A DNA stretch of 60,703 nt from an uncultured Campylobacterales bacterium (GTDB lineage Bacteria > Campylobacterota > Campylobacteria > Campylobacterales > Sulfurimonadaceae): positions 1 to 60,703 of the forward strand of contig CAITKP010000080.1 of the NCBI GenBank assembly GCA_903892995.1. The letters are read 5' to 3'. Both the position numbers and the translations under genes were made by a program. Every line of letters begins with the position of its first letter. The stretch's first letter is position 1. Shown here piece by piece: positions 1 through 60,703 of this stretch. The notes under the pieces were generated by a model that saw only the letters and a program-made list of their open reading frames with translations, was not told where the DNA came from and made no database searches.

Positions 1-32
1 AATCAAGCCTAAATAATGAATAAAGAGAGTTG

Positions 33-773
33 ATGTTAGAACTACTTTTACTTGGCGGTTTTGTTGGATTTTTGTCAGGTTTTTTTGGTATTGGAGGAGG
101 CACGATTTTGGTGCCTTTACTTCTATTTTTAGGGTATGACATTAAAGCAGCTATTGGTATTTCAGTAGTACAAATGATGTTTAGCTCTATTTATGGCAGT
201 TACTTAAACCTTAAAAAAGGTAGCTTAGATGTCAAGATGGTCTCAATCATTGGCTTAGGTGGATTTGTAGGGGCGCTTTTTAGTGGTGTTATCGTAGCAA
301 ATGTTTCTGGATTTACGCTGCAAATAGTTTTTTTAAGCTTTTCAGTTTTTGCACTTCTTAGACTCTTTTTTAAAGTGAAAACTCATGGAAAAGAGAAAAA
401 TGCTCATCCGCTTATCCTTTTAATTATGGGATTTATAGTGGGAATACTTGGTACATCTATTGGTGTTGGCGGTTCTATTTTACTTGTTCCCATCTTAGTG
501 GGCTACTTTAATATAAAATTAGCAAAAGCCACTTCTGCTAGTTTATTTTTTGTTATGTATTCATCTATTTCAGGTTTTATTTCACAAAGTCTTCATGGAA
601 TTATTGATTATAAAACTGGTCTTATCATAGGTGTCGCTTCGCTCGTTGGTGTTTATTTTGGAGTTATTTTTAAACATAAAACAAGTGAAACATTACAAAG
701 AAGATCACTCGTACTTTTTTATGTCGGTGTGGTTAGCTATTTAACTTATAAAACATTTTTTTTACAAGGGTAG
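33..773 (+). CDS. TSUP-family (TauE/SafE) membrane transporter
   Basis: Probable permease of the TSUP/TauE-SafE family, which moves sulfur-containing or other organic anions across the inner membrane. About 246 residues, nearly all hydrophobic, with roughly eight membrane segments. The family's internal duplication is visible: [13 protein letters not shown] near residue 21 and [13 protein letters not shown] near residue 144. I chose ATG 33 rather than TTG 30 because it follows AAAGAGAG at the usual distance. uvrA begins 3 bp after the stop, so the two may be co-transcribed. The substrate cannot be read from the sequence; sulfite or taurine derivatives are family possibilities only. Confidence 0.85.
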
Positions 774-776
774 ATA

Positions 777-3590
777 ATGATAAAAATATTTGGTGCACGC
801 GAGAATAATCTAAAAAATATCTCTTTGGAAATCCCAAAGAACAAGCTGGTTGTTTGTACAGGTTTGAGCGGAAGCGGAAAATCTACTCTTGCTTTTGATA
901 CTCTTTATGCTGAGGGACAAAGACGCTATATAGAGTCTCTTTCATCTTATGCAAGACAGTTTTTAGATCGAATAGGCAAACCAGATATAGATAAAATCGA
1001 GGGGCTTACGCCTGCAATTGCGATAGATCAAAAAACAACCTCTAAAAATCCTCGCTCAACAGTTGGAACGATCACAGAGATATATGACTATCTTCGTCTT
1101 TTATATGCACGCGTTGGTGTACAACACTGCCATAAATGTGGAAAAAAGATCACTCAGATGAGCGCAGAAGATATCATCAATGAGGTTTTAAAACTTCCCG
1201 TTGGTGCTAAAGTTGTCATCACAGCTCCTCTTGCAAGAGAAAAAAAAGGTTCATTCTCAGAGATGATCGAGTCTTTGGTGCATAAAGGGTATGTGCGAGC
1301 GATGATCGATGGTGTAATGGTAAGACTTGATGAAGAGATAGAACTCTCAAAAACAAAAAAACATACCATTAAAGTAGTCATAGACCGTTTAGTGATTAGT
1401 GAAGAAAACCGTGACCGTATCGCTCAAGATGTCGAAAAAGCACTCAAAGAGAGTTATGGCGAAGTTGAGATAGAGATTTTAAATCATGAAGAGTTAGATC
1501 TCAAAGAAGCAAATATCCATTATAGTGAACACAATGCCTGTTTTGATTGTAAGATAAGTTTTGATGAACTTGAACCTCTCTCTTTCTCATTTAACTCTCC
1601 AAAAGGTGCATGTCCTGAGTGTGATGGTCTTGGAATGCGCTATGCCCTTGATACAGATAAAATTATTGACTCAGATTTAACCATAGAAAGCGGAGCTGTA
1701 AAGATTGTCTATGGCTTTAACAAAGGGTACTATTTTACTTTTTTAAAGGGATTTTGTGAGGCAAATGCAATCAGCATCAAAATCCCATTTGGAGAACTTG
1801 AAGAGCATCAGAAAAAAGCTATTTTACATGGTGAAATAGAAGAGGTTACCTTTCTTTGGAAAGCTCATCCTGTCAAGCGCATCTGGCCTGGGATCATCAA
1901 AATAGCATATGATATGTTCAAAGATGATAAAGAGCTTGCAGATTATATGAGTGAAAAGGTTTGTAATATCTGTCATTCACACCGTTTAAGACCTGAAAGT
2001 TTAGCGGTAAAAGTGTCAGATCAACCCATAGCTGAGATTTTAAATATGCCAATCAATAAAAGCTATGAATGGTTTAAAAACGAGGATAATTTTTCTCATT
2101 TAAGTGATAAAAATAGGATGATTTCGGCACCTATTTTAAATGAGATTCGTGAGCGCCTTTACTTTTTATTTGATGTTGGACTTGGATATATTACGCTTGG
2201 ACGCGATGCTAGAACTATCAGCGGTGGAGAAGCACAGCGTATCCGTATCGCTTCACAGATCGGGAGCGGTTTAACGGGAGTGATGTATGTTTTAGATGAA
2301 CCAAGCATCGGGCTTCATGAACGTGATACTTTAAAACTGATCCGAACGCTTCGCTCACTACAAGAAAAGGGCAATAGTGTTATTGTCGTTGAACATGACA
2401 AAGAGACGATTGAAAATGCGGATTATATTGTAGATATTGGCCCAGGAGCTGGAAAGTTCGGTGGAGAAGTGGTGTTTGCAGGAACTTATGAAGAGCTAAA
2501 AAAAGCGGATACTTTGACGGCTGATTATATGACTGGACGCAAAGATATAAAATACTTTTACAGACGGCCGCAAGAGAAGTTTATAGAGATAAAAAATGTG
2601 ACATTAAACAATATCAATGATTTAAGTGCCAAAATTCCACTCAATAACTTTACATGTATAACCGGAGTGAGCGGAAGTGGAAAAAGCTCTTTAATCCTAC
2701 AAACACTTTTGCCAACAGCAAGAGAGATACTCAACCATGCAAGAAAAGTGAAAAAGATTGCGGGTGTTGAGATTGATGGTTTAGAACATGTTGATAAAGT
2801 GATCTATCTCGATCAAAGTCCGATTGGACGAACTCCAAGAAGTAATCCAGCAACTTACACAGGCGTAATGGATGAGATAAGGATCCTTTTTGCAAAAACA
2901 AAAGAGGCAAATATCCGCGGATATACAAGTTCAAGATTTAGCTTCAATGTCAAAGGTGGACGTTGTGAAAAGTGCCAAGGGGAGGGCGAGATCAAGATAG
3001 AGATGCACTTTTTACCAGATATTATGGTCAAGTGTGACTCATGTAAAGGAACTCGTTATAACTTTCAAACTTTAGAAGTGCTTTATAAAGGCAAAAGTAT
3101 CTCTGATGTCTTAAATATGAGCGTAGCAGAAGCGTTAGAGTTTTTTGATCCGATTCCAAAGATTAAAATAAAAATTCAAACACTTTATGATGTTGGTCTT
3201 GGATATATCACACTTGGTCAAAACGCTACAACGCTTTCAGGCGGGGAAGCACAGCGTATAAAACTTTCTAAAGAGTTGAGTCGTAAAGATACAGGAAAAA
3301 CGCTTTATGTACTTGATGAACCAACAACAGGTCTGCATTTTGATGATGTAAACCGTTTGACAAAAGTGTTACATAATTTTGTAGAACTTGGTAATAGCGT
3401 TTTAGTAATCGAACATAATCTTGATATGATAAAAAATGCGGATTATGTCATAGATATGGGACCAGAAGGCGGAAGCGGTGGCGGAGAGATCATCGCAGTT
3501 GGAACTCCTGAAGAGGTGGCGAAAAACTACAATGAGACAGGCAGTTATACGGGAGAGTATCTCGCAAAAGAGCTACAGAGGTATAAATGA
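777..3590 (+). CDS. uvrA: Excinuclease ABC subunit A
   Basis: UvrA, the damage-sensing ATPase of nucleotide excision repair, 937 residues, the usual length. Two ABC modules are present: Walker [10 protein letters not shown] near residue 29 and GVSGSGKSS near residue 625, with signature/Walker B blocks [11 protein letters not shown]...VLDEPS and [11 protein letters not shown]...VLDEPT. Zinc-binding CxxC pairs are visible in the insertion domain (CFDC...CPEC) and in the second module (CEKC...CDSC). It overlaps the next gene by 4 bp (ATGA), which indicates translational coupling. No truncation or frameshift is seen. Confidence 0.99.
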
Positions 3591-4777
3591 GAGCTAATTT
3601 TTCTTTTTTGATCACTTTTTTCTTTTTTACATTATGCGCTTTGCAAACACTCCTAAGCGCAGATGATGCCTCTGCTGTGAAAGATGTTAAGAAAATTTTT
3701 GCACAGTTAGAACAAAAAAAAGAGAAAGAGAATTTGGTACCAATTTCTAGCAGTCCAATGGATTATATAACAAAAAACTTTCTCAATTTAGAATCAAATA
3801 ATAGTTCAGAACTTCCAAAAAATATTGCAAATATCAGTGAACTTGTACAGTTTGATAATGAAAATTTTGATGAAGTCGTAGATGTTTTTATCAACAATTG
3901 TAAATCCCCAACAACGCGAAAAATGTATGGTTCTCTTTGTGATAATGCTTTACATGTAAGCGATAAAGAGCTATTTATCAAAAAGAATTTTAAGCTTTAT
4001 AAAATTATGGATGAACAAAAAGATGAGGGAACGCTCACCGGCTACTATGAGCCAGAGCTTCATGGCTCTTTAACAAAACATGATGAATATATTTATCCAT
4101 TATATGCAAAGCCTGCTGAGCCGAGTTTTATAAGAGTTACTCCACAAAGTATTGATTTAAATAGTACGAAATTTAATAACTCAAGAGCACAGCATAATAA
4201 CCTTAAACTTCCAGTTTTATGTTATGTAGATGATAAAGTGGATGCATTTTTTCTTGAGATTCAAGGTTCTGGGCGGGTAAAACTTGATACAAATGAAACA
4301 CTTTTTGTTGGGTTTAGTGGTACAAATGGACATAAATACACCTCAATTGGAAAATATCTTATCTCTAAGGGGTATATGAGCCCAAATCATATGTCTCTTG
4401 AGGAGATTAAACTATGGGCAAGACAAAATCCCGATAAACTCGATGAAGTTTTAAATCAAAATGAAAGAGTTGTTTATTTTAAAAAAAGAGATTCTCAAAA
4501 AGTTACAGGTTCTCTTGGAATACCTCTAACACCAATGCGTTCAGTGGCGATAGATAGCGCTTATGTTCCGCTTGGAAGTATGCTTTTAATCGATGCAAAA
4601 GATCAAAAACACGCAATTAAAAATATTGTTTTCGCTCAAGATAGAGGCGCGGCAATAAAATCGCCAATACGAGCCGATCTTTTTACGGGTTATGGAAAAC
4701 AAGCTCTTTCGATCGCTGGAAATCTCAAAGCAAAACTAAAAATGTGGATTTTTCTACCAAAGGATAGAGAGAAATGA
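3587..4777 (+). CDS. mltA: Membrane-bound lytic murein transglycosylase A
   Basis: MltA-family lytic transglycosylase that cleaves the peptidoglycan glycan strand with formation of 1,6-anhydro-muramyl ends. 396 residues. An N-terminal hydrophobic signal (about residues 5-25) ends in LSADDA; I see no clear lipobox, so it may be periplasmic rather than a lipoprotein. MltA domain motifs are TGYYEPEL (near 146), IQGSGRV (near 226), and the C-terminal 3D-domain block AQDRGAAIKSPIRADLF with the catalytic aspartate. The start overlaps uvrA and the end overlaps recR by 4 bp each. One copy of the TTACATGTAA palindrome lies inside it (3950-3959). Confidence 0.93.
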   Translation: MRANFSFLITFFFFTLCALQTLLSADDASAVKDVKKIFAQLEQKKEKENLVPISSSPMDYITKNFLNLESNNSSELPKNIANISELVQFDNENFDEVVDVFINNCKSPTTRKMYGSLCDNALHVSDKELFIKKNFKLYKIMDEQKDEGTLTGYYEPELHGSLTKHDEYIYPLYAKPAEPSFIRVTPQSIDLNSTKFNNSRAQHNNLKLPVLCYVDDKVDAFFLEIQGSGRVKLDTNETLFVGFSGTNGHKYTSIGKYLISKGYMSPNHMSLEEIKLWARQNPDKLDEVLNQNERVVYFKKRDSQKVTGSLGIPLTPMRSVAIDSAYVPLGSMLLIDAKDQKHAIKNIVFAQDRGAAIKSPIRADLFTGYGKQALSIAGNLKAKLKMWIFLPKDREK

Positions 4778-5343
4778 AAAGGTCTCTTCAAAAATTCAAT
4801 CGCCTTGTAGAGTGTTTAGAAGAGTTGCCGACAGTAGGAAAAAAATCAGCGATTCGTCTTGCATACCATATGGTAATGAAAGATAGTTTCAATGCTATAA
4901 AATTAGCACATGCAATTGAAAATGCTGTTGGAAGTCTTAAAAAATGTATCTCTTGCGGTGGAATGAGCGAGGACGAACTTTGTGCAATTTGTAGTGATAG
5001 TTCAAGAGATATTGAAGTTTTATGTATCGTTGAAAATGCAAAAGATATTTTGACTTTTGAGGAGAATGGACTCTTTGATGGCAGATATTTTGTGCTTGAC
5101 TCTCTTGAACAACTTGATATCTCGCATCTACAAGATATGGTTTCAAGTGGCGTGAGTGAAGTTATCTTTGCACTTACTCCATCGATTCAAAATGATGCTG
5201 TTATTCTTTATATAGAAGATAAGTTGCAAGAGTATGATCTACGATTTACAAAAATAGCACAAGGCGTGCCAACGGGTGTCAGTCTAGAAAATATTGATAT
5301 TCTTTCTCTAACACGAGCATTAGAAGATCGAGTGAAAGTGTAA
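4774..5343 (+). CDS. recR: Recombination mediator protein RecR
   Basis: RecR acts with RecF/RecO in loading RecA onto gapped DNA. 189 residues. It has a helix-hairpin-helix (LPTVGKKSAIRLAYHMV, residues 18-34), a four-cysteine zinc finger (CISCGGMSEDELCAIC, about residues 58-73) and a Toprim domain beginning IEVLCIVENAKDIL. The start ATG overlaps the mltA stop by 4 bp, so this is the last gene of the uvrA-mltA-recR run. The next gene is convergent. Confidence 0.96.
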   Translation: MKRSLQKFNRLVECLEELPTVGKKSAIRLAYHMVMKDSFNAIKLAHAIENAVGSLKKCISCGGMSEDELCAICSDSSRDIEVLCIVENAKDILTFEENGLFDGRYFVLDSLEQLDISHLQDMVSSGVSEVIFALTPSIQNDAVILYIEDKLQEYDLRFTKIAQGVPTGVSLENIDILSLTRALEDRVKV

Positions 5344-5380
5344 TATTGTTTCTTATCTCTAGTCTTACTTCGAGGGTGAG

Positions 5381-5426
5381 GCATATGGAGTTAAGAGTTG
5401 GATAAATAATCTATCCTCTCATATGC
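5381..5426. terminator. Stem-loop between convergent recR and autotransporter
   Basis: GCATATG at 5381-5387 pairs with CATATGC at 5420-5426, and an inner stem GGATA/TATCC (5400-5404 with 5412-5416) closes a 7-nt loop. The structure sits in the 94-bp gap between two convergent genes. It lacks a strong T run on either side, so bidirectional terminator function is inferred from position and symmetry. Confidence 0.5.
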
Positions 5427-5437
5427 TGTACAACCCA

Positions 5438-8400
5438 CTAAAATAGGTACTTGATTTTAAAACCAATATCATAATTATGAGACAACCCTTTGTCACCACT
5501 TGTTTCAACATTGATTCCAGTGGTAAGATTTTCAGAAGCTTTATAATCTATTACTGCTCCAACGCCAACAATGTCATTACCAAAACCTTTGTTTAGTACA
5601 CTGAAAGTTTGATCTTCTACAGCAACTGATGCTGAAATCTCACTTTTTTCTGAATTATAAAATTTGTTATATTTTACATTTCCAGATATATTGAAATAGT
5701 CCGAAACTTTTGCAACGGCTTCAAGTTTCAATTTAGATATCGCACCTTTTTTATTTTGTGCATATACATTAAGTGCATCAAGCTTATTGCTATTAATTTC
5801 AGTAAATTTATCAACTTTTGATTCATATGCCATGACATCAAGAGAATTAATAAATGTAAATATAGAAAACTGTTTTTCATACCCTAGACCAAAACCACCC
5901 ATAACTCCGTATGATCCAACATTAATAGCTGTTGATTTAGAATCATATGTTGTTCTCGAAAGATTTGAAATACCTTCTAAATATGACAATTGAGCCCTGA
6001 ATGTCAATTCACTTGTTAATGGCTGTACCGTAGCCAATGTAAGTCCATATTGTTTTGTATTAGCATTTAACATATTATTTTTTAACGTTCCATCAATTGC
6101 ATTAAATGTTCCTATAACTATTCCATTACCGAAGCTGTTTTGGTAGTCAATAGCAACTTTATTGTTGTCCATACTATAAGAAACATACTCTTTATTTGTA
6201 TCTGTTTCGTAAGTGTTTCTATCCATTGCAATAGAGAAACCAGTTTGTACATTATTTACATTTGTAGGCAGATTTGATGTTGCATTGGCTAGGTTAAAAG
6301 TAATCTGTTCTGACAATCCTATATAAGATTCTGGAGAAAATCTTTCATATATTTTTTGAACTTCAGTAGCATTACTTTGATTTGATACCAATCTCGATGC
6401 AAAAGCTCCACCATAATATTGTGCGACACCATTTGTTTCGTTGACTTTAATATCAGATAAAACTTTAGCAATATTTGAGTTAAGTGATACACTATTTTCA
6501 AAATTTGAAATAGTTGTTCCACCAAGCCCTACAACTTCGCCTGTTTGTAAGTTAAGTATTACATTATTATTATAAGTAGAGGTGACATTTGTAAAGTAAC
6601 CACTGATATTTCCTGGAGTAAAGCTAAATATTTTTGCTTTTTCTCCTTGTGCTAGTTCTGCACCAGAACCATATTTAACTACATCTAAGATAGCACCACT
6701 TTCTATTGTCAAATTATTATTCACAATAAACTGATCATAAGTAACTCCAGCTGTAGCAGTTGTTTCAATTTCCATGCGAGTTGTTGAACCACTAGATAAC
6801 ACTAAATCATCAACCGTAATATGTCCTGGAGAGTTTCCTGGACTTAAATGTGATCCACTCATTGCAACGGTTGTCCCTGTAATAGTTCCAATACCATTTA
6901 AAGTTCCACTGATGAGTGTTGAACTACTTTGTATGACTGCACTACTTGTTAGCGTTCCATTACCTAGATGTAGTGTACCATCAGCATTAACAATTACATC
7001 CTTTGATGCATTTACAGTTCCGCTTACATTTAAAGTACCTTGAACTTTAACTTCCGGGAAAAGAAGTTCAGAACTATTAGTAATTGTCGTAGTTGCTCCA
7101 GTGTTAACATTAAAGGTTCCACTACTTGAATTAATGGTATTTGATACTGTAAAACTACCACTTGAAATATCTAATGCGCCTGTTCCAATGACTGTTCCTG
7201 TGAAACTACCCCCGTTATTAACTTGTAGAGTATTGGTTCCCAAGTCTATCAATCCAGCACCTTCTAAGGCTTCTACTTTTTGATTTCCTGAAACCAATTG
7301 CAATTTACCAGATGAATTAACAACAACGTCTGAATTTTGCGCCAATATATATGCACCGTTTAATGCTAAAGTTCCAGCATTGATTATAATTTTACTGTTA
7401 GTATTCAAATTGACGCTATTAACACTGCCATTGAGTGTTAATGTACCAGTTCCATTTTTAATAAAATTTCCATTACCTGCAATGGTTCCACTATATGTGC
7501 TATTTCCATTTTGAACTAACGTCAATCCTGTAGGATTTGTGGAATTTATATTTACTATATTTATAGTTCCAGAACCTTGCAATCCACTTGTCGTAATACT
7601 TTGATTTCCAGTAACATTCATAGTTCCATCATTACTAAAATTTGAACCTGTTGCAAGATTTGCATTTAATTCCAATGTTCCATTATTTGTAAAATTAGTA
7701 GTTGTACTAATATCTGCATTCATAGTATAAGCACCACTATTGATAATAGAATTCACAGTGTCTTGATATCCAGCAATAAATGTAGCACCATTACTAACTG
7801 TAATATTTACACTATCTGCGAGTGTTCCTGGATCTACAAGTGTCTCAAATGTACCAGCTGTAACATATAAGTTCCCAGTGAATGTTTGATCAGCACAAAA
7901 CTGCAATATTCCTGAACCAGATTTTGTCAAGGAGCCTGTTCCACTGATTACTCCAGAAAATTTTGAAGTGCCAGAAGTTATATCTAAATCTAAGTCTGAA
8001 TTTAGAGTAAAACTACCTGTGCCGCTCAAACTAGCTGTTGTCAATGTTTTTTGTGCTAATACATTCCATGCTCCATTGTTTACAACAGCACTTAAAGAAG
8101 TGATATCTGCTTGTTGGTTAAATGTAGCACCACTATTATTAGTAAGTGTTGTAACATTAAGATTCGCATCTTGGTTAACTGTTCCACTATTTGTAACTGT
8201 CGCTACACTTTGAATACCTGTTACTTGCAGGGTTCCCGAGCTAGTAACTGTAATTGCTTGATTAGATGCAAATACATTATCCGCTTGTGCGCTTAAAGTT
8301 CCTGCATTTACAGTTGTTCCACCAGTTAAGTTTATATTCCCTGCAGTTCCATTTAGAGTTAAGTTTCCATTTCCAGCTTTTACAAAGCTTCCTGCCCCTT

Positions 8401-11400
8401 GGATTTTTCCGTTATATGTAGTATCTCCAGTTTGAATAAGTGTTAAAGCTGTAGCAGTATTTATAATACCTGTTGTACTTCCTGTTAATCCACCTGCTGT
8501 TGTGATAGTTCTATCTGCGGCTAATGTTGTTGTTCCATTATTTGTAAAGTCTGTTCCTGTTGCAAGGTTTGCGTTTAGTGCCAGTATCCCATTATTTGTG
8601 AAACTTGTTTGTGTTGTCATATTCGCATTCATTGTAAATGTACCTGCGTTTGTTCCGCTTCCTTGAGCATCAACCGATACTGATCCAACTGTATCTGTCA
8701 CACCTGCTACAAATGTCGCATCTTTGCTTACATGTACAGCTAATGTATCTGCCAATGTCCCATTAGTAAGAGTTTGGAATGTCCCACCTGTTACATTCAA
8801 GCCACCCGTAAATGTTTGGGCTGCTGATATACTTAATGCTCCTACGCCTGCTTTTTCCACTGAACCAGTTCCTGCAATTGTTCCATCAAATGTTGAAGTG
8901 CCTGATTGAACAATCTTAAGACTACCCGTAGAACCATTAGTAACAGTTGTATCAGTGACTAAGTTAAATGTTCCTGTTCCAGTTAGTGATGTTGTTGTAA
9001 TTGTTCTAGTATTATTTGGATTATTTACCAAATCTCCATAGATATTCCATGTTCCATTATTTATAAGAGTATTGGTTGTAATATCTCCCAGCTGATTAAA
9101 CCCATAATTACCACCAGATGCACTGTTTGTTAGAGAAGAACTCACTGTAATATTATTATAGAGTTTGAAAATAGAATTTGGATTATTTGTAATGCTCCCT
9201 ACACTAGACACACCATTTATTTGCATACTACCATTATTTACAATATTATTTGTAGTTGTAATTTGGTTAGCAATACTAATCCCACTATTATTTAGTGCTG
9301 TAAATTTTATATTACCTAATGTTTGAAAACCCGAACCAGAAGAAACATTAATGATACCCAGATTTTCATCTGCTGCTAAAATAACTATACCGCCATTATT
9401 TACATCAATATTTGTTGCAACACTAGCACTACTTAAATTTCCAGAAACTTGATTTGCCCCAGTACCAAATAATGTTGATACCGTTCCGCTGTTGACTGTT
9501 AATTTTGTAAGTTCACTATCACCTGTGAGGTACAAAAGACCATTATAGCCAGCATCGCCAATTTGTAAGCTACCATTTGTTAATTTACCAGACAATCTTG
9601 CATAATCTAGATTACTATTAGCGACAGAATCAAAAACAGCAACATTAGCTGTACTTCCATTGATATTGATATCATTTAACATTGTTACTGCACCAAGAGC
9701 ATAGCTTGAACCAAATGTGATGACTGAATTATTTGTTATCGCACTCGAGTTCCAAAGTAGTGTTTGACCAACACTACTTGTAATAGCTCCAAAATTTAGT
9801 GTAAGCCCATCCGCTGAAGATGCGGCAAATCCACCAGCTCCTGCCCATGAAATAGAATTTGGCCAAATATCTACTCTGCGAGTAATTGTTCCACTCGTCA
9901 TTAAAACACCAGCATTTACCAATGGTGTAATAGATGAATCTGTTGTGTCAGTATTTAACACTCCAGCACCTTTGAAACTAATATGACTATTGTTATTAAT
10001 TCCTACTCCTATATCTGCTTCAAGAGTAGCACCCTCTATTTGCGTAGCACCAGAATAAGTATTTGCTCCAAGTAGTTGAACAAGTCCGCCTCCGCCAACT
10101 CTTAGTGTCGCACCATCTCCAGATGCATAAGATGCTGTACTAAAACTCGCTTGACTGTCATCTGCGATAGTACCTTCAATTCTTATAGTTTTGCCAACTC
10201 CTGGTGAGAGCAATACATTAGAACCTTTCATCATGAAAATATCACTACCTGCTGATTGACCTGCTGTTCCAAAGTTGTTACTTGAGCCTGCGAATGCGTA
10301 GTTGTTTGAAAAAAGGCTATCTCCACTGATAGTCAATGAACCACCGTTTCGCACAAAGATAGCTCCTCCAAAACCTGAACCGCCTCCGCCGTATAGTCCA
10401 TCACCATTACTTCCAACGCCTCCAGCAAAACCAGCTAAACCTCCCGTACCTGCATTACCTTCGGTACCATTTCCTGTAGAACCTGCAGCTCCACTAGCTC
10501 CTCCTGAACCGCCACCAGCACCAAACCCTCCGGTTCCTCCGTTTCCACCATTTCCACCTTGACCTCCGTCAATATAGTTAAATGCACCTTTACCACCAGT
10601 TCCGCCATCACCACCAGTACCCCCACCATAAAAATCAGAACCATCGCCACCAGTACCACCATTTGCTCCAGCTCCACCTTTACCAACTAGTCCATCATTT
10701 AAATTTTCAAACCAAACTACTTGCTTATATATATCATTCGCTAAGAGCAACGCATCAGTCACAGCTAATGCTACTTTAACAACAGATGTCGCAACTTGTG
10801 GAGGAAACGTTGCTAAAGCTGCAGAAGCTTCTGCATACGACTGTGTGATATCTTTAATATCGAATTTAATAAGTGTAATTAACTCCGTATTATATGGAGC
10901 ACCATCACTACCGTTTCCTCCTTTACTTCCATTGCCGCCACTTTGATAACTAGTAGTTGTTGCATCGACTCCAGCTGCACCATTAGTTCCTGCTTGTCCT
11001 TCCCCAGTATGCATACCTGCCCAATTTGCAAATCCATCTTTTCCAGCTGTTGGTGTACTCCCAGCAACAGCTGTACTATTGGTTGGAACATGTGTACTGT
11101 TGGCATTCATCTCACCGCCAGTACCATATGTACCAGTGAGTGGTGTATAATTTACAGTCGTACCTGATATACTTGATATTGTACCTGTTGGCACACCATT
11201 CACAGTCAATACAAGTCCAACTGATAATCCAGCTGTTGAGACTACTGTCACTGAATTTGTTCCAGAACTAACAACATTATTTACACTGATTTCAGATGGA
11301 ACTGCTGTAAGTGCTTGATCAATCGTAATAACGCCATCACTATTGATACTAGTGATCTTTGCTCCAGTTGGAATACCAGAACCTGTAATAGTCATACCAA

Positions 11401-12544
11401 CTGCCAATCTTGAATCTGTTGCAGCAAGTTGTATCGTAGTTCCACCAGATGTAGCGACCGGCAAAGTACCATCAAAACTTAATGTTGTTGCACTTGAATT
11501 AATTGTATTGCTCAATGTAACAGTATTTCCAGATATGTTTGTAATAGTAGTTCCAGATTCAATACCATTTCCAGTAATTGTCATTCCTTTTACAAGACCA
11601 TATCCAGCTGCATTGATTGTAAGAGTTTTGTTATCACTACCAACACTAAAATCTGATGCTGTTGCATTTTGGACATTGATAATACTAAAACCAGCAGTAG
11701 CATCAATAGCTGCATTTAATGTAAATGAAGTTGGAGTACCACTTGAATCTCTCGTTACAGAACTAATAGTTTTTTGTCCTGAACTTGTATAAATCACAGC
11801 TCCTTCTTTAATATTTGTTGTTGTAAGACCTGTAATATCAGCTACATTAATAGTAGTTGTTGAAGTAGTTATAGTTGGGTGAGTTGTGGCAAAATTAGTT
11901 GTGCTTACTGCTGTAATTCTACTTGCCGAAACAGTCATTGGAGTAGATAAATTAACTAATTTATTTCCACTCGTAGAATCTGTTGTAACTGAACTTATTG
12001 ACCCTGCTGTAGAGATACCATCAAGTGTTATAGTTGATCCTGCTTTAAAACTTGTTTGAGTTCCGCTAAGAAGAAGTGAACCAATAGAATAAGTACCAGA
12101 ATTATATGTCAAATTTGGTGTTAGAAACATCTCTTGATAACTTGTAACTGAAGATGTTCTCTCTTGCAAAGAAAGTGTTGTTGCTCCAACAAAAACTTGT
12201 GCTGGCGTACCACCTTCTCCACCTTTTGCAGCATTTGATGAAAAACTAACATTAGTTAAACTTAAAGCTCCAGTTTTATCAACAAAGAAAACCCCACCAA
12301 GTCCAGCACCACCGCCTGAGCCAGTACCTCCCGTAGTGTAAAAATTTGTATAGACTTTATCTGATTCGATTAATGAACTTGTACCACCACTTCCTACATA
12401 GTAACCACCGCTACCAAGTCCATCAACAGTTGTTGTAGTCGCATGTACAAGTGTTGCACTCATAAGTATTGCAGATACTACTAATGATATCTTTCCGCCT
12501 TTTAAGATTCTAAAGCGAGAACTGAAATCTGGAGTATATTTCAT
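5438..12544 (-). CDS. Giant autotransporter (type Va) adhesin-like protein
   Basis: 2368-residue surface protein of the classical autotransporter class. The N terminus is an extended signal peptide (about residues 1-35, ending LVHA). The passenger begins with repeated Ser/Thr-rich units of the form MTITGSGIPxGTxI (about 200-480), then a very glycine-rich stretch (about 620-720, GGxGGxGG), then many autotransporter-associated beta-strand repeats of the form GSLTKSGSGxLxLxxxQTFTGxLxVTxGTFxTL, consistent with a beta-helix. The last ~290 residues look like the beta-barrel and end in aromatic F (KIKYLF). No protease catalytic motif was noticed. It is divergent from a two-component operon that may regulate it. 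Adhesin or biofilm function is inferred from architecture. Confidence 0.88.
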   Translation of the reverse strand: MKYTPDFSSRFRILKGGKISLVVSAILMSATLVHATTTTVDGLGSGGYYVGSGGTSSLIESDKVYTNFYTTGGTGSGGGAGLGGVFFVDKTGALSLTNVSFSSNAAKGGEGGTPAQVFVGATTLSLQERTSSVTSYQEMFLTPNLTYNSGTYSIGSLLLSGTQTSFKAGSTITLDGISTAGSISSVTTDSTSGNKLVNLSTPMTVSASRITAVSTTNFATTHPTITTSTTTINVADITGLTTTNIKEGAVIYTSSGQKTISSVTRDSSGTPTSFTLNAAIDATAGFSIINVQNATASDFSVGSDNKTLTINAAGYGLVKGMTITGNGIESGTTITNISGNTVTLSNTINSSATTLSFDGTLPVATSGGTTIQLAATDSRLAVGMTITGSGIPTGAKITSINSDGVITIDQALTAVPSEISVNNVVSSGTNSVTVVSTAGLSVGLVLTVNGVPTGTISSISGTTVNYTPLTGTYGTGGEMNANSTHVPTNSTAVAGSTPTAGKDGFANWAGMHTGEGQAGTNGAAGVDATTTSYQSGGNGSKGGNGSDGAPYNTELITLIKFDIKDITQSYAEASAALATFPPQVATSVVKVALAVTDALLLANDIYKQVVWFENLNDGLVGKGGAGANGGTGGDGSDFYGGGTGGDGGTGGKGAFNYIDGGQGGNGGNGGTGGFGAGGGSGGASGAAGSTGNGTEGNAGTGGLAGFAGGVGSNGDGLYGGGGSGFGGAIFVRNGGSLTISGDSLFSNNYAFAGSSNNFGTAGQSAGSDIFMMKGSNVLLSPGVGKTIRIEGTIADDSQASFSTASYASGDGATLRVGGGGLVQLLGANTYSGATQIEGATLEADIGVGINNNSHISFKGAGVLNTDTTDSSITPLVNAGVLMTSGTITRRVDIWPNSISWAGAGGFAASSADGLTLNFGAITSSVGQTLLWNSSAITNNSVITFGSSYALGAVTMLNDININGSTANVAVFDSVANSNLDYARLSGKLTNGSLQIGDAGYNGLLYLTGDSELTKLTVNSGTVSTLFGTGANQVSGNLSSASVATNIDVNNGGIVILAADENLGIINVSSGSGFQTLGNIKFTALNNSGISIANQITTTNNIVNNGSMQINGVSSVGSITNNPNSIFKLYNNITVSSSLTNSASGGNYGFNQLGDITTNTLINNGTWNIYGDLVNNPNNTRTITTTSLTGTGTFNLVTDTTVTNGSTGSLKIVQSGTSTFDGTIAGTGSVEKAGVGALSISAAQTFTGGLNVTGGTFQTLTNGTLADTLAVHVSKDATFVAGVTDTVGSVSVDAQGSGTNAGTFTMNANMTTQTSFTNNGILALNANLATGTDFTNNGTTTLAADRTITTAGGLTGSTTGIINTATALTLIQTGDTTYNGKIQGAGSFVKAGNGNLTLNGTAGNINLTGGTTVNAGTLSAQADNVFASNQAITVTSSGTLQVTGIQSVATVTNSGTVNQDANLNVTTLTNNSGATFNQQADITSLSAVVNNGAWNVLAQKTLTTASLSGTGSFTLNSDLDLDITSGTSKFSGVISGTGSLTKSGSGILQFCADQTFTGNLYVTAGTFETLVDPGTLADSVNITVSNGATFIAGYQDTVNSIINSGAYTMNADISTTTNFTNNGTLELNANLATGSNFSNDGTMNVTGNQSITTSGLQGSGTINIVNINSTNPTGLTLVQNGNSTYSGTIAGNGNFIKNGTGTLTLNGSVNSVNLNTNSKIIINAGTLALNGAYILAQNSDVVVNSSGKLQLVSGNQKVEALEGAGLIDLGTNTLQVNNGGSFTGTVIGTGALDISSGSFTVSNTINSSSGTFNVNTGATTTITNSSELLFPEVKVQGTLNVSGTVNASKDVIVNADGTLHLGNGTLTSSAVIQSSSTLISGTLNGIGTITGTTVAMSGSHLSPGNSPGHITVDDLVLSSGSTTRMEIETTATAGVTYDQFIVNNNLTIESGAILDVVKYGSGAELAQGEKAKIFSFTPGNISGYFTNVTSTYNNNVILNLQTGEVVGLGGTTISNFENSVSLNSNIAKVLSDIKVNETNGVAQYYGGAFASRLVSNQSNATEVQKIYERFSPESYIGLSEQITFNLANATSNLPTNVNNVQTGFSIAMDRNTYETDTNKEYVSYSMDNNKVAIDYQNSFGNGIVIGTFNAIDGTLKNNMLNANTKQYGLTLATVQPLTSELTFRAQLSYLEGISNLSRTTYDSKSTAINVGSYGVMGGFGLGYEKQFSIFTFINSLDVMAYESKVDKFTEINSNKLDALNVYAQNKKGAISKLKLEAVAKVSDYFNISGNVKYNKFYNSEKSEISASVAVEDQTFSVLNKGFGNDIVGVGAVIDYKASENLTTGINVETSGDKGLSHNYDIGFKIKYLF

Positions 12545-12592
12545 GGAATATCCTTGAGAAATTTTTTTGATATGAGAGCTTATAAAAAAAAT

Positions 12593-12655
12593 GTTGCTAA
12601 AAAGTTGCTTTAAAAAATAATATAGTTTTTAATATCAAAAAAACTTTTTAGCAAC
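12593..12655. promoter_or_regulatory. Candidate operator: 14-bp inverted repeat between autotransporter and two-component operon
   Basis: GTTGCTAAAAAGTT at 12593-12606 is matched perfectly in inverted orientation by AACTTTTTAGCAAC at 12642-12655. The left arm also carries a direct repeat of GTTGCT (12593-12598 and 12604-12609) spaced 11 bp, one helical turn, which is the arrangement OmpR-family dimers prefer. The pair lies in the 150-bp divergent region between the adhesin and the OmpR-type regulator. Binding by that regulator is an inference. Confidence 0.6.
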
Positions 12656-12702
12656 TTTTTCTGAGTAAAATTCTGATAAATTTTAGAAAGTCGGGTGTGT
12701 TA

Positions 12703-13389
12703 ATGGAAAACTTTTTATTATTTCGTAACATGAGTGTGATGGTTGTTGAAGATGATATTCAAGCAGCTAAGCATCTTCAAGAGATTATGGATAATATTTT
12801 TGCTGAAGTGCATTTAGTGCATGATGGCGAAGCAGCGTTAGAACTTTATTATGAGAAAAAACCAGATCTACTTTTGGTGGACATAATGATGCCAAAAAAA
12901 GGCGGATTTGAATTAATTAAAGAGATCCGCATGCATGATCCGCTTATAAAAATAGTCATTATCACAGCGCATAGCAGTCATGAGTATTTTAGAGAAGCGC
13001 TAAAACTCAAAACAGAGGATTATCTCATAAAACCTGTAGGTTTTGAAGATTTTATTGAAGTATTTTCTAGTATATCAAAACAGTTTCAGACAAGATACCC
13101 GCATCTGTTGAGTTTGTTGAGTGGAGCTGAGATTCATTGGTTTGAAAAGTCTGTTTTATATGAAAATCAAAGATATAATCTCACAAAATCTGAATTTAAA
13201 CTTCTTGAGCTTTTTGTATCTAAAAAAAATCAGATAGTCTCAAAAGATGCAATAGAAAATGTTCTCTATTATGGTGGTAGCATGAGTGAATCTGCACTTA
13301 AAAGTCTTATCAATAAACTACGTCAAAAGATAGGTAAATCTTCAATAGAAACATATAGTGGATATGGCTATAAGCTTATTACACAATGA
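12703..13389 (+). CDS. OmpR/PhoB-family response regulator
   Basis: DNA-binding response regulator of about 228 residues from ATG 12703 (an in-frame GTG at 12697 is the alternative start). The receiver domain has the acidic pair VVEDD, phospho-acceptor D60 in LLVDIMMP and the conserved lysine in YLIKPVG. The C-terminal winged helix (about 140-228) ends SALKSLINKLRQKIG...YSGYGYKL, typical of the OmpR group. It overlaps the histidine kinase by 4 bp. The neighbouring inverted repeats and the adhesin suggest that it controls surface-protein expression. Confidence 0.93.
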   Translation: MENFLLFRNMSVMVVEDDIQAAKHLQEIMDNIFAEVHLVHDGEAALELYYEKKPDLLLVDIMMPKKGGFELIKEIRMHDPLIKIVIITAHSSHEYFREALKLKTEDYLIKPVGFEDFIEVFSSISKQFQTRYPHLLSLLSGAEIHWFEKSVLYENQRYNLTKSEFKLLELFVSKKNQIVSKDAIENVLYYGGSMSESALKSLINKLRQKIGKSSIETYSGYGYKLITQ

Positions 13390-15314
13390 AAATATTTTTA
13401 TTCCTTTTGCTTTGGAGCCTCAATCTCTACGCAATTGATATAGGAATAGCATCGCTACACCTTTCTAAAAATATAGAAATTTTTATCGATCCCCAGCACA
13501 ATTCATTGCCGCAAACTATTTTAAAAGATGCCAAATTTTTTGAAAATGAAACTGGCAAGCAGGATTTTGGTTACAACCAACATGATTTTTGGATCAAAGC
13601 GATTTTAACAAATCGCTCAACTCTTACTCAAGAAAGAGTGTTAAATATGAACTTTTTGCCTATGGATTATGTCGATTGTTATATTTATGACTCAAATGAT
13701 AGTTTGCAAAAGCACTATGTTTCAGGTGACCTTCGCCCAATCTCAAGCCGAGTTAGTTCAAATGCAAATCATATTTTTCCATTGAAATTTGCTGCAGGTG
13801 AGACTAAAATCATTCTCATAAAAATGCAAAACTCAGGATCTGTAATTATTGATCCAACACTATATCTCGCATCTGACTTTTGGGAAAATTTTTATCCCAA
13901 GCAGCAGTCATTTATTGCAGCTTTTTTAGCCATTATCGCTTTTTTTACGATTTACAATCTGATTCTATTCTTCTCTCTCAAAGAGTTGAGTTTTATCTAC
14001 TACTTTTTAGCCATGGGCAGTATGTTTGCTATGCAAGCATCTCTTTTTGGGATTTTATATAAATATTTTCCTATTTTAGGACTATGGAATATTACAATTA
14101 CTGCCAATATCGCGGGTGCGCTTTTTATACTTTTTAGTGTTTTATTTGTGAGTTCCTATTTTGAACTCTCCTTATATATTCCAAAGCTTGATAAAATATA
14201 TAAAAAGATCATCATTACAACTTATACTGTTTTGATCATATTTTTATTGATTCCAAGTACTTATAGTCAAATCTTGCCGCTTGTCCCTCTAGGCGGGATT
14301 ATAATGCTTTTTTTTATTTTAGTACTTACCTATATTGGATTCAAAAAAAGTTCTTTTAGTAGCCACTATATTTTTCTTGGCTGGTTGATATCTGGAAGCT
14401 TAATGTTTATATATCTTTTAGAGCTTTTTGGAGTCTTACATGTAAAGCTTGTTAATGATTTGACTATACGTGTAGGAACATTGATAGAGATGATATTTTT
14501 CTCATTTGCTTTAGGTGAGAAGTTCCGTTTTTTAAAAGAAAAAATTGCAAAGAGTGAAGTCTTAGTGCTTCAAACTGAAAAACAGATGCTACTAAAAGAC
14601 AAATTGGCGACAACAGGAGAGGCAATTGGGAACATAGCCCACCAATGGAGACAACCGTTAAATCGACTCTCAATGATTTTTGTTAAGATTCAAAGCAATA
14701 TTTATTTTAAACAAGAGATAAATAAAGAAGAGCTTTTAAAAAATGCACAAGAAGCTGAAATGACCATTAAAGATATGTCACACACCATTGATATCTTTTT
14801 AGATTTTTTTCGAGATGCAAAATCGAATGATTTTTTTGATGCTCGCGATGCAATACAAAGTGCAATCATAATTATTGGTGAAGCTTTAAAAAATAATGGT
14901 ATAGAACTTGTATTAAAACTAGATCATTCATCTATGCTTCAAGGTTCAAAAGCTGAATTTTCTCAAGTTGTTTTAAATCTTCTTTCAAATGCCCAAAATG
15001 CGCTTCTTTGCAATAAAGTAGAAAACCCTTTCATACTTATCTCCTCTGTTGAAGAGAGTCGGCAGTTAAATATCACAATAGAGGATAATGGTGGAGGTGT
15101 AACTCTTCAGCCTATAGAATCTGTTTTTCAACCCTATATATCATCTGGAAACAACAAAAATGGCTCAGGTTTGGGTCTTTACATTGCTTACAATATTATC
15201 ACTCAACACTTCAATGGAACTATTGAGATAGAAAATTTATCCCATGGTGCTAAGTTTTGTATTGAAATTCCGATTGACCAAAAATTGACCACAAATAAAA
15301 AAATCTATAAATAA
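13386..15314 (+). CDS. 7TMR-DISM sensor histidine kinase
   Basis: Membrane histidine kinase, 642 residues, partner of the preceding regulator. It has a signal peptide (about 1-16), a periplasmic 7TMR-DISMED2-type domain (about 25-150), seven membrane segments (about 175-375), a short coiled coil, and a HisKA-like dimerisation helix with H419 in GNIAHQWRQPLN, a form common in Campylobacterota. The ATPase domain shows the N box (VVLNLLSNAQNAL), G1 (EDNGGG) and G2 (GSGLGLYIAYNII). DISMED2 domains are thought to bind carbohydrates or related ligands; the actual signal is unknown. The TonB-dependent receptor starts 16 bp downstream. Confidence 0.92.
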   Translation: MKIFLFLLLWSLNLYAIDIGIASLHLSKNIEIFIDPQHNSLPQTILKDAKFFENETGKQDFGYNQHDFWIKAILTNRSTLTQERVLNMNFLPMDYVDCYIYDSNDSLQKHYVSGDLRPISSRVSSNANHIFPLKFAAGETKIILIKMQNSGSVIIDPTLYLASDFWENFYPKQQSFIAAFLAIIAFFTIYNLILFFSLKELSFIYYFLAMGSMFAMQASLFGILYKYFPILGLWNITITANIAGALFILFSVLFVSSYFELSLYIPKLDKIYKKIIITTYTVLIIFLLIPSTYSQILPLVPLGGIIMLFFILVLTYIGFKKSSFSSHYIFLGWLISGSLMFIYLLELFGVLHVKLVNDLTIRVGTLIEMIFFSFALGEKFRFLKEKIAKSEVLVLQTEKQMLLKDKLATTGEAIGNIAHQWRQPLNRLSMIFVKIQSNIYFKQEINKEELLKNAQEAEMTIKDMSHTIDIFLDFFRDAKSNDFFDARDAIQSAIIIIGEALKNNGIELVLKLDHSSMLQGSKAEFSQVVLNLLSNAQNALLCNKVENPFILISSVEESRQLNITIEDNGGGVTLQPIESVFQPYISSGNNKNGSGLGLYIAYNIITQHFNGTIEIENLSHGAKFCIEIPIDQKLTTNKKIYK

Positions 15315-15330
15315 TTGGTACAATTTCCTT

Positions 15331-17316
15331 ATGAAAATTATTACTCTCTCTTTAACTTGCTGTTTTGCTTTGCATGCAGTTGAATTACCCCCTCTTGAAG
15401 TAAGCTCTACAAAGGTTGATGAAACTCTAGTACAATCTTCTAGTACGGTCAATAGTATCGATACACTAACGGCAAAAAATTTTGGACTTAAAAATATTTC
15501 GGATCTCTCAAGTGTAAGTGCAAATACAAATATCTCTGGTTTAGGAGATGTGTACAATAAAACATTTACCTTCCGTGGTATTAGTAATTATCTCTGTGTT
15601 GAGCCTAGTGTGGCTATTTATTTGGATGATGCACCACTTTCTTCAGGCTATGCGTATGGCGCGATAAATATGAATGATATCTCTAAAATAGAGGTTCTCA
15701 AAGGTGCCCAAGGTACAGATTTTGGAAAAAGTGCTGAGTCAGGTGTAATCAATATCTCTACAAAACCAACCAGCAAAAAGTTTGAGATGCAAGCCAAGCT
15801 CTCTTTTGGAGAATACAATGCAAAAGAGTTTTATGGCAGAGTAAACCAACCTTTGAACGATTTTATGGCATTTGCTTTTTCTATGACCAAAAAAAGTAGT
15901 GAGGGGTATGTAAAAAACCTCACTACTGGCGCTGATTTTGATAAACGGGATTATTTAGGAATAAACTCAAAGCTAAGTTATTCGCCAAATAGCAACTTCT
16001 CAGCACAGCTGAGCTACACGAGAACCCAAAACAACGATGGTGGAACACCATTTACGATGAATACTCAAGAAAACAGAGAGACGATCTCCAATGATCCGAT
16101 CAATGATTTTACGAAAATGGATAATGATATCTTGTCATTGGTGATGAAATATAAAACTGATACTTACAAGATAACATCAGCTACTAGTTATAACAAACAA
16201 CTCTTAGAAAACGAAAGGTTTACTGATATATTTGGCGGTTTTGTGATGGATTTTAACACAGAGATCCAAGAGGTTTCCGAGGAACTGAGAGTCAATTACC
16301 TATTTGAAAATTTTGATTTTCAAATTGGAGCTTTTTATAGTCAAAAAAATAAGTTTGACTATAGTGACAAAGAGGTTCTGCTTGCATTGCCACTACTTGC
16401 TCCTAGTAAAAACAATTTGAGTAACCCAGACAAAGTGAGCGCGCTCTTTACTCAGTTTAAATATTATATGGGAGAAAATTTCTCGATTTTAACTGGTTTG
16501 CGATATGAAAAGACACAACGAGATTTTACCCGTGATCTGCAACAATTTGGTTATCCAAGTGCTACAAATGTACAAATATCCAACAGTTGGAGTTATTGGT
16601 TGCCTAAAATTTCCATAGCTTATGATACAGATCTTTCACATACCTACCTCACATATACAAAAGGGTATCGAGCAGGTGGATATAACTATAGAATCGCTAC
16701 ACAAGATCTTATCTCTTATAAGCCTGAGATAACCGAGAGCTTTGAATTTGGAGATAAAAGAAGTATTATTAAAAATCTAACACTTCATAGTGCTGTTTTT
16801 TATAATCTAATAGATTCTCTTCGTATTAATACATTAGATGACACATTAGCATCTACACTCTTAAGTGCCCAAAAAGCCCATAGTTATGGTGGAGAATTGG
16901 AACTAGCGTATAAAACAGATCTCTATTCTCTCTACACAACAGCTGGATTTACACAAACAAAAATCACGCAGTTTGATTCAAATCCTCAATACAACAACAA
17001 GCAGATTATAGATGTTCCAGATATGACATTTGCTATTGGCGGTAGTTATAACTTTATGAAAAATTATTATTTTGATGGCTCTATGAAGTATATGGGGAAA
17101 CGCTATTATAATGCATCAAACACGCAAGCAGATAGTGGATATGCCATAACAAATATAGGTCTTGGCTATAAAAAAGATGGTTGGGATTTATTATGCTATG
17201 CTGATAACCTTTTTGATAGAAAATATGTTGACTTTATGATAGCAACACCATCTAATAACTATTACCACTTTGGTATGCCTCGTGTAGTTGGGGTGAGTAT
17301 AGCCAAAACGTTTTAG
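15331..17316 (+). CDS. TonB-dependent outer-membrane receptor
   Basis: Outer-membrane TonB-dependent receptor, 661 residues. The signal peptide is about residues 1-17 and is followed by a TonB-box-like stretch LPPLEVSST. The plug domain (about 40-150) contains VAIYLDDAPLS and IEVLKGAQGTDFGKSAESGVINI, and the barrel carries typical alternating strands and ends GVSIAKTF. The substrate (siderophore, haem, vitamin or glycan) cannot be assigned. It follows the histidine kinase by 16 bp, so it is probably in the same operon and may be under the two-component system. Confidence 0.92.
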   Translation: MKIITLSLTCCFALHAVELPPLEVSSTKVDETLVQSSSTVNSIDTLTAKNFGLKNISDLSSVSANTNISGLGDVYNKTFTFRGISNYLCVEPSVAIYLDDAPLSSGYAYGAINMNDISKIEVLKGAQGTDFGKSAESGVINISTKPTSKKFEMQAKLSFGEYNAKEFYGRVNQPLNDFMAFAFSMTKKSSEGYVKNLTTGADFDKRDYLGINSKLSYSPNSNFSAQLSYTRTQNNDGGTPFTMNTQENRETISNDPINDFTKMDNDILSLVMKYKTDTYKITSATSYNKQLLENERFTDIFGGFVMDFNTEIQEVSEELRVNYLFENFDFQIGAFYSQKNKFDYSDKEVLLALPLLAPSKNNLSNPDKVSALFTQFKYYMGENFSILTGLRYEKTQRDFTRDLQQFGYPSATNVQISNSWSYWLPKISIAYDTDLSHTYLTYTKGYRAGGYNYRIATQDLISYKPEITESFEFGDKRSIIKNLTLHSAVFYNLIDSLRINTLDDTLASTLLSAQKAHSYGGELELAYKTDLYSLYTTAGFTQTKITQFDSNPQYNNKQIIDVPDMTFAIGGSYNFMKNYYFDGSMKYMGKRYYNASNTQADSGYAITNIGLGYKKDGWDLLCYADNLFDRKYVDFMIATPSNNYYHFGMPRVVGVSIAKTF

Positions 17317-17340
17317 TGAATTTTTAACTTTAAACTTAAG

Positions 17341-17979
17341 CTATTTGCGATATATATTTAGCAATTTTTCAAGGTCGATAATCTCAATCAGTGTGCCTTT
17401 TTTACCAATGATCCTCTCTTTTTTCAATCGAGTGAGATTTCTTGAGAGTGTTTCTGGGGTGATGTTTAACAAAGAGGCTATATCTATTTGTCTCATGGAG
17501 TTGAACTCTTCTAGCTTCTCATATAAAAATCTGGCTGTTTTTGTGTAGCTGTCCACTGTCAAATTGCTATGTATAAAGCTTTCAAGGGCTTTTATCTTTT
17601 TGCTCAAAGATTTCATAAACATAATCGAAATGGCTGGTTTGCTCAAAAACTGTTGTTTGAATTTATCATAGTCTATGAGATATATTGTCGCATCTGTTTC
17701 ACAACTGCAGTTTGCAGGATAGGGCATCTCTTCAAAATTGGATATTTCAGCTAAAAGGTTTGGAGCATGCAGATGATGCAAGACAAGTTCGTTTTCTTTG
17801 CTGTCATGTTTATAAAGTTTTAGTGAACCATCTGCTAAAAAATGAAGATATTTTGATTTCTCTTGAGCATAAAAAACTATTTCACCCTTAGAGTAGTTTT
17901 TTTTGAGGGTAATGGTTTGTAGCTCACGAATCTCCTGAGCCGAGAGTGATTCAAAAAACCAAAATTTTTGCAACTGCAC
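17341..17979 (-). CDS. Crp/Fnr-family transcription regulator, probably NO- or redox-responsive
   Basis: 212-residue Crp/Fnr-family regulator: a cyclic-nucleotide-binding-like beta roll (about 10-120), a dimerisation helix, and a C-terminal winged HTH with recognition helix TPETLSRNLTRL. The E-xx-SR pattern is that of Fnr and predicts recognition of TTGA half sites. It lacks the N-terminal four-cysteine cluster of oxygen-sensing Fnr; there is a CSC at about residue 92. A perfect TTGA-N6-TCAA box lies 15 bp upstream of its start, shared with the divergent hemerythrin operon, so autoregulation is likely. NO response (as for NssR/Dnr relatives) is inferred from the neighbours. Confidence 0.88.
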   Translation of the reverse strand: MQLQKFWFFESLSAQEIRELQTITLKKNYSKGEIVFYAQEKSKYLHFLADGSLKLYKHDSKENELVLHHLHAPNLLAEISNFEEMPYPANCSCETDATIYLIDYDKFKQQFLSKPAISIMFMKSLSKKIKALESFIHSNLTVDSYTKTARFLYEKLEEFNSMRQIDIASLLNITPETLSRNLTRLKKERIIGKKGTLIEIIDLEKLLNIYRK

Positions 17980-17993
17980 TATTTATCCATTTC

Positions 17994-18007
17994 TTGACAT
18001 AGATCAA
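17994..18007. promoter_or_regulatory. FNR/CRP-type box TTGACATAGATCAA
   Basis: Exact TTGA-N6-TCAA palindrome in the short divergent gap between the Crp/Fnr gene and the hemerythrin operon. A -10-like TATGTA at 18025-18030 would put the box about 36-41 bp upstream of the rightward transcript, a class II activator position. The recognition helix encoded next door fits this half site. Confidence 0.85.
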
Positions 18008-18057
18008 TTTTTTTACCCGTATTTTATGTAAAAATGCATAAAAAGAAAAGGTTTACA

Positions 18058-18495
18058 ATGACTATAAAAGATTTTATGACGCATCATCATAGGGAGTGCG
18101 ATAGACACTTAGCCGCAGTTGAGACTGCTGTGGAGGCGAAGGATTTTGATGAGGCTATGCGTCAATATAGCGTATTTAAGGCAGAGACTCTCAGGCATTT
18201 TAAAATGGAGGAGGAGTATCTTTTCCCTATGTTTGAGCAAAAAACAGGTATGACAAGCGGGCCTACACAAGTGATGCGGATGGAACATGCTCAAGCAAGA
18301 GCTCTTTTTGAAAAGCTTGATGAGGCGTTGGCACAAAAGCAGGATGAGAGATTTTTTTCACTCAGTGATTCGTTGATGATACTTTTGCAACAGCATAACG
18401 CCAAAGAGGAACAGATGCTCTATACGATGATGCAGCGTGTCATGGATGATGAAAATGATGAGATTGTAAAGAGATTGAGTAGTTATGAGTCATAA
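18058..18495 (+). CDS. Hemerythrin HHE-domain protein
   Basis: Cytoplasmic hemerythrin-like di-iron protein, about 145 residues, a four-helix bundle. The ligand pattern is visible: HHHRECDRH near the start, HFKMEEEYLFP in the middle (H..xE..), MEHAQAR, and QQHNAKEEQML at the end. I chose ATG 18058 (preceded by AAAAGG) over in-frame ATG 18034, because the likely transcription start is at about 18037-18042. Its 3' end overlaps the DUF2249 gene by 11 bp. Such proteins bind O2 or NO, or serve in iron/NO stress; the role here is inferred from the operon. Confidence 0.9.
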   Translation: MTIKDFMTHHHRECDRHLAAVETAVEAKDFDEAMRQYSVFKAETLRHFKMEEEYLFPMFEQKTGMTSGPTQVMRMEHAQARALFEKLDEALAQKQDERFFSLSDSLMILLQQHNAKEEQMLYTMMQRVMDDENDEIVKRLSSYES

Positions 18496-18706
18496 AGTGA
18501 TACTTCTTGATGTGAGTGAACTAGAAGCTCCATTTCCGCTGTTACACGCTATCGAGAGTATGAAAAATCTCAAAGAGGATGAGGAGATACTGTTTATTCA
18601 CAGGATGTACCCATGCAAACTTGAAGAGCAAGTAAAGAACTTTGGTTTATCATCTGAGATACTTGTCAATGAAGAGAACTATTTTAAGATGAAGATTTTT
18701 CACTGA
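18485..18706 (+). CDS. DUF2249-family small protein
   Basis: 73-residue protein resembling the DUF2249/SirA-like alpha-beta fold (LDVSELEAPFPLLHAIESMKNLKEDEEILFIHRMYPCKLEEQV). DUF2249 domains repeatedly accompany hemerythrins and NO-related membrane proteins. It overlaps both neighbours (11 bp with hemerythrin, 1 bp with the downstream gene), so the three are translated as a unit. Biochemical role unknown. Confidence 0.75.
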   Translation: MSHKVILLDVSELEAPFPLLHAIESMKNLKEDEEILFIHRMYPCKLEEQVKNFGLSSEILVNEENYFKMKIFH

Positions 18707-19947
18707 TGTATGGTCTGACACTAGAGCAAGCCCCTCCCTATAAAGTACCGCTCTTTTATTATCTAGCCGGTGTGGCGTATTTGCTGGTCTTATCACTGCT
18801 GTTAGTGTTCTTACATGTAAAGAACAGATATGATGAGCAGGCGATCGCTATGACGCATATTTTAACACTGGGGTTTTTTACACATGTAATGATGGGAACG
18901 CTTTTTCAGATGGTGCCTGTGATTATCGCTGAGGTCTATAGAAATGTGCAGTTTTTCTCTAAGCTTTTATTTGTCGGTCTCAATCTTGGCATTATCAGTT
19001 TTTCACTATATCTCTTGGGAGCAAATCCTTTTTTTGGTGTGTTTGGAGCGGCTAGCGTAATCGTGTCAGTTCTTTTTTTCTCTCTATACTCTTTACAAAC
19101 TGTACTCAAAACAGAGGATAAAAATCCGTTTGTAAAGACGATCGCAAGTGCGCTGTTTTTTTTATCTCTTGGAGCAATCCTTGGTGGAGTCTCGCTGTTG
19201 CAGTATAGCGGCAAGATGGGTGGTGTATGGCTTGGTGAACTGCATATAAAGATCATGATTTTTGGCTGGGTGTTTTTACTATTTAGCGGAGTTTCATATA
19301 AGATACTCAGTATGTTCTATGTGGCCAAAGAGTACCCCTTGATGATAAAAAATCATTTCTACAGCGTCGTATCAGCTGTGTTGATACTCTCTATATTTGC
19401 GACATTTTTAGAGGCAGAGTTTATACAAACACTACTGAGTATCGCCCTTGCTTGTGTGAGTGGATTTTTTGCGTTTTTAACGATTGTTATACTCAAACAA
19501 AGAAAACGGGCTCGCACAGATGTCACAGTCAACTTTTTTTACTTTGCTATGGGAAATCTGCTCATAGGCTCACTTTTGTGGGTAATCGCCTTAGTATTTA
19601 ATCTCCATCTCGATATTGTTTTAGGCATCCTCTTTGGACTTGGATTTGTATATGGGATCATCAATGCGATGCTTTATAAGATCATCCCCTTTTTAACATG
19701 GTTTCATTTGAGCTCAAGTTTTGTTTATGAAGCGGAGATGGGCAAGGTCATAGAGCTTAAAAAGATGAAAATACAATTTTATCTTTTTGTGTGCAGTTAT
19801 GCACTATTTTTGCTTTCATCTTTGTGGCCTGTTTTGGTGATGCCAGCAGCATCGGTTTTTCTGCTTTCAAGCTTGCTTTTGGTATTTAATGTGATGAGCG
19901 GATATCTTTACTACAAAAAGATGATTATAAAAGCGCTAAAAAATTGA
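18706..19947 (+). CDS. Polytopic membrane protein, haem-copper-oxidase-subunit-I/NnrS-like
   Basis: 413-residue integral membrane protein with about twelve membrane segments. Histidines placed in or near helices (MTHILTLGFFTHVMMGTLFQ, GELHIKIMIFGWVF, IPFLTWFHLSS) recall the haem-copper oxidase subunit I/NnrS type of fold. I do not see the complete cbb3 or NorB ligand set. With the hemerythrin, DUF2249 and Crp/Fnr genes, a role in NO or oxygen tolerance is plausible but not shown. The start ATG overlaps the DUF2249 stop by one base. Confidence 0.65.
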   Translation: MYGLTLEQAPPYKVPLFYYLAGVAYLLVLSLLLVFLHVKNRYDEQAIAMTHILTLGFFTHVMMGTLFQMVPVIIAEVYRNVQFFSKLLFVGLNLGIISFSLYLLGANPFFGVFGAASVIVSVLFFSLYSLQTVLKTEDKNPFVKTIASALFFLSLGAILGGVSLLQYSGKMGGVWLGELHIKIMIFGWVFLLFSGVSYKILSMFYVAKEYPLMIKNHFYSVVSAVLILSIFATFLEAEFIQTLLSIALACVSGFFAFLTIVILKQRKRARTDVTVNFFYFAMGNLLIGSLLWVIALVFNLHLDIVLGILFGLGFVYGIINAMLYKIIPFLTWFHLSSSFVYEAEMGKVIELKKMKIQFYLFVCSYALFLLSSLWPVLVMPAASVFLLSSLLLVFNVMSGYLYYKKMIIKALKN

Positions 19948-19986
19948 GACTTTTTAATCCTATTTTCTTTTGGTAAACAATGCGAT

Positions 19987-19996
19987 ACAAAATTGT
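19987..19996. promoter_or_regulatory. ACA-W4-TGT palindrome upstream of nifB
   Basis: ACAAAATTGT, followed by C, centred about 63 bp upstream of the transcription start predicted from the nifB -24/-12-like element. It is one of five such palindromes found in intergenic regions upstream of nif-region promoters here. Confidence 0.5.
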
Positions 19997-20028
19997 CACT
20001 CTTTCAATGAAAATCTTTACAATAGCTC

Positions 20029-20047
20029 TAGAACACCAATTGCATAA
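20029..20047 (+). promoter_or_regulatory. Sigma54-like -24/-12 element, nifB operon
   Basis: TAGAACA-CCAA-TTGCATAA. The -12 GC is at 20042-20043, predicting a start near 20055 and a leader of about 106 nt. It matches the Campylobacterota sigma54 form GGAACA-N4-TTGC except for A in place of the first G. A hairpin (CTAAGG...CCTTTAG, 20119-20140) lies in the leader. Confidence 0.6.
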
Positions 20048-20161
20048 CTCATTACAATAAATGATTGTAGCTACATTATGCAAAATCATTTGAATTCCAA
20101 TAAAATTAATAGTTTATACTAAGGGATTTTATTCCTTTAGCATGTAAATAAAGGAAACTAA

Positions 20162-21580
20162 ATGAGTTGTAGTTCAAGCAATCCAGCAGAGGCTTTTATG
20201 CCTCAAGATATTCAAGATAAAATTCATAATCACCCATGTTACTCAGAGGGCGCACACCATCATTATGCACGTATTCACGTAGCAGTTGCACCTGCATGTA
20301 ATATCCAGTGTAACTACTGTAACCGCAAATATGATTGCTCAAATGAGAGCCGTCCAGGAGTTACAAGCGAGCGACTTTCTCCTGAAGAATCTGCAAAAAA
20401 AGTGATGTATGTAGGCGGTGAAGTACAGCGTTTAAGCGTACTTGGAATCGCGGGTCCAGGGGATGCGCTTGCAAATCCGAAAAAGACTTTCGAGACATTT
20501 AGACTTGTGCGTGACAAAGCGCCAGATTTAAAACTTTGTCTCTCAACAAACGGTTTGGAGCTTCCAGCTTTTGTAGATGAGATGGTGAAATACAACATTG
20601 ACCATATTACAGTCACAATAAATTCCGTTGATACAACAGGTGAGATTGGTTCAAAAATCTATCCTTGGATTTTTTATAATAACAAACGTATCTATGGAAA
20701 AGAAGCGGCACAAATCCTTTTAGAGCGTCAATTAGAGGGGATGAAAAAGTGTGTTGAAAATGGGATACTTATCAAAGCAAACTCTGTTTTGATTCCAGGG
20801 ATCAACGACAAACACCTTCCAGAAGTCTCTCGTAAACTAAAAGAGATAGGCGTGTTTTTACATAACATCATGCCAATCATTTCCGAGCCTGAGCATGGAA
20901 CTGCGTTTGGTTTAGGTGGCATACCAAGTGCGACAGATCAAGAGCAGATGGCAGTGCAAGAAGCGTGTGGAATGGATATGAAACTGATGCAACACTGCCG
21001 CCAATGTCGTGCTGATGCTGTTGGACTTATCGGTGAAGATAGAGGGCAGGAGTTTACTAAAAACGTATTTTCTGAGATGAGTTTTGATGATTTGGAAAAA
21101 CATTACAACATCAAAGCACGTCAAGAGTCTCAAGCAAAAATCGAAGAGTTCCGTTTCTTCTTAGATCGCGCAAATGAACGTGTTCGCAAAGAAAAAGAGG
21201 AACTAAGCTCCGATGGCAACACTATTTTAGTCGCGGTTACAACAGCAGGCGAGGGGATGATAAACCAACACTTTGGTTCTGTGAGAGAGTTTTTGATCTA
21301 TGAAGCGGGCGACAAAGGGATCCGTTTTATCCACCATAGAAAACTTGATTATGAATACTGTGCAGGGCCAGATGGTGCAAATCCTCTTGCGCCGATTTTG
21401 GAAAAACTCAAAGATGTGAAGCTGATTTTGACAGCAAAAATCGGCGGTTGCCCTCAAGATGACCTCACTCGTGCTGGACTTATTGCAGATCAAAGTTATG
21501 CTTTTGAGCCTATTGAGATTTCAGTGTTAAAAGCAACAAGAAAATATTTTAACCTACCAGAAGAGATGGAAGGGAATTAA
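20162..21580 (+). CDS. nifB: Nitrogenase cofactor biosynthesis protein NifB
   Basis: NifB builds the NifB-co [8Fe-9S-C] precursor of FeMo-co by radical SAM chemistry. 472 residues. The SAM cluster cysteines C46, C50 and C53 are in CNIQCNYC, followed by NRKYDCSNESRPGVTS, which is diagnostic of NifB. The C-terminal third (about 345-460, ILVAVTTAGEGMINQHFG) is the fused NifX-like cofactor-binding domain, so this is the two-domain form. It is the first gene of the nifB-nifV-GNAT run, with nifV 4 bp downstream. Confidence 0.98.
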   Translation: MSCSSSNPAEAFMPQDIQDKIHNHPCYSEGAHHHYARIHVAVAPACNIQCNYCNRKYDCSNESRPGVTSERLSPEESAKKVMYVGGEVQRLSVLGIAGPGDALANPKKTFETFRLVRDKAPDLKLCLSTNGLELPAFVDEMVKYNIDHITVTINSVDTTGEIGSKIYPWIFYNNKRIYGKEAAQILLERQLEGMKKCVENGILIKANSVLIPGINDKHLPEVSRKLKEIGVFLHNIMPIISEPEHGTAFGLGGIPSATDQEQMAVQEACGMDMKLMQHCRQCRADAVGLIGEDRGQEFTKNVFSEMSFDDLEKHYNIKARQESQAKIEEFRFFLDRANERVRKEKEELSSDGNTILVAVTTAGEGMINQHFGSVREFLIYEAGDKGIRFIHHRKLDYEYCAGPDGANPLAPILEKLKDVKLILTAKIGGCPQDDLTRAGLIADQSYAFEPIEISVLKATRKYFNLPEEMEGN

Positions 21581-21584
21581 CAAG

Positions 21585-22697
21585 ATGTTAATCAACGACA
21601 CGACACTTCGTGATGGCGAACAAGCCCCTTACGTAGCGTTTAATACAAGAGAAAAGCTCATCATTGCACAACATCTTGTAGCGTGTGGTACTGATGAATT
21701 AGAGATCGGCATCCCAGCTATGGGAGTAAAAGAGCAAGAGGATATAAAAGAACTCCTCTCTCTTGGACTTGGTGTACGTATGATGACGTGGAACCGTGCA
21801 AAAATGAGTGATCTTGAAGCCTCTTTGGAGTGTGGTGTCAAAGCAGTTGATCTTTCTATTCCTATCTCAGATATTTTGATAGATGTAAAGTTTGGCGGAA
21901 ATAAAAAAGCGATGCTTCGTGAACTCGAAACTGCGATTATTACTGCAAAACAAGAGGGACTTTTTGTATGTATCGGTGGTGAGGACAGCTCACGCGGATC
22001 GCAAGAGTTTATCAAAGAGGTAATGACTTTAGGGCGTGAACTTGGAGCTGATCGTTTTCGCTATTGCGATACGGTTGGAATCATGACACCGACGCAAGTC
22101 TATAAAGATATCAAAGAGTTGACATCTTTAAATATCATGCCTATCGAGATGCACACGCATAACGATTTTGGTCTTGCAAATGCAAATGCGCTCAGTGGAC
22201 TTGACGCGGGAGCAATAAGTGTAAATACAACGGTCATCGGTTTAGGAGAGCGAGCTGGAAACGCTTCGTTTGAGCAGATAAGTATGGCACTCAAGCACCT
22301 TTATGGACAGACCCGTCCTATTGACACGCTTGGTATGAGAAATCTTGCGCTCATCGTCGCAAGTGCAGCTGGGATAACTCTCTCCCCTAGCGCACCGATA
22401 GTCGGTGAGCATATATTTTCTCATGAGAGCGGAGTCCATGCAGATGGGATGATGAAAAATGGCAGTGCATATGAGCCTTTTGGCGCGGAAGAAGTGGGTT
22501 TTATACGTGAGTTTCCAATAGGAAAACACTCAGGAACAGGCACGATTTTGTATCACTTAAAACAGCTGGGAATAAGTGCTCAAAAAGAGACACTACAAAA
22601 TCTTCTTCCTCATATTCGAGAGATTGTCACTTCACGTAAAAGAGTCTTAAATGACAATGAACTTGTCACTCTCTATAAAGAGGCTTTATGTTTATAG
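21585..22697 (+). CDS. nifV: Homocitrate synthase
   Basis: NifV condenses acetyl-CoA and 2-oxoglutarate to homocitrate, the organic ligand of FeMo-co. 370 residues. DTTLRDGEQAP lies at the N terminus, the metal-binding HTHNDFGLANANAL lies near residue 188, and GERAGN follows. The start is 4 bp after nifB and the end overlaps the GNAT gene by 10 bp. Position between nifB and other nif genes favours NifV over a leucine- or lysine-pathway homologue. Confidence 0.95.
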   Translation: MLINDTTLRDGEQAPYVAFNTREKLIIAQHLVACGTDELEIGIPAMGVKEQEDIKELLSLGLGVRMMTWNRAKMSDLEASLECGVKAVDLSIPISDILIDVKFGGNKKAMLRELETAIITAKQEGLFVCIGGEDSSRGSQEFIKEVMTLGRELGADRFRYCDTVGIMTPTQVYKDIKELTSLNIMPIEMHTHNDFGLANANALSGLDAGAISVNTTVIGLGERAGNASFEQISMALKHLYGQTRPIDTLGMRNLALIVASAAGITLSPSAPIVGEHIFSHESGVHADGMMKNGSAYEPFGAEEVGFIREFPIGKHSGTGTILYHLKQLGISAQKETLQNLLPHIREIVTSRKRVLNDNELVTLYKEALCL

Positions 22698-23515
22698 GAT
22701 GGCTCAAATTCGCAGATGTCAGCGAGCTTGTGAATATTTCAGAGGAGGTCGGTTGGCTTCTTGATGGCTATCATGTAAAACTGATGATGATGCACGCTCC
22801 TCATCTGTGTTATGGCGCGTATGATGATGGAAAACTCATCGGTGCGATTATGGCTATAGTTTTTGAAAAATCGGTGATGATAAAATATTTCATGGTACGA
22901 CCAACACACCAAAAGCAGGGAATTGGACGTAGATTATTCGAGACTTTATTTGGTGTTTTGGAAAATGATTATAAGCGTTTATACCTTCATGCAAATCCCG
23001 CAATGGTTAAGTTTTTTGAAAACTATGGATTTAGTGCGAAGATGGAGGTCGGTCGATTTTTAAATGTGGGAAAAGTGCCTCCATTTAACTTTACAAATGC
23101 CCATGCAAAAGAGCTTGATGGAAACAATTTTGAAGCGATAATCGCTCAAATAGATAAAGAAACCTTTGGTGAAAACAGAATGGAGTTTTTACTCGATGAG
23201 ATGGAGCGCACAAGCTCTTTAAAACTCTCATTGCAAAATGGATTTCAGCATTCAAGCATAGTAAATGCACGTAGTGTATATCTTGGTCCTTGGCAGGTTC
23301 GCAAAGGTTATGAAGATGAAGCTGAGAAGATGATGCGAGGTGTGCTTTATTTTAGAGGACTTAAAAAAGTGGTCGCAGATATTCCACTTGGTGTAAAAGA
23401 TGTCGTCACTTTATATGAAAAGTACCATTTTCAAAATAAACAGCGTTTCATCCACATGGCCCGTGGAGAAGAGATGAATGTTCGTTTTGAAAATATTTAT
23501 GCCTTTTCATTGTAA
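22688..23515 (+). CDS. GNAT-type N-acetyltransferase in nifB operon
   Basis: 275-residue protein with a GNAT acetyl-CoA-binding motif VRPTHQKQGIGRRLFETLF near residue 75; the C-terminal half (from about 150) looks like a second, degenerate GNAT fold. It overlaps nifV by 10 bp. It is one of three GNAT proteins in the nif region (also in 24080-25579 and 47264-47920). GNATs are known in some nif clusters, but the substrate is unknown. Confidence 0.8.
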   Translation: MFIGWLKFADVSELVNISEEVGWLLDGYHVKLMMMHAPHLCYGAYDDGKLIGAIMAIVFEKSVMIKYFMVRPTHQKQGIGRRLFETLFGVLENDYKRLYLHANPAMVKFFENYGFSAKMEVGRFLNVGKVPPFNFTNAHAKELDGNNFEAIIAQIDKETFGENRMEFLLDEMERTSSLKLSLQNGFQHSSIVNARSVYLGPWQVRKGYEDEAEKMMRGVLYFRGLKKVVADIPLGVKDVVTLYEKYHFQNKQRFIHMARGEEMNVRFENIYAFSL

Positions 23516-23542
23516 CAATTAAATATCACTTTAGGAGAAAAA

Positions 23543-23737
23543 ATGTCACAAGATCCATCAGAATTAAAAAGAGAGTTGGCAAAACTCAAACGTCTAGCAG
23601 TTGAGATCGCTTCAGAGATTCACGATATTGTAGAAGATACATTATGGACGGATTATGTAAAGATGCCAGAGTTAGCAGAGAAGCTCAAACTTGCGGTACA
23701 AGAAGCAAATGAGTTTAAAGCAGCAAACGGCTTGTAA
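23543..23737 (+). CDS. Small helical CCE_0567-like nif-associated protein
   Basis: 64-residue protein predicted to be a helical hairpin (SELKRELAKLKRLAVEIASEIHDIVEDTLWTDYVKMPELAEKLKLA...). The EIHDIVED...W segment resembles the small CCE_0567-type metalloproteins found beside nifB in many diazotrophs. It is preceded by a good ribosome site (AGGAG) and lies 27 bp after the GNAT gene. Function unknown. Confidence 0.75.
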   Translation: MSQDPSELKRELAKLKRLAVEIASEIHDIVEDTLWTDYVKMPELAEKLKLAVQEANEFKAANGL

Positions 23738-23811
23738 GCCGTTTTTGCAAGAGGATGATTTTATAAATAGTGCTTTGGCATTGTGTGTAAAATTATCAGG
23801 GGAGCTTATGT

Positions 23812-24087
23812 ATGTATGACAAAGAAAAAGTCCTTGAGATGGAGGTCTGTGCGTGTGGCGCAAAAAACGTCGCACAGGCGATTGAGATCTTTGGCGATAC
23901 TGCTTTACCCTTTAAAAAAGCAAAAAAACTTGTAACAGAGTGCAATAAAAGCTGTTGTCGTGGAGTGCTGATGAAGCTTTTTGATATGAATCAATATGGA
24001 CGTTTTGATTATGATGAGATTGCTTATTTGATAGAGCAAAGAGCTGAGCGAATCAAAAGATTGGGCATGGGAGATGAAGATGAATAA
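23812..24087 (+). CDS. Small cysteine protein, BFD-like [2Fe-2S] candidate
   Basis: 91 residues with C13-x-C15 and C44-x3-C48-C49 (CAC...CNKSCC), similar to the CxC...CxxC arrangement of BFD-like [2Fe-2S] domains but with altered spacing. Ribosome site GGGGAG at 23799-23804. It lies between the CCE_0567-like gene and the LRR gene, whose start it overlaps. A role as an iron-sulfur donor or carrier for NifB is an inference from context. Confidence 0.65.
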   Translation: MYDKEKVLEMEVCACGAKNVAQAIEIFGDTALPFKKAKKLVTECNKSCCRGVLMKLFDMNQYGRFDYDEIAYLIEQRAERIKRLGMGDEDE

Positions 24088-25579
24088 GAGCGAACAAGAG
24101 TTAAAAGATTGGCTCCTTTGGCATAATTGCATCGATGAAAATATTGATTCTTTAGCAAATATAGTGCGTCTTGATCTCAGCGGCAAAAAGATTGAAGAGC
24201 TTCCTGAAAATTTTGGACTTCTTTGTAATCTTATTGTTTTAAATCTCGCAAACAATAGATTGAGAGTTTTTCCAGATTCACTAAAAGAGCTATCTAAACT
24301 CACAAACATCGATATGAGAAGAAACAGTTTTGAGCAGTTACCAAGCGTTTTGCAATATATGCCGCTGCGCTCCATCAATGCAAGTGCAAACAGACTAAGC
24401 GATGTTTTTATACTTCAAAAATGCTTACATGTAAGGGTTTTAGACCTTAGTGGCAATCTTTTAAAAAGTTTAGATAACTCTCTTGATGAGGAGAATGAAA
24501 TTCGTACACTCAACCTCTCATCAAACCTTTTGCACGATATGAAAACTGTATTTCCTTTATTGAAAAATGTAGAGAGACTCAATCTAAGCGAAAATCTTTT
24601 AAAAGTTATTCCATCAACTGTTGGCGAACTGCTCTCTTTAGAGGAAATAAATCTCTCTTATAATGAGATAGAAATGATAGATAGTGCATTCTTTGATTTG
24701 GATCTAGTTGAAGTAGATTTGAGCTCAAATCAGCTCCGTAATCTGCATCTTTCTTCACTTATAGAGCTTGAAAAAATAGTTTTAGATGAGAATCCTTTTG
24801 AAAAGTTAGATGTAGATTTTAGCTTTGCTCCCTATTTAAGAGCGCTTTCGTGTGATGGTTGTGGTTTAAAAGAGTTTTTACTTCCTCAATCTGAGGAGAT
24901 AGAGCTGTTATGTTACTCTGAAAATGAGATAACAGCTCTTCCAAAAGAGATAGAGCGATACACCAAACTCAAAGAGCTTGATATTGATGAAAACAGAATC
25001 GTCGATTTGCCAGACTCTTTGGCAAATCTCACTTACTTGGAGATCTTATACGTAAATGGCAACCCACTCAGTATGGAGGCAAAAAAAGTGATAACAATAC
25101 TAGACCCAGAAATTTGTGACTTAAATATGAAAACAGGAATCACAATAGAAAAAGCAGCGAAGAATGATCTTCCAGAGATGGCACAGCTATTGAGTGTTTT
25201 GTTCGCAATAGAGTCAGATTTTACGATTGACTACAGCAAACAGCTCTCAGGCATTACCCGACTTTTTCTTCATGAAAGCAGTGACCTGCTTGTAGCAAAA
25301 TATGAGGAGAAAGTGGTAGGAATGGTGACTATGCAGCGTCTCATCTCAAGTGCTGAGGGGGATTATGTCGGACAGATAGAGGATTTAGTTGTGTGTGAAG
25401 AGTACAGAAAAATGGGAGTAGGAAGCCGTCTTATCAATAAAATGCGAAGTATGGCAATCGATTACGGATACAAACGAATCCAACTCGCAGCCGATGTTGA
25501 TAACGCCAACGCCTTAGCCTTTTACAGTAGAAGAGGATTCAAAAAGACTCATCTAAACATCTATCACTATGTCGTTTAA
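24080..25579 (+). CDS. Leucine-rich-repeat protein fused to a GNAT acetyltransferase domain
   Basis: About 499 residues. Residues 20-345 are LRRs of the form LxxLxLxxNxLxxLP; the last ~150 residues are a GNAT domain with acetyl-CoA motif EEYRKMGVGSRLINKM and the C-terminal AFYSRRGFKKTH. ATG 24080 fits GGGAG at 24069-24073; an in-frame ATG at 24074 is closer to it. It overlaps the upstream gene by 8 bp and ends the nifB block. LRR or LRV proteins beside nifB are known in some diazotrophs; the fusion with GNAT is unusual. Contains one TTACATGTAA (24425-24434). Confidence 0.85.
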   Translation: MNKSEQELKDWLLWHNCIDENIDSLANIVRLDLSGKKIEELPENFGLLCNLIVLNLANNRLRVFPDSLKELSKLTNIDMRRNSFEQLPSVLQYMPLRSINASANRLSDVFILQKCLHVRVLDLSGNLLKSLDNSLDEENEIRTLNLSSNLLHDMKTVFPLLKNVERLNLSENLLKVIPSTVGELLSLEEINLSYNEIEMIDSAFFDLDLVEVDLSSNQLRNLHLSSLIELEKIVLDENPFEKLDVDFSFAPYLRALSCDGCGLKEFLLPQSEEIELLCYSENEITALPKEIERYTKLKELDIDENRIVDLPDSLANLTYLEILYVNGNPLSMEAKKVITILDPEICDLNMKTGITIEKAAKNDLPEMAQLLSVLFAIESDFTIDYSKQLSGITRLFLHESSDLLVAKYEEKVVGMVTMQRLISSAEGDYVGQIEDLVVCEEYRKMGVGSRLINKMRSMAIDYGYKRIQLAADVDNANALAFYSRRGFKKTHLNIYHYVV

Positions 25580-25580
25580 A

Positions 25581-25598
25581 AGGCTTACATGTAAGCCT
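25581..25598. terminator. 18-bp perfect palindrome between convergent genes
   Basis: AGGCTTACATGTAAGCCT, a perfect palindrome with the 10-bp core TTACATGTAA, placed in the 29-bp gap between the nifB-block LRR gene and the defence operon. As RNA it could form a short hairpin from either strand. It marks the left edge of the defence operon. Confidence 0.5.
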
Positions 25599-25608
25599 TG
25601 AGAGCTAG

Positions 25609-26766
25609 CTAAATTAAAACAAGTTCCTCATCTTTATCATCATATCTGTAGTTTAAAATATCTCCTGTTATGATAAAATCAAGAGCTTGTTCAACAACTA
25701 CAAGCGGTACAACAAACCATTCCCTTGGCATGTATCGGACACCATCATCTCCAAAAATGTCTATATTGAGACAAACTTTTCCAAAGAATTTATGAATGAG
25801 CTGTTCAAATTTTTGTGTGTTTATATTGTAGGTTTCATAAACACTTACAATTCTCACTGGTGCCATCAGATATGTTGGTTCATTGATAGCATTTTGAACT
25901 CTTTCTTTGACAGGAATCGTTGAATAACCAATTTTATATAAGCTTTTTATGGAGGATATTTTTTCATCTGTGCTTAGAGACTCAAGTATGTAGATATACC
26001 CGCTTTTTTCATCTTTTTCATTGACTTCATAGAGTCCTTCAAAATTTGTTTCATCATACTCACTTACCCGTTTGCCATGTTTATAAAGTTCAGCGGAAAG
26101 AGAACGAAGAAGCATATCTGACTCTGTGCCATTTTCAAATATGAGCTTAAGTCTAGCATTTGTTTTTCCACCACTTTTAATCTGTTCTCCTACATCTGCG
26201 ACATAAAGTAAAACACCTTTGAGTATAAAGTAGTAGCCTTTTTTAATTTGCTGTTCATTTTGAAACTTCACAACCTTCCTGATGCCAGTTCTTAATTCCT
26301 CTTGCACTTTCATAAAAAGATGCTCATATTGAGTGAAATCTTTACAAGGTTTTCTTGATGCTACATATTCTGGCATCGTAGTCTCTTTTTGTTTTGGAAC
26401 ATTTTTTAAAGTAAATATATCATCTTCATTTTGATTTCCAAGCAAACCAAAAACATCATCATTTAAAATATCGTCAATAGAGTTTATTTCTACTTTTTGT
26501 AAAATATTAAATTTATCATAAGGCTTTAATGCTTCGATTTTTTCAGGGTTTTCCCGTATTCCTTGAAGTCTTGCATGTAAAGTTCGCTCACTCATATCTG
26601 TTGATTTTTTAGGTTCGTAGCCATTTTTTTCCATAAAAGCATTAATCTCTTCAAAACTGGAAAATAGCCGATCATCTTCACTATAAACTTCTATTTTTGT
26701 TTTTGCTTCATTGAGTAATCCTAGCGGATCATCATTTAGAATTTCATCGAGTGAAAACTCAACCAT
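25609..26766 (-). CDS. GIY-YIG nuclease (T5orf172-type)
   Basis: About 385 residues from ATG 26766 (GTG 26778 is an alternative). The C-terminal domain (about 265-375) has GYIYILES...LYKIGYSTIPVKERVQNA...FEQLIHKFFG...REWFVVP, the T5orf172 variant of the GIY-YIG nuclease fold; the N-terminal 250 residues are unassigned. It overlaps the helicase stop by 8 bp and is the last gene of the operon. It is the best candidate for the DNA-cutting component acting with the helicase. Confidence 0.82.
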   Translation of the reverse strand: MVEFSLDEILNDDPLGLLNEAKTKIEVYSEDDRLFSSFEEINAFMEKNGYEPKKSTDMSERTLHARLQGIRENPEKIEALKPYDKFNILQKVEINSIDDILNDDVFGLLGNQNEDDIFTLKNVPKQKETTMPEYVASRKPCKDFTQYEHLFMKVQEELRTGIRKVVKFQNEQQIKKGYYFILKGVLLYVADVGEQIKSGGKTNARLKLIFENGTESDMLLRSLSAELYKHGKRVSEYDETNFEGLYEVNEKDEKSGYIYILESLSTDEKISSIKSLYKIGYSTIPVKERVQNAINEPTYLMAPVRIVSVYETYNINTQKFEQLIHKFFGKVCLNIDIFGDDGVRYMPREWFVVPLVVVEQALDFIITGDILNYRYDDKDEELVLI

Positions 26767-28681
26767 TTGCTTTCTCACGTCTAAGTTTATTGAGATAAAT
26801 GAGTGCCTCTGCCATGCGTCTTTCTGTAAAATCTCTGCTGTTTACATCGGGCATTCTTCCATGTTCACTTTTAAATGCAGGAATTTTTTTGTATAAAATC
26901 ACCGCTTCCTCTGGAGTCATCTCTATTCTCGTAGCTTCTATGCTTTCTTGGATAAGTTTCAAAATATGTGTCGTAACAGATTTGGATAAAATCTCAAATG
27001 CTTTTTGAAATGGATTGATCTGGTCGATTAAATCTATATGCAACTCATCAATATTGACAAACTTATCTGCCATCTTTATAAACTTTTTATCTCCGTTTTC
27101 AATGATTGTTCCATTTTTGACGACACTATCGACTACGACATATTGTCTTAGCTCTTCGACTTCATTTTCATTTAAATCTGGATATTTTACTTTTATGATT
27201 TTTGGGATTAAAACTCTGTTGATAACTTCAGCATCAAGATTTCCAGGGATTGCTTTTATCATCATCTCATCTTGTAAAATCGTTGCTTTTAAGTCATTTA
27301 AATCGGACTCAATGATATCTTCTACTCTTTTACTAGAGGGTTTTTTAAAGCCTCTTATCTTGAGTTCACCTTTTTGTGTCGGTTCATTGTCGTTTTCAAA
27401 TCGTGGTTTAAACTTGAAGTTTGGTGCTAAGACTTGCTCCATCAAAAGCGAAGCGGTAATGGCTTTGAGCATATTGTTTACACTCAGTTTTACTTCCATA
27501 TCTTGTGCATCTGGTTGAGCTATGAGGTTTGTGAATTGTGCATGAGTTTTATTGTCGCTGTCTCTTGTGGCTCGTCCTATGATTTGAATGATCTCGGTGA
27601 GTGAACTTCTGTATCCAACTGTCAAAGCATGCTCACAGTACGGCCAGTCAAATCCCTCTTTCGCTTTTCCCAATGCTATGATTAAATCCATATCATCGGC
27701 TTTTGTGTTTTTACTTAAATATGCGTCTATCTTTGATCTTGATTTTGCATCATCTTCTACTAAATCAGCCACTTTGATAAGTTTCCCGTCACTATGTCTT
27801 TTGACAATGATAACGCCATCCTCTGTTGTTTGAACAACATCACCAATAATATCTAGGATAGTATCTACCTCTTTATATTTATCTTTTGTGGATTCGCCAG
27901 AGTTCACATTTGGTATATGCAAGATTGTTTTTTTGTCAGTATCAAGAATTTCGCCGATGGCAGTTGTATATTTTCCTTGATAAAAGTGATATCCGATTCC
28001 CAAAGATTTAAGATGTTCATAGCCATTTAACTGTTCATAGTAGTTGTATGTCACTTTTGTAAATTTTGCTTCATCTTCAGGGAGTAAAACTGGAACGCTA
28101 TCACCTCGAAAATATGACCCTGTCATAGCGACAACGTGAGCTGTAGAGTTTGCGATGAGTGTTCTTAAAAGCTCTCCGAGTTGATTTTCTCCATCGGCTG
28201 AAACATGGTGAAACTCATCTATAGCGAGTAAACAGTTATCAAATTTTTTCTCGTCCAACTCTTTAAAAGCAAAACGAAGTGTTGCATGTGTGCAGATGAG
28301 TATCTTTTCATCATTTTCCATAAACTTTTTAAAGGCTTCCACTTTGCTTTTTTCTCCGCCAGCGGTGCAGAGATTGTAAAGTGGATTTGGTTCCCATGAG
28401 GCAAAAAAGCCATCTTTTTTCAAATCAGTCGCACTAAATGAACCACCGATTGATCGCTCAGGAACAGCGACAATCACTTTTTTGATCCCTTGATGATAGA
28501 GTTTATCTAAGGCTATAAACATCAAAGCTCTCGATTTTCCAGAAGCTGGCGGAGCTTTTAGCAGAAGATATTGTTCATTTCTCGCATTGTACGCTTTTTC
28601 TTGCATATCCCTCATGCCAAAAGAGTTTGTTTTTTTACTCTCGCCAGTTTGTGCGTATGTTACTTCTATGATGTTTGTCAT
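26759..28681 (-). CDS. DEAD/DEAH-box (SF2) helicase
   Basis: 640 residues. Walker A variant APPASGKS near residue 40, motif II DEFH (LLAIDEFHHV), motif III-like MTGSY, and motif VI QIIGRATRD. The architecture resembles restriction-type SF2 translocases (ResIII-like). The C-terminal ~200 residues are helical and unassigned. It starts 1 bp before the end of the DUF1016 gene and overlaps the GIY-YIG gene. Probably the ATP-driven motor of a defence system. Confidence 0.88.
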   Translation of the reverse strand: MTNIIEVTYAQTGESKKTNSFGMRDMQEKAYNARNEQYLLLKAPPASGKSRALMFIALDKLYHQGIKKVIVAVPERSIGGSFSATDLKKDGFFASWEPNPLYNLCTAGGEKSKVEAFKKFMENDEKILICTHATLRFAFKELDEKKFDNCLLAIDEFHHVSADGENQLGELLRTLIANSTAHVVAMTGSYFRGDSVPVLLPEDEAKFTKVTYNYYEQLNGYEHLKSLGIGYHFYQGKYTTAIGEILDTDKKTILHIPNVNSGESTKDKYKEVDTILDIIGDVVQTTEDGVIIVKRHSDGKLIKVADLVEDDAKSRSKIDAYLSKNTKADDMDLIIALGKAKEGFDWPYCEHALTVGYRSSLTEIIQIIGRATRDSDNKTHAQFTNLIAQPDAQDMEVKLSVNNMLKAITASLLMEQVLAPNFKFKPRFENDNEPTQKGELKIRGFKKPSSKRVEDIIESDLNDLKATILQDEMMIKAIPGNLDAEVINRVLIPKIIKVKYPDLNENEVEELRQYVVVDSVVKNGTIIENGDKKFIKMADKFVNIDELHIDLIDQINPFQKAFEILSKSVTTHILKLIQESIEATRIEMTPEEAVILYKKIPAFKSEHGRMPDVNSRDFTERRMAEALIYLNKLRREKANG

Positions 28682-28682
28682 G

Positions 28683-29774
28683 TTATTCTTCCAAATTATT
28701 TTTTAATTCATTTTCAATCATCTCAATAGTCGGTAAGCTTGACTCAAACTCTTTTGGTAAAACTTCCGTGAGTTGATACTCAGAGATTCCTATAGGTTGA
28801 GACATATTTTTCAGTGAATATTCTGCAACTATTTCATTTTTTTCTTGACATAAAATCAACCCTATGGTTGGTTTATCATCTTTTTGAGCCAACACACTAT
28901 CAACAGCATTACAATAAAAATTTACTTGCCCAGAATATTCAGGTTTAAACTTGCCTTTTTTAAGTTCAACAACTACAAAACATCGAAGCTTTAAATGATA
29001 AAAAAGTAAATCGATATAAAACTCATCATCACCAATTTCTAACTTGTATTGTCGTCCTACAAATGCAAAACCACTTCCAAGTTCTATTAAAAACTTTTCC
29101 ATATGTTTGATGAGATTGTTTTCTAATTCTCTTTCACGAAACGGTTCCGTAATAGTCAAAAAATCAAATCTGTAAGGGTCTTTAAATGACTGCTGAACTA
29201 AGTCGCTATCAAGTGGCGGCAATATATATTTGAAATTTGATACTAAATTTCCTGCTCTTTTATGCACTTCACTTTTTATCATCAGTGACAACACATCTTT
29301 GCTCCAGCCATTTTGTAGTGTTTGTTCCATATACCAGTATCTAAGTTCTTTATCTTTAACTTTTTGGATCAAGATAATATTATGCGTCCATGGAATTTCA
29401 AGGAAACGTCGCATCTGCTCGTTTTGTGCAACTATCGGTTGCACTTTTACACTTTCCATTTGTGTAACTGCTGGTTGCACAATTTCATCGCTTGAGTATT
29501 CTTTATAAAACTGAACCATTAGTTTTAAATTTCTTGATGAAAATCCACTCATATTTGGGAACTCATTTAAAATATCAAAACTGAGTTTGTCTATAACTTT
29601 CGCACCCCAGCCAAGCTCTGATTGTTTTTTATATATCATAGCCCCAATAGAGAAATAAAGTAATATCATCTCTTGATTTACTGCATTAAATGCTTTTTGC
29701 TGAGAGAGTTTGATTTGATTTTTAATATCTACTAGAAATGTGTTGTATTCATTTATTTGTAGTAATTTTTTCAT
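28683..29774 (-). CDS. DUF1016 / YhcG-type PD-(D/E)XK nuclease protein
   Basis: 363 residues. The N-terminal DUF1016 region has LLYFSIGAMIYKKQSELGWGAKVIDKLS and SSRNLKLMVQFYKEY. The C-terminal nuclease-like domain has DDEFYIDLLFYH, then VVVELKKGKFKPEYSGQ, the D...ExK...Q pattern of PD-(D/E)XK enzymes. It is 14 bp after the TIR gene and 1 bp before the helicase. YhcG-type proteins occur widely in R-M and toxin-rich loci. Confidence 0.88.
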   Translation of the reverse strand: MKKLLQINEYNTFLVDIKNQIKLSQQKAFNAVNQEMILLYFSIGAMIYKKQSELGWGAKVIDKLSFDILNEFPNMSGFSSRNLKLMVQFYKEYSSDEIVQPAVTQMESVKVQPIVAQNEQMRRFLEIPWTHNIILIQKVKDKELRYWYMEQTLQNGWSKDVLSLMIKSEVHKRAGNLVSNFKYILPPLDSDLVQQSFKDPYRFDFLTITEPFRERELENNLIKHMEKFLIELGSGFAFVGRQYKLEIGDDEFYIDLLFYHLKLRCFVVVELKKGKFKPEYSGQVNFYCNAVDSVLAQKDDKPTIGLILCQEKNEIVAEYSLKNMSQPIGISEYQLTEVLPKEFESSLPTIEMIENELKNNLEE

Positions 29775-29788
29775 CTGTTTCCTTTACA

Positions 29789-30733
29789 TTATTTATCATT
29801 TTCATCTCCTAATGTATATCCACAAGCTTTTAATTCTTTTATGAGTTCAATTTTCCATCCACCGCTTGAATCTAACTGGGTGTAAACAACGCCACTTATG
29901 TCACTCGGAGTTTCAATATTTCCTTTGACTAATGCACATACATTACCTCGCCCAATTCTTGCCATCAAATAGCCATGTTCAAAAACAACATTTTGTCTAG
30001 CTCTATCTCTTGCAAGAATATTTGTTTCTTTTGCACCACGACCTTTATCACATGGTGTGTATAAAACTACCGCAAAACTAGCCTCAGCAGAATAATGCTC
30101 AATCTTTTCAATGATAGTCATACTTCTGCTAGCTTGTTCATGCAAAATGATTGTTTCTAATCCAATACTTTCTATAAATCTAGCAACTTCTTGTTTTGTT
30201 TCATTGTCATGACCATGAACAATAAAGACTTTAGTTTTTTCTTTATTCATGATTGTGCCTTGAGTAGTTGACTTTTTGTTTTCTGGTACTCTACATGTAA
30301 ATTCAACTGGATCAATCAATTTAAAGATAGGTTTGATTTCTATAATATCTATTTTTGAAAAATCTTCTGGTATCGTACTGCCTCCACTACCCGATAAAAA
30401 AAGTTCACACCTAGTTAAAATATCTAAATACTCACGATCTAATTCAAATTTATATGCTGTATCTTTAAGTGATTTTTCTAATCTTTTATACATATCAATA
30501 GTTGAAATAAGCTCTCTACTAGCATCTGCATTATAGCGATGATTAACGGCAATTTTGTCGTTTAAAAATTGAAATAAACTATTGTATGAAGAATGTAAAT
30601 ATGCAAAAAGATAAGCTAAATCATCATTAGTGACAGTTGCATAAAAAGGTAAAAACTTATTAATATATTCTGCACTATGAGTTGGGATTTCATTTGCTTT
30701 ATTCTTTATGAAAATTTCAATAAACTCTTCCAT
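29789..30733 (-). CDS. TIR-like nucleotide-binding domain protein
   Basis: 314 residues. The C-terminal half (about 165-310) begins KVFIVHGHDNETKQEVARFIE and contains ILHEQASRSMTIIEKIEHYS, VVLYTPCDKGR and NVVFEHGYLMARIGRGNV, the hallmarks of the TIR-like domain (CAP12-type) used by CBASS/Pycsar and similar effectors. The E in VVFEHG is the candidate catalytic glutamate for NAD hydrolysis. The N-terminal ~160 residues are helical and unknown, perhaps sensor or oligomerisation. No cyclase is present in the operon, so the trigger is unknown. Confidence 0.83.
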   Translation of the reverse strand: MEEFIEIFIKNKANEIPTHSAEYINKFLPFYATVTNDDLAYLFAYLHSSYNSLFQFLNDKIAVNHRYNADASRELISTIDMYKRLEKSLKDTAYKFELDREYLDILTRCELFLSGSGGSTIPEDFSKIDIIEIKPIFKLIDPVEFTCRVPENKKSTTQGTIMNKEKTKVFIVHGHDNETKQEVARFIESIGLETIILHEQASRSMTIIEKIEHYSAEASFAVVLYTPCDKGRGAKETNILARDRARQNVVFEHGYLMARIGRGNVCALVKGNIETPSDISGVVYTQLDSSGGWKIELIKELKACGYTLGDENDK

Positions 30734-30823
30734 TATTTACCTTTTTTCCTATTATTTATTCTCAACTTGTATTTGATTACCTGAGAGTGCTTTGATTGAA
30801 TATTATGAGTTATATATGTCATT

Positions 30824-31249
30824 TTAATGTGCTAACTCATCTTCATTTATACTGGTATTCATGTCAAAAATAGGTTTATCCTTATTGGATAATAGAAGAA
30901 TTATTTTTTTGAATTTTTTCAAAACTTCAATAACTTTAAAAGATAGATAAATCAAAATTACAAGATAAAAATAGAGTAAACTATTAAAAATAACTCGATA
31001 ATTTGGAGTAACAAGTTTTTCAACAACTAAAATTATTATTGAGAAAATAAATAAACTCATGAATCCAATAGCCAAATTGGCAACATCACTGATAAACTTT
31101 TTATACCGATCTGATTGCTTTAATTTTTTTATTTTCCAATTTTCATTTGAAAGTGTCATTAAAATACTATACGCCGTTAAAATTAATCCAACAAAACCTA
31201 TACTAATTGCAAGTAATTCTTTAATGATTGATAAAATTTCTGTTTCCAT
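30824..31249 (-). CDS. Small membrane protein in defence operon
   Basis: 141 residues with three or four membrane segments (about 10-32, 57-77, 86-107), charged loops (KIKKLKQSDRYKK) and a cytoplasmic-looking acidic tail. Overlaps the upstream gene by one base. No family recognised. The 90 bp after it (30734-30823) contain no gene and are A+T rich. Confidence 0.7.
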   Translation of the reverse strand: METEILSIIKELLAISIGFVGLILTAYSILMTLSNENWKIKKLKQSDRYKKFISDVANLAIGFMSLFIFSIIILVVEKLVTPNYRVIFNSLLYFYLVILIYLSFKVIEVLKKFKKIILLLSNKDKPIFDMNTSINEDELAH

Positions 31250-32145
31250 TAGTCATACCTTTCATCTCTTTTTGTATAGTTGTCAAGAAAATTTTTGTGT
31301 TTATTGTACATTTCATTGAAATATTTATTTGGATTCGCAAGATAAAAAGTTATATCCGTAAATGATCTTTGGTCTCGAAGTTGGTATTGTTCTAATGATA
31401 CAATTGCTTTTCTATTTGACAATTTTGCTTTTGCATTTGTAATAATTCCACTGTCAAGTACACCAAATTTTTGTAAAGCTTTTTTAGTGAGTGCTCCAAT
31501 AAAAAAACTTTTTTTAAGAAAATGCTCATTTTCTGCATTGAATTTTAGTTGACATGTTGTTGCCCCAGTATAGTTTTCGCTTTCAAATTCATCAAATGAA
31601 TCTTGCGGAGCAAATCCAACTGTCAGTGAAATATTTTGAATTTCTCCACTGTCCAATGCTTGAAAAAGATCATCAACATAAATCGGAACTAGTTCAACCG
31701 TATAAATATCTTTAAAATGAAAATGCAAATATTCACGAAATTGAAGTGCAGAATTTGCTTTTCTATTTTTTTGAAATATAACAATACCGTTGCAAAAAAC
31801 TTTTACACGATTATATTCTTTTAATGCAATATCATCTCGTTGTGTTGCAACTTTAACTTTATCTGTTATGCTGTAATCAATATCTCCATTCTTTAAAAAA
31901 GTTCCAGTAAGTTCATCTTTATCATAACGTGCGAAACTCACAATTACACCATCATCATGTCGTTCTATATATGAAAAAGCTCTACTACAAATACCTTCTT
32001 TACACTGATAACGGTGGTTTACTTGAGAAATATCTAAAGGTTTTTTTTCTAATGCTTCAATTAGTTCTTTAAAAGGAATAATTACCTCTGTTTTACTGTT
32101 AATTACGGTTAATCGTAAATATTCATATTTTAATACTTTTGCCAT
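31249..32145 (-). CDS. Unknown protein co-translated with the DNA methyltransferase
   Basis: 298 residues, no recognised domain. It looks like a mixed alpha/beta soluble protein (LRLTVINSKTEVIIPFKELIEAL; ITFYLANPNKYFNEMY). It overlaps the methyltransferase stop and the membrane gene start by one base each, so all three are translationally linked. A specificity, sensor or scaffold role is possible; the sequence itself gives no function. Confidence 0.7.
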   Translation of the reverse strand: MAKVLKYEYLRLTVINSKTEVIIPFKELIEALEKKPLDISQVNHRYQCKEGICSRAFSYIERHDDGVIVSFARYDKDELTGTFLKNGDIDYSITDKVKVATQRDDIALKEYNRVKVFCNGIVIFQKNRKANSALQFREYLHFHFKDIYTVELVPIYVDDLFQALDSGEIQNISLTVGFAPQDSFDEFESENYTGATTCQLKFNAENEHFLKKSFFIGALTKKALQKFGVLDSGIITNAKAKLSNRKAIVSLEQYQLRDQRSFTDITFYLANPNKYFNEMYNKHKNFLDNYTKRDERYD

Positions 32146-34805
32146 TATTTAGCTCCTTCTTTTGTTGTCATTTCTTCATACATTTTGAAGAGGTATTCTA
32201 GGCGTTCTTCGTCGCTTTCGAATGGTTTTGAGCGGTAGCATTGTTCTATGAAGATGTCTAGGTTGTGGTGGGCTTTTTTTAAGCCTTCTGGCATTTTGTC
32301 TGGGTCGTAGAGTTGGGCTAGGGTTTTTTGGCTGTGTTTTTCTCGCTCGTCTATGATGCCAAATACTAGCTCGGTAATCTCATCTTTTTGTTTTTGTGAG
32401 ATGTTTGGGAATGGGAACGTGTTGTAACAAAGTACAGATGAATAGCGATAATCATTTTTGAGTTTTCCACTAACAGCCTTTACCCAAAGCACATGTAACT
32501 TTGATGATAACAATCCAAAAATATATGGTTCAGGGTCGTATAAAACATTATTGGGTGCAACTACAATAGAATCCTTATCCAAATAGCCCATTGGGATATA
32601 TTCTCTTCTTTCTGAAGTTACTGTTGGAATAATAATTACTACTTTTTTTGCTTCATGCTGTTCTCTGAATTTATAAGCTGTTTTAGCCATTTCATTCGCC
32701 GATTTATCTGTGCTAGCCAGTCTAAATGCTTTTACTTTTTCTACTCTATTTTTAATTAATTCTATTTTTAAAGCTTCATTCATATTTTCATCTTTTATCC
32801 AAAAACACCATCTTTGTGTAGCATTTAAAAATTCATATGCACCTATAAGTTTTTTTATATAAGGTTTGCATTCTTCATGCGTTTTAAATAGTTCATTTTT
32901 TTCACTATCTGAAAGTATAAAATTTCCATCATCTTTTGGCATGTTACCCAATTGCATTTTGGGAATATTAGAAATAGGCTTAGATCTTTTTTGAATAAAT
33001 ACATTATTGCTATTCACCAAATAGGCATTAATATTTTTTACTTCATGTTTGATGTTATTGCTATAAAGATATTTAGGTTTTATTGATATATTTCTAAGTC
33101 CTATGATTACGACTATTACGGCTGCATTTGCTTTGGCATTGTTCTGCCACTTGAACGATTGATAAGCAAAATCTATCTCTATATTTTTATCTAAAATATG
33201 CGTCCAAAGAATGCCAACTTGTTCCCCTTGACTTATAGAGTTTGTACTTACAAAAGCAGCTTTAGCGTTCACATTTTTAATATAATTTGCACCTTTATAA
33301 AACCAACATGAAATGTAATCCAATTTTTTAAAATTATCAACTTCATTTAATGCAAATTGAATATCTGCTTTTTGCTCTTTGTTTTGCATTTTAAAGCCTA
33401 AATACGGCGGATTCCCCAAAACATAGATCTCGTCTCCCTCATTTTTTTGGCAAACATCTTCCCAGTTTATGCGTGTGGCGTTGCCGTGGATGATGTTTCC
33501 TCCATCGTGAAGCGGTAGGCTCGGACTTGTTCTGCCAAACGCCTTGTAAAACTCTAAGTTCATCTGGTGTTCTGCGAGCCAAAGAGAGAGCATTGCCACC
33601 TCGTGGGCGAAGTCGTCTAGCTCTATGCCGTAAAACTGCGTGAGTTTGATCTCTGTAAATTGAAATGATGGCTTTTTGTCTATCTCGTCTATTCTTTTGA
33701 GGATGCTCATCTCAAGCTCTCTGAGTTTTTTATAAGCGATGATGAGAAAGTTTCCGCTTCCACACGCTGGGTCAAAGATTTTCAGTTTTGAAAGCCTTAC
33801 ATGTAAAGCTTGAAGTTTGGTTTTACTCTCATAGCTTTTTTCAAACTCCACATAGAGTTCATCTAAAAAAAGCGGTTCTATCACTTTCATGATATTTGGC
33901 ACACTTGTGTAGTGCATCCCCATTCCACCACGATGTTCTGGGGTGATGACGGCTTGGATCATACTTCCAAAGATGTCTGGATTTATCTGCGACCATTCGA
34001 GTTTACCTATCTCTAAAAGTAACTGTCTTGATTTGGTTGTAAATAACGGCACGGCAAATTCATCTCGAAAAAGTCCGCCGTTTACATAAGGAAATTCATT
34101 CAGATAAGCGGGTGTGTTTTTTTCTCTTTGGTTTTGCGGAGTGTTGAAGATGTTGAAAAGTCTTTTTAAGTAGCTGTTTACATCGCTTCCATCGACTTGC
34201 GTATGTGATGAGATAGAGGAAGTGACGGCATTGTCTGCGAAGATGTTTGTGTCTTCTGCGAAGTAGCAAAAAAGGAGTCGTGTGAGAAAGACATTGAGAG
34301 AGTGGATATCCTCTTTTGTTTCAAAATGATTGTTTTTTTGGAGTTCGTCAAAGAGTTTTGCCATCTTGAGCGAGGCTTTGACATCGGCTGGATTTTCATC
34401 GGCAAATGTTGCTTTTTCCATTCCTGCAAGCGGTAAGAAAAAATCATAATGATTTACGATGTTTAGTAGCTCTGTATCGAGCGTGTCCTCTGTTTTTGTA
34501 TCGTAAGCGAGGAGTGTCTCAAAATCTGTCACGATGATAAATCTTGGAGAATGTTTTGTGACATCTTTTGAATTTTTGAGTTCATCGATGCTTACATGTA
34601 AGTGTTGTGAGACGATTTTGAAAAAGAGTTTTTTACGCATGATGAGTTCGCCATCAGATGAGAGTCTATCGTGGTCACTTCCTTGTAGCCTTTTGATGGT
34701 CGCTTTTGGCGAGCCGTATGCCAAAAGAAGTTCAAAGATGAAGTCCTCTTTTTTGAAGTTTGCCACTAAGTTTGTTAGATTGTTTTCTATTTCTATGATG
34801 GTCAT
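32145..34805 (-). CDS. MmeI-like class I SAM-dependent DNA methyltransferase
   Basis: 886 residues, first gene of the defence operon. Helical spacer LTRLLFCYFAEDTNIF, SAM-binding motif I FDPACGSGNFLIIAYKKL (near 347), catalytic motif IV NPPYLGFK (near 465), and a C-terminal target-recognition-like region ending in VLCYNTFPFPN. This order is that of MmeI/type IIL enzymes, but I see no N-terminal PD-(D/E)XK cut motif, so it may only methylate, with cutting supplied by the operon's separate nucleases. Contains two TTACATGTAA copies. Confidence 0.87.
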   Translation of the reverse strand: MTIIEIENNLTNLVANFKKEDFIFELLLAYGSPKATIKRLQGSDHDRLSSDGELIMRKKLFFKIVSQHLHVSIDELKNSKDVTKHSPRFIIVTDFETLLAYDTKTEDTLDTELLNIVNHYDFFLPLAGMEKATFADENPADVKASLKMAKLFDELQKNNHFETKEDIHSLNVFLTRLLFCYFAEDTNIFADNAVTSSISSHTQVDGSDVNSYLKRLFNIFNTPQNQREKNTPAYLNEFPYVNGGLFRDEFAVPLFTTKSRQLLLEIGKLEWSQINPDIFGSMIQAVITPEHRGGMGMHYTSVPNIMKVIEPLFLDELYVEFEKSYESKTKLQALHVRLSKLKIFDPACGSGNFLIIAYKKLRELEMSILKRIDEIDKKPSFQFTEIKLTQFYGIELDDFAHEVAMLSLWLAEHQMNLEFYKAFGRTSPSLPLHDGGNIIHGNATRINWEDVCQKNEGDEIYVLGNPPYLGFKMQNKEQKADIQFALNEVDNFKKLDYISCWFYKGANYIKNVNAKAAFVSTNSISQGEQVGILWTHILDKNIEIDFAYQSFKWQNNAKANAAVIVVIIGLRNISIKPKYLYSNNIKHEVKNINAYLVNSNNVFIQKRSKPISNIPKMQLGNMPKDDGNFILSDSEKNELFKTHEECKPYIKKLIGAYEFLNATQRWCFWIKDENMNEALKIELIKNRVEKVKAFRLASTDKSANEMAKTAYKFREQHEAKKVVIIIPTVTSERREYIPMGYLDKDSIVVAPNNVLYDPEPYIFGLLSSKLHVLWVKAVSGKLKNDYRYSSVLCYNTFPFPNISQKQKDEITELVFGIIDEREKHSQKTLAQLYDPDKMPEGLKKAHHNLDIFIEQCYRSKPFESDEERLEYLFKMYEEMTTKEGAK

Positions 34806-34917
34806 ATGGAGTATGCCTTATGATGATTCTTTGTTTAATTTTATCTAAATCCACATAAGAGTTTTAAGAAACAGTTTAAAAATAGAGTATTTTTGAGCTT
34901 CTGCATAAACCATTCTT

Positions 34918-34927
34918 ACAAATTTGT
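34918..34927. promoter_or_regulatory. ACA-W4-TGT palindrome upstream of nifH
   Basis: ACAAATTTGT followed by C, centred about 93 bp upstream of the predicted nifH start site. A partial second copy (TTCATTTTGTC) follows 11 bp later. Confidence 0.5.
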
Positions 34928-34989
34928 CTTGATTTATTCATTTTGTCATACCAAAGTGGTTTTTGGTAGTTTCTTTTGTTCTAAAAGTC

Positions 34990-35008
34990 GAGAATAGAGC
35001 TTGCATTA
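34990..35008 (+). promoter_or_regulatory. Sigma54-like -24/-12 element, nifH operon
   Basis: GAGAATA-GAGC-TTGCATTA. The -12 GC is at 35003-35004, giving a predicted start near 35016 and a leader of about 72 nt. Same pattern as the nifB, nifU and P-II elements. Confidence 0.6.
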
Positions 35009-35027
35009 GTCACTATGAAGTACATGG

Positions 35028-35067
35028 ATACCTTGAGCGAACCGGTGAGTAGGTTACAAGAGGGTGT
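35028..35067 (+). other. Structured nifH 5' leader
   Basis: ATACC (35028-35032) can pair with GGTGT (35063-35067), enclosing an inner helix AACC/GGTT (35040-35043 with 35052-35055). It lies wholly within the predicted leader, 20 nt before nifH. No known riboswitch class is recognised; a stability or translation-control element is possible. Confidence 0.4.
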
Positions 35068-35072
35068 ATTAA

Positions 35073-35996
<924 letters not shown>

Positions 35997-35997
35997 G

Positions 35998-36012
35998 AAG
36001 CTTTCAAAGCTT
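35998..36012 (+). terminator. Short hairpin after nifH
   Basis: AAGCTTTCAAAGCTT, a perfect inverted repeat immediately after the nifH stop, followed by TTGCGTTT. Probably a partial terminator or 3'-end stabiliser that would favour nifH over downstream transcripts. Confidence 0.5.
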
Positions 36013-36065
36013 TTGCGTTTATTCTCATAATGAAAAGAAAATAATAGAAAAAGAAGGAGAATGAG

Positions 36066-36413
36066 ATGTTTATTTTAGGTTTTCACTTCCCAGCAGAGTT
36101 GGGAAACAATGTTCCAGATGAGGCAGTTGTTGCAAAATTAGATGAATCAGGTGTAGATGTAAGCGGTATTAACGAGATTAAAATGTTTACTGAATATCAT
36201 GGACAAAATGAAGAACTTTCTTACACTAAGAAAGATACTTTTATGTTTAAAGCACTTGCTCATTACATAAAAACTGCTGAAACAGATTATATGATCTACA
36301 CAAACCGTTACCAAATTTCTGAGCTTTCTAAACGTTTAGACAGTGATGATGAGACTATGGCTCTTTGTAAAAAATTTGATTCTATGGCTCACTTTAAAAT
36401 TACAGCTGCGTAA
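36066..36413 (+). CDS. Small conserved-looking protein between nifH and nifD
   Basis: 115 residues, soluble, acidic, one cysteine, no recognised domain (begins MFILGFHFPAELGNN). Strong ribosome site (AAGGAG). Its position inside nifH-nifD, where most diazotrophs have nothing, suggests a nitrogenase-related role; P-II-like NifI proteins occupy this place in methanogens, but this sequence has no P-II signature. Confidence 0.75.
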   Translation: MFILGFHFPAELGNNVPDEAVVAKLDESGVDVSGINEIKMFTEYHGQNEELSYTKKDTFMFKALAHYIKTAETDYMIYTNRYQISELSKRLDSDDETMALCKKFDSMAHFKITAA

Positions 36414-36494
36414 GCTAATCGTTTTAATTAGTTTAAGACAAAAAAGCCACAAAGTGGTTGAGCTTACTGCTGAAGTAAACTTAGCGTTAGCGTA

Positions 36495-36525
36495 GATAAA
36501 TGGGCTTTTGCTCATTTATCGTTTT
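36495..36525 (+). terminator. Strong hairpin before nifD (attenuator-like)
   Basis: GATAAATGGGC (36495-36505) pairs with GCTCATTTATC (36510-36520) through 11 bp with one G-T wobble and a TTTT loop, followed by GTTTT. It looks like an intrinsic terminator or attenuator inside the nifH-nifDK transcript. The 137-bp gap also holds a CCAC-AAA-GTGG hairpin (36447-36457). Confidence 0.6.
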
Positions 36526-36550
36526 AAAAAAAGAGTATAAGGAGAATGAA

Positions 36551-38023
36551 ATGGGTCCAGAATCATTGGAAGCAAGACAAAAAGCCGCAGTTGAGGAAGT
36601 ATTAAAAGCTTATCCTGAAAAAGCTGCTAAAAATCGTGCTAAACACTTAGGCGTTGGCTCTCCGGAAGACGAAAGCCAAAAAACTTGTGGAAATGTACGT
36701 TCAAATAAGAAAACTGTTCCAGGTGTTATGAGCCAACGTGGTTGTGCATACGCAGGAAGTAAAGGGGTTGTTTGGGGTCCAGTTAAAGATATGGTACATA
36801 TCTCTCATGGTCCAGTTGGTTGTGGACAGTACTCACGTGCTGGTCGCCGTAACTACTACATCGGAACAACAGGTGTTGATACTTTCGTAACTATGAACTT
36901 TACATCAGATTTCCAAGAAAAAGATATCGTTTTCGGTGGAGATAAAAAACTGACTAAATGTTTAGAAGAGATAGATGCACTTTTCCCATTGAACAATGGT
37001 ATAACTGTTCAATCAGAGTGTCCAATTGGTCTCATCGGTGATGATATCAATGCAACATCAAAACAATATGCTAAACAAACAGGTCAAACTATTGTTCCTG
37101 TAAACTGTGAAGGTTTCCGTGGTGTTTCTCAATCACTTGGTCACCACATCGCAAATGATACTGTTCGCGATTATGTATTTGATGCAAATCCTACAGTTCT
37201 TGGCGCACCGATTGAAGTAACTGAATATGACGTTGCTATTATCGGGGATTACAACATCGGTGGAGATGCTTGGTCAAGCCGTATTTTACTAGAAGAGATG
37301 GGTCTTCGTGTTGTTGCTCAATGGTCGGGCGATGCTACTTTAAAAGAGATGGCAGCTACAACAAAAGTAAAACTAAACTTACTTCACTGCTACCGTTCTA
37401 TGAACTATATTTCTCGTCATATGGAGAAAGAATATGGGATTCCTTGGATAGAGTATAACTTCTTTGGCCCAAGCCAAACGATCAAATCTCTACGCAAAAT
37501 CGCTGCATTCTTTGATGAGACTATACAAGCAAAATGTGAAGAGGTTATCGAAAAATACCAACCACTTGTTGATGCAGTGGTAAATAAATATCGTCCTCGC
37601 CTAGAAGGCAAACAAGTAATGTTGTTCGTTGGTGGCTTACGCCCTCGTCACGTTATTGGTGCTTATGAAGATCTAGGTATGGAAGTTATCGGTACTGGTT
37701 ATGAGTTCGCTCATGATGATGACTACAAACGCACAAAAGATGAGATTTTTCGCTCAACTGTTATCTATGATGATGTGAATGAATATGAACTTGAAGCGTT
37801 TGTTAAAGCATTGCAACCAGATTTAGTAGCTTCAGGTATCAAAGAGAAGTATGTGTTCCAAAAAATGGGTCTTCCTTACAGACAGATGCACTCTTGGGAT
37901 TATAGTGGTCCTTACCACGGATATGATGGTTTTGCAATCTTTGCTCAGGATATGGATTTAGCGATAAATTCTCCAGTATGGGCACACACTAAAGCACCAT
38001 GGGATAAAGAAGGAGAAGCGTAA
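36551..38023 (+). CDS. nifD: Nitrogenase molybdenum-iron protein alpha chain
   Basis: NifD, FeMo-co-binding subunit, 490 residues from ATG 36551, which has AAGGAG just upstream; an upstream in-frame ATG (36500) lies inside the terminator-like hairpin and is rejected. FeMo-co ligands C280 ([11 protein letters not shown]) and H447 ([12 protein letters not shown]) are present; P-cluster cysteines appear in [16 protein letters not shown] and [11 protein letters not shown]. The length and motifs are those of Mo-nitrogenase, not VnfD or AnfD. The stop overlaps the nifK start by one base. Confidence 0.98.
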
Positions 38024-39570
38024 TGCAAGAAATAGAAAAAATTGTAAATGGTCAAAAACTATTTCAACGTCCTGAGTATCAAGAAGTTTTGAAAAACAAA
38101 AAAGAGTTCGAAGGCGGTATGGGCGCTATCGATGCTGAAAAAGTAACAGAGATCGCAGAGTGGACTAAAACATGGGATTACCGTGAAAAAAATCTTGCTC
38201 GTGAAGCTATTACTGTTAACCCTGCAAAAGCATGTCAGCCTCTTGGTGCTGTCATGGTTGCGCTTGGGTTTGAAAACACTATGCCTTATGTTCATGGAAG
38301 CCACGGATGTGTTGCATATTTTCGTTCATATTTCACAAAACACTTTAAAGAGCCAACTCCTTGTGTTAGTGATTCTATGACTGAAGATGCAGCAGTTTTT
38401 GGTGGTCTTGCAAATATGAAAGATGGTCTTAAAAACTGTGCGGCACTTTACAAACCTGAAATGATTGCAGTTTCTACTACATGTATGGCTGAAGTTATCG
38501 GTGATGACTTGTATGCGTTTGCTGTTGCTGCAAAAGAGGAAGATGGTGGTGAGTATTTACCAGCAGAATTTCCAATCACTTATGCACACACACCATCATT
38601 TACAGGTAGCCATATCACGGGTTATGACAACATGATGCATGGCATATTAGAGCAGTTAACTACTGATCAAAAAACTGAAGAGAAAAAAGAGCGTATCAAT
38701 ATCATTCCAGGTTTTGAGACGTACATCGGTTCAATCCGTTCTGTAAAAGCTATAGTAGAATCATTTGGTGCTTCTTACATGATGCTTGGTGATCACTCAG
38801 ACCAATGGGACATGCCAGCGGGTAACTACAGCATGTTTTCTGGTGGTACACCAATAGCTGATGCAAAAGATAGTATCAATTCAACATCAACTATATCTTT
38901 ACAAAAATACGCAACTGTTAAAACTATGAAAATGGTTCAAAAACGTTGGAAACATAAAGGCGGATTCTCTAACCCGATCGGTCTGAAAGGGACTGATGAG
39001 TTCGTTATGAAATTGGCTGAACTTACAGGTAACGATATTCCAGCAAAACTAAAAATTGAGCGTGGTCGTCTTGTTGATGCTATGCAAGATTCTTATCCAT
39101 ATATGCACGGTAAAAAATTCGCTATCTGGGGAGATCCAGACTTCTTGGTAGGGTTGGTTTCATTCCTTTTAGAGATGGGTGCTGAGCCAACTCACGTTCT
39201 TTGTCACAATGCTCCAAAAGGTTGGGATGAAGAGATGAGAGAGATGCTTGATACTTCACCAGCAGCGGCAAGCTGTCATGTATGGGCTGGAAAAGATCTC
39301 TGGCATATGCGTTCATTACTATTCACTGAGCCGGTTGATTTTATGATCGGTAACAGTTATGGTAAAGAGCTTATGAGAGATACTGGAATTCCACTTATTT
39401 ATATTGGATTCCCGATTTTCGACCGTCACCACCTACACCGCTACTCAATAGCTGGTTATGATGGAGCGTTAAATCTTTTAACTTGGATTACAAATAAAGT
39501 TCTAGACCAGTTAGACGAAGAGACTAAAAACATCGCTTCAACTGACTACTTCTTCGACTTAGTTCGTTAA
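38023..39570 (+). CDS. nifK: Nitrogenase molybdenum-iron protein beta chain
   Basis: NifK, 515 residues, partner of NifD in the alpha2-beta2 MoFe protein. P-cluster cysteine motifs: NPAKACQPLGA, HGSHGCVAYFRSYF and STTCMAEVIGDD. The start ATG shares its A with the nifD stop. A strong hairpin follows the gene, closing the nifH-nifK unit. Confidence 0.98.
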   Translation: MQEIEKIVNGQKLFQRPEYQEVLKNKKEFEGGMGAIDAEKVTEIAEWTKTWDYREKNLAREAITVNPAKACQPLGAVMVALGFENTMPYVHGSHGCVAYFRSYFTKHFKEPTPCVSDSMTEDAAVFGGLANMKDGLKNCAALYKPEMIAVSTTCMAEVIGDDLYAFAVAAKEEDGGEYLPAEFPITYAHTPSFTGSHITGYDNMMHGILEQLTTDQKTEEKKERINIIPGFETYIGSIRSVKAIVESFGASYMMLGDHSDQWDMPAGNYSMFSGGTPIADAKDSINSTSTISLQKYATVKTMKMVQKRWKHKGGFSNPIGLKGTDEFVMKLAELTGNDIPAKLKIERGRLVDAMQDSYPYMHGKKFAIWGDPDFLVGLVSFLLEMGAEPTHVLCHNAPKGWDEEMREMLDTSPAAASCHVWAGKDLWHMRSLLFTEPVDFMIGNSYGKELMRDTGIPLIYIGFPIFDRHHLHRYSIAGYDGALNLLTWITNKVLDQLDEETKNIASTDYFFDLVR

Positions 39571-39586
39571 TCTTTTTCATTCTCCT

Positions 39587-39620
39587 TAGCCACTCCCATT
39601 TTATGGGATGGCTACTTCTT
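39587..39620 (+). terminator. Terminator after nifK
   Basis: TAGCCA (39587-39592) pairs with TGGCTA (39609-39614), with inner TCCCAT/ATGGGA and a single bulged C, followed by CTTCTT. A stable hairpin 17 bp after the nifK stop. Confidence 0.7.
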
Positions 39621-39649
39621 AAAACTTTCATAATCGTAATTTAAATCTC

Positions 39650-39769
39650 TTACATGTAAAGCGTTTCATCTGCCATAATTCACTCATTTCAATGAACATA
39701 TTTTGTGTCAATTAACTGTGAATTATTTGGTTGTTTTATATATACTGTTTGTTGGATAAAGAGTTAGGC
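39650..39769 (+). repeat. Cassette-array leader copy 1 (attI-like site with promoter)
   Basis: 120-bp element that recurs, diverged, at 59908-60016. It starts with TTACATGTAA, contains TTTTGTGTCAATT and GGTTGTTTTATATATA, and ends in the recombination core GTTAGGC (39763-39769). A -10-like TATACT (39741-39746) with GTGAAT 17 bp upstream points into the first cassette gene. This matches an integron attI plus Pc arrangement, but no integrase gene is next to it. Confidence 0.65.
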
Positions 39770-39785
39770 AAAGGGATTAATAGTA

Positions 39786-40289
39786 ATGATATGGACAACG
39801 TTAACCTATGGTAAATATAAAGGTAAAACATTACCTCAAATTATATTTGTTGATGCTGATTGGTTTTTTTGGGCTTGTGAACAAAAAGCATATGGAAATA
39901 TTCCTCCTTTAGAGTTTAAAATCCTATTTGAAAGGGCTACGAAAATTAAACCACTCAAGAATTATTATGTAAAACATTTTTTACACGATGATAATACATC
40001 ATACGGTTTTAGCTTTATTAGTAGTGAAGAAGCAAAACAAGATTATCCAGAATACATTGATGGTGGATATTATGATAAAGATTATAAAAATTTTGATAGC
40101 ACATATTTTACAATATTAAAATATATTGACTTGTCATTTCCAAGATTCCATAAACAATACGATAAACGTGGTTGTAAAGAGTTTGTTCAAGATTTAAAAG
40201 ACACTATCTTAAATGTAAAAAGAATAACAAAACAAAAAGCAGAATCTTTTTTTAATGATGAAAATAACTTTTTTTGCACAAAAGCCTAA
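39786..40289 (+). CDS. Cassette 1: ExoX-C-like domain protein
   Basis: 167 residues. The N-terminal ~45 residues (LTYGKYKGKTLPQIIFVDADWFFWAC) resemble the small ExoX-like C-terminal domain (GKYKGKxLxxI...WF..WA); the rest is unassigned. The stop codon lies inside the attC core GCCTAAC, as is typical of compact integron cassettes. It is the first gene downstream of the leader promoter. Base composition is A+T rich like the other cassettes. Confidence 0.7.
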   Translation: MIWTTLTYGKYKGKTLPQIIFVDADWFFWACEQKAYGNIPPLEFKILFERATKIKPLKNYYVKHFLHDDNTSYGFSFISSEEAKQDYPEYIDGGYYDKDYKNFDSTYFTILKYIDLSFPRFHKQYDKRGCKEFVQDLKDTILNVKRITKQKAESFFNDENNFFCTKA

Positions 40290-40352
40290 CAAATCAGTGG
40301 AGCCAATAAATTACCCTGCGGGCAATTCATCGGCTCATTTTAAACGTTATGT
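40284..40352 (+). mobile_element. attC site 1
   Basis: 69-bp attC: R'' GCCTAAC (40284-40290), inner pair GAGCC/GGCTC, central TTACCCTGCGGGCAATT, and the crossover core GTTATGT at 40346-40352. The R'' is the exact reverse complement of GTTAGGC at 39763-39769, which opens the same cassette; this is the defining property of an integron cassette. Confidence 0.85.
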
Positions 40353-40381
40353 TCATTTAACTTATACAAAGGAATTTAAAT

Positions 40382-41143
40382 ATGGGTCGAGCTAAAGAAT
40401 ATTGGATGGAGCAGCAAGAAGCTGCGGCTCATGAAGAAAAACTTGAATGGATTAAAGAGTATTTGGAAAATGATGAAGTAGAAGAGTATAGTTCAGAATG
40501 GCATGAAGCAGAAGAAGCATATGAAGAACATCAAAGTGGAATGCACCTATATTGGGAAAACTTAATGCATGAAAAAGAATACGAAGATTATTGGACGGTA
40601 GAAGGCAAAACAACATTTCAGATATTTAATGAAATTATTGAAAGTTCTCAAGAAATTATAAATATAGAGATTAGTAATAAAAGCAAAAAAAACTTATTCG
40701 TAATGCTTTACGGACATGTTGTTGCTGCAGTTGAAGCCTATCTTTCATCAACATTTATTGAAAAAGTTTTATCATCTAAAAATTCTAATTATATAAGAAA
40801 ACTAGTTGAGAATGATCCTGAGTTTGGAAAAAGAAAATTCACTATGAAAGAAATTTTTACAAAACAAGAAGAACTTAAGAATGAAGTTAAATTATACTTA
40901 AGGGATCTCATATTTCATAAGATAGATAAAGTAAAACCTATGTATAAAGATGTATTGGATATAGATTTTGGAGATGACATAAGATGGTTATTTGATGCAG
41001 TGATATTAAGACACGATTGTGTACATAGAGCTGGATACGATAAAGATGGCAATGAAGTTGAATTAGATAAAGAAAAAGTAGAACTCTTAATAAACAAATG
41101 TAAGCAACTAGTTGAAAATATAGAAGCTGAACTGCTAACATAA
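40382..41143 (+). CDS. Cassette 2: HEPN-like RxxxxH protein
   Basis: 253 residues. A charged, helical N terminus (about 1-80, many E/K/W/Y) is followed by an all-helical region ending in VILRHDCVHRAGYDKDGN, whose R-x4-H spacing is the catalytic signature of HEPN ribonuclease domains. HEPN proteins are common toxins and defence effectors. The stop is inside the attC core ACATAAC. Catalysis is inferred from the motif alone. Confidence 0.65.
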   Translation: MGRAKEYWMEQQEAAAHEEKLEWIKEYLENDEVEEYSSEWHEAEEAYEEHQSGMHLYWENLMHEKEYEDYWTVEGKTTFQIFNEIIESSQEIINIEISNKSKKNLFVMLYGHVVAAVEAYLSSTFIEKVLSSKNSNYIRKLVENDPEFGKRKFTMKEIFTKQEELKNEVKLYLRDLIFHKIDKVKPMYKDVLDIDFGDDIRWLFDAVILRHDCVHRAGYDKDGNEVELDKEKVELLINKCKQLVENIEAELLT

Positions 41144-41205
41144 CAAGTACTAGGAGAAAAATAAGTAGCCTAGCGGCGACTTATTTCTTAAGACAGTCGT
41201 TATAT
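41138..41205 (+). mobile_element. attC site 2
   Basis: 68-bp attC: ACATAAC (41138-41144) to GTTATAT (41199-41205), with a central stem AAATAAGT/ACTTATTT. ACATAAC is the exact reverse complement of GTTATGT (40346-40352), the left end of cassette 2. Confidence 0.85.
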
Positions 41206-41236
41206 CTAAATCAAAATTTAAAAATAGGTATTTGAA

Positions 41237-41983
41237 ATGAACAATAAAAAAATTGATTTATTTGAAGATAATGAATTGAAAATTTACAGTGAGAGAAATA
41301 GGAAGCCTGAAGAGTGTAAATTACCTTCAGATATTTTAGTACCAGTTAAGGATAAATTAATTAATACTATTAATACATCAGAGGATGCAGCAAAACATGC
41401 AATTGAAAATTATGGAGATCATAATTTACAAAATCATATTTCAGATGCTTTAAATTCAAATGAAGAATTTAAAGCATTAAGAGGCAATGTACCATCAAAA
41501 ACACCAAAAGAACTATCAAATTATCAAAAAAAATATGATAGAAATGATCATAAAACAAAAGATGAAGCAGATAAGAAAATTAAAGAAGTAGGAACACTAT
41601 TAGCAAATGGACAAGAACTGTTTCATGGTGGAAAGCTAATAGATACAAAAGAAGGCAATGAATTAACACTATCTTCTCCACTTTCCACAACATTTGATCC
41701 TGTAATTGCAAATATTGAAGCAATACATAAAGGTAAAGCTTATGATGAAGGAGAATTAAATATTAATATAATAACTAATAAAAATTCCAAAGCAAAATGT
41801 TTTCCTTTTAGACACAAGGGTACTAGCTTTGGACATGAAAAAGAAGTATTAATTTCATCAGGAGCAAAATTGGTTGTAAATGAAAAAAAGAAAATATCTG
41901 AAACTACTGCATACAAACATGAAAATGGAAAAGATATAAAAAAAGTAGTACCTGTTTATATTACTAAAATAGATATGTCATAA
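41237..41983 (+). CDS. Cassette 3: putative ADP-ribosyltransferase-fold protein
   Basis: 248 residues, rich in K/N/E, no signal peptide. The C-terminal half resembles a bacterial ADP-ribosyltransferase fold of the R-S-ExE type: LFHGGKL in the place of the first (R) motif, LSSPLSTTFDP as the S-T-S/T motif, and FGHEKEVLISSGAKLVV as the ExE strand-loop. The usual Arg of the first motif appears replaced by His, so activity is uncertain. The gene is followed 60 bp later by an attC core. Confidence 0.5.
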   Translation: MNNKKIDLFEDNELKIYSERNRKPEECKLPSDILVPVKDKLINTINTSEDAAKHAIENYGDHNLQNHISDALNSNEEFKALRGNVPSKTPKELSNYQKKYDRNDHKTKDEADKKIKEVGTLLANGQELFHGGKLIDTKEGNELTLSSPLSTTFDPVIANIEAIHKGKAYDEGELNINIITNKNSKAKCFPFRHKGTSFGHEKEVLISSGAKLVVNEKKKISETTAYKHENGKDIKKVVPVYITKIDMS

Positions 41984-42043
41984 AACAAATATATTTTAGT
42001 AGAGTGATTAAAATTTAATTTCTTAGTAATAAAATAAGTCCAG

Positions 42044-42206
42044 ATATAACAAATCATAGAAGTAAACAAGGGTGTACTTGCGGTGACTTAAGCTTTAAAC
42101 TCTAAAAAAGTTAAAATATATTTCGACTGGATAAGTGCTTAAGAAAATCATTGGAGAGAAATATTTGACCCTGCGGCTCAAATATTTCTCACCTCAATCG
42201 TTATAT
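42044..42206 (+). mobile_element. attC site 3 (long)
   Basis: ATATAAC (42044-42050) to GTTATAT (42200-42206), 163 bp. ATATAAC is the reverse complement of GTTATAT at 41199-41205, the left end of cassette 3. The right half has a 13-bp stem GAGAAATATTTGA/TCAAATATTTCTC around CCCTGCGGC; the left half has a different partial stem (AAGTAAAC...GTGACTT), so this may be two fused attC sites. Confidence 0.75.
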
Positions 42207-42514
42207 CCAAAAGCCACATTATCTAAAAATTTGAATATACCTATTTATGAAAGTGGATTGGTAAATTCAAAATAAGGGTGAAAAATGAGTTTTAATACTG
42301 TAGATACAGTACAGTTAAAATTTGGTAGTAAAAAATGATAATTGAAGAAATCAATGAATAGTTCCATTTAATGAAAACATATATGTCATTTTGTTAGAAT
42401 CGTGTGTATTTTAGATAATGAAATTATTATTTTAGCTATTATGCAACTTCATAGAAAACCAAATTACTGGAAAGACAGAAGCTAAATACTAAACGATAGG
42501 AACAAGCAACAATA
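42207..42514 (+). other. Decayed cassette remnant, no intact gene
   Basis: About 300 bp after the last core site with no gene of normal size. There is a 17-codon open frame at 42285-42338 (MSFNTVDTVQLKFGSKK) after GGGTGAAAA, perhaps the start of a lost cassette gene. No closing attC (ATATAAC) is found downstream, so this is the broken right end of the array. Confidence 0.5.
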
Positions 42515-43201
42515 ATGAAAAATTTAAATGAACTAACACTAAAACAAAGAGAAGAACTTTTTAGACAACTTCGTATCTCCATTACGCATCACTCAAACGC
42601 AATTGAAGGTACAACATTATCTTATGGTGAAACGAAAGAATTATTGGAACTTGGACATACAGCAGGACATAAGCCACTTGGTGAACAGCTTGTAATATTA
42701 GGCTTTGCAAAGGCTTATGATGTCATAATTCGTGAAGCTTCAAATAAAGAAAATGTCATCGATAGTAGCTTTATCAAAGATATTCATGCCATTATGTTTG
42801 AAGATGCTCTCCAAGTAGCACCTGGGTATGTTTCTAAGCCGATTGGAGCATATAGATTAGATGAACGATATATCAAAGGTGTGGATATCAAATTATCTTT
42901 ACCACATATGATTTCAAATAATATTGAAAATTTACTATATCAATTTCATAGCAATAAAATGGACTTACTTGATATATCAGAATTTCATATTTTATTTGAA
43001 AGAATCCATCCATTCGCTGATGGTAATGGAAGAGTAGGAAGATTAATAATGGCATATCAAGCTATTCAAAATAATATTGTCCCACCACTTATTGAAAATG
43101 AACATCGAGATGACTATCTAAAAGCTATAAATGATAAAGATGACTTGTGTAAATTTCTTGATGAGAGTATTACTAAAAGTTTAGAGTTGATAGATATTTA
43201 G
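42515..43201 (+). CDS. Fic-domain protein
   Basis: 228 residues. The Fic catalytic loop HPFADGNGRVGR (near 167) is complete and predicts AMP transfer to a protein hydroxyl. An N-terminal inhibitory helix motif HHSNAIEGTTLS (about 26-37) has the S-x-x-x-E-G form of self-inhibited Fic proteins. No separate antitoxin gene is adjacent. It lies between the cassette array and a HigBA remnant, in accessory DNA. Confidence 0.9.
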   Translation: MKNLNELTLKQREELFRQLRISITHHSNAIEGTTLSYGETKELLELGHTAGHKPLGEQLVILGFAKAYDVIIREASNKENVIDSSFIKDIHAIMFEDALQVAPGYVSKPIGAYRLDERYIKGVDIKLSLPHMISNNIENLLYQFHSNKMDLLDISEFHILFERIHPFADGNGRVGRLIMAYQAIQNNIVPPLIENEHRDDYLKAINDKDDLCKFLDESITKSLELIDI

Positions 43202-43277
43202 GCAGAAAACCCTCCATCTAGTACAAACCATTTCATCTTGCCATATATTGCTTTGAACTTTTTGTATTCGTATATAA

Positions 43278-43400
43278 TTTATTCTATATGGTACTTTTGT
43301 GATACTGACAAATGCTTTTAGAAAAAAAGACCAAAAAGTTCCAAAAAAAGAGATAGAACTTGCACAAAGCAGAAAAAAGGAGTATTTGACAAATGAGTGA
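43278..43400 (+). pseudogene. HigB-type (gp49-like) toxin, 5'-truncated remnant
   Basis: The frame 43278-43400 encodes LYGTFVILTNAFRKKDQ followed by VPKKEIELAQSRKKEYL, the typical C terminus of HigB/gp49-like toxins. An in-frame TAA at 43275-43277 cuts off the N-terminal two thirds and no matching upstream fragment was found. It overlaps the antitoxin start, the normal HigBA arrangement, so the toxin has been lost while the antitoxin remains. Confidence 0.7.
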
Positions 43401-43668
43401 TTTAAAGAAGTATATCCATAAAAGAAAAGCAGAAGATTTGGAGTTTGCCGATGCTCTTGAAACAGGGTATGAAGAGTTTAAGATAGGCGAGATGCTCAAG
43501 CAAGCAAGAGTAGAAGTCGGACTGACACAAGATGATATAGCACAAAAGTTACATACGAAAAAATCAGCCATATCAAGAATTGAAAATCACGCGCAAGACA
43601 TCAAGCTTTCCACTTTGCAGAACTTCGCACATATACTAGGCAAAGAGCTGAAAATACAGCTTATTTAG
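43393..43668 (+). CDS. HigA-type XRE antitoxin
   Basis: 91 residues with a C-terminal XRE helix-turn-helix (MLKQARVEVGLTQDDIAQKLHTKKSAISRIENH). The start overlaps the end of the truncated toxin by 8 bp. An orphan antitoxin, possibly still DNA-binding. Confidence 0.82.
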   Translation: MSDLKKYIHKRKAEDLEFADALETGYEEFKIGEMLKQARVEVGLTQDDIAQKLHTKKSAISRIENHAQDIKLSTLQNFAHILGKELKIQLI

Positions 43669-43676
43669 TAAAACAC

Positions 43677-43707
43677 CTTACACCCAAAGGGGCACTTCGC
43701 ATGTAAG
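43677..43707. repeat. 30-bp hairpin repeat, copy A
   Basis: CTTACA-CCC-AAA-GGGG-CACTTCGCA-TGTAAG. Outer stem CTTACA/TGTAAG with inner CCC/GGG, right after higA. Copies B (46700-46730) and C (55214-55243) share the same layout and an identical CCCAAAGGG core. Terminator or REP-like function possible. Confidence 0.65.
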
Positions 43708-43733
43708 CCCTAAAAACCCCAAAATCTCTCTTC

Positions 43734-43751
43734 TAGCACACATAATGCATC
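43734..43751 (+). promoter_or_regulatory. Sigma54-like -24/-12 element before the 61-residue gene
   Basis: TAGCACA-CATA-ATGCATC. Its -24 half is one base from the canonical TGGCAC; GC at 43747-43748 predicts a start near 43760, just ahead of GAGGAG and ATG 43776. Confidence 0.5.
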
Positions 43752-43775
43752 TCTTTAAAAAAATGAGGAGAATGT

Positions 43776-43961
43776 ATGAGTGTTGAAAAAACAATAAAAG
43801 AGAACCTGACAAAAGAGATCTATACAAATATTGATAAGATTTATGACTCTTTTACTCAGCATTATATCTTGAGCGATGAGCATGAGAGTTTGCTCATCAA
43901 ACAGCTGAACAAACTCAAAGATCAGCTTTACCTTATCTCGCAAAACGCCAAGCTCTCATGA
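43776..43961 (+). CDS. Unknown 61-residue protein
   Basis: Small, mostly helical, charged protein (MSVEKTIKENLTKEIYTNIDKIYDSF...). Ribosome site GAGGAG. The stop overlaps the next start by 4 bp (ATGA). No family recognised; association with the nif regulon rests on the upstream element and position. Confidence 0.7.
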   Translation: MSVEKTIKENLTKEIYTNIDKIYDSFTQHYILSDEHESLLIKQLNKLKDQLYLISQNAKLS

Positions 43962-44224
43962 ACCATCATGTCGTTATGGAAAAACTTTGTGGCTGTGCGA
44001 AAAAAGCCAATCTTTCTCAAATAGAAAGCTTTACATGTAAGGAAGATGCGCAAGAGTTTGCCTACGCGCTTGCTGATAAGCTCAACAATAGCTATTGCGG
44101 AAAACATGGTTTTGACGTTGTAGAAGTGGATGTGAGTTTTCAGGAAACATCGCTTCGCGAGCGCTATGCTTGTTTTGTCATATCTGTAGAGGGCGGAGGA
44201 TTTGTTGAGGCGTGTGAGCTGTAA
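43958..44224 (+). CDS. Unknown cysteine-containing small protein, paralogue 1
   Basis: 88 residues: MNHHVVMEKLCGCAKKANLS, then FTCKEDAQEFAYALADKLNN and CGKHGFDVVEVDVSF. It shares its frame of conserved residues (HHVV-EK-C-CAK, LN-x3-CGKHGF-VVEVD) with the gene 54 bp downstream. The C-x-C and CGKHGF cysteines could bind metal. Contains TTACATGTAA at 44031-44040. Confidence 0.7.
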   Translation: MNHHVVMEKLCGCAKKANLSQIESFTCKEDAQEFAYALADKLNNSYCGKHGFDVVEVDVSFQETSLRERYACFVISVEGGGFVEACEL

Positions 44225-44277
44225 AGTTCTAAGAGAGAACAGTTAATGCAAGAGTTACAATAAAAAAGGAAAATGTT

Positions 44278-44490
44278 ATGGAATATCATGTTGTTGTAGA
44301 AAAGATGTGTGCATGTGCAAAGCGTAAAAATATGCCTCAGATAAAAACTTTTGATGATAAAGAAAACGCTCATAGAGTAGCGCGTGCATGGGCTCAAGAG
44401 CTCAATGAGACTTTTTGTGGAAAGCACGGTTTTGAAGTTGTCGAGGTGGATGACAATTTTGTCATCGCAGTAGGAGAGGGCAGTTACTAA
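44278..44490 (+). CDS. Unknown cysteine-containing small protein, paralogue 2
   Basis: 70 residues: MEYHVVVEKMCACAKRKNMP, then QELNETFCGKHGFEVVEVDD. Clear tandem paralogue of the preceding gene, shorter at the C terminus. Ribosome site AAAAGGA. Probably arose by local duplication in this organism group. Function unknown. Confidence 0.7.
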   Translation: MEYHVVVEKMCACAKRKNMPQIKTFDDKENAHRVARAWAQELNETFCGKHGFEVVEVDDNFVIAVGEGSY

Positions 44491-44517
44491 AACATCTTTA
44501 CATGTAAGAGAAAAATT

Positions 44518-45633
44518 CTACTCTTTAAATATCACAAGCGGACGACCAAAAGGCACTTTTGCCTTGCGTGAAAGCGCCCAGAGAACTTCAAAACTTGGCG
44601 GGTATTTAGAAAATCTGCCAGCTCCATCTGTAAAATACAAAAGCATCGTACTCATTGCTAGATTTGCTTCTATGTACTCAAACACAGGACGATAATCCGT
44701 TCCGCCTCCACCTTTTAGAGCAAAGTCAAGTTTCTCTCCACCTACAAAAGTGTAGTGTGCATGTACCATTGCGTCGGCGATTAGAAGTTCTATCTTCACA
44801 GAGGGAAAGTTTTGCATGATGGTTTTAAACTCCTCAATAAATGCGCCCAAAAGTGCTTCATCAATAGAACCTGAAGTGTCGATGGCAACACACAGACTCA
44901 GGGTATCGCTTGTAAGTGAGGGCAATACAAAACCGCGAGAGAGATGCTTCTTGTTTGGCGGCATAAAGGCGTAGTTGTTTCGCATATGGCGGTTTATAGC
45001 GTTATAGAGTTCAAACTTCCAGTCTATTTCATTACCATGTAACTTCTTTGCGAGACGGTGCATATCTGAGGGAAGCATACTTTTTTTCTGTGCGACCTCT
45101 TGGGCAAGAGATGCGGCATAGTACCACTGTGATTCGGTGTCAGGGTCAAGTGTATCGTCGATATTTTGCAGGTTTGCAAACTCGGAATTTTCCTCTTTAC
45201 TCTGCTCATTTTCTTCAAAAGCATTTTCTACAGAATTAAAATGTTCGGCTTTTAAAATCTCATAGATCTCTTCGGCGTACATATCTTTAAATTCACTGTT
45301 AAAATTCGCACCTTTTGGGATGAAAAAACCGTTTTTAAAAAGCATATTGTTGATGGCATAGTCGGTTGCAAGTTGCCAAAGCGAGCCGATGCGACTAAGT
45401 CTTCTTTGTTGATGCGCTAAGATATGGTGCATAACACAGTTTGTAAGGATAAAAATGATCTCCTCTTCACTGCAAAGTGCCATAAAAGCAGGGTTATACA
45501 AAAAGCGAACACCATTACTTGCAAAGGAGCGGATATCCTCTTTTGGCTCATCTTTGAGTCTTGAAGCAAGCATCCCAAAGTAGGGATGTTTAAGCGTGAG
45601 ATGGGTTTTTGCCTTTTGAAGTTTTGTTTGCAT
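44518..45633 (-). CDS. DUF2201/VWA-like protein, partner of MoxR ATPase
   Basis: 371 residues. The N-terminal region has a zincin-like CVMHHILAHQQRRL (H-x3-H), typical of the putative metallopeptidase domain in DUF2201 proteins; the C-terminal VWA-like domain has the MIDAS start VAIDTSGSIDEA. It overlaps the MoxR gene by one base. MoxR-VWA pairs act as chaperones that insert metal cofactors or remodel enzymes (CbbQO, NorQD). Here a nitrogenase-related role is suggested by the promoter element, not proven. Confidence 0.85.
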   Translation of the reverse strand: MQTKLQKAKTHLTLKHPYFGMLASRLKDEPKEDIRSFASNGVRFLYNPAFMALCSEEEIIFILTNCVMHHILAHQQRRLSRIGSLWQLATDYAINNMLFKNGFFIPKGANFNSEFKDMYAEEIYEILKAEHFNSVENAFEENEQSKEENSEFANLQNIDDTLDPDTESQWYYAASLAQEVAQKKSMLPSDMHRLAKKLHGNEIDWKFELYNAINRHMRNNYAFMPPNKKHLSRGFVLPSLTSDTLSLCVAIDTSGSIDEALLGAFIEEFKTIMQNFPSVKIELLIADAMVHAHYTFVGGEKLDFALKGGGGTDYRPVFEYIEANLAMSTMLLYFTDGAGRFSKYPPSFEVLWALSRKAKVPFGRPLVIFKE

Positions 45634-46631
45634 TAGTGTAAAAGGGCGTTAAATTTACGCATCCAAAGCGTCCAGCTGTCTAAATGATCAAGCTCAATGT
45701 GGCGATCACGTAGGTCTTGGATAATCATGATAGCAAACTCTGCAGGCATTAAAAGAGTGTAGTTAACGAGATTGTTTAGTTTTTTTGAGCTTGTCATATC
45801 ATTGACGCGCATTGCCAAAGAGCTACTTAAAATGTGTAAAGCCGCAGGTTCTTTGGGAACATCTTTACACTCTCCGTTAAAGATAGCATCTATGTCAGGC
45901 AACTGCGAAGCAACTGATAAAAATCCTAAAAAAGAAGCGCCAAGTTCTTCGCCGATCGCTCCGCTGATAAGTGGTAAAAGGAGCTCTTGCTCAGGATTTG
46001 AAATGAGAATCTCATTTACATATTGCCAAGTCCGTGGCGTTGCAAAGGAGCGACTGTCATTTTGTCCAAAAGTAAAGAGTGCCTCTTCCCGATGTGATAT
46101 AAAGGCGATGATAGCAGGATGGATGCCGTTCGCTTTTGCCCATGTTTTCCAATCAGATGTACTCACTTCCATCTCAAGATGCACAAAACGGTTTGAAAGC
46201 GGAGCTGCCATACGAAATACCACACCGCGGTCACTCTCTCTATTTCCAGCTGCGACAATCGCCCAGCCATCAGGCAAAGTGTATTCGCCTATCTTTCTAT
46301 CTAATATTAGTTGATATGCTGAAGCCTGAACCATCGGAGCTGCGGTATTGAGCTCATCTAAAAATAGAATTCCTTTCTCCTCTTTGCCATCTGGCAAAAA
46401 TACAGGAGGTGCCCAAAGTGCAGTCTCTTTTACTGTATGAAAATAGGGAATCCCTCGAAGGTCAGTTGGATCAAGCAATGAAAGACGCAGATCGATAAAG
46501 CCGATATTTTGCTCTTTGGCGATTTGTGCAACGATAGAGGATTTTCCGATTCCTGGAGCTCCCCATAAAAAAACAGGGATCTTTCTTTGGCAAAGATGAG
46601 TCAATGAGCGTTTTGCGTTTTGCGGATTCAT
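45633..46631 (-). CDS. MoxR-family AAA+ ATPase
   Basis: 332 residues. Walker A WGAPGIGKSS (near 24), Walker B GILFLDELNTAAP, sensor-1-like VAAGNRESDRG. AAA_5/MoxR type. First gene of a two-gene operon with the VWA protein. A -24/-12-like element lies on the same strand about 26 bp upstream of the start. Confidence 0.9.
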   Translation of the reverse strand: MNPQNAKRSLTHLCQRKIPVFLWGAPGIGKSSIVAQIAKEQNIGFIDLRLSLLDPTDLRGIPYFHTVKETALWAPPVFLPDGKEEKGILFLDELNTAAPMVQASAYQLILDRKIGEYTLPDGWAIVAAGNRESDRGVVFRMAAPLSNRFVHLEMEVSTSDWKTWAKANGIHPAIIAFISHREEALFTFGQNDSRSFATPRTWQYVNEILISNPEQELLLPLISGAIGEELGASFLGFLSVASQLPDIDAIFNGECKDVPKEPAALHILSSSLAMRVNDMTSSKKLNNLVNYTLLMPAEFAIMIIQDLRDRHIELDHLDSWTLWMRKFNALLH

Positions 46632-46656
46632 AAAGTTCCTTTTTCTTTACATGTAA

Positions 46657-46675
46657 ATATGCAATTTTGATACGA
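46657..46675 (-). promoter_or_regulatory. Weak sigma54-like element, MoxR/VWA operon
   Basis: On the minus strand: TCGTATC-AAAA-TTGCATAT. The -12 GC predicts a start near 46649, about 18 nt before the MoxR ATG. The -24 half is poor, but the divergent 46777 element has the same AAAATTGCAT right half. Confidence 0.35.
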
Positions 46676-46699
46676 ACACTCTTTTGTAAAACAGTTTTA

Positions 46700-46730
46700 C
46701 TTATACCCAAAGGGCACTTACGCATGTAAG
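46700..46730. repeat. 30-bp hairpin repeat, copy B
   Basis: CTTATA-CCC-AAA-GGG-CACTTACGCA-TGTAAG, followed by CACTTTTTT. Same layout as copies A and C; here it lies between two divergent promoters rather than after a gene. Confidence 0.6.
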
Positions 46731-46749
46731 CACTTTTTTTATTTATAAT

Positions 46750-46761
46750 GACAAAATTGTC
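46750..46761. promoter_or_regulatory. ACA-W4-TGT palindrome between MoxR and the 51-residue gene
   Basis: GACAAAATTGTC, perfect 12-bp palindrome, centred about 48 bp upstream of the predicted start for the rightward gene and about 106 bp from the leftward one. Confidence 0.5.
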
Positions 46762-46776
46762 GTGATTTATCTCTTT

Positions 46777-46795
46777 TAGTATGAAAATTGCATAG
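46777..46795 (+). promoter_or_regulatory. Sigma54-like element before the 51-residue gene
   Basis: TAGTATG-AAAA-TTGCATAG. GC at 46790-46791 predicts a start near 46803, about 60 nt before ATG 46864. Confidence 0.45.
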
Positions 46796-46863
46796 ATTTG
46801 AAAGAATAGAAAATGTAACCCTCCCCTTAGATACTGAGCAAGAGCTCAACTAAGGAGATTCCC

Positions 46864-47019
46864 ATGTATAGTAGCGATATTATAGAAGTTGAAGATTTTA
46901 GATTTAATCATTTAATCCATCATTTTGATGAGTGTGATGGCGAACATATGCATTATAATGAAGAGTACGGCTGTATAGAAGCCGCAACAGATCTCATAGA
47001 AGAGATATTGTGGAACTGA
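46864..47019 (+). CDS. Unknown 51-residue acidic protein
   Basis: Short gene starting MYSSDIIEVEDFRFNHLIHH, then FDECDGEHMHYNEEYGC, ending LIEEILWN. Excellent ribosome site (AAGGAG, 46852-46857) and its own promoter-like element and palindrome upstream. Rich in Asp, Glu and His with two cysteines, so metal binding is possible. It ends 2 bp before the convergent ankyrin gene. No family recognised. Confidence 0.65.
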   Translation: MYSSDIIEVEDFRFNHLIHHFDECDGEHMHYNEEYGCIEAATDLIEEILWN

Positions 47020-47021
47020 GA

Positions 47022-47267
47022 TTATTTTAGCGGGGAACTTCGAATCATTTTTAAGATCTTCGGAGTCACTGCTAAATCAAGAGCGCTAAAATCATTTGGA
47101 TTTTTAAGAATTCCATCTGCTCCAGCTTCTAAGAGCTCTTTTACGATAGTAGCATCTCCTTCACGTGCAGCTTTCATAAGGGCGGTGTTTGCGTAACTAC
47201 CTTGAAGATCCAAGTTTGTTGGATCATAAGAATTTTTTTCTAGCCATACCCGTGTTGCTTGTGTCAT
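47022..47267 (-). CDS. Small ankyrin-repeat protein
   Basis: 81 residues with about one and a half ankyrin repeats (YANTALMKAAREGDATIVKELLEAGADGIL, then NDFSALDLAV). It overlaps the upstream GNAT gene by 4 bp. Ankyrin proteins have been noted near nif genes in some diazotrophs; the partner is unknown. Confidence 0.8.
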   Translation of the reverse strand: MTQATRVWLEKNSYDPTNLDLQGSYANTALMKAAREGDATIVKELLEAGADGILKNPNDFSALDLAVTPKILKMIRSSPLK

Positions 47268-47920
47268 TCGCTCTCCTTTAAAATTTGGTGTTCCTCTAAA
47301 AGCTTTTCAAGTCTGTAACTTTTTCGCATCTTGAGTAGGTCTTTGTCATAGATAAGAGTTTGTGCGATATTTAGTAAAGTGTTGTGTTCTTTGGTCTTTT
47401 CATAGATAGGTTCTGTTTTAGAACCTAAAAGAAACAGATTGCTTTGCGTCTGTGTCATGAAAGCAACACCCTCAAGTCCATCAAATGGGATGGGAAGATC
47501 ACAGTAGTAATCACCCACACTATTGACTCCCCAGTAGATAAATCCAAACGAGAGATAAAAATCAAGAGAATTGGAAATACAAGTGAGCTTAAAGCGCTTG
47601 ACATCTCCTAAAACCGCTAAGTTAAACACCATAGAAAGAAGCTGTTGGGCATACCCTTTTCGGCGTTCACAAAGCGGTGTAAAGATGTTTTGGATATTGA
47701 GATACATCTTATAGCGATCGATTTTATAAAAGATATAGCAAAGGTGGTTTTGCTCTGTATCACAAAGCACAACACATCCGTGTAATTCCCAAATAAAATG
47801 CTCATCCCACCAGTTAAGCGACATATTTGCAAACTTGCGTGTTCTTGCATCGGCGATGGTTGCGATGGAGGCGATGTACGCTTTTCTTCCAAGGTTTTGA
47901 AGATGAAAGACAGCGTCCAT
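47264..47920 (-). CDS. GNAT-like acetyltransferase, divergent from nifE
   Basis: 218 residues. The region IQNIFTPLCERRKGYAQQLLSMVFNLAV has the GNAT motif A form (R-R-K-G-Y-A), followed by the beta strand and FYLSFGFIYWG typical of the C-terminal GNAT half. First gene of a two-gene operon with the ankyrin protein. No -24/-12-like element was found on its strand. Substrate unknown. Confidence 0.75.
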   Translation of the reverse strand: MDAVFHLQNLGRKAYIASIATIADARTRKFANMSLNWWDEHFIWELHGCVVLCDTEQNHLCYIFYKIDRYKMYLNIQNIFTPLCERRKGYAQQLLSMVFNLAVLGDVKRFKLTCISNSLDFYLSFGFIYWGVNSVGDYYCDLPIPFDGLEGVAFMTQTQSNLFLLGSKTEPIYEKTKEHNTLLNIAQTLIYDKDLLKMRKSYRLEKLLEEHQILKESE

Positions 47921-47969
47921 AAAATCTCTTTTTTATTTTTATGGATGCATATTGTGTGCTTAACTCTTC

Positions 47970-47988
47970 TCGAACAAAACTTGCAATA
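47970..47988 (+). promoter_or_regulatory. Sigma54-like -24/-12 element, nifE operon
   Basis: TCGAACA-AAAC-TTGCAATA. GC at 47983-47984 predicts a start near 47996, 26 nt before nifE. No good ACA-W4-TGT palindrome is seen upstream of this one. Confidence 0.55.
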
Positions 47989-48021
47989 GTTGCTATAACT
48001 TGAACTCCAAAGGAGTGTTGT

Positions 48022-49380
48022 ATGGTGAGTCGTGCGAAGATAAAAGAGTTGATGAATGAGAGCGCTTGCTCTCACAATAAAGATAAAAAAAAAGGTGAGG
48101 GCTGTGATATGCCAAAACCAGGGATGGCAGCGGGAGGATGTGCTTTTGATGGAGCGCAAATCTCACTTTTTCCCTACGCGGATGCTGTACACTTAGTGCA
48201 TGGGCCACAAACCTGTCTTGGTGCTTCATGGGAGACGAGAGAAACGCTAAGCTCTTATGCGGGGCGCAACCACACAGTCATGGGTTTTACGACGGGTATC
48301 ACGACAAATGATGTCATTTTTGGAGGTGACAAACGCCTTGATGCCTCTCTTGCTTACATTGTAGAACATTACGCACCTGAGGCAATCTTTGTCTATTCTA
48401 CTTGTGTGACAGCGATGGTGGGCGATGATATCGACATGACCTGCAAACTCGCACAAAAAGCACACAATATCCCAATAGTTCCCGTTCATGCTCCAGGGTT
48501 TGTAGGTGGGAAAAATCTCGGCTCACGACTTGCTGGTGAAGCGGTTTTAGAGCATCTCATCGGTACAAAAGAGCCTGAATTTACCACGCCTTATGATATC
48601 AATCTCATCGGTGATTACAACGTCACGGGTGATATGTGGCAGTATCTGCCTTTGTTTGAAAAGATCGGTATCAGGGTTCTGAGCTCTATGAGCGGTGATG
48701 GGCGTGTGGGCGATATCCGCACAGCACACCGTGCAAAGCTCAATGTTATCGTGTGTGCAAAGTCGCTTGTAACCCTTTGTAGAAAGATGCAAGAGCGCTA
48801 TGACATCCCTTGGATATCGGTCTCATTTTATGGCAAACGCGATACCACTTTTGCCATTATGGAGATTGTAAACGCTCTTGGTGATGCAACGCTTATCGCA
48901 AAAGCAAAAGAGATTTTGGCCGAGGAAGAGTCTTTCTTGGAAGAGAAACTATTGCCATATAAAGAGATGTTTGCTGGCAAAAAAGCAGTCTTAAATACAG
49001 GTGGAAACAAAGCATGGTCAATCGCTTCGGGACTTCAAGATTTGGGCATAGAAGTGGTTGCCACGTCTATACGCAAATCGACAGAAGATGATATCCAAAA
49101 AGCAAGAGAGTATCTCGGAGAAAACGGCATTCTTATGAGGGCACCTGCAAGCGAACAAGCAAAAGTGATCGACGAAAAGGGTGCGCACATCTTGCTTGCG
49201 GGTGGACGAAGCCTTTACACTGCTATCAAGAAAAAGATCTCTTTTATCGATGTCAATCAAGAGAAAAAAGTGAGTTACGGCGGATACAACGGACTCTTAA
49301 ATCTTGCAGAAGACCTCAAATACGCATTTAATAATCCCGTTTTTGCAAATGTCTGCGCACCTGCACCGTGGGAGGTTTAA
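48022..49380 (+). CDS. nifE: FeMo-co scaffold protein NifE
   Basis: NifE forms with NifN the scaffold on which NifB-co matures to FeMo-co. 452 residues, NifD-like. N-terminal CDMPKPGMAAGGCAFDGAQ, HGPQTCLGASWETRE and STCVTAMVGDD supply the cluster cysteines. Ribosome site AAAGGAG. The 3' end is followed by the nifN start 2 bp later, so the nifE-nifN pair is tightly coupled. Confidence 0.97.
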   Translation: MVSRAKIKELMNESACSHNKDKKKGEGCDMPKPGMAAGGCAFDGAQISLFPYADAVHLVHGPQTCLGASWETRETLSSYAGRNHTVMGFTTGITTNDVIFGGDKRLDASLAYIVEHYAPEAIFVYSTCVTAMVGDDIDMTCKLAQKAHNIPIVPVHAPGFVGGKNLGSRLAGEAVLEHLIGTKEPEFTTPYDINLIGDYNVTGDMWQYLPLFEKIGIRVLSSMSGDGRVGDIRTAHRAKLNVIVCAKSLVTLCRKMQERYDIPWISVSFYGKRDTTFAIMEIVNALGDATLIAKAKEILAEEESFLEEKLLPYKEMFAGKKAVLNTGGNKAWSIASGLQDLGIEVVATSIRKSTEDDIQKAREYLGENGILMRAPASEQAKVIDEKGAHILLAGGRSLYTAIKKKISFIDVNQEKKVSYGGYNGLLNLAEDLKYAFNNPVFANVCAPAPWEV

Positions 49381-49382
49381 GT

Positions 49383-50693
49383 ATGGAAGCTAAAAAAATA
49401 AAACTGAGCTCTCAAGAGCATAAACCGCTTCAAATAAATCCTATCAAACACTCCCAACCTATGGGCGCGGCACTTGCTTTTATGGGCATAAAAAACTGTT
49501 TGCCATTGATGCATGGTTCCCAAGGATGTGCTTCTTATACAAAAGTACTCTACACTCGCCATTACAATGAGCCTATCCCTTTATATAACACCTCTGTCAG
49601 TGATATTACAGCGGTTTTTGATGGAGGAGATTTTTCCATACTTATGGCGATTGAAAATATCACAAAGAAAAATACAACGCTCAAACCAGAACTCATCGGA
49701 CTGCATACAACAGGTCTAACAGAGACAAAAGGGGATGATGTAAGAAGTGTTGGAATCCATGTCGAGATTCCCTACTGTTATGTCAATACTCCCGATTTTG
49801 AAGGTGGAATGGAGAGCGGATGGGCGCTTACATGTAAGGCTTTGATACTCCAACATACCTTTACATGTAAGGATATAAAGCCAAAAAAACTTGTGCTTTT
49901 ACCAAATGTAAATATACAGCCTATTGAAATAGAGAAGCTAAAAGAGTGCTGTACTAATCTTGGTTTTGAGACTTTTGCTCTGCCTGATCTTTCAACTTCT
50001 CTTGATGGATATCTCAGTGAGGGACAAGGAAAACTAGCAACTGGAGGTATCGCCATTGAAGAGATCGCTAATCTTGGAGATGCCCAGATCGTTGTGAGTA
50101 TCGGCCGTTCTATGAAAAGCGCAGCAGAGGCACTTTTACAAAAGAATGAAGCTATAGAGCATCTGCATTTTAATCATCTGATGGGTTTAGAGGCAAATGA
50201 CAATTTTGTCGCATCTTTGATGAAAATGGCGCAAGTGACACCATATCCATTGCTCAAACGTTGGAGAGGAAGGCTTCAAGATGCGATGCTTGATGCCCAT
50301 TTTCTCATCGGTTCATCCTCTTTTGTAGTCACTGGAGAGCCTGATATGTGTGTGGGAATATGTGAGCTTTTACAAAGTGTCGGAGGGACTGTTTATGCGG
50401 TGATAGCGACAGTATATTCGCCAGTTTTAGAAGAGATAAAAGCTGAAAATATCTTTGTAGGCGACCTTGAAGATGCAAAAAGTTATTTCCAAAATGCAGA
50501 CCTTGTCATCAGCAATTTTCATGCAGAACGAATCTTGCACATGCAAGAGAAACATACGGCTTTAGTGTTACGAGGATTTCCAAACTATGAAGAGCTAGGC
50601 AACCAGCTCAAGAACGATCAGCTTTATGAGGGAAGTACATATTTTCTTTTTGAAGTCGCAAATAAACTTCGTGAACTCAAATATCACGGATAA
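49383..50693 (+). CDS. nifN: FeMo-co scaffold protein NifN
   Basis: NifN, NifK-like partner of NifE, 436 residues from ATG 49383, which has GGAGG 7 bp upstream; an in-frame GTG at 49368 is unlikely. Motifs: INPIKHSQPMGAALAFMG, HGSQGCASYTKV, TTGLTETKGDD. Compared with NifK it lacks part of the P-cluster ligands, as expected. Two TTACATGTAA copies lie 33 bp apart (49828 and 49861). Confidence 0.96.
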   Translation: MEAKKIKLSSQEHKPLQINPIKHSQPMGAALAFMGIKNCLPLMHGSQGCASYTKVLYTRHYNEPIPLYNTSVSDITAVFDGGDFSILMAIENITKKNTTLKPELIGLHTTGLTETKGDDVRSVGIHVEIPYCYVNTPDFEGGMESGWALTCKALILQHTFTCKDIKPKKLVLLPNVNIQPIEIEKLKECCTNLGFETFALPDLSTSLDGYLSEGQGKLATGGIAIEEIANLGDAQIVVSIGRSMKSAAEALLQKNEAIEHLHFNHLMGLEANDNFVASLMKMAQVTPYPLLKRWRGRLQDAMLDAHFLIGSSSFVVTGEPDMCVGICELLQSVGGTVYAVIATVYSPVLEEIKAENIFVGDLEDAKSYFQNADLVISNFHAERILHMQEKHTALVLRGFPNYEELGNQLKNDQLYEGSTYFLFEVANKLRELKYHG

Positions 50694-50720
50694 AAATCTA
50701 AATAAAGCAGGAGATACACG

Positions 50721-51176
50721 ATGAGTGAAACTACAAAAATAAGTGTTGAGAGTAACAGTTCTTTAGAAAATGCTATCAAAGTAGCATTTGCAACAAAAGA
50801 TATGCAAACAGTGAATGCGCATTTTGGTGGAGCAAAAGAGTTTGTCGTTTATAAAGTTTCTAAAGATGGATTTTTAATGAGTGAGGTTATCCAAACTGAT
50901 ACTTCTGATGTTGAAAGTGATGACAAAACAGATTTTAAAGTCAGAGCACTTGCTGGTATAAACATCATGTACTGCGAATCTATCGGGGGAACTGCTGCTG
51001 CAAAAGTGATCCGTGCTGGAATGAATCCGATGAAAGTACAAGAACCACGTGCAATCGAAGATATTTTAAAAGAGCTTGTTGGAATGATAAATGGCAATCC
51101 ACCACCTTGGGTAAAAAAGATAATGAAGATCACATCAGAGACTGATCCACGCCTAGAGCGTTGGACAGAAGAATAG
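50721..51176 (+). CDS. nifX: Nitrogenase cofactor carrier NifX
   Basis: 151 residues with the NifX/NifB-C domain: IKVAFATKDMQTVNAHFGGAKEFVVYKV and YCESIGGTAAAKVIRAGMNPMKV. NifX binds FeMo-co precursors in transit between NifB, NifEN and NifDK. It lies 27 bp after nifN and 10 bp before the DUF269 gene, the common nifENX-DUF269 order. Confidence 0.95.
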   Translation: MSETTKISVESNSSLENAIKVAFATKDMQTVNAHFGGAKEFVVYKVSKDGFLMSEVIQTDTSDVESDDKTDFKVRALAGINIMYCESIGGTAAAKVIRAGMNPMKVQEPRAIEDILKELVGMINGNPPPWVKKIMKITSETDPRLERWTEE

Positions 51177-51186
51177 GGAGAGTAAT

Positions 51187-51633
51187 ATGAGTCAAGAAAC
51201 AGTAGAGTTTAGTCCATTTACACAGGAGCTTATCCGCCAATTAAGAGCGCTTGACCAATTTGGAAACTGGGCAAAGATGAGCGATGAAGAGCTTTTGGCA
51301 AAGAAGTATGTTAAGACAAAAGAGGATTTAAAATCGATCCCTATCATCGCAGATATCGATGAGGTTCTCATTGGGGATATCAAAATCATTTTCAAAGCAG
51401 TTGCACTGCAGTTTGAACGTCAAACCGGTGTTATGTGTAATGTCATCATGGAGATGAGCCATGAGGGTTTTGGACGCTGTGTCGTCATAACTGACAAAAT
51501 TGTCTTAATGGACAAATATTTTAAAGATGCTCACCGCTTTAGCTTTAGAACACTAGAAAAGCTCTATGAAGAGGGTGACAAATATCTAAACAATTCGTTT
51601 GAGATATACAATAAATTTAAACCGTGTATGTAA
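51187..51633 (+). CDS. NifX-associated nitrogen fixation protein (DUF269)
   Basis: 148 residues, DUF269 family (FTQELIRQLRALDQFGNWAKMSDEELL; LYEEGDKYLNNSFEIYNKFK). Found directly after nifX in most diazotrophs; thought to aid FeMo-co synthesis, exact role unknown. Confidence 0.93.
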   Translation: MSQETVEFSPFTQELIRQLRALDQFGNWAKMSDEELLAKKYVKTKEDLKSIPIIADIDEVLIGDIKIIFKAVALQFERQTGVMCNVIMEMSHEGFGRCVVITDKIVLMDKYFKDAHRFSFRTLEKLYEEGDKYLNNSFEIYNKFKPCM

Positions 51634-51643
51634 GGAGATAGTG

Positions 51644-52162
51644 ATGGCAAAAGTAGGCATATTTGTAGGAAGCAGTGGCGGAGTAACACTTGGAGTTGCA
51701 GAAAAACTCCAAGAGTTGTTTGATGGTGCAGAGCTTATCAATATGGAAGAGGATTATGATGATCTCTCCCAGTTTGATGAGTTTGATGTTTTACTTATAG
51801 GTTCTTCAACTTGGGGACAGGGCGATGTTCAGCGTGACTGGGTTGATCCACTTTATGAAATGAACAATGATGAACCAGATTTTAGCGGTAAAAAAGTCGC
51901 TTTCTTTGGTGCTGGAGATCAAAAAAGCCATCCAGAAGAGTTTGTAACAGCACTTGGAAAGATGAAAGATATCTTCACAAAACTTGGAGCAGATACTGAG
52001 TTTGGATACACATCAGTAGATGGTTACTCTTTTAAATACTCTTATGCGCAAAAAGATTCAAACTTTTGTGGTCTGGCAATTGATGAGATCAATCAAGAAG
52101 AGTTAACACAAGAGAGAGTTGAAAACTGGGTGGCTCAGATAAAAAAAGAGATGGGCATCTAA
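51644..52162 (+). CDS. nifF: Flavodoxin, nitrogenase electron donor
   Basis: 172 residues from ATG 51644 with AAGGAG upstream; an earlier in-frame ATG (51599) lies inside the DUF269 gene and is rejected. The FMN phosphate loop VGIFVGSSGGVTLGVAEKL is a variant of the usual SxTGxT; the WGQGDVQRDW and FGAGDQ loops are present. It is a long-chain flavodoxin, probably reducing NifH. Confidence 0.92.
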   Translation: MAKVGIFVGSSGGVTLGVAEKLQELFDGAELINMEEDYDDLSQFDEFDVLLIGSSTWGQGDVQRDWVDPLYEMNNDEPDFSGKKVAFFGAGDQKSHPEEFVTALGKMKDIFTKLGADTEFGYTSVDGYSFKYSYAQKDSNFCGLAIDEINQEELTQERVENWVAQIKKEMGI

Positions 52163-52174
52163 GAGTTTAAAGAT

Positions 52175-52184
52175 ACATTTTTGT
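52175..52184. promoter_or_regulatory. ACA-W4-TGT palindrome upstream of nifW
   Basis: ACATTTTTGT within TACATTTTTGTA, centred about 52 bp upstream of the predicted nifW start site. Confidence 0.5.
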
Positions 52185-52204
52185 AGTAGTTTGCAACACT
52201 CTTG

Positions 52205-52223
52205 TAGATTAGAAATTGCAATG
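52205..52223 (+). promoter_or_regulatory. Sigma54-like -24/-12 element, nifW operon
   Basis: TAGATTA-GAAA-TTGCAATG. GC at 52218-52219 predicts a start near 52231, 23 nt before nifW. Confidence 0.55.
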
Positions 52224-52253
52224 AGAATTATAATGAATGATGAAGGATAGAGT

Positions 52254-52631
52254 ATGAGCAGAGTTGAAGAGTTCCAATCACTTACTGACGCAGAAGATTA
52301 TTTTGATTTTTTTAACCTTGATTATGATGAGCGTCTTGTCTATGTTAAAAGATTCCATATTATGAAAAAGTATGGAGAGTTGATACAAAAAGCAGATGGA
52401 CATAATTTTGAGACAGATGAAAAACTACTTGATTATTATAAGTTTGCGCTTATCAGTGTCTATAAAAACTTTGAAAACGGTTACTCGCCATCTGCGGCTG
52501 AAATATGGAATACATTTGATAAACCAAGTGCATGTAGCACATGTTCAACATCGACTACATGTAACGATTTAGAGGAGGTCAGTCATGGAGTTCACGCATG
52601 CACAAGCCAATCAAATCTCAGCTTCAACTAA
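52254..52631 (+). CDS. nifW: Nitrogenase stabilising/protective protein NifW
   Basis: 125 residues. The first ~90 match NifW (LTDAEDYFDFFNLDYDERLVYVKRFHIMKKYGELI; LISVYKNFENGYSPSAAEIWNTF). NifW is linked to MoFe protein stability and cofactor insertion. The C-terminal extension is rich in Cys/Ser/Thr (ACSTCSTSTTC), not typical of the family. Overlaps nifZ by 47 bp in another frame. Confidence 0.9.
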   Translation: MSRVEEFQSLTDAEDYFDFFNLDYDERLVYVKRFHIMKKYGELIQKADGHNFETDEKLLDYYKFALISVYKNFENGYSPSAAEIWNTFDKPSACSTCSTSTTCNDLEEVSHGVHACTSQSNLSFN

Positions 52632-52986
52632 GGATGAAATTCTTCCAGTTTTTCGTTTAGGTCAGCGTGTTCGCATAACAAAACCTATAAAAAATGATGG
52701 TTCAAACCCATTTCATGAACCAAATGCAACTTTAGTTCATCCTGGAGCTGAGGGGTATGTCGTGCGTATTGGCGACTGGCTTCAAGTGATTCGCATCTAT
52801 GAAGTTCATTTCATAGAAGAGGGTGATACTTATGGATGCCGTGAAGCTGAGCTTGAATCTATAGAAGATATAGATGGTTATGATGAAGTAGCTGAAGAAC
52901 TTGCGTGGCTTCGCTCCCATCGTGCGCAAAAAGCCCTCAAAAAAGCGCTTGAGGCGCAATCTCAAAAGGAAGGAGAACCTAGCTGA
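52585..52986 (+). CDS. nifZ: NifZ
   Basis: 133 residues with the NifZ core LGQRVRITKPIKNDGSN, then PGAEGYVVRIGDWLQVIRIYEVHFIEEG. NifZ assists P-cluster maturation of NifDK. The start ATG 52585 follows GAGGAGG and lies inside the nifW frame; the acidic C-terminal helix is an extension. Confidence 0.93.
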   Translation: MEFTHAQANQISASTKDEILPVFRLGQRVRITKPIKNDGSNPFHEPNATLVHPGAEGYVVRIGDWLQVIRIYEVHFIEEGDTYGCREAELESIEDIDGYDEVAEELAWLRSHRAQKALKKALEAQSQKEGEPS

Positions 52987-53056
52987 CTTTTTGTGAATTG
53001 ACGATCGATAAAGTGTTTGGCCATAAATACTTTGCGTGATAAATTAAGGAGAGAGT

Positions 53057-53449
53057 ATGGTAAATGTTATTTTCTGCGGTTTTGGTGATGGAATGGATAA
53101 GCGTGTCGTTGCAAAGCAGGGTGATCTGCTGCTTCGTGTCGCCCTCAATAACGGTGTAATCATACCAACTGAGTGTAAAGATGGAATGTGCGGAAGCTGT
53201 GCTGTTCGTATTGAAGAGATCGGAACTATTCCATCAAACAATACAACAAGCGACATAGATCCAGATGGTTGGGATAAAAACAAATATACAACTTATATGG
53301 AAGAAAAAGAGCTAAACACACTAGTAGAGATGGGTGCAATCTCTAAACTTGAAGCTGAATCAGCACAACAATACACGCAACAAACAGCAGTAAGACTTGC
53401 ATGTCAATGTATCATTAAAGGTCCATTGCTTGTTAAACCGTTTGAATAA
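53057..53449 (+). CDS. [2Fe-2S] ferredoxin (130 residues)
   Basis: Plant-type [2Fe-2S] ferredoxin: CKDGMCGSC near residue 38 and the fourth ligand in ACQC near 115. The region between them (GTIPSNNTTSDIDPDGWDK) is an insert often seen in nif-associated FdxN/FdI-like proteins. Ribosome site AAGGAGAG. In the same run as nifW-nifZ; probably an electron donor or cluster carrier for nitrogenase. Confidence 0.9.
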   Translation: MVNVIFCGFGDGMDKRVVAKQGDLLLRVALNNGVIIPTECKDGMCGSCAVRIEEIGTIPSNNTTSDIDPDGWDKNKYTTYMEEKELNTLVEMGAISKLEAESAQQYTQQTAVRLACQCIIKGPLLVKPFE

Positions 53450-53473
53450 AAAATAAAAATAAAAGGAAACAAA

Positions 53474-53764
53474 ATGACAACTCGTGTAGAAATAATCAAT
53501 GACTTTTTAGCAATCAATGTAAAACCTGGTAAAACGATTCAAGATATCGTAGAAGCATCTGGAAGTGCTCTTCCATTTGGTTGTCGTGATGGCGAATGTG
53601 GTACATGTATCGTAACTATCGAATCTGGTATGGAGTTTATTAGCGAAGTAACAGAAAAAGAGAAAGCTGTTATGAAAATGTTGAATGAAGGTAGCCCAAA
53701 AGCTCGTCTCTCTTGCCAAATGAAAGTTGCTCATCCAAACGGTTTAGTACGCCTTAAATACTAA
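53474..53764 (+). CDS. [2Fe-2S] ferredoxin (96 residues)
   Basis: Second plant-type ferredoxin with CRDGECGTC (near 37-45) and ARLSCQMKV for the last ligand. 24 bp after the previous ferredoxin and followed by a strong terminator, so it ends the nifW-nifZ-fdx-fdx operon. Confidence 0.92.
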   Translation: MTTRVEIINDFLAINVKPGKTIQDIVEASGSALPFGCRDGECGTCIVTIESGMEFISEVTEKEKAVMKMLNEGSPKARLSCQMKVAHPNGLVRLKY

Positions 53765-53772
53765 AAACTCAA

Positions 53773-53796
53773 GTTGCCTCTATAGAAAGAGGCAAC
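53773..53796 (+). terminator. Terminator after ferredoxin operon
   Basis: GTTGCCTCT (53773-53781) pairs perfectly with AGAGGCAAC (53788-53796), 6-nt loop. It separates the ferredoxin operon from rpoN. The following 137 bp hold a TATAAT at 53895-53900 as a possible rpoN -10. Confidence 0.75.
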
Positions 53797-53933
53797 TGCT
53801 TCAAGCTCTTCAACTTATCAAAAAAATCTAGAATAGTAAATGCAACAGTATAAAAGATAAGCAAAGAGTTGTTTGTTATTTGGATTGAAATAACTATAAT
53901 TTATAAAGAATATAAGTAAGAAAAGAAGTTATC

Positions 53934-55202
53934 ATGAAACAAGAATATTCATTCAAGCAAAAACAACTGCCAAAACTTTCTATGCAGACTTGGTTACCTC
54001 TTTTACAGTGTTCTCTGAGTGATCTTGATAAACATATTCAAGTCATTAGTAATGAAAATCCATGTATTGAAGTCCAGTCTGGATTTGAGATAAGCGAGGG
54101 GTCAAGCTCAAAATCTCACATGGCTTTTATGGAATACCAAAACAATGTGACAAATGCCGCAAGTGATGAGATAGAGTGGATGAGTGTTGCGACAGAATCT
54201 CTATATGAAAAACTCGATAACCAGATTTGCGCACCGCTTTTTCCAACACCGATCTCACAAAAGATAGCAAAACAGATCATCTACTATATCAATGACGAGG
54301 GATATTTTGAGGGTGATGTCAAAGAGATAGCAAGCCAACTTGAGGTAGATATCTATAAAGTAGAACAGGTGCGTCAGCGTTTTTCTTACCTAGAGCCTAT
54401 CGGCGTGGGTGCGGTTGATTATAAAGAGTCATTTTTATTTCAATTAAACGACCATGAAATCGATGATGAGCTTAGTATTTTGCTCAGTGCTATGATTACC
54501 CAGTTTGACAAAATGGAAAAGTTTATCAATCATCCACGATTTCATGATGCAAAAGAGATGCTAAGAAAATTGCATAATCCACCAGCTATGAGTTACATGC
54601 AAGCAGAAGAAAATATCTTGCCTGATCTTTTCATAGAGACTAAAGATGAGCAGTTTGTCATCAAAATAAATCATGCTTTTTATCCAGATCTGCTTGTGAC
54701 TCAGATAGATAAATACGACAATTTTGCAAAACAGAAGTTTAAAGAAGCACGCGAACTTGTCAATCTGCTAGACCTGAGAAAAGCAACACTTTATAACATC
54801 GCTCTTGTTCTTCTTGAAAAACAGTATGCTTTTTTTATGGGAGGAAAACTGCTTCCGCTTAAACTCCAAGATGTCGCAGATGAACTCGGATTTAACGAAT
54901 CAACTATTTCTCGAGCTATTAGTGATAAGTATCTGGAGTGTGATAGAGGTGTTTACTCCTTTAAAGATTTTTTCTCAAACGCTATTGATAATGTCTCAAC
55001 TTCAGAGATAAAAGAGTTTTTAGTGAGACTTGTAGAGTGTGAAGATAAAAAAAATCCCCTCAGTGACAAGCATCTTCATGAAAGTATTGAGGGTAGATTT
55101 GGCATCAAAATGGTAAGACGCTCCATCGCAAAATACCGCCAAGAACTCGATATACCAGCGTTTAAAGAGAGACTCTTTTTATATAAACTTTCGATGAAGT
55201 GA
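53934..55202 (+). CDS. rpoN: RNA polymerase sigma-54 factor, nif-linked
   Basis: 422 residues. A region I-like N terminus (QKQLPKLSMQTWLPLLQCSLSDLDKHI), core-binding domain, HTH (DELGFNESTISRAISDKYLEC) and C-terminal RpoN box VRRSIAKYRQ at 394-403 (usual form ARRTVAKYRE). Short compared with enteric RpoN, as in Campylobacterota. It lies alone between a terminator and the P-II gene. Because flagellar rpoN is usually elsewhere, this may be a nif-specific paralogue; the window cannot show whether another copy exists. Confidence 0.93.
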   Translation: MKQEYSFKQKQLPKLSMQTWLPLLQCSLSDLDKHIQVISNENPCIEVQSGFEISEGSSSKSHMAFMEYQNNVTNAASDEIEWMSVATESLYEKLDNQICAPLFPTPISQKIAKQIIYYINDEGYFEGDVKEIASQLEVDIYKVEQVRQRFSYLEPIGVGAVDYKESFLFQLNDHEIDDELSILLSAMITQFDKMEKFINHPRFHDAKEMLRKLHNPPAMSYMQAEENILPDLFIETKDEQFVIKINHAFYPDLLVTQIDKYDNFAKQKFKEARELVNLLDLRKATLYNIALVLLEKQYAFFMGGKLLPLKLQDVADELGFNESTISRAISDKYLECDRGVYSFKDFFSNAIDNVSTSEIKEFLVRLVECEDKKNPLSDKHLHESIEGRFGIKMVRRSIAKYRQELDIPAFKERLFLYKLSMK

Positions 55203-55213
55203 GTGAAAAAAGG

Positions 55214-55243
55214 CTTACACCCAAAGGGTACTTTACATGTAAG
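55214..55243. repeat. 30-bp hairpin repeat, copy C
   Basis: CTTACA-CCC-AAA-GGG-TACTTTACA-TGTAAG, 12 bp after the rpoN stop and before the convergent P-II gene. The right arm contains TTACATGTAA (55233-55242), linking the hairpin family and the 10-bp palindrome. Confidence 0.65.
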
Positions 55244-55283
55244 CGATTTTAACTAATCGCTTACACAGTTTTTATGATGGTTT

Positions 55284-55682
55284 TTATGATGCAGGTGTAT
55301 CGATTGCAGTGAAGTAGCTATCTGCGAGATTTTTCTTTTTCTGGATCGTTGGATGCGCTAAAGCAGATTCATTGATCTCTCCTGTTCTGATTCTTTCCAC
55401 TTCTAAGACTGGAGTGACCCACATCTTTCCTGAACCATTTTCCGTATCACGAGTATTCGCGCGGATCGCTTCTTTTGCTGATTCTTTGAATGTTTCATTT
55501 GAAACTACGATATCAAGACGTACTTTGCTATCTAACTCTGTTTCACCACTCTCTTTTATAAAACCTAATCCACCTTTACCAAGTACTTGGCTGATAGTGA
55601 CACCCTCTATCTCTTTCTCTTTAAGATCAGTTAAAACATCTTGGAGACAACTATTGTTAAAAATGGCAGTGAGTAAATACAT
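55284..55682 (-). CDS. P-II family nitrogen regulator-like protein
   Basis: 132 residues from ATG 55682, which has AAAGGA upstream; a longer in-frame start is unlikely. It has the P-II C-terminal signature GSGKMWVTPVLEVERIRTGE and a GlnB-like start (MYLLTAIFNNSCLQDVLTDL). The T-loop (about 36-52) is short and lacks the tyrosine that is uridylylated, and the C terminus is extended by about 20 residues. A nif-specific variant is likely. It is divergent from nifU and carries its own -24/-12-like element. Confidence 0.88.
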   Translation of the reverse strand: MYLLTAIFNNSCLQDVLTDLKEKEIEGVTISQVLGKGGLGFIKESGETELDSKVRLDIVVSNETFKESAKEAIRANTRDTENGSGKMWVTPVLEVERIRTGEINESALAHPTIQKKKNLADSYFTAIDTPAS

Positions 55683-55711
55683 GGAGAATCCTTTAGTTAA
55701 TTTAGAACTAA

Positions 55712-55729
55712 ATTGCAATTATCGTTCTA
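55712..55729 (-). promoter_or_regulatory. Sigma54-like -24/-12 element, P-II gene
   Basis: On the minus strand: TAGAACG-ATAA-TTGCAAT. Nearly identical to the nifB element. It predicts a start near 55703, 21 nt before the ATG. Confidence 0.6.
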
Positions 55730-55746
55730 GAATCAGAGAGAACCAT

Positions 55747-55756
55747 ACATTTTTGT
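55747..55756. promoter_or_regulatory. ACA-W4-TGT palindrome between P-II and nifU
   Basis: ACATTTTTGT, centred about 48 bp from the predicted P-II start and about 53 bp from the predicted nifU start, so one site could serve both directions. Confidence 0.55.
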
Positions 55757-55778
55757 TATTTTTTTTAAATACCTCTTT

Positions 55779-55797
55779 AAGAATAGGAATTGCATAA
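55779..55797 (+). promoter_or_regulatory. Sigma54-like -24/-12 element, nifU operon
   Basis: AAGAATA-GGAA-TTGCATAA. GC at 55792-55793 predicts a start near 55805, 20 nt before nifU. Confidence 0.6.
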
Positions 55798-55824
55798 CCC
55801 TTTGTAATGAAATAAAAGGAAAAA

Positions 55825-56799
55825 ATGATGGCTAGAAATGATTTGATTGGTGGTGCATTGTGGGAAGAGTACTCAACTGAAGTACAGCGTCGTATGAACA
55901 ATCCTATAAATATGGGAGAGATCACTGAAGAAGAAGCGGGTGATAACCAACTCATCATCGCTGACTTTGGCGCTGAGAGCTGCGGAGATGCGGTAAGACT
56001 TTATTGGCTCATTGACCCAAAAACAGACACAATCGAAAAAAGTAAATTTAAAAGTTTTGGTTGTGGGACGGCTATTGCATCATCTGATATGATGGCTGAG
56101 CTTTGTATGGGTAAAACTGTAGATGACGCGCTTAAAATCACAAATATCGACGTAGAAAAAGCGCTTCGTGATGAGGCAGATATTCCAGCAGTTCCAGGGC
56201 AAAAAATGCACTGTTCCGTTATGGCTTACGATGTTATCAAAAAAGCAGCATCAATCTACAAAAATGTAGATATGGAGAGTTTTGAGACAGAGTTTATCAT
56301 CTGTGAATGTGCGCGTGTTTCTCAAGATACACTCAAACAAGTGATTAAACTCAATAAACTCTCCTCAATCGAAGAGATTACAGACTATACAAAAGCGGGT
56401 GGTTTTTGTAAGTCTTGTATCAAAGCTGGTGGGCATGAAGTTAAAGATGTTTATATTATGGATATTCTCGAAGAGATAAAAGCTGAGATGGACGCAGAAG
56501 AGCGATCACGCAAAGTTATCGAAGCAAAAGGGGATGGTACTTTTGAATCTATGGGACTTGTGATGAAGATAAAATCAGTTGAGTCAATACTCGAAGAGTA
56601 TATCCGCCCAACTTTAAAAGCAGACAACGGAAATGTAGAACTCATCGACATCAAAGAGGAAAACGGAGTATTTAACGTACTTATAAAATACCAAGGTGAG
56701 TGTATGAGCTGCTCTATGAATACAACGACTACCTTGGCGGGTATAGAAGATATGCTCAAGTTTAAACTCAAAGCAAATATCAAAGTAATAGTTACTTAA
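55825..56799 (+). CDS. nifU: Fe-S cluster assembly scaffold NifU
   Basis: 324 residues in the full three-domain form: an IscU-like scaffold with AESCGDAV, FGCGTAIAS and MHCSVMA; a central [2Fe-2S] domain (IICECARVS...GGFCKSCI); and a C-terminal Nfu domain with GECMSCSM. It builds clusters for NifH and for the NifB precursor. ATG 55828 is an alternative start. nifS, its usual partner, is not in the window. Confidence 0.97.
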   Translation: MMARNDLIGGALWEEYSTEVQRRMNNPINMGEITEEEAGDNQLIIADFGAESCGDAVRLYWLIDPKTDTIEKSKFKSFGCGTAIASSDMMAELCMGKTVDDALKITNIDVEKALRDEADIPAVPGQKMHCSVMAYDVIKKAASIYKNVDMESFETEFIICECARVSQDTLKQVIKLNKLSSIEEITDYTKAGGFCKSCIKAGGHEVKDVYIMDILEEIKAEMDAEERSRKVIEAKGDGTFESMGLVMKIKSVESILEEYIRPTLKADNGNVELIDIKEENGVFNVLIKYQGECMSCSMNTTTTLAGIEDMLKFKLKANIKVIVT

Positions 56800-56800
56800 G

Positions 56801-57922
56801 ATGCAGTGCGCGACAAAAGAGGGGACTTTTTCGTATCTTAAGCAGTTTGCTAAATATAGTAAAGATTTTTATGGATTTAGCGGCGACTTTTTTATCTCCT
56901 CGCTTGGGCTTGGAACATTTCGTAAAGAGCCTTATAGAGAGGAAAATTATGTCGTTAATTACAAAGAGTCTGTAAAACTTGCTGTATTAAATGGCATAAA
57001 TCATATCGATACAGCGATCAACTACCGTTATCAGGTGAGTGAACAAGAGATCGGTGAGGCTTTGAGTGAACTTTTTTCAGAACAAAAAGCTTCACGTGAA
57101 CAGCTTGTCATCACATCTAAAGCTGGTTTTATTCCTCTTGAATTTCCTTTTCCAGAGAATCCATATAGATGGATCGAGGAAAATATTCTAGATAAAGAGC
57201 TGGCTACAAAAGATGAGATAGTCATCGATCAACACTGTTTGTCGCCTAAATATTTGCGTTGGAGCGTTGAACACTCTTTGCAAAATCTAGGGGTAGAGAG
57301 TTTAGATATTTTGTATCTGCATAACCCCGAAACACAGCTTGGATATGTTGATTATGAAACACTTTTAAAACGTATAGAAGAGGCTTTTTCTCTTTTTGAA
57401 ACGCTTGTAAAAGAGGGCAAAATCGCCTCTTATGGGATCGCTTCATGGAATGGTTTTTTATATGAAGAGAGCCATAAAGAGTATTTGAGTTTGATGGATA
57501 TTGTGAATATTGCCAAAAAGGTCGGAGGTGAAAAACACCATTTTAAGTACCTTCAGTCTCCATACAATCTGGCAAAATCTGAGGCGTATCACTTTCAAAA
57601 CCAAAAGGGGCCTGATGGGCGTTATTATACTTTGATGCAAGCAGCAAGAGGATTTGGACTGCAACTTATCGGTTCATCTTCACTCTTACAGCTGAATCTT
57701 TTTAAAGGAAAATTTGCGCCATCCATCGCAGAAACTTTAGGAACATCAGAGTTTAATGATCTGCTGAGTGCTTTACAGTTTGCACGTTCAAGCGGAGTGT
57801 TAAGTGCGCTTTTTGGTGCGGTCGATCCCTTACATGTAAGAGATAATCTCACTCTTGCGTATCTGCCAAAAACAGACCTAGTTAAAATAAAATCACTCTT
57901 TGGAGAAAAAGATGCTTTATGA
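56801..57922 (+). CDS. Aldo/keto reductase in nifU operon
   Basis: 373 residues, aldo/keto reductase barrel: SSLGLGTFRKEP at the start, the tetrad residues D and Y in IDTAINYRY, K in ITSKAGF, H in LYLHNPE, and the late NADP-binding part near SSGVLSALFGAVDP. It begins 1 bp after nifU and overlaps the flavoprotein gene by 11 bp. The substrate is unknown; a redox helper role in cluster assembly is speculative. Contains TTACATGTAA at 57830-57839. Confidence 0.85.
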   Translation: MQCATKEGTFSYLKQFAKYSKDFYGFSGDFFISSLGLGTFRKEPYREENYVVNYKESVKLAVLNGINHIDTAINYRYQVSEQEIGEALSELFSEQKASREQLVITSKAGFIPLEFPFPENPYRWIEENILDKELATKDEIVIDQHCLSPKYLRWSVEHSLQNLGVESLDILYLHNPETQLGYVDYETLLKRIEEAFSLFETLVKEGKIASYGIASWNGFLYEESHKEYLSLMDIVNIAKKVGGEKHHFKYLQSPYNLAKSEAYHFQNQKGPDGRYYTLMQAARGFGLQLIGSSSLLQLNLFKGKFAPSIAETLGTSEFNDLLSALQFARSSGVLSALFGAVDPLHVRDNLTLAYLPKTDLVKIKSLFGEKDAL

Positions 57923-59567
57923 CGTTATAGTTGTCGGAAGTGGAATATCTGGACTTTTTGCCGCTTTATATGCAAAACGCTCAGGTGGCAATGTTGTCAT
58001 CATTACTAAAAGCAACCCTTTTCGTTCAAACTCTGCGGTGGCTTCTGGAGGCATTAATGCAGTCATTCATGTTTCACAAGAGGATTCAATCAATAAGCAT
58101 ATAACAGATACTATCAATGGTGCAGATGGTCTCACTAATGAGGCAAATATCAGCGAGATGTGTAAAGATGCTCCAAATATTATCGCAGAACTGAGTAAGA
58201 TTGGCGTGAAGTTTGATGCAGACGATGATGGCATTATCAAACAGCGTCCCTTTGGTGGAACTTCCTCAAAGCGAACCTGTTATATAGCAGACAGAACTGG
58301 AAGCGCCATTGTTCAAAATCTTTTGCAGCAGTGCCGCAAAGAGGGTGTAGAAATCCTGAGTAACCACCAACTTTTAAACATCATAAAGTTCAATGACAAG
58401 TTAGCGGGTATCACTCTTTTACACCGTGAAGATTCCCATGTTACGGCTTTTGCCTGTAAAGCACTTGTTCTTGCAGGTGGCGGATATGCTGGTATATACA
58501 GAGGTCACTCAACAAATCCGCAAGAGAGTTCAGGCGATGCGATCGCTGTTGCGCTTCGTGCTGGGATGAGGGTTTCAAACCTTGAATTTATCCAGTTTCA
58601 TCCGACAACGCTTAAAAATGGTTCACTCATCAGTGAAGCCGCTCGCGGTGAGGGCGCTTACATTGTCGATGAAACAGAGACACGTTTTACCGATGAACTT
58701 CAAACAAGAGATAAACTCTCTCGTGCCATATTAGAACATATCAAAGATGGACATAAAGTCTATCTTGATTTTAGACATCTATCTCCAGAGCTTATTGAGA
58801 CAAAACTGCCATCAACACAAAAGATGGCATTAAACAGCGCTGGCATAGACATACGAACAGAGCTTTTAGAGATAACACCCTCAGCGCACTACACAATAGG
58901 CGGAATCTGGACAAGAGAGGATACTTCTACCGACTTGGAGGGTGTCTTTGCTTGTGGCGAATGTGCGGCAACGGGAGTGCATGGAGCCAATAGACTTGGA
59001 GGAAACTCTTTGCTTGAGGGTGCACATTTTGGAAAAATCGCTGGGAAAGAAGCGGCAAAGAGAGCCCAAAAAGTTGAATTTTTACCAATAGATTTTGCTC
59101 AAGTAAACAAAGATTATCGTCGAGTGAAGATGATTTTAGAGGATGAAAGTCATTTTAATATCAACTCGATGAGAAAAAATCTTGGAGAGACTCTGTTTAA
59201 AGAGGTCGGTGTTTATCGTGATGAAGAGATGCTTATCAACGCTTTAGAATATGTGCATTATCTGATGAAAAATCAGTATGGGCTCCACTGTGTAAATAAA
59301 GAGATACACAATAATGTCGAACTCTCAGCAATCTTAGAGTTTAGAAACGCACTTGTTGTCGCTGAAGCAGTTGTGCTAAGTGCGATTAAAAGAGAGGAGA
59401 GTCGAGGAGTACACTATAGGACAGATTTTCCTGAGCGTGATGATAAATTTTTTGGGATGTCGTCGTATGTGAAAAAAATAGGGCAGAACTTCTTGAGGAT
59501 CTCTTTTGAGGATGATCTTTTAGAGAAGTTTATCTATAAGATCAAAACATATTTTAAAAAATTATAA
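57912..59567 (+). CDS. FAD-dependent oxidoreductase, L-aspartate oxidase/FrdA-like
   Basis: 551 residues from ATG 57912 (GGAG 6 bp upstream); an in-frame TTG at 57900 is less likely. Motifs: DVIVVGSGISGLFAAL for FAD, FHPTTL, EAARGEGAYIVD, SAHYTIGGI and GVHGANRLGGNSLLEG, as in NadB and fumarate reductase flavoproteins. It lies between the aldo/keto reductase and nifT, so it is probably a nif-regulon paralogue and not the NAD-biosynthesis enzyme, though NadB is not excluded. Confidence 0.85.
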   Translation: MLYDVIVVGSGISGLFAALYAKRSGGNVVIITKSNPFRSNSAVASGGINAVIHVSQEDSINKHITDTINGADGLTNEANISEMCKDAPNIIAELSKIGVKFDADDDGIIKQRPFGGTSSKRTCYIADRTGSAIVQNLLQQCRKEGVEILSNHQLLNIIKFNDKLAGITLLHREDSHVTAFACKALVLAGGGYAGIYRGHSTNPQESSGDAIAVALRAGMRVSNLEFIQFHPTTLKNGSLISEAARGEGAYIVDETETRFTDELQTRDKLSRAILEHIKDGHKVYLDFRHLSPELIETKLPSTQKMALNSAGIDIRTELLEITPSAHYTIGGIWTREDTSTDLEGVFACGECAATGVHGANRLGGNSLLEGAHFGKIAGKEAAKRAQKVEFLPIDFAQVNKDYRRVKMILEDESHFNINSMRKNLGETLFKEVGVYRDEEMLINALEYVHYLMKNQYGLHCVNKEIHNNVELSAILEFRNALVVAEAVVLSAIKREESRGVHYRTDFPERDDKFFGMSSYVKKIGQNFLRISFEDDLLEKFIYKIKTYFKKL

Positions 59568-59577
59568 GGAGTTTAAA

Positions 59578-59799
59578 ATGGCAAAAGTAATGTTGAGAGA
59601 AGATGATAACGGAAAAGTTCTTTTCTATGTTGCAAAAAAAGATATGGAGGAGATCATCTCAACTCTAGAGTTTGACACTGAAGAAAAATGGGGCGGTGAA
59701 GTAAGCCTGACAAACGGTGACGTATGGTTCATAAAACCAGATGTAAAAAAACTACCAAACGAAGTAGATGCAAAAATAATCACACGCGGTGATAACTAA
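59578..59799 (+). CDS. nifT: NifT/FixU
   Basis: 73 residues, complete NifT family match (MAKVMLRED...LFYVAKKDMEEII...WGGEVSLTNGDVWFI). Usually next to nifK; here it ends the nifU operon. Ribosome site AAGGAG. Role in nitrogenase maturation is unclear in all organisms. Confidence 0.93.
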   Translation: MAKVMLREDDNGKVLFYVAKKDMEEIISTLEFDTEEKWGGEVSLTNGDVWFIKPDVKKLPNEVDAKIITRGDN

Positions 59800-59812
59800 A
59801 ACCTCCAAGAAT

Positions 59813-59835
59813 AAGCCTTTTAAAAGGGCTTTTCT
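59813..59835 (+). terminator. Terminator after nifT
   Basis: AAGCC (59813-59817) pairs with GGCTT (59827-59831), extended by TTTT/AAAA with one bulged G, followed by TTCT. It closes the nifU-nifT operon. Confidence 0.65.
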
Positions 59836-59907
59836 ACACATAATACTTCTCACTAAATCAAGTGGTTTTTTCTTTCACACGAGCTCCTAAACATTAAATA
59901 ATATAGC

Positions 59908-60016
59908 TTACATGTAAGGCTTTTTTCATTCATTTAAATCAACGTGTTTTGTGTCAATTTATTTTGATTTGATGGGTTGTTTTATGTATAATGTTTAGTG
60001 GGTAAAATAGTTAAGC
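59908..60016 (+). repeat. Cassette-array leader copy 2 (attI-like site with promoter)
   Basis: Diverged copy of 39650-39769. It begins TTACATGTAA, shares TTTTGTGTCAATT and GGTTGTTTTAT, and ends in core GTTAAGC (60010-60016). It has a better promoter than copy 1: TTGATT (59964-59969), 17-bp spacer, TATAAT (59987-59992), pointing at the next gene. Confidence 0.65.
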
Positions 60017-60042
60017 ATCAATAACTACAAAGGAATATATTA

Positions 60043-60699
60043 ATGTCACAACAGCAGCTAATTCAAAAACTTATCACTGAAAAAGAAAATCTATATATAG
60101 AATTTAAATACAAATGGTATTGGGATAATGGAACCAAGCCTCAAGAATCACAATGGGGAGAATTTCTTAAAGATTTTGTAGCATTAATAAACTGCAATGA
60201 ACAATATATTGAAGAAAGCAAGTACCTTATCATTGGAATAGATGAAAATGAACTTGAATATAAAAATAGAATTATAGATGTTAATTTGAATGACAATAAT
60301 TTTCCAACATTGGCAATCTTACAAGAAAAAATAATTAAAAAGTTAAACGATTATTTTAGAATAGAATTAGAAGAAATAAATGTTTTTGATAATTTTACTC
60401 TTGAGTACTACCGAGTAGAAAATAAAAAAATATTGGTTTTTGAGATTAGACCTACAAAAAGTATACTTATTTTACAGAGAGATTTAACCGACAAGAAAAG
60501 AACGGAAAAAAAGAATAATGTTTTTATTAGAGGCATTAAAGAAACAAATGATCCGGAAGTATTAAATGCATCTCCAGAAGTTTTAGAAGTTTTATCACAA
60601 AAGATTAGAGAATATAGAGAAAAAGTTACACAAGAAGATAGAAAAACTAAAAGTATAGAAAAAACTATAAATTTATTTGTACAAAATAATCATAGTTAG
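60043..60699 (+). CDS. Schlafen/AlbA_2-domain protein
   Basis: 218 residues. The N-terminal ~160 match the AlbA_2 (Schlafen-type) domain: NLYIEFKYKWYWD, FLKDFVALINC, YLIIGIDENELEY, FEIRPTKSILIL and VFIRGIKETNDP. The helical C terminus ends close to the window edge. It sits just after the second attI-like leader, so it is probably a cassette gene; its closing attC (expected GCTTAAC) would be outside the window. These proteins are linked to defence or RNA cleavage. Confidence 0.8.
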   Translation: MSQQQLIQKLITEKENLYIEFKYKWYWDNGTKPQESQWGEFLKDFVALINCNEQYIEESKYLIIGIDENELEYKNRIIDVNLNDNNFPTLAILQEKIIKKLNDYFRIELEEINVFDNFTLEYYRVENKKILVFEIRPTKSILILQRDLTDKKRTEKKNNVFIRGIKETNDPEVLNASPEVLEVLSQKIREYREKVTQEDRKTKSIEKTINLFVQNNHS

Positions 60700-60703
60700 A
60701 TCG

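Follow-up and report, generated by a model that had tools for sequence, protein, structure and literature searches.

A nif-linked sigma54 and nif promoters altered at -25 in Sulfurimonas-related Campylobacterota suggest insulation of nif from flagellar sigma54

The window analysed here, that is the whole stretch of 60,703 nucleotides from an uncultured Campylobacterales bacterium, corresponds to contig C80. The genome spans 2.43 Mb in 107 contigs, and the named organisms closest to it are Sulfurimonas and Sulfuricurvum. Genes in the window are nifB, a homocitrate-synthase-like gene, nifHDK, nifENX, nifW, nifZ, rpoN and nifU, together with ferredoxin genes and one for PII. On the forward strand, nifH, a small ORF, nifD and nifK (35088-39570) were assigned by a profile match for nifH and by their translations. 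They are followed on the same strand by nifE, nifN, nifX, a TIGR02935 gene, a flavodoxin gene, nifW, nifZ and two 2Fe-2S-type ferredoxin genes (48022-53764), by rpoN and by nifU (55825-56799; TIGR02000, below its cut-off). A P-II family regulator (Pfam P-II, 69 bits) is encoded on the reverse strand at 55284-55681, convergent with rpoN. The interval between nifK and nifE holds, at about 40290-42215, small genes of unknown function with TAACAA...CGTTAT spacers, which by eye look like integron attC sites; an inverted-repeat search of these spacers gave one clear short hairpin (42153-42193), and a Fic-family gene follows the block at 42515. Another block, on the minus strand between the nifV-like region and nifH (25609-34805), includes a large methyltransferase-like protein and, judging by the translations, resembles an island for restriction or defence.

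The rpoN gene (53934-55202, forward strand) is complete and encodes a protein of 422 amino acids. The Pfam domains Sigma54_AID, CBD and DBD are all present and in order, which identifies a full RpoN, and the match to TIGR02395 reaches 327.7 bits with a cut-off of 277. The identification of the gene and its position inside the nif cluster, as given in the initial annotation, were thus confirmed, and the protein is 71-91% identical to those of 30 Sulfurimonas and Sulfuricurvum loci. Its RpoN box, VRRSIAKYRQ (55113-55142, forward strand), was placed by alignment to a solved sigma54 and spans V394 to Q403. R395 and R396 correspond to R455 and R456 of the Klebsiella pneumoniae protein, which contact the -24 element (PMC9770992), so both DNA-contacting arginines are present. 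The threonine that usually follows them, T457 in K. pneumoniae, is replaced by S397. This is a variant residue at a position where threonine is usual and not defining, and membership in the RpoN family is unaffected. Compared with the common ARRTVAKYRE, the box had been described as variant; the unusual change is the one at residue 397. V and I are found phylum-wide, including the other RpoN of the same genome (VRRTIAKYRK), and some genera have Q in their flagellar RpoNs too. A helix-turn-helix segment recognising the -12 element, F320-N321-E322-S323...R327, was located at 54891-54914 (forward strand) by alignment to K. pneumoniae H377, S379 and R383; F320 and E322 mark nif RpoNs, and flagellar RpoNs have H and P there.

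A search of the same genome with PF04552 gave exactly two matches, at 54720-55172 in the window and at C82:1862-2323. The second rpoN, for which the initial annotation had proposed a search, adjoins an ABC-type ATPase gene that is taken for lptB on the basis of its sequence, and the two RpoNs are about 42% identical. The window gene is hence not a sole rpoN that also serves flagellar promoters with a normal GG. A search with PF00158 returned one clear activator, which combines a receiver with an AAA+ domain. Its best match is the FlgR model NF049963, with a score below the model cut-off; a domain search for a helix-turn-helix in this protein gave no match. As this first activator search returned the FlgR type alone, NifA seemed to be missing from the genome. 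This was ruled out by an N-terminal piece of NifA with a GAF domain at the very start of contig C105 (C105:142-723), which matches the first third of TIGR01817 with 63.7 bits. In the relatives G163 and G116, a full activator of about 550 amino acids is encoded at distances of about 7 and 12 kb from the nif-linked rpoN; an equivalent gene would therefore fall past the end of the window here. Across the relatives, rpoN and a NifA-type activator travel together with nif.

The RpoN proteins of 75 genomes, nearly all of which have nifH, form three groups in the tree: a flagellar type and two nif types, N1 and N2. N1 occurs in families f7, f10, f4 and others, and N2, which includes the RpoN of the window, in Sulfurimonas and Sulfuricurvum. 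The boxes read mostly VRRTI[A/T]KYR[K/Q/E] in the flagellar group, mostly VRRTITKYRK in N1 and VRR[S/V/L]IAKYRQ in N2. The threonine at position 397 is retained in the flagellar and N1 clades and lost throughout N2, where all 54 relatives have S, V or L; almost everywhere else the residue is T. Two genomes of family f7 (G044 and G122), which by a guess is Arcobacter-like, have a nif-linked rpoN as their only rpoN and a sole activator of NifA length, and flagellar rod genes are nonetheless present. Among the flagellar genes sampled in these two genomes, no sigma54-like sites resembling those of other genomes were found, and their sigma54 may serve nif alone.

Canonical sigma54 promoters have GG at -25/-24 and GC at -13/-12. 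The GG is treated as nearly invariant and is used to find sigma54 regulons. The initial annotation had stated that promoters of the cluster lack a perfect GG, pointing to nifB, and this proved real well beyond that gene. Candidate variant sites, scored as 17-base sequences, lie on the forward strand upstream of nifB (CTAGAACACCAATTGCA, 20028-20044), nifH (CGAGAATAGAGCTTGCA, 34989-35005), nifE (CTCGAACAAAACTTGCA, 47969-47985, with CG instead of GG), rpoN itself (CTAGAATAGTAAATGCA, 53828-53844) and nifU (TAAGAATAGGAATTGCA, 55778-55794), and on the reverse strand upstream of the PII gene (CTAGAACGATAATTGCA, 55714-55730). Single-site shuffle p-values for these six range from 0.005 to 0.02. A weaker candidate upstream of nifW (GTAGATTAGAAATTGCA, 52204-52220, forward strand) has a shuffle p of 0.14 and is not significant alone. 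All seven window sites have GC at -13/-12 with the 10-base spacing, and orthologous promoters of about 40 genomes retain the variant sites. The AG-type site of the PII gene suggests that this gene belongs to the nif regulon. A further sigma54-like site, GCAGAACGAATCTTGCA (50523-50539, forward strand), lies inside nifN and upstream of nifX. It is also present in N2 relatives, where its conservation may reflect an internal promoter or simply the coding sequence.

Scanning the own genome with YTMGAAYNNNNNWTGCA gave 17 matches, compared with 4 for a control pattern. Ten of the AG/CG matches fall in nif regions, four in the window and six on contig C105, where nifX-like, ferredoxin and NifS genes are found besides the NifA piece; the other seven are all inside coding ORFs. 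Two of the sites on C105 precede ferredoxin ORFs by 32-45 bases, and the remaining ones were placed by neighbourhood only. Genome-wide, the sites of this type outside unrelated coding ORFs are thus those at nif genes.

The first promoter scoring favoured GG, and the later tallies of nif and flagellar sites left -25 free. In flagellated N2 genomes, the base at -25 of the nif sites is A in 104, C in 10, G in 2 and T in 1 of 117, and 116 of the 117 have A at -11; these site counts are non-independent events, and a few near-identical genomes are possibly counted twice. The nif promoters of this clade keep the canonical spacing, the G at -24, the AAY and the GC, and nearly all have A or C as the first base of the GG. 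Each promoter holds its own base, mostly C at nifE and A at the others. The two exceptions with G are single sites in two genomes, at nifW in G060 and at nifU in G426. In the N1 nif genomes, G is found at -25 in 42 of 45 sites, nearly all of them at nifH. Eight N2 genomes, the own genome among them, gave 29 rows of flagellar promoters, or 28 distinct sites after removal of one duplicate, and every one of these sites carries G at -25 and T at -11. In the own genome, the flagellar promoters have GG in 6 of 6. Position -11 therefore separates nif from flagellar promoters in both nif clades and position -25 in N2 only.

The distribution of GG among N2 genomes follows the loss of flagella in part. 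Six of them, G191, G288, G305, G360, G303 and G403, have neither flagellar rod/hook genes nor the other rpoN, so that the nif-linked RpoN clade survives alone where flagella are gone. The first four belong to one genus (g6), lack PF00460 rod/hook genes and have one rpoN, of N2 type; they and G303 have one activator only, of NifA type (in g6 a frame of NifA length). G occupies -25 in 14 of 27 nif sites of the aflagellate genomes. In g6, GG is found at the nifH, nifB and nifU promoters and AG still at rpoN and nifW. Locus L032 of G403 has GG at its rpoN promoter, and because of this G403 was expected to have no flagella and no second rpoN. This expectation was recorded before the results were seen, and one rpoN and zero rod genes were found. 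The third aflagellate case, G303, which is taken to be the same genome as G412, keeps AG at nifH, nifU and rpoN. Fisher's test on the sites gave p = 2e-10, a value that is descriptive only since related sites are treated as independent. The AG state is most simply explained by a single origin, and the evidence for reversal comes from two losses, in the g6 clade and in G403. A GC bias could also be considered as an explanation for the GG of g6, where the DNA around nif has about 56% GC. This is weakened by G217, which keeps AG at 52.6% GC, and by the sister locus L033 (55.6% GC, flagellated, two rpoN genes), which retains AG at nifU and nifW; because of L033, composition alone fails to explain the reversal.

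The explanation that we consider likely is that two sigma54 systems run in parallel, with nif promoters degraded at -25 in a way that would exclude the flagellar sigma54 and be tolerated by the nif sigma54. The lptB-linked RpoN together with FlgR would transcribe flagellar genes from TGGAAY-N5-WTGCT promoters, and the nif-linked RpoN together with NifA would transcribe nif genes, and probably its own gene, from [A/C]GAAY-N5-WTGCA promoters. Two positions would keep the systems apart. One is -11, with A for nif and T for flagella, a difference that is common to all nif-type RpoNs of the phylum and parallels residues 320 and 322 of the helix-turn-helix. The other is -25, where the first G is replaced by A or C in N2 nif promoters. 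The nif RpoN, with a box lacking the threonine that usually follows the two arginines, may tolerate these bases, and the flagellar RpoN presumably does not. The change at -25 would most likely weaken binding by the flagellar sigma54, and its main effect would be to prevent this sigma54 from occupying nif promoters or to spare it useless binding. Exclusion as the selective force is inferred from the return of GG, with the box unchanged, where flagella and their sigma54 have been lost. Several observations count against this explanation: rpoN and nifW of g6 stay AG, G303 stays AG at nifH, nifU and rpoN, the nifW site of G060 and the nifU site of G426 are GG although these genomes are flagellated, and Sulfurospirillum-like lineages with two sigma54s have retained GG and GC in their nifH sites, so that -11 alone seems to provide the distinction there.

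Three other explanations have to be weighed against the pattern. According to the initial annotation, the variant box matches the altered -24 element, i.e. the nif RpoN would prefer A (or C) to G when reading -25, and the promoters would have changed accordingly. The loss of the box threonine in all 54 N2 RpoNs and the A/C promoters of the same clade speak for such a positive recoding, which we nevertheless regard as unlikely. In the aflagellate N2 genomes, GG promoters at nifH, nifB and nifU occur together with the same box, and this reversal beside an unchanged box argues against a box that must read A. S397 also stands beside GG in G134 and G336 and is therefore insufficient alone as a marker of tolerance at -25. 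The same or a similar box beside GG promoters rules out the box change as sole determinant. In addition, Sulfurimonas diazotrophicus HSL3-1 is non-motile, fixes 15N2 and has a genome of 2.49 Mb with 57.3% GC (PMC12029903). It resembles g6 in size, GC content and lack of flagella, and if it were a member, which is a guess, GG would work with an N2 box. The data fit tolerance by the nif RpoN and exclusion of the other RpoN better than a box that reads A.

The loss of the threonine and the occurrence of A, C and occasionally G would be expected if the nif RpoN simply ignored -25 and the base drifted, without any insulation. This is a rather improbable explanation, since drift should yield G often, and flagellated N2 genomes have it in 2 of 117 sites even at 52-56% GC, compared with the 14 of 27 in aflagellate ones; furthermore, the promoters retain their specific bases. 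Finally, the sites were predicted from sequence, with single-site p-values of only 0.005-0.02, and they might not be sigma54 promoters, or the nif-linked RpoN might serve other genes. This is very improbable. The spacing, the GC at -13/-12, the position and the conservation all match sigma54 sites, the orthologous nifH promoters of N1 are canonical GG-N10-GC, and rpoN and the NifA-type activator occur jointly with nif.

A different base appears to be affected in another lineage. Five N1 genomes with two sigma54s (G143, G165, G282, G326 and G379) have GG...TGTA at nifH, with T for C at -12 in 5 of 5, and most other nif sites found in them are also without C at -12; in this tally -12 was free and weight was given to G at -25. 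Variants with T or A instead of C were seen at nif promoters of loci L064, L071-L073 and L254-L265 in these five genomes. One-sigma54 nif genomes outside N2 keep C at -12 in 25 of 26 cases. The two-sigma54 group g28, Sulfurospirillum-like by a guess, keeps it as well, so the pattern is not universal, and the -12 lineage is a lead. A broader code, in which a near-invariant base is sacrificed for excluding a paralogue (-25 in Sulfurimonas and Sulfuricurvum and, separately, -12 in the other lineage) and tends to be regained after loss of the competitor, seems slightly favoured.

The insulation of nif from flagella by sigma54 paralogues is itself an already known principle. In Cereibacter (Rhodobacter) sphaeroides, RpoN1 for nif and RpoN2 for flagella are insulated via -11 and cognate activators (PMC11999139 citing Poggio 2006; PMC3162934). 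The genome studied here is similar in having at least two rpoN genes, one of them nif-linked, and in the separation at -11 of nif (A in 116/117) from flagellar promoters (T in 28/28). The genome likewise encodes separate activators, the FlgR-like protein and the NifA fragment at the contig edge, each of which may work with its own RpoN only. In contrast to C. sphaeroides, where the reported promoter difference concerns -11 only, -25 is also replaced across the nif regulon here and returns to G in some lineages from which the flagellar paralogue has disappeared. Two rpoN genes are likewise described for nitrogen-fixing rhizobia, namely Bradyrhizobium DOA9 and Mesorhizobium loti, in PMC9977809 and PMC3538637, and PMC3162934 mentions that two promoter consensus sequences of B. 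japonicum differ at -12. The Campylobacterota flagellar system of RpoN and FlgR, represented in the same genome by the FlgR-like activator and GG...TGCT promoters, appears from these sequences to be the one from which nif is insulated. The claim of a coevolved sigma54 with its own promoters is supported as far as the separate RpoN clade and the promoters are concerned, and not as a new way of insulating nif. A literature search, which missed most subscription papers, found no account of nif/flagella sigma54 insulation in Campylobacterota, and the -25 code, its reversal and the separate -12 variant elsewhere appear to be new.

A clade that drops GG would escape searches for sigma54 regulons that are based on this dinucleotide. 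Furthermore, these bacteria offer a natural and testable case of two sigma54s held orthogonal by one or two bases, with the GG reversals after competitor loss as a built-in control, and they suggest parts for an orthogonal sigma54 expression of nif.
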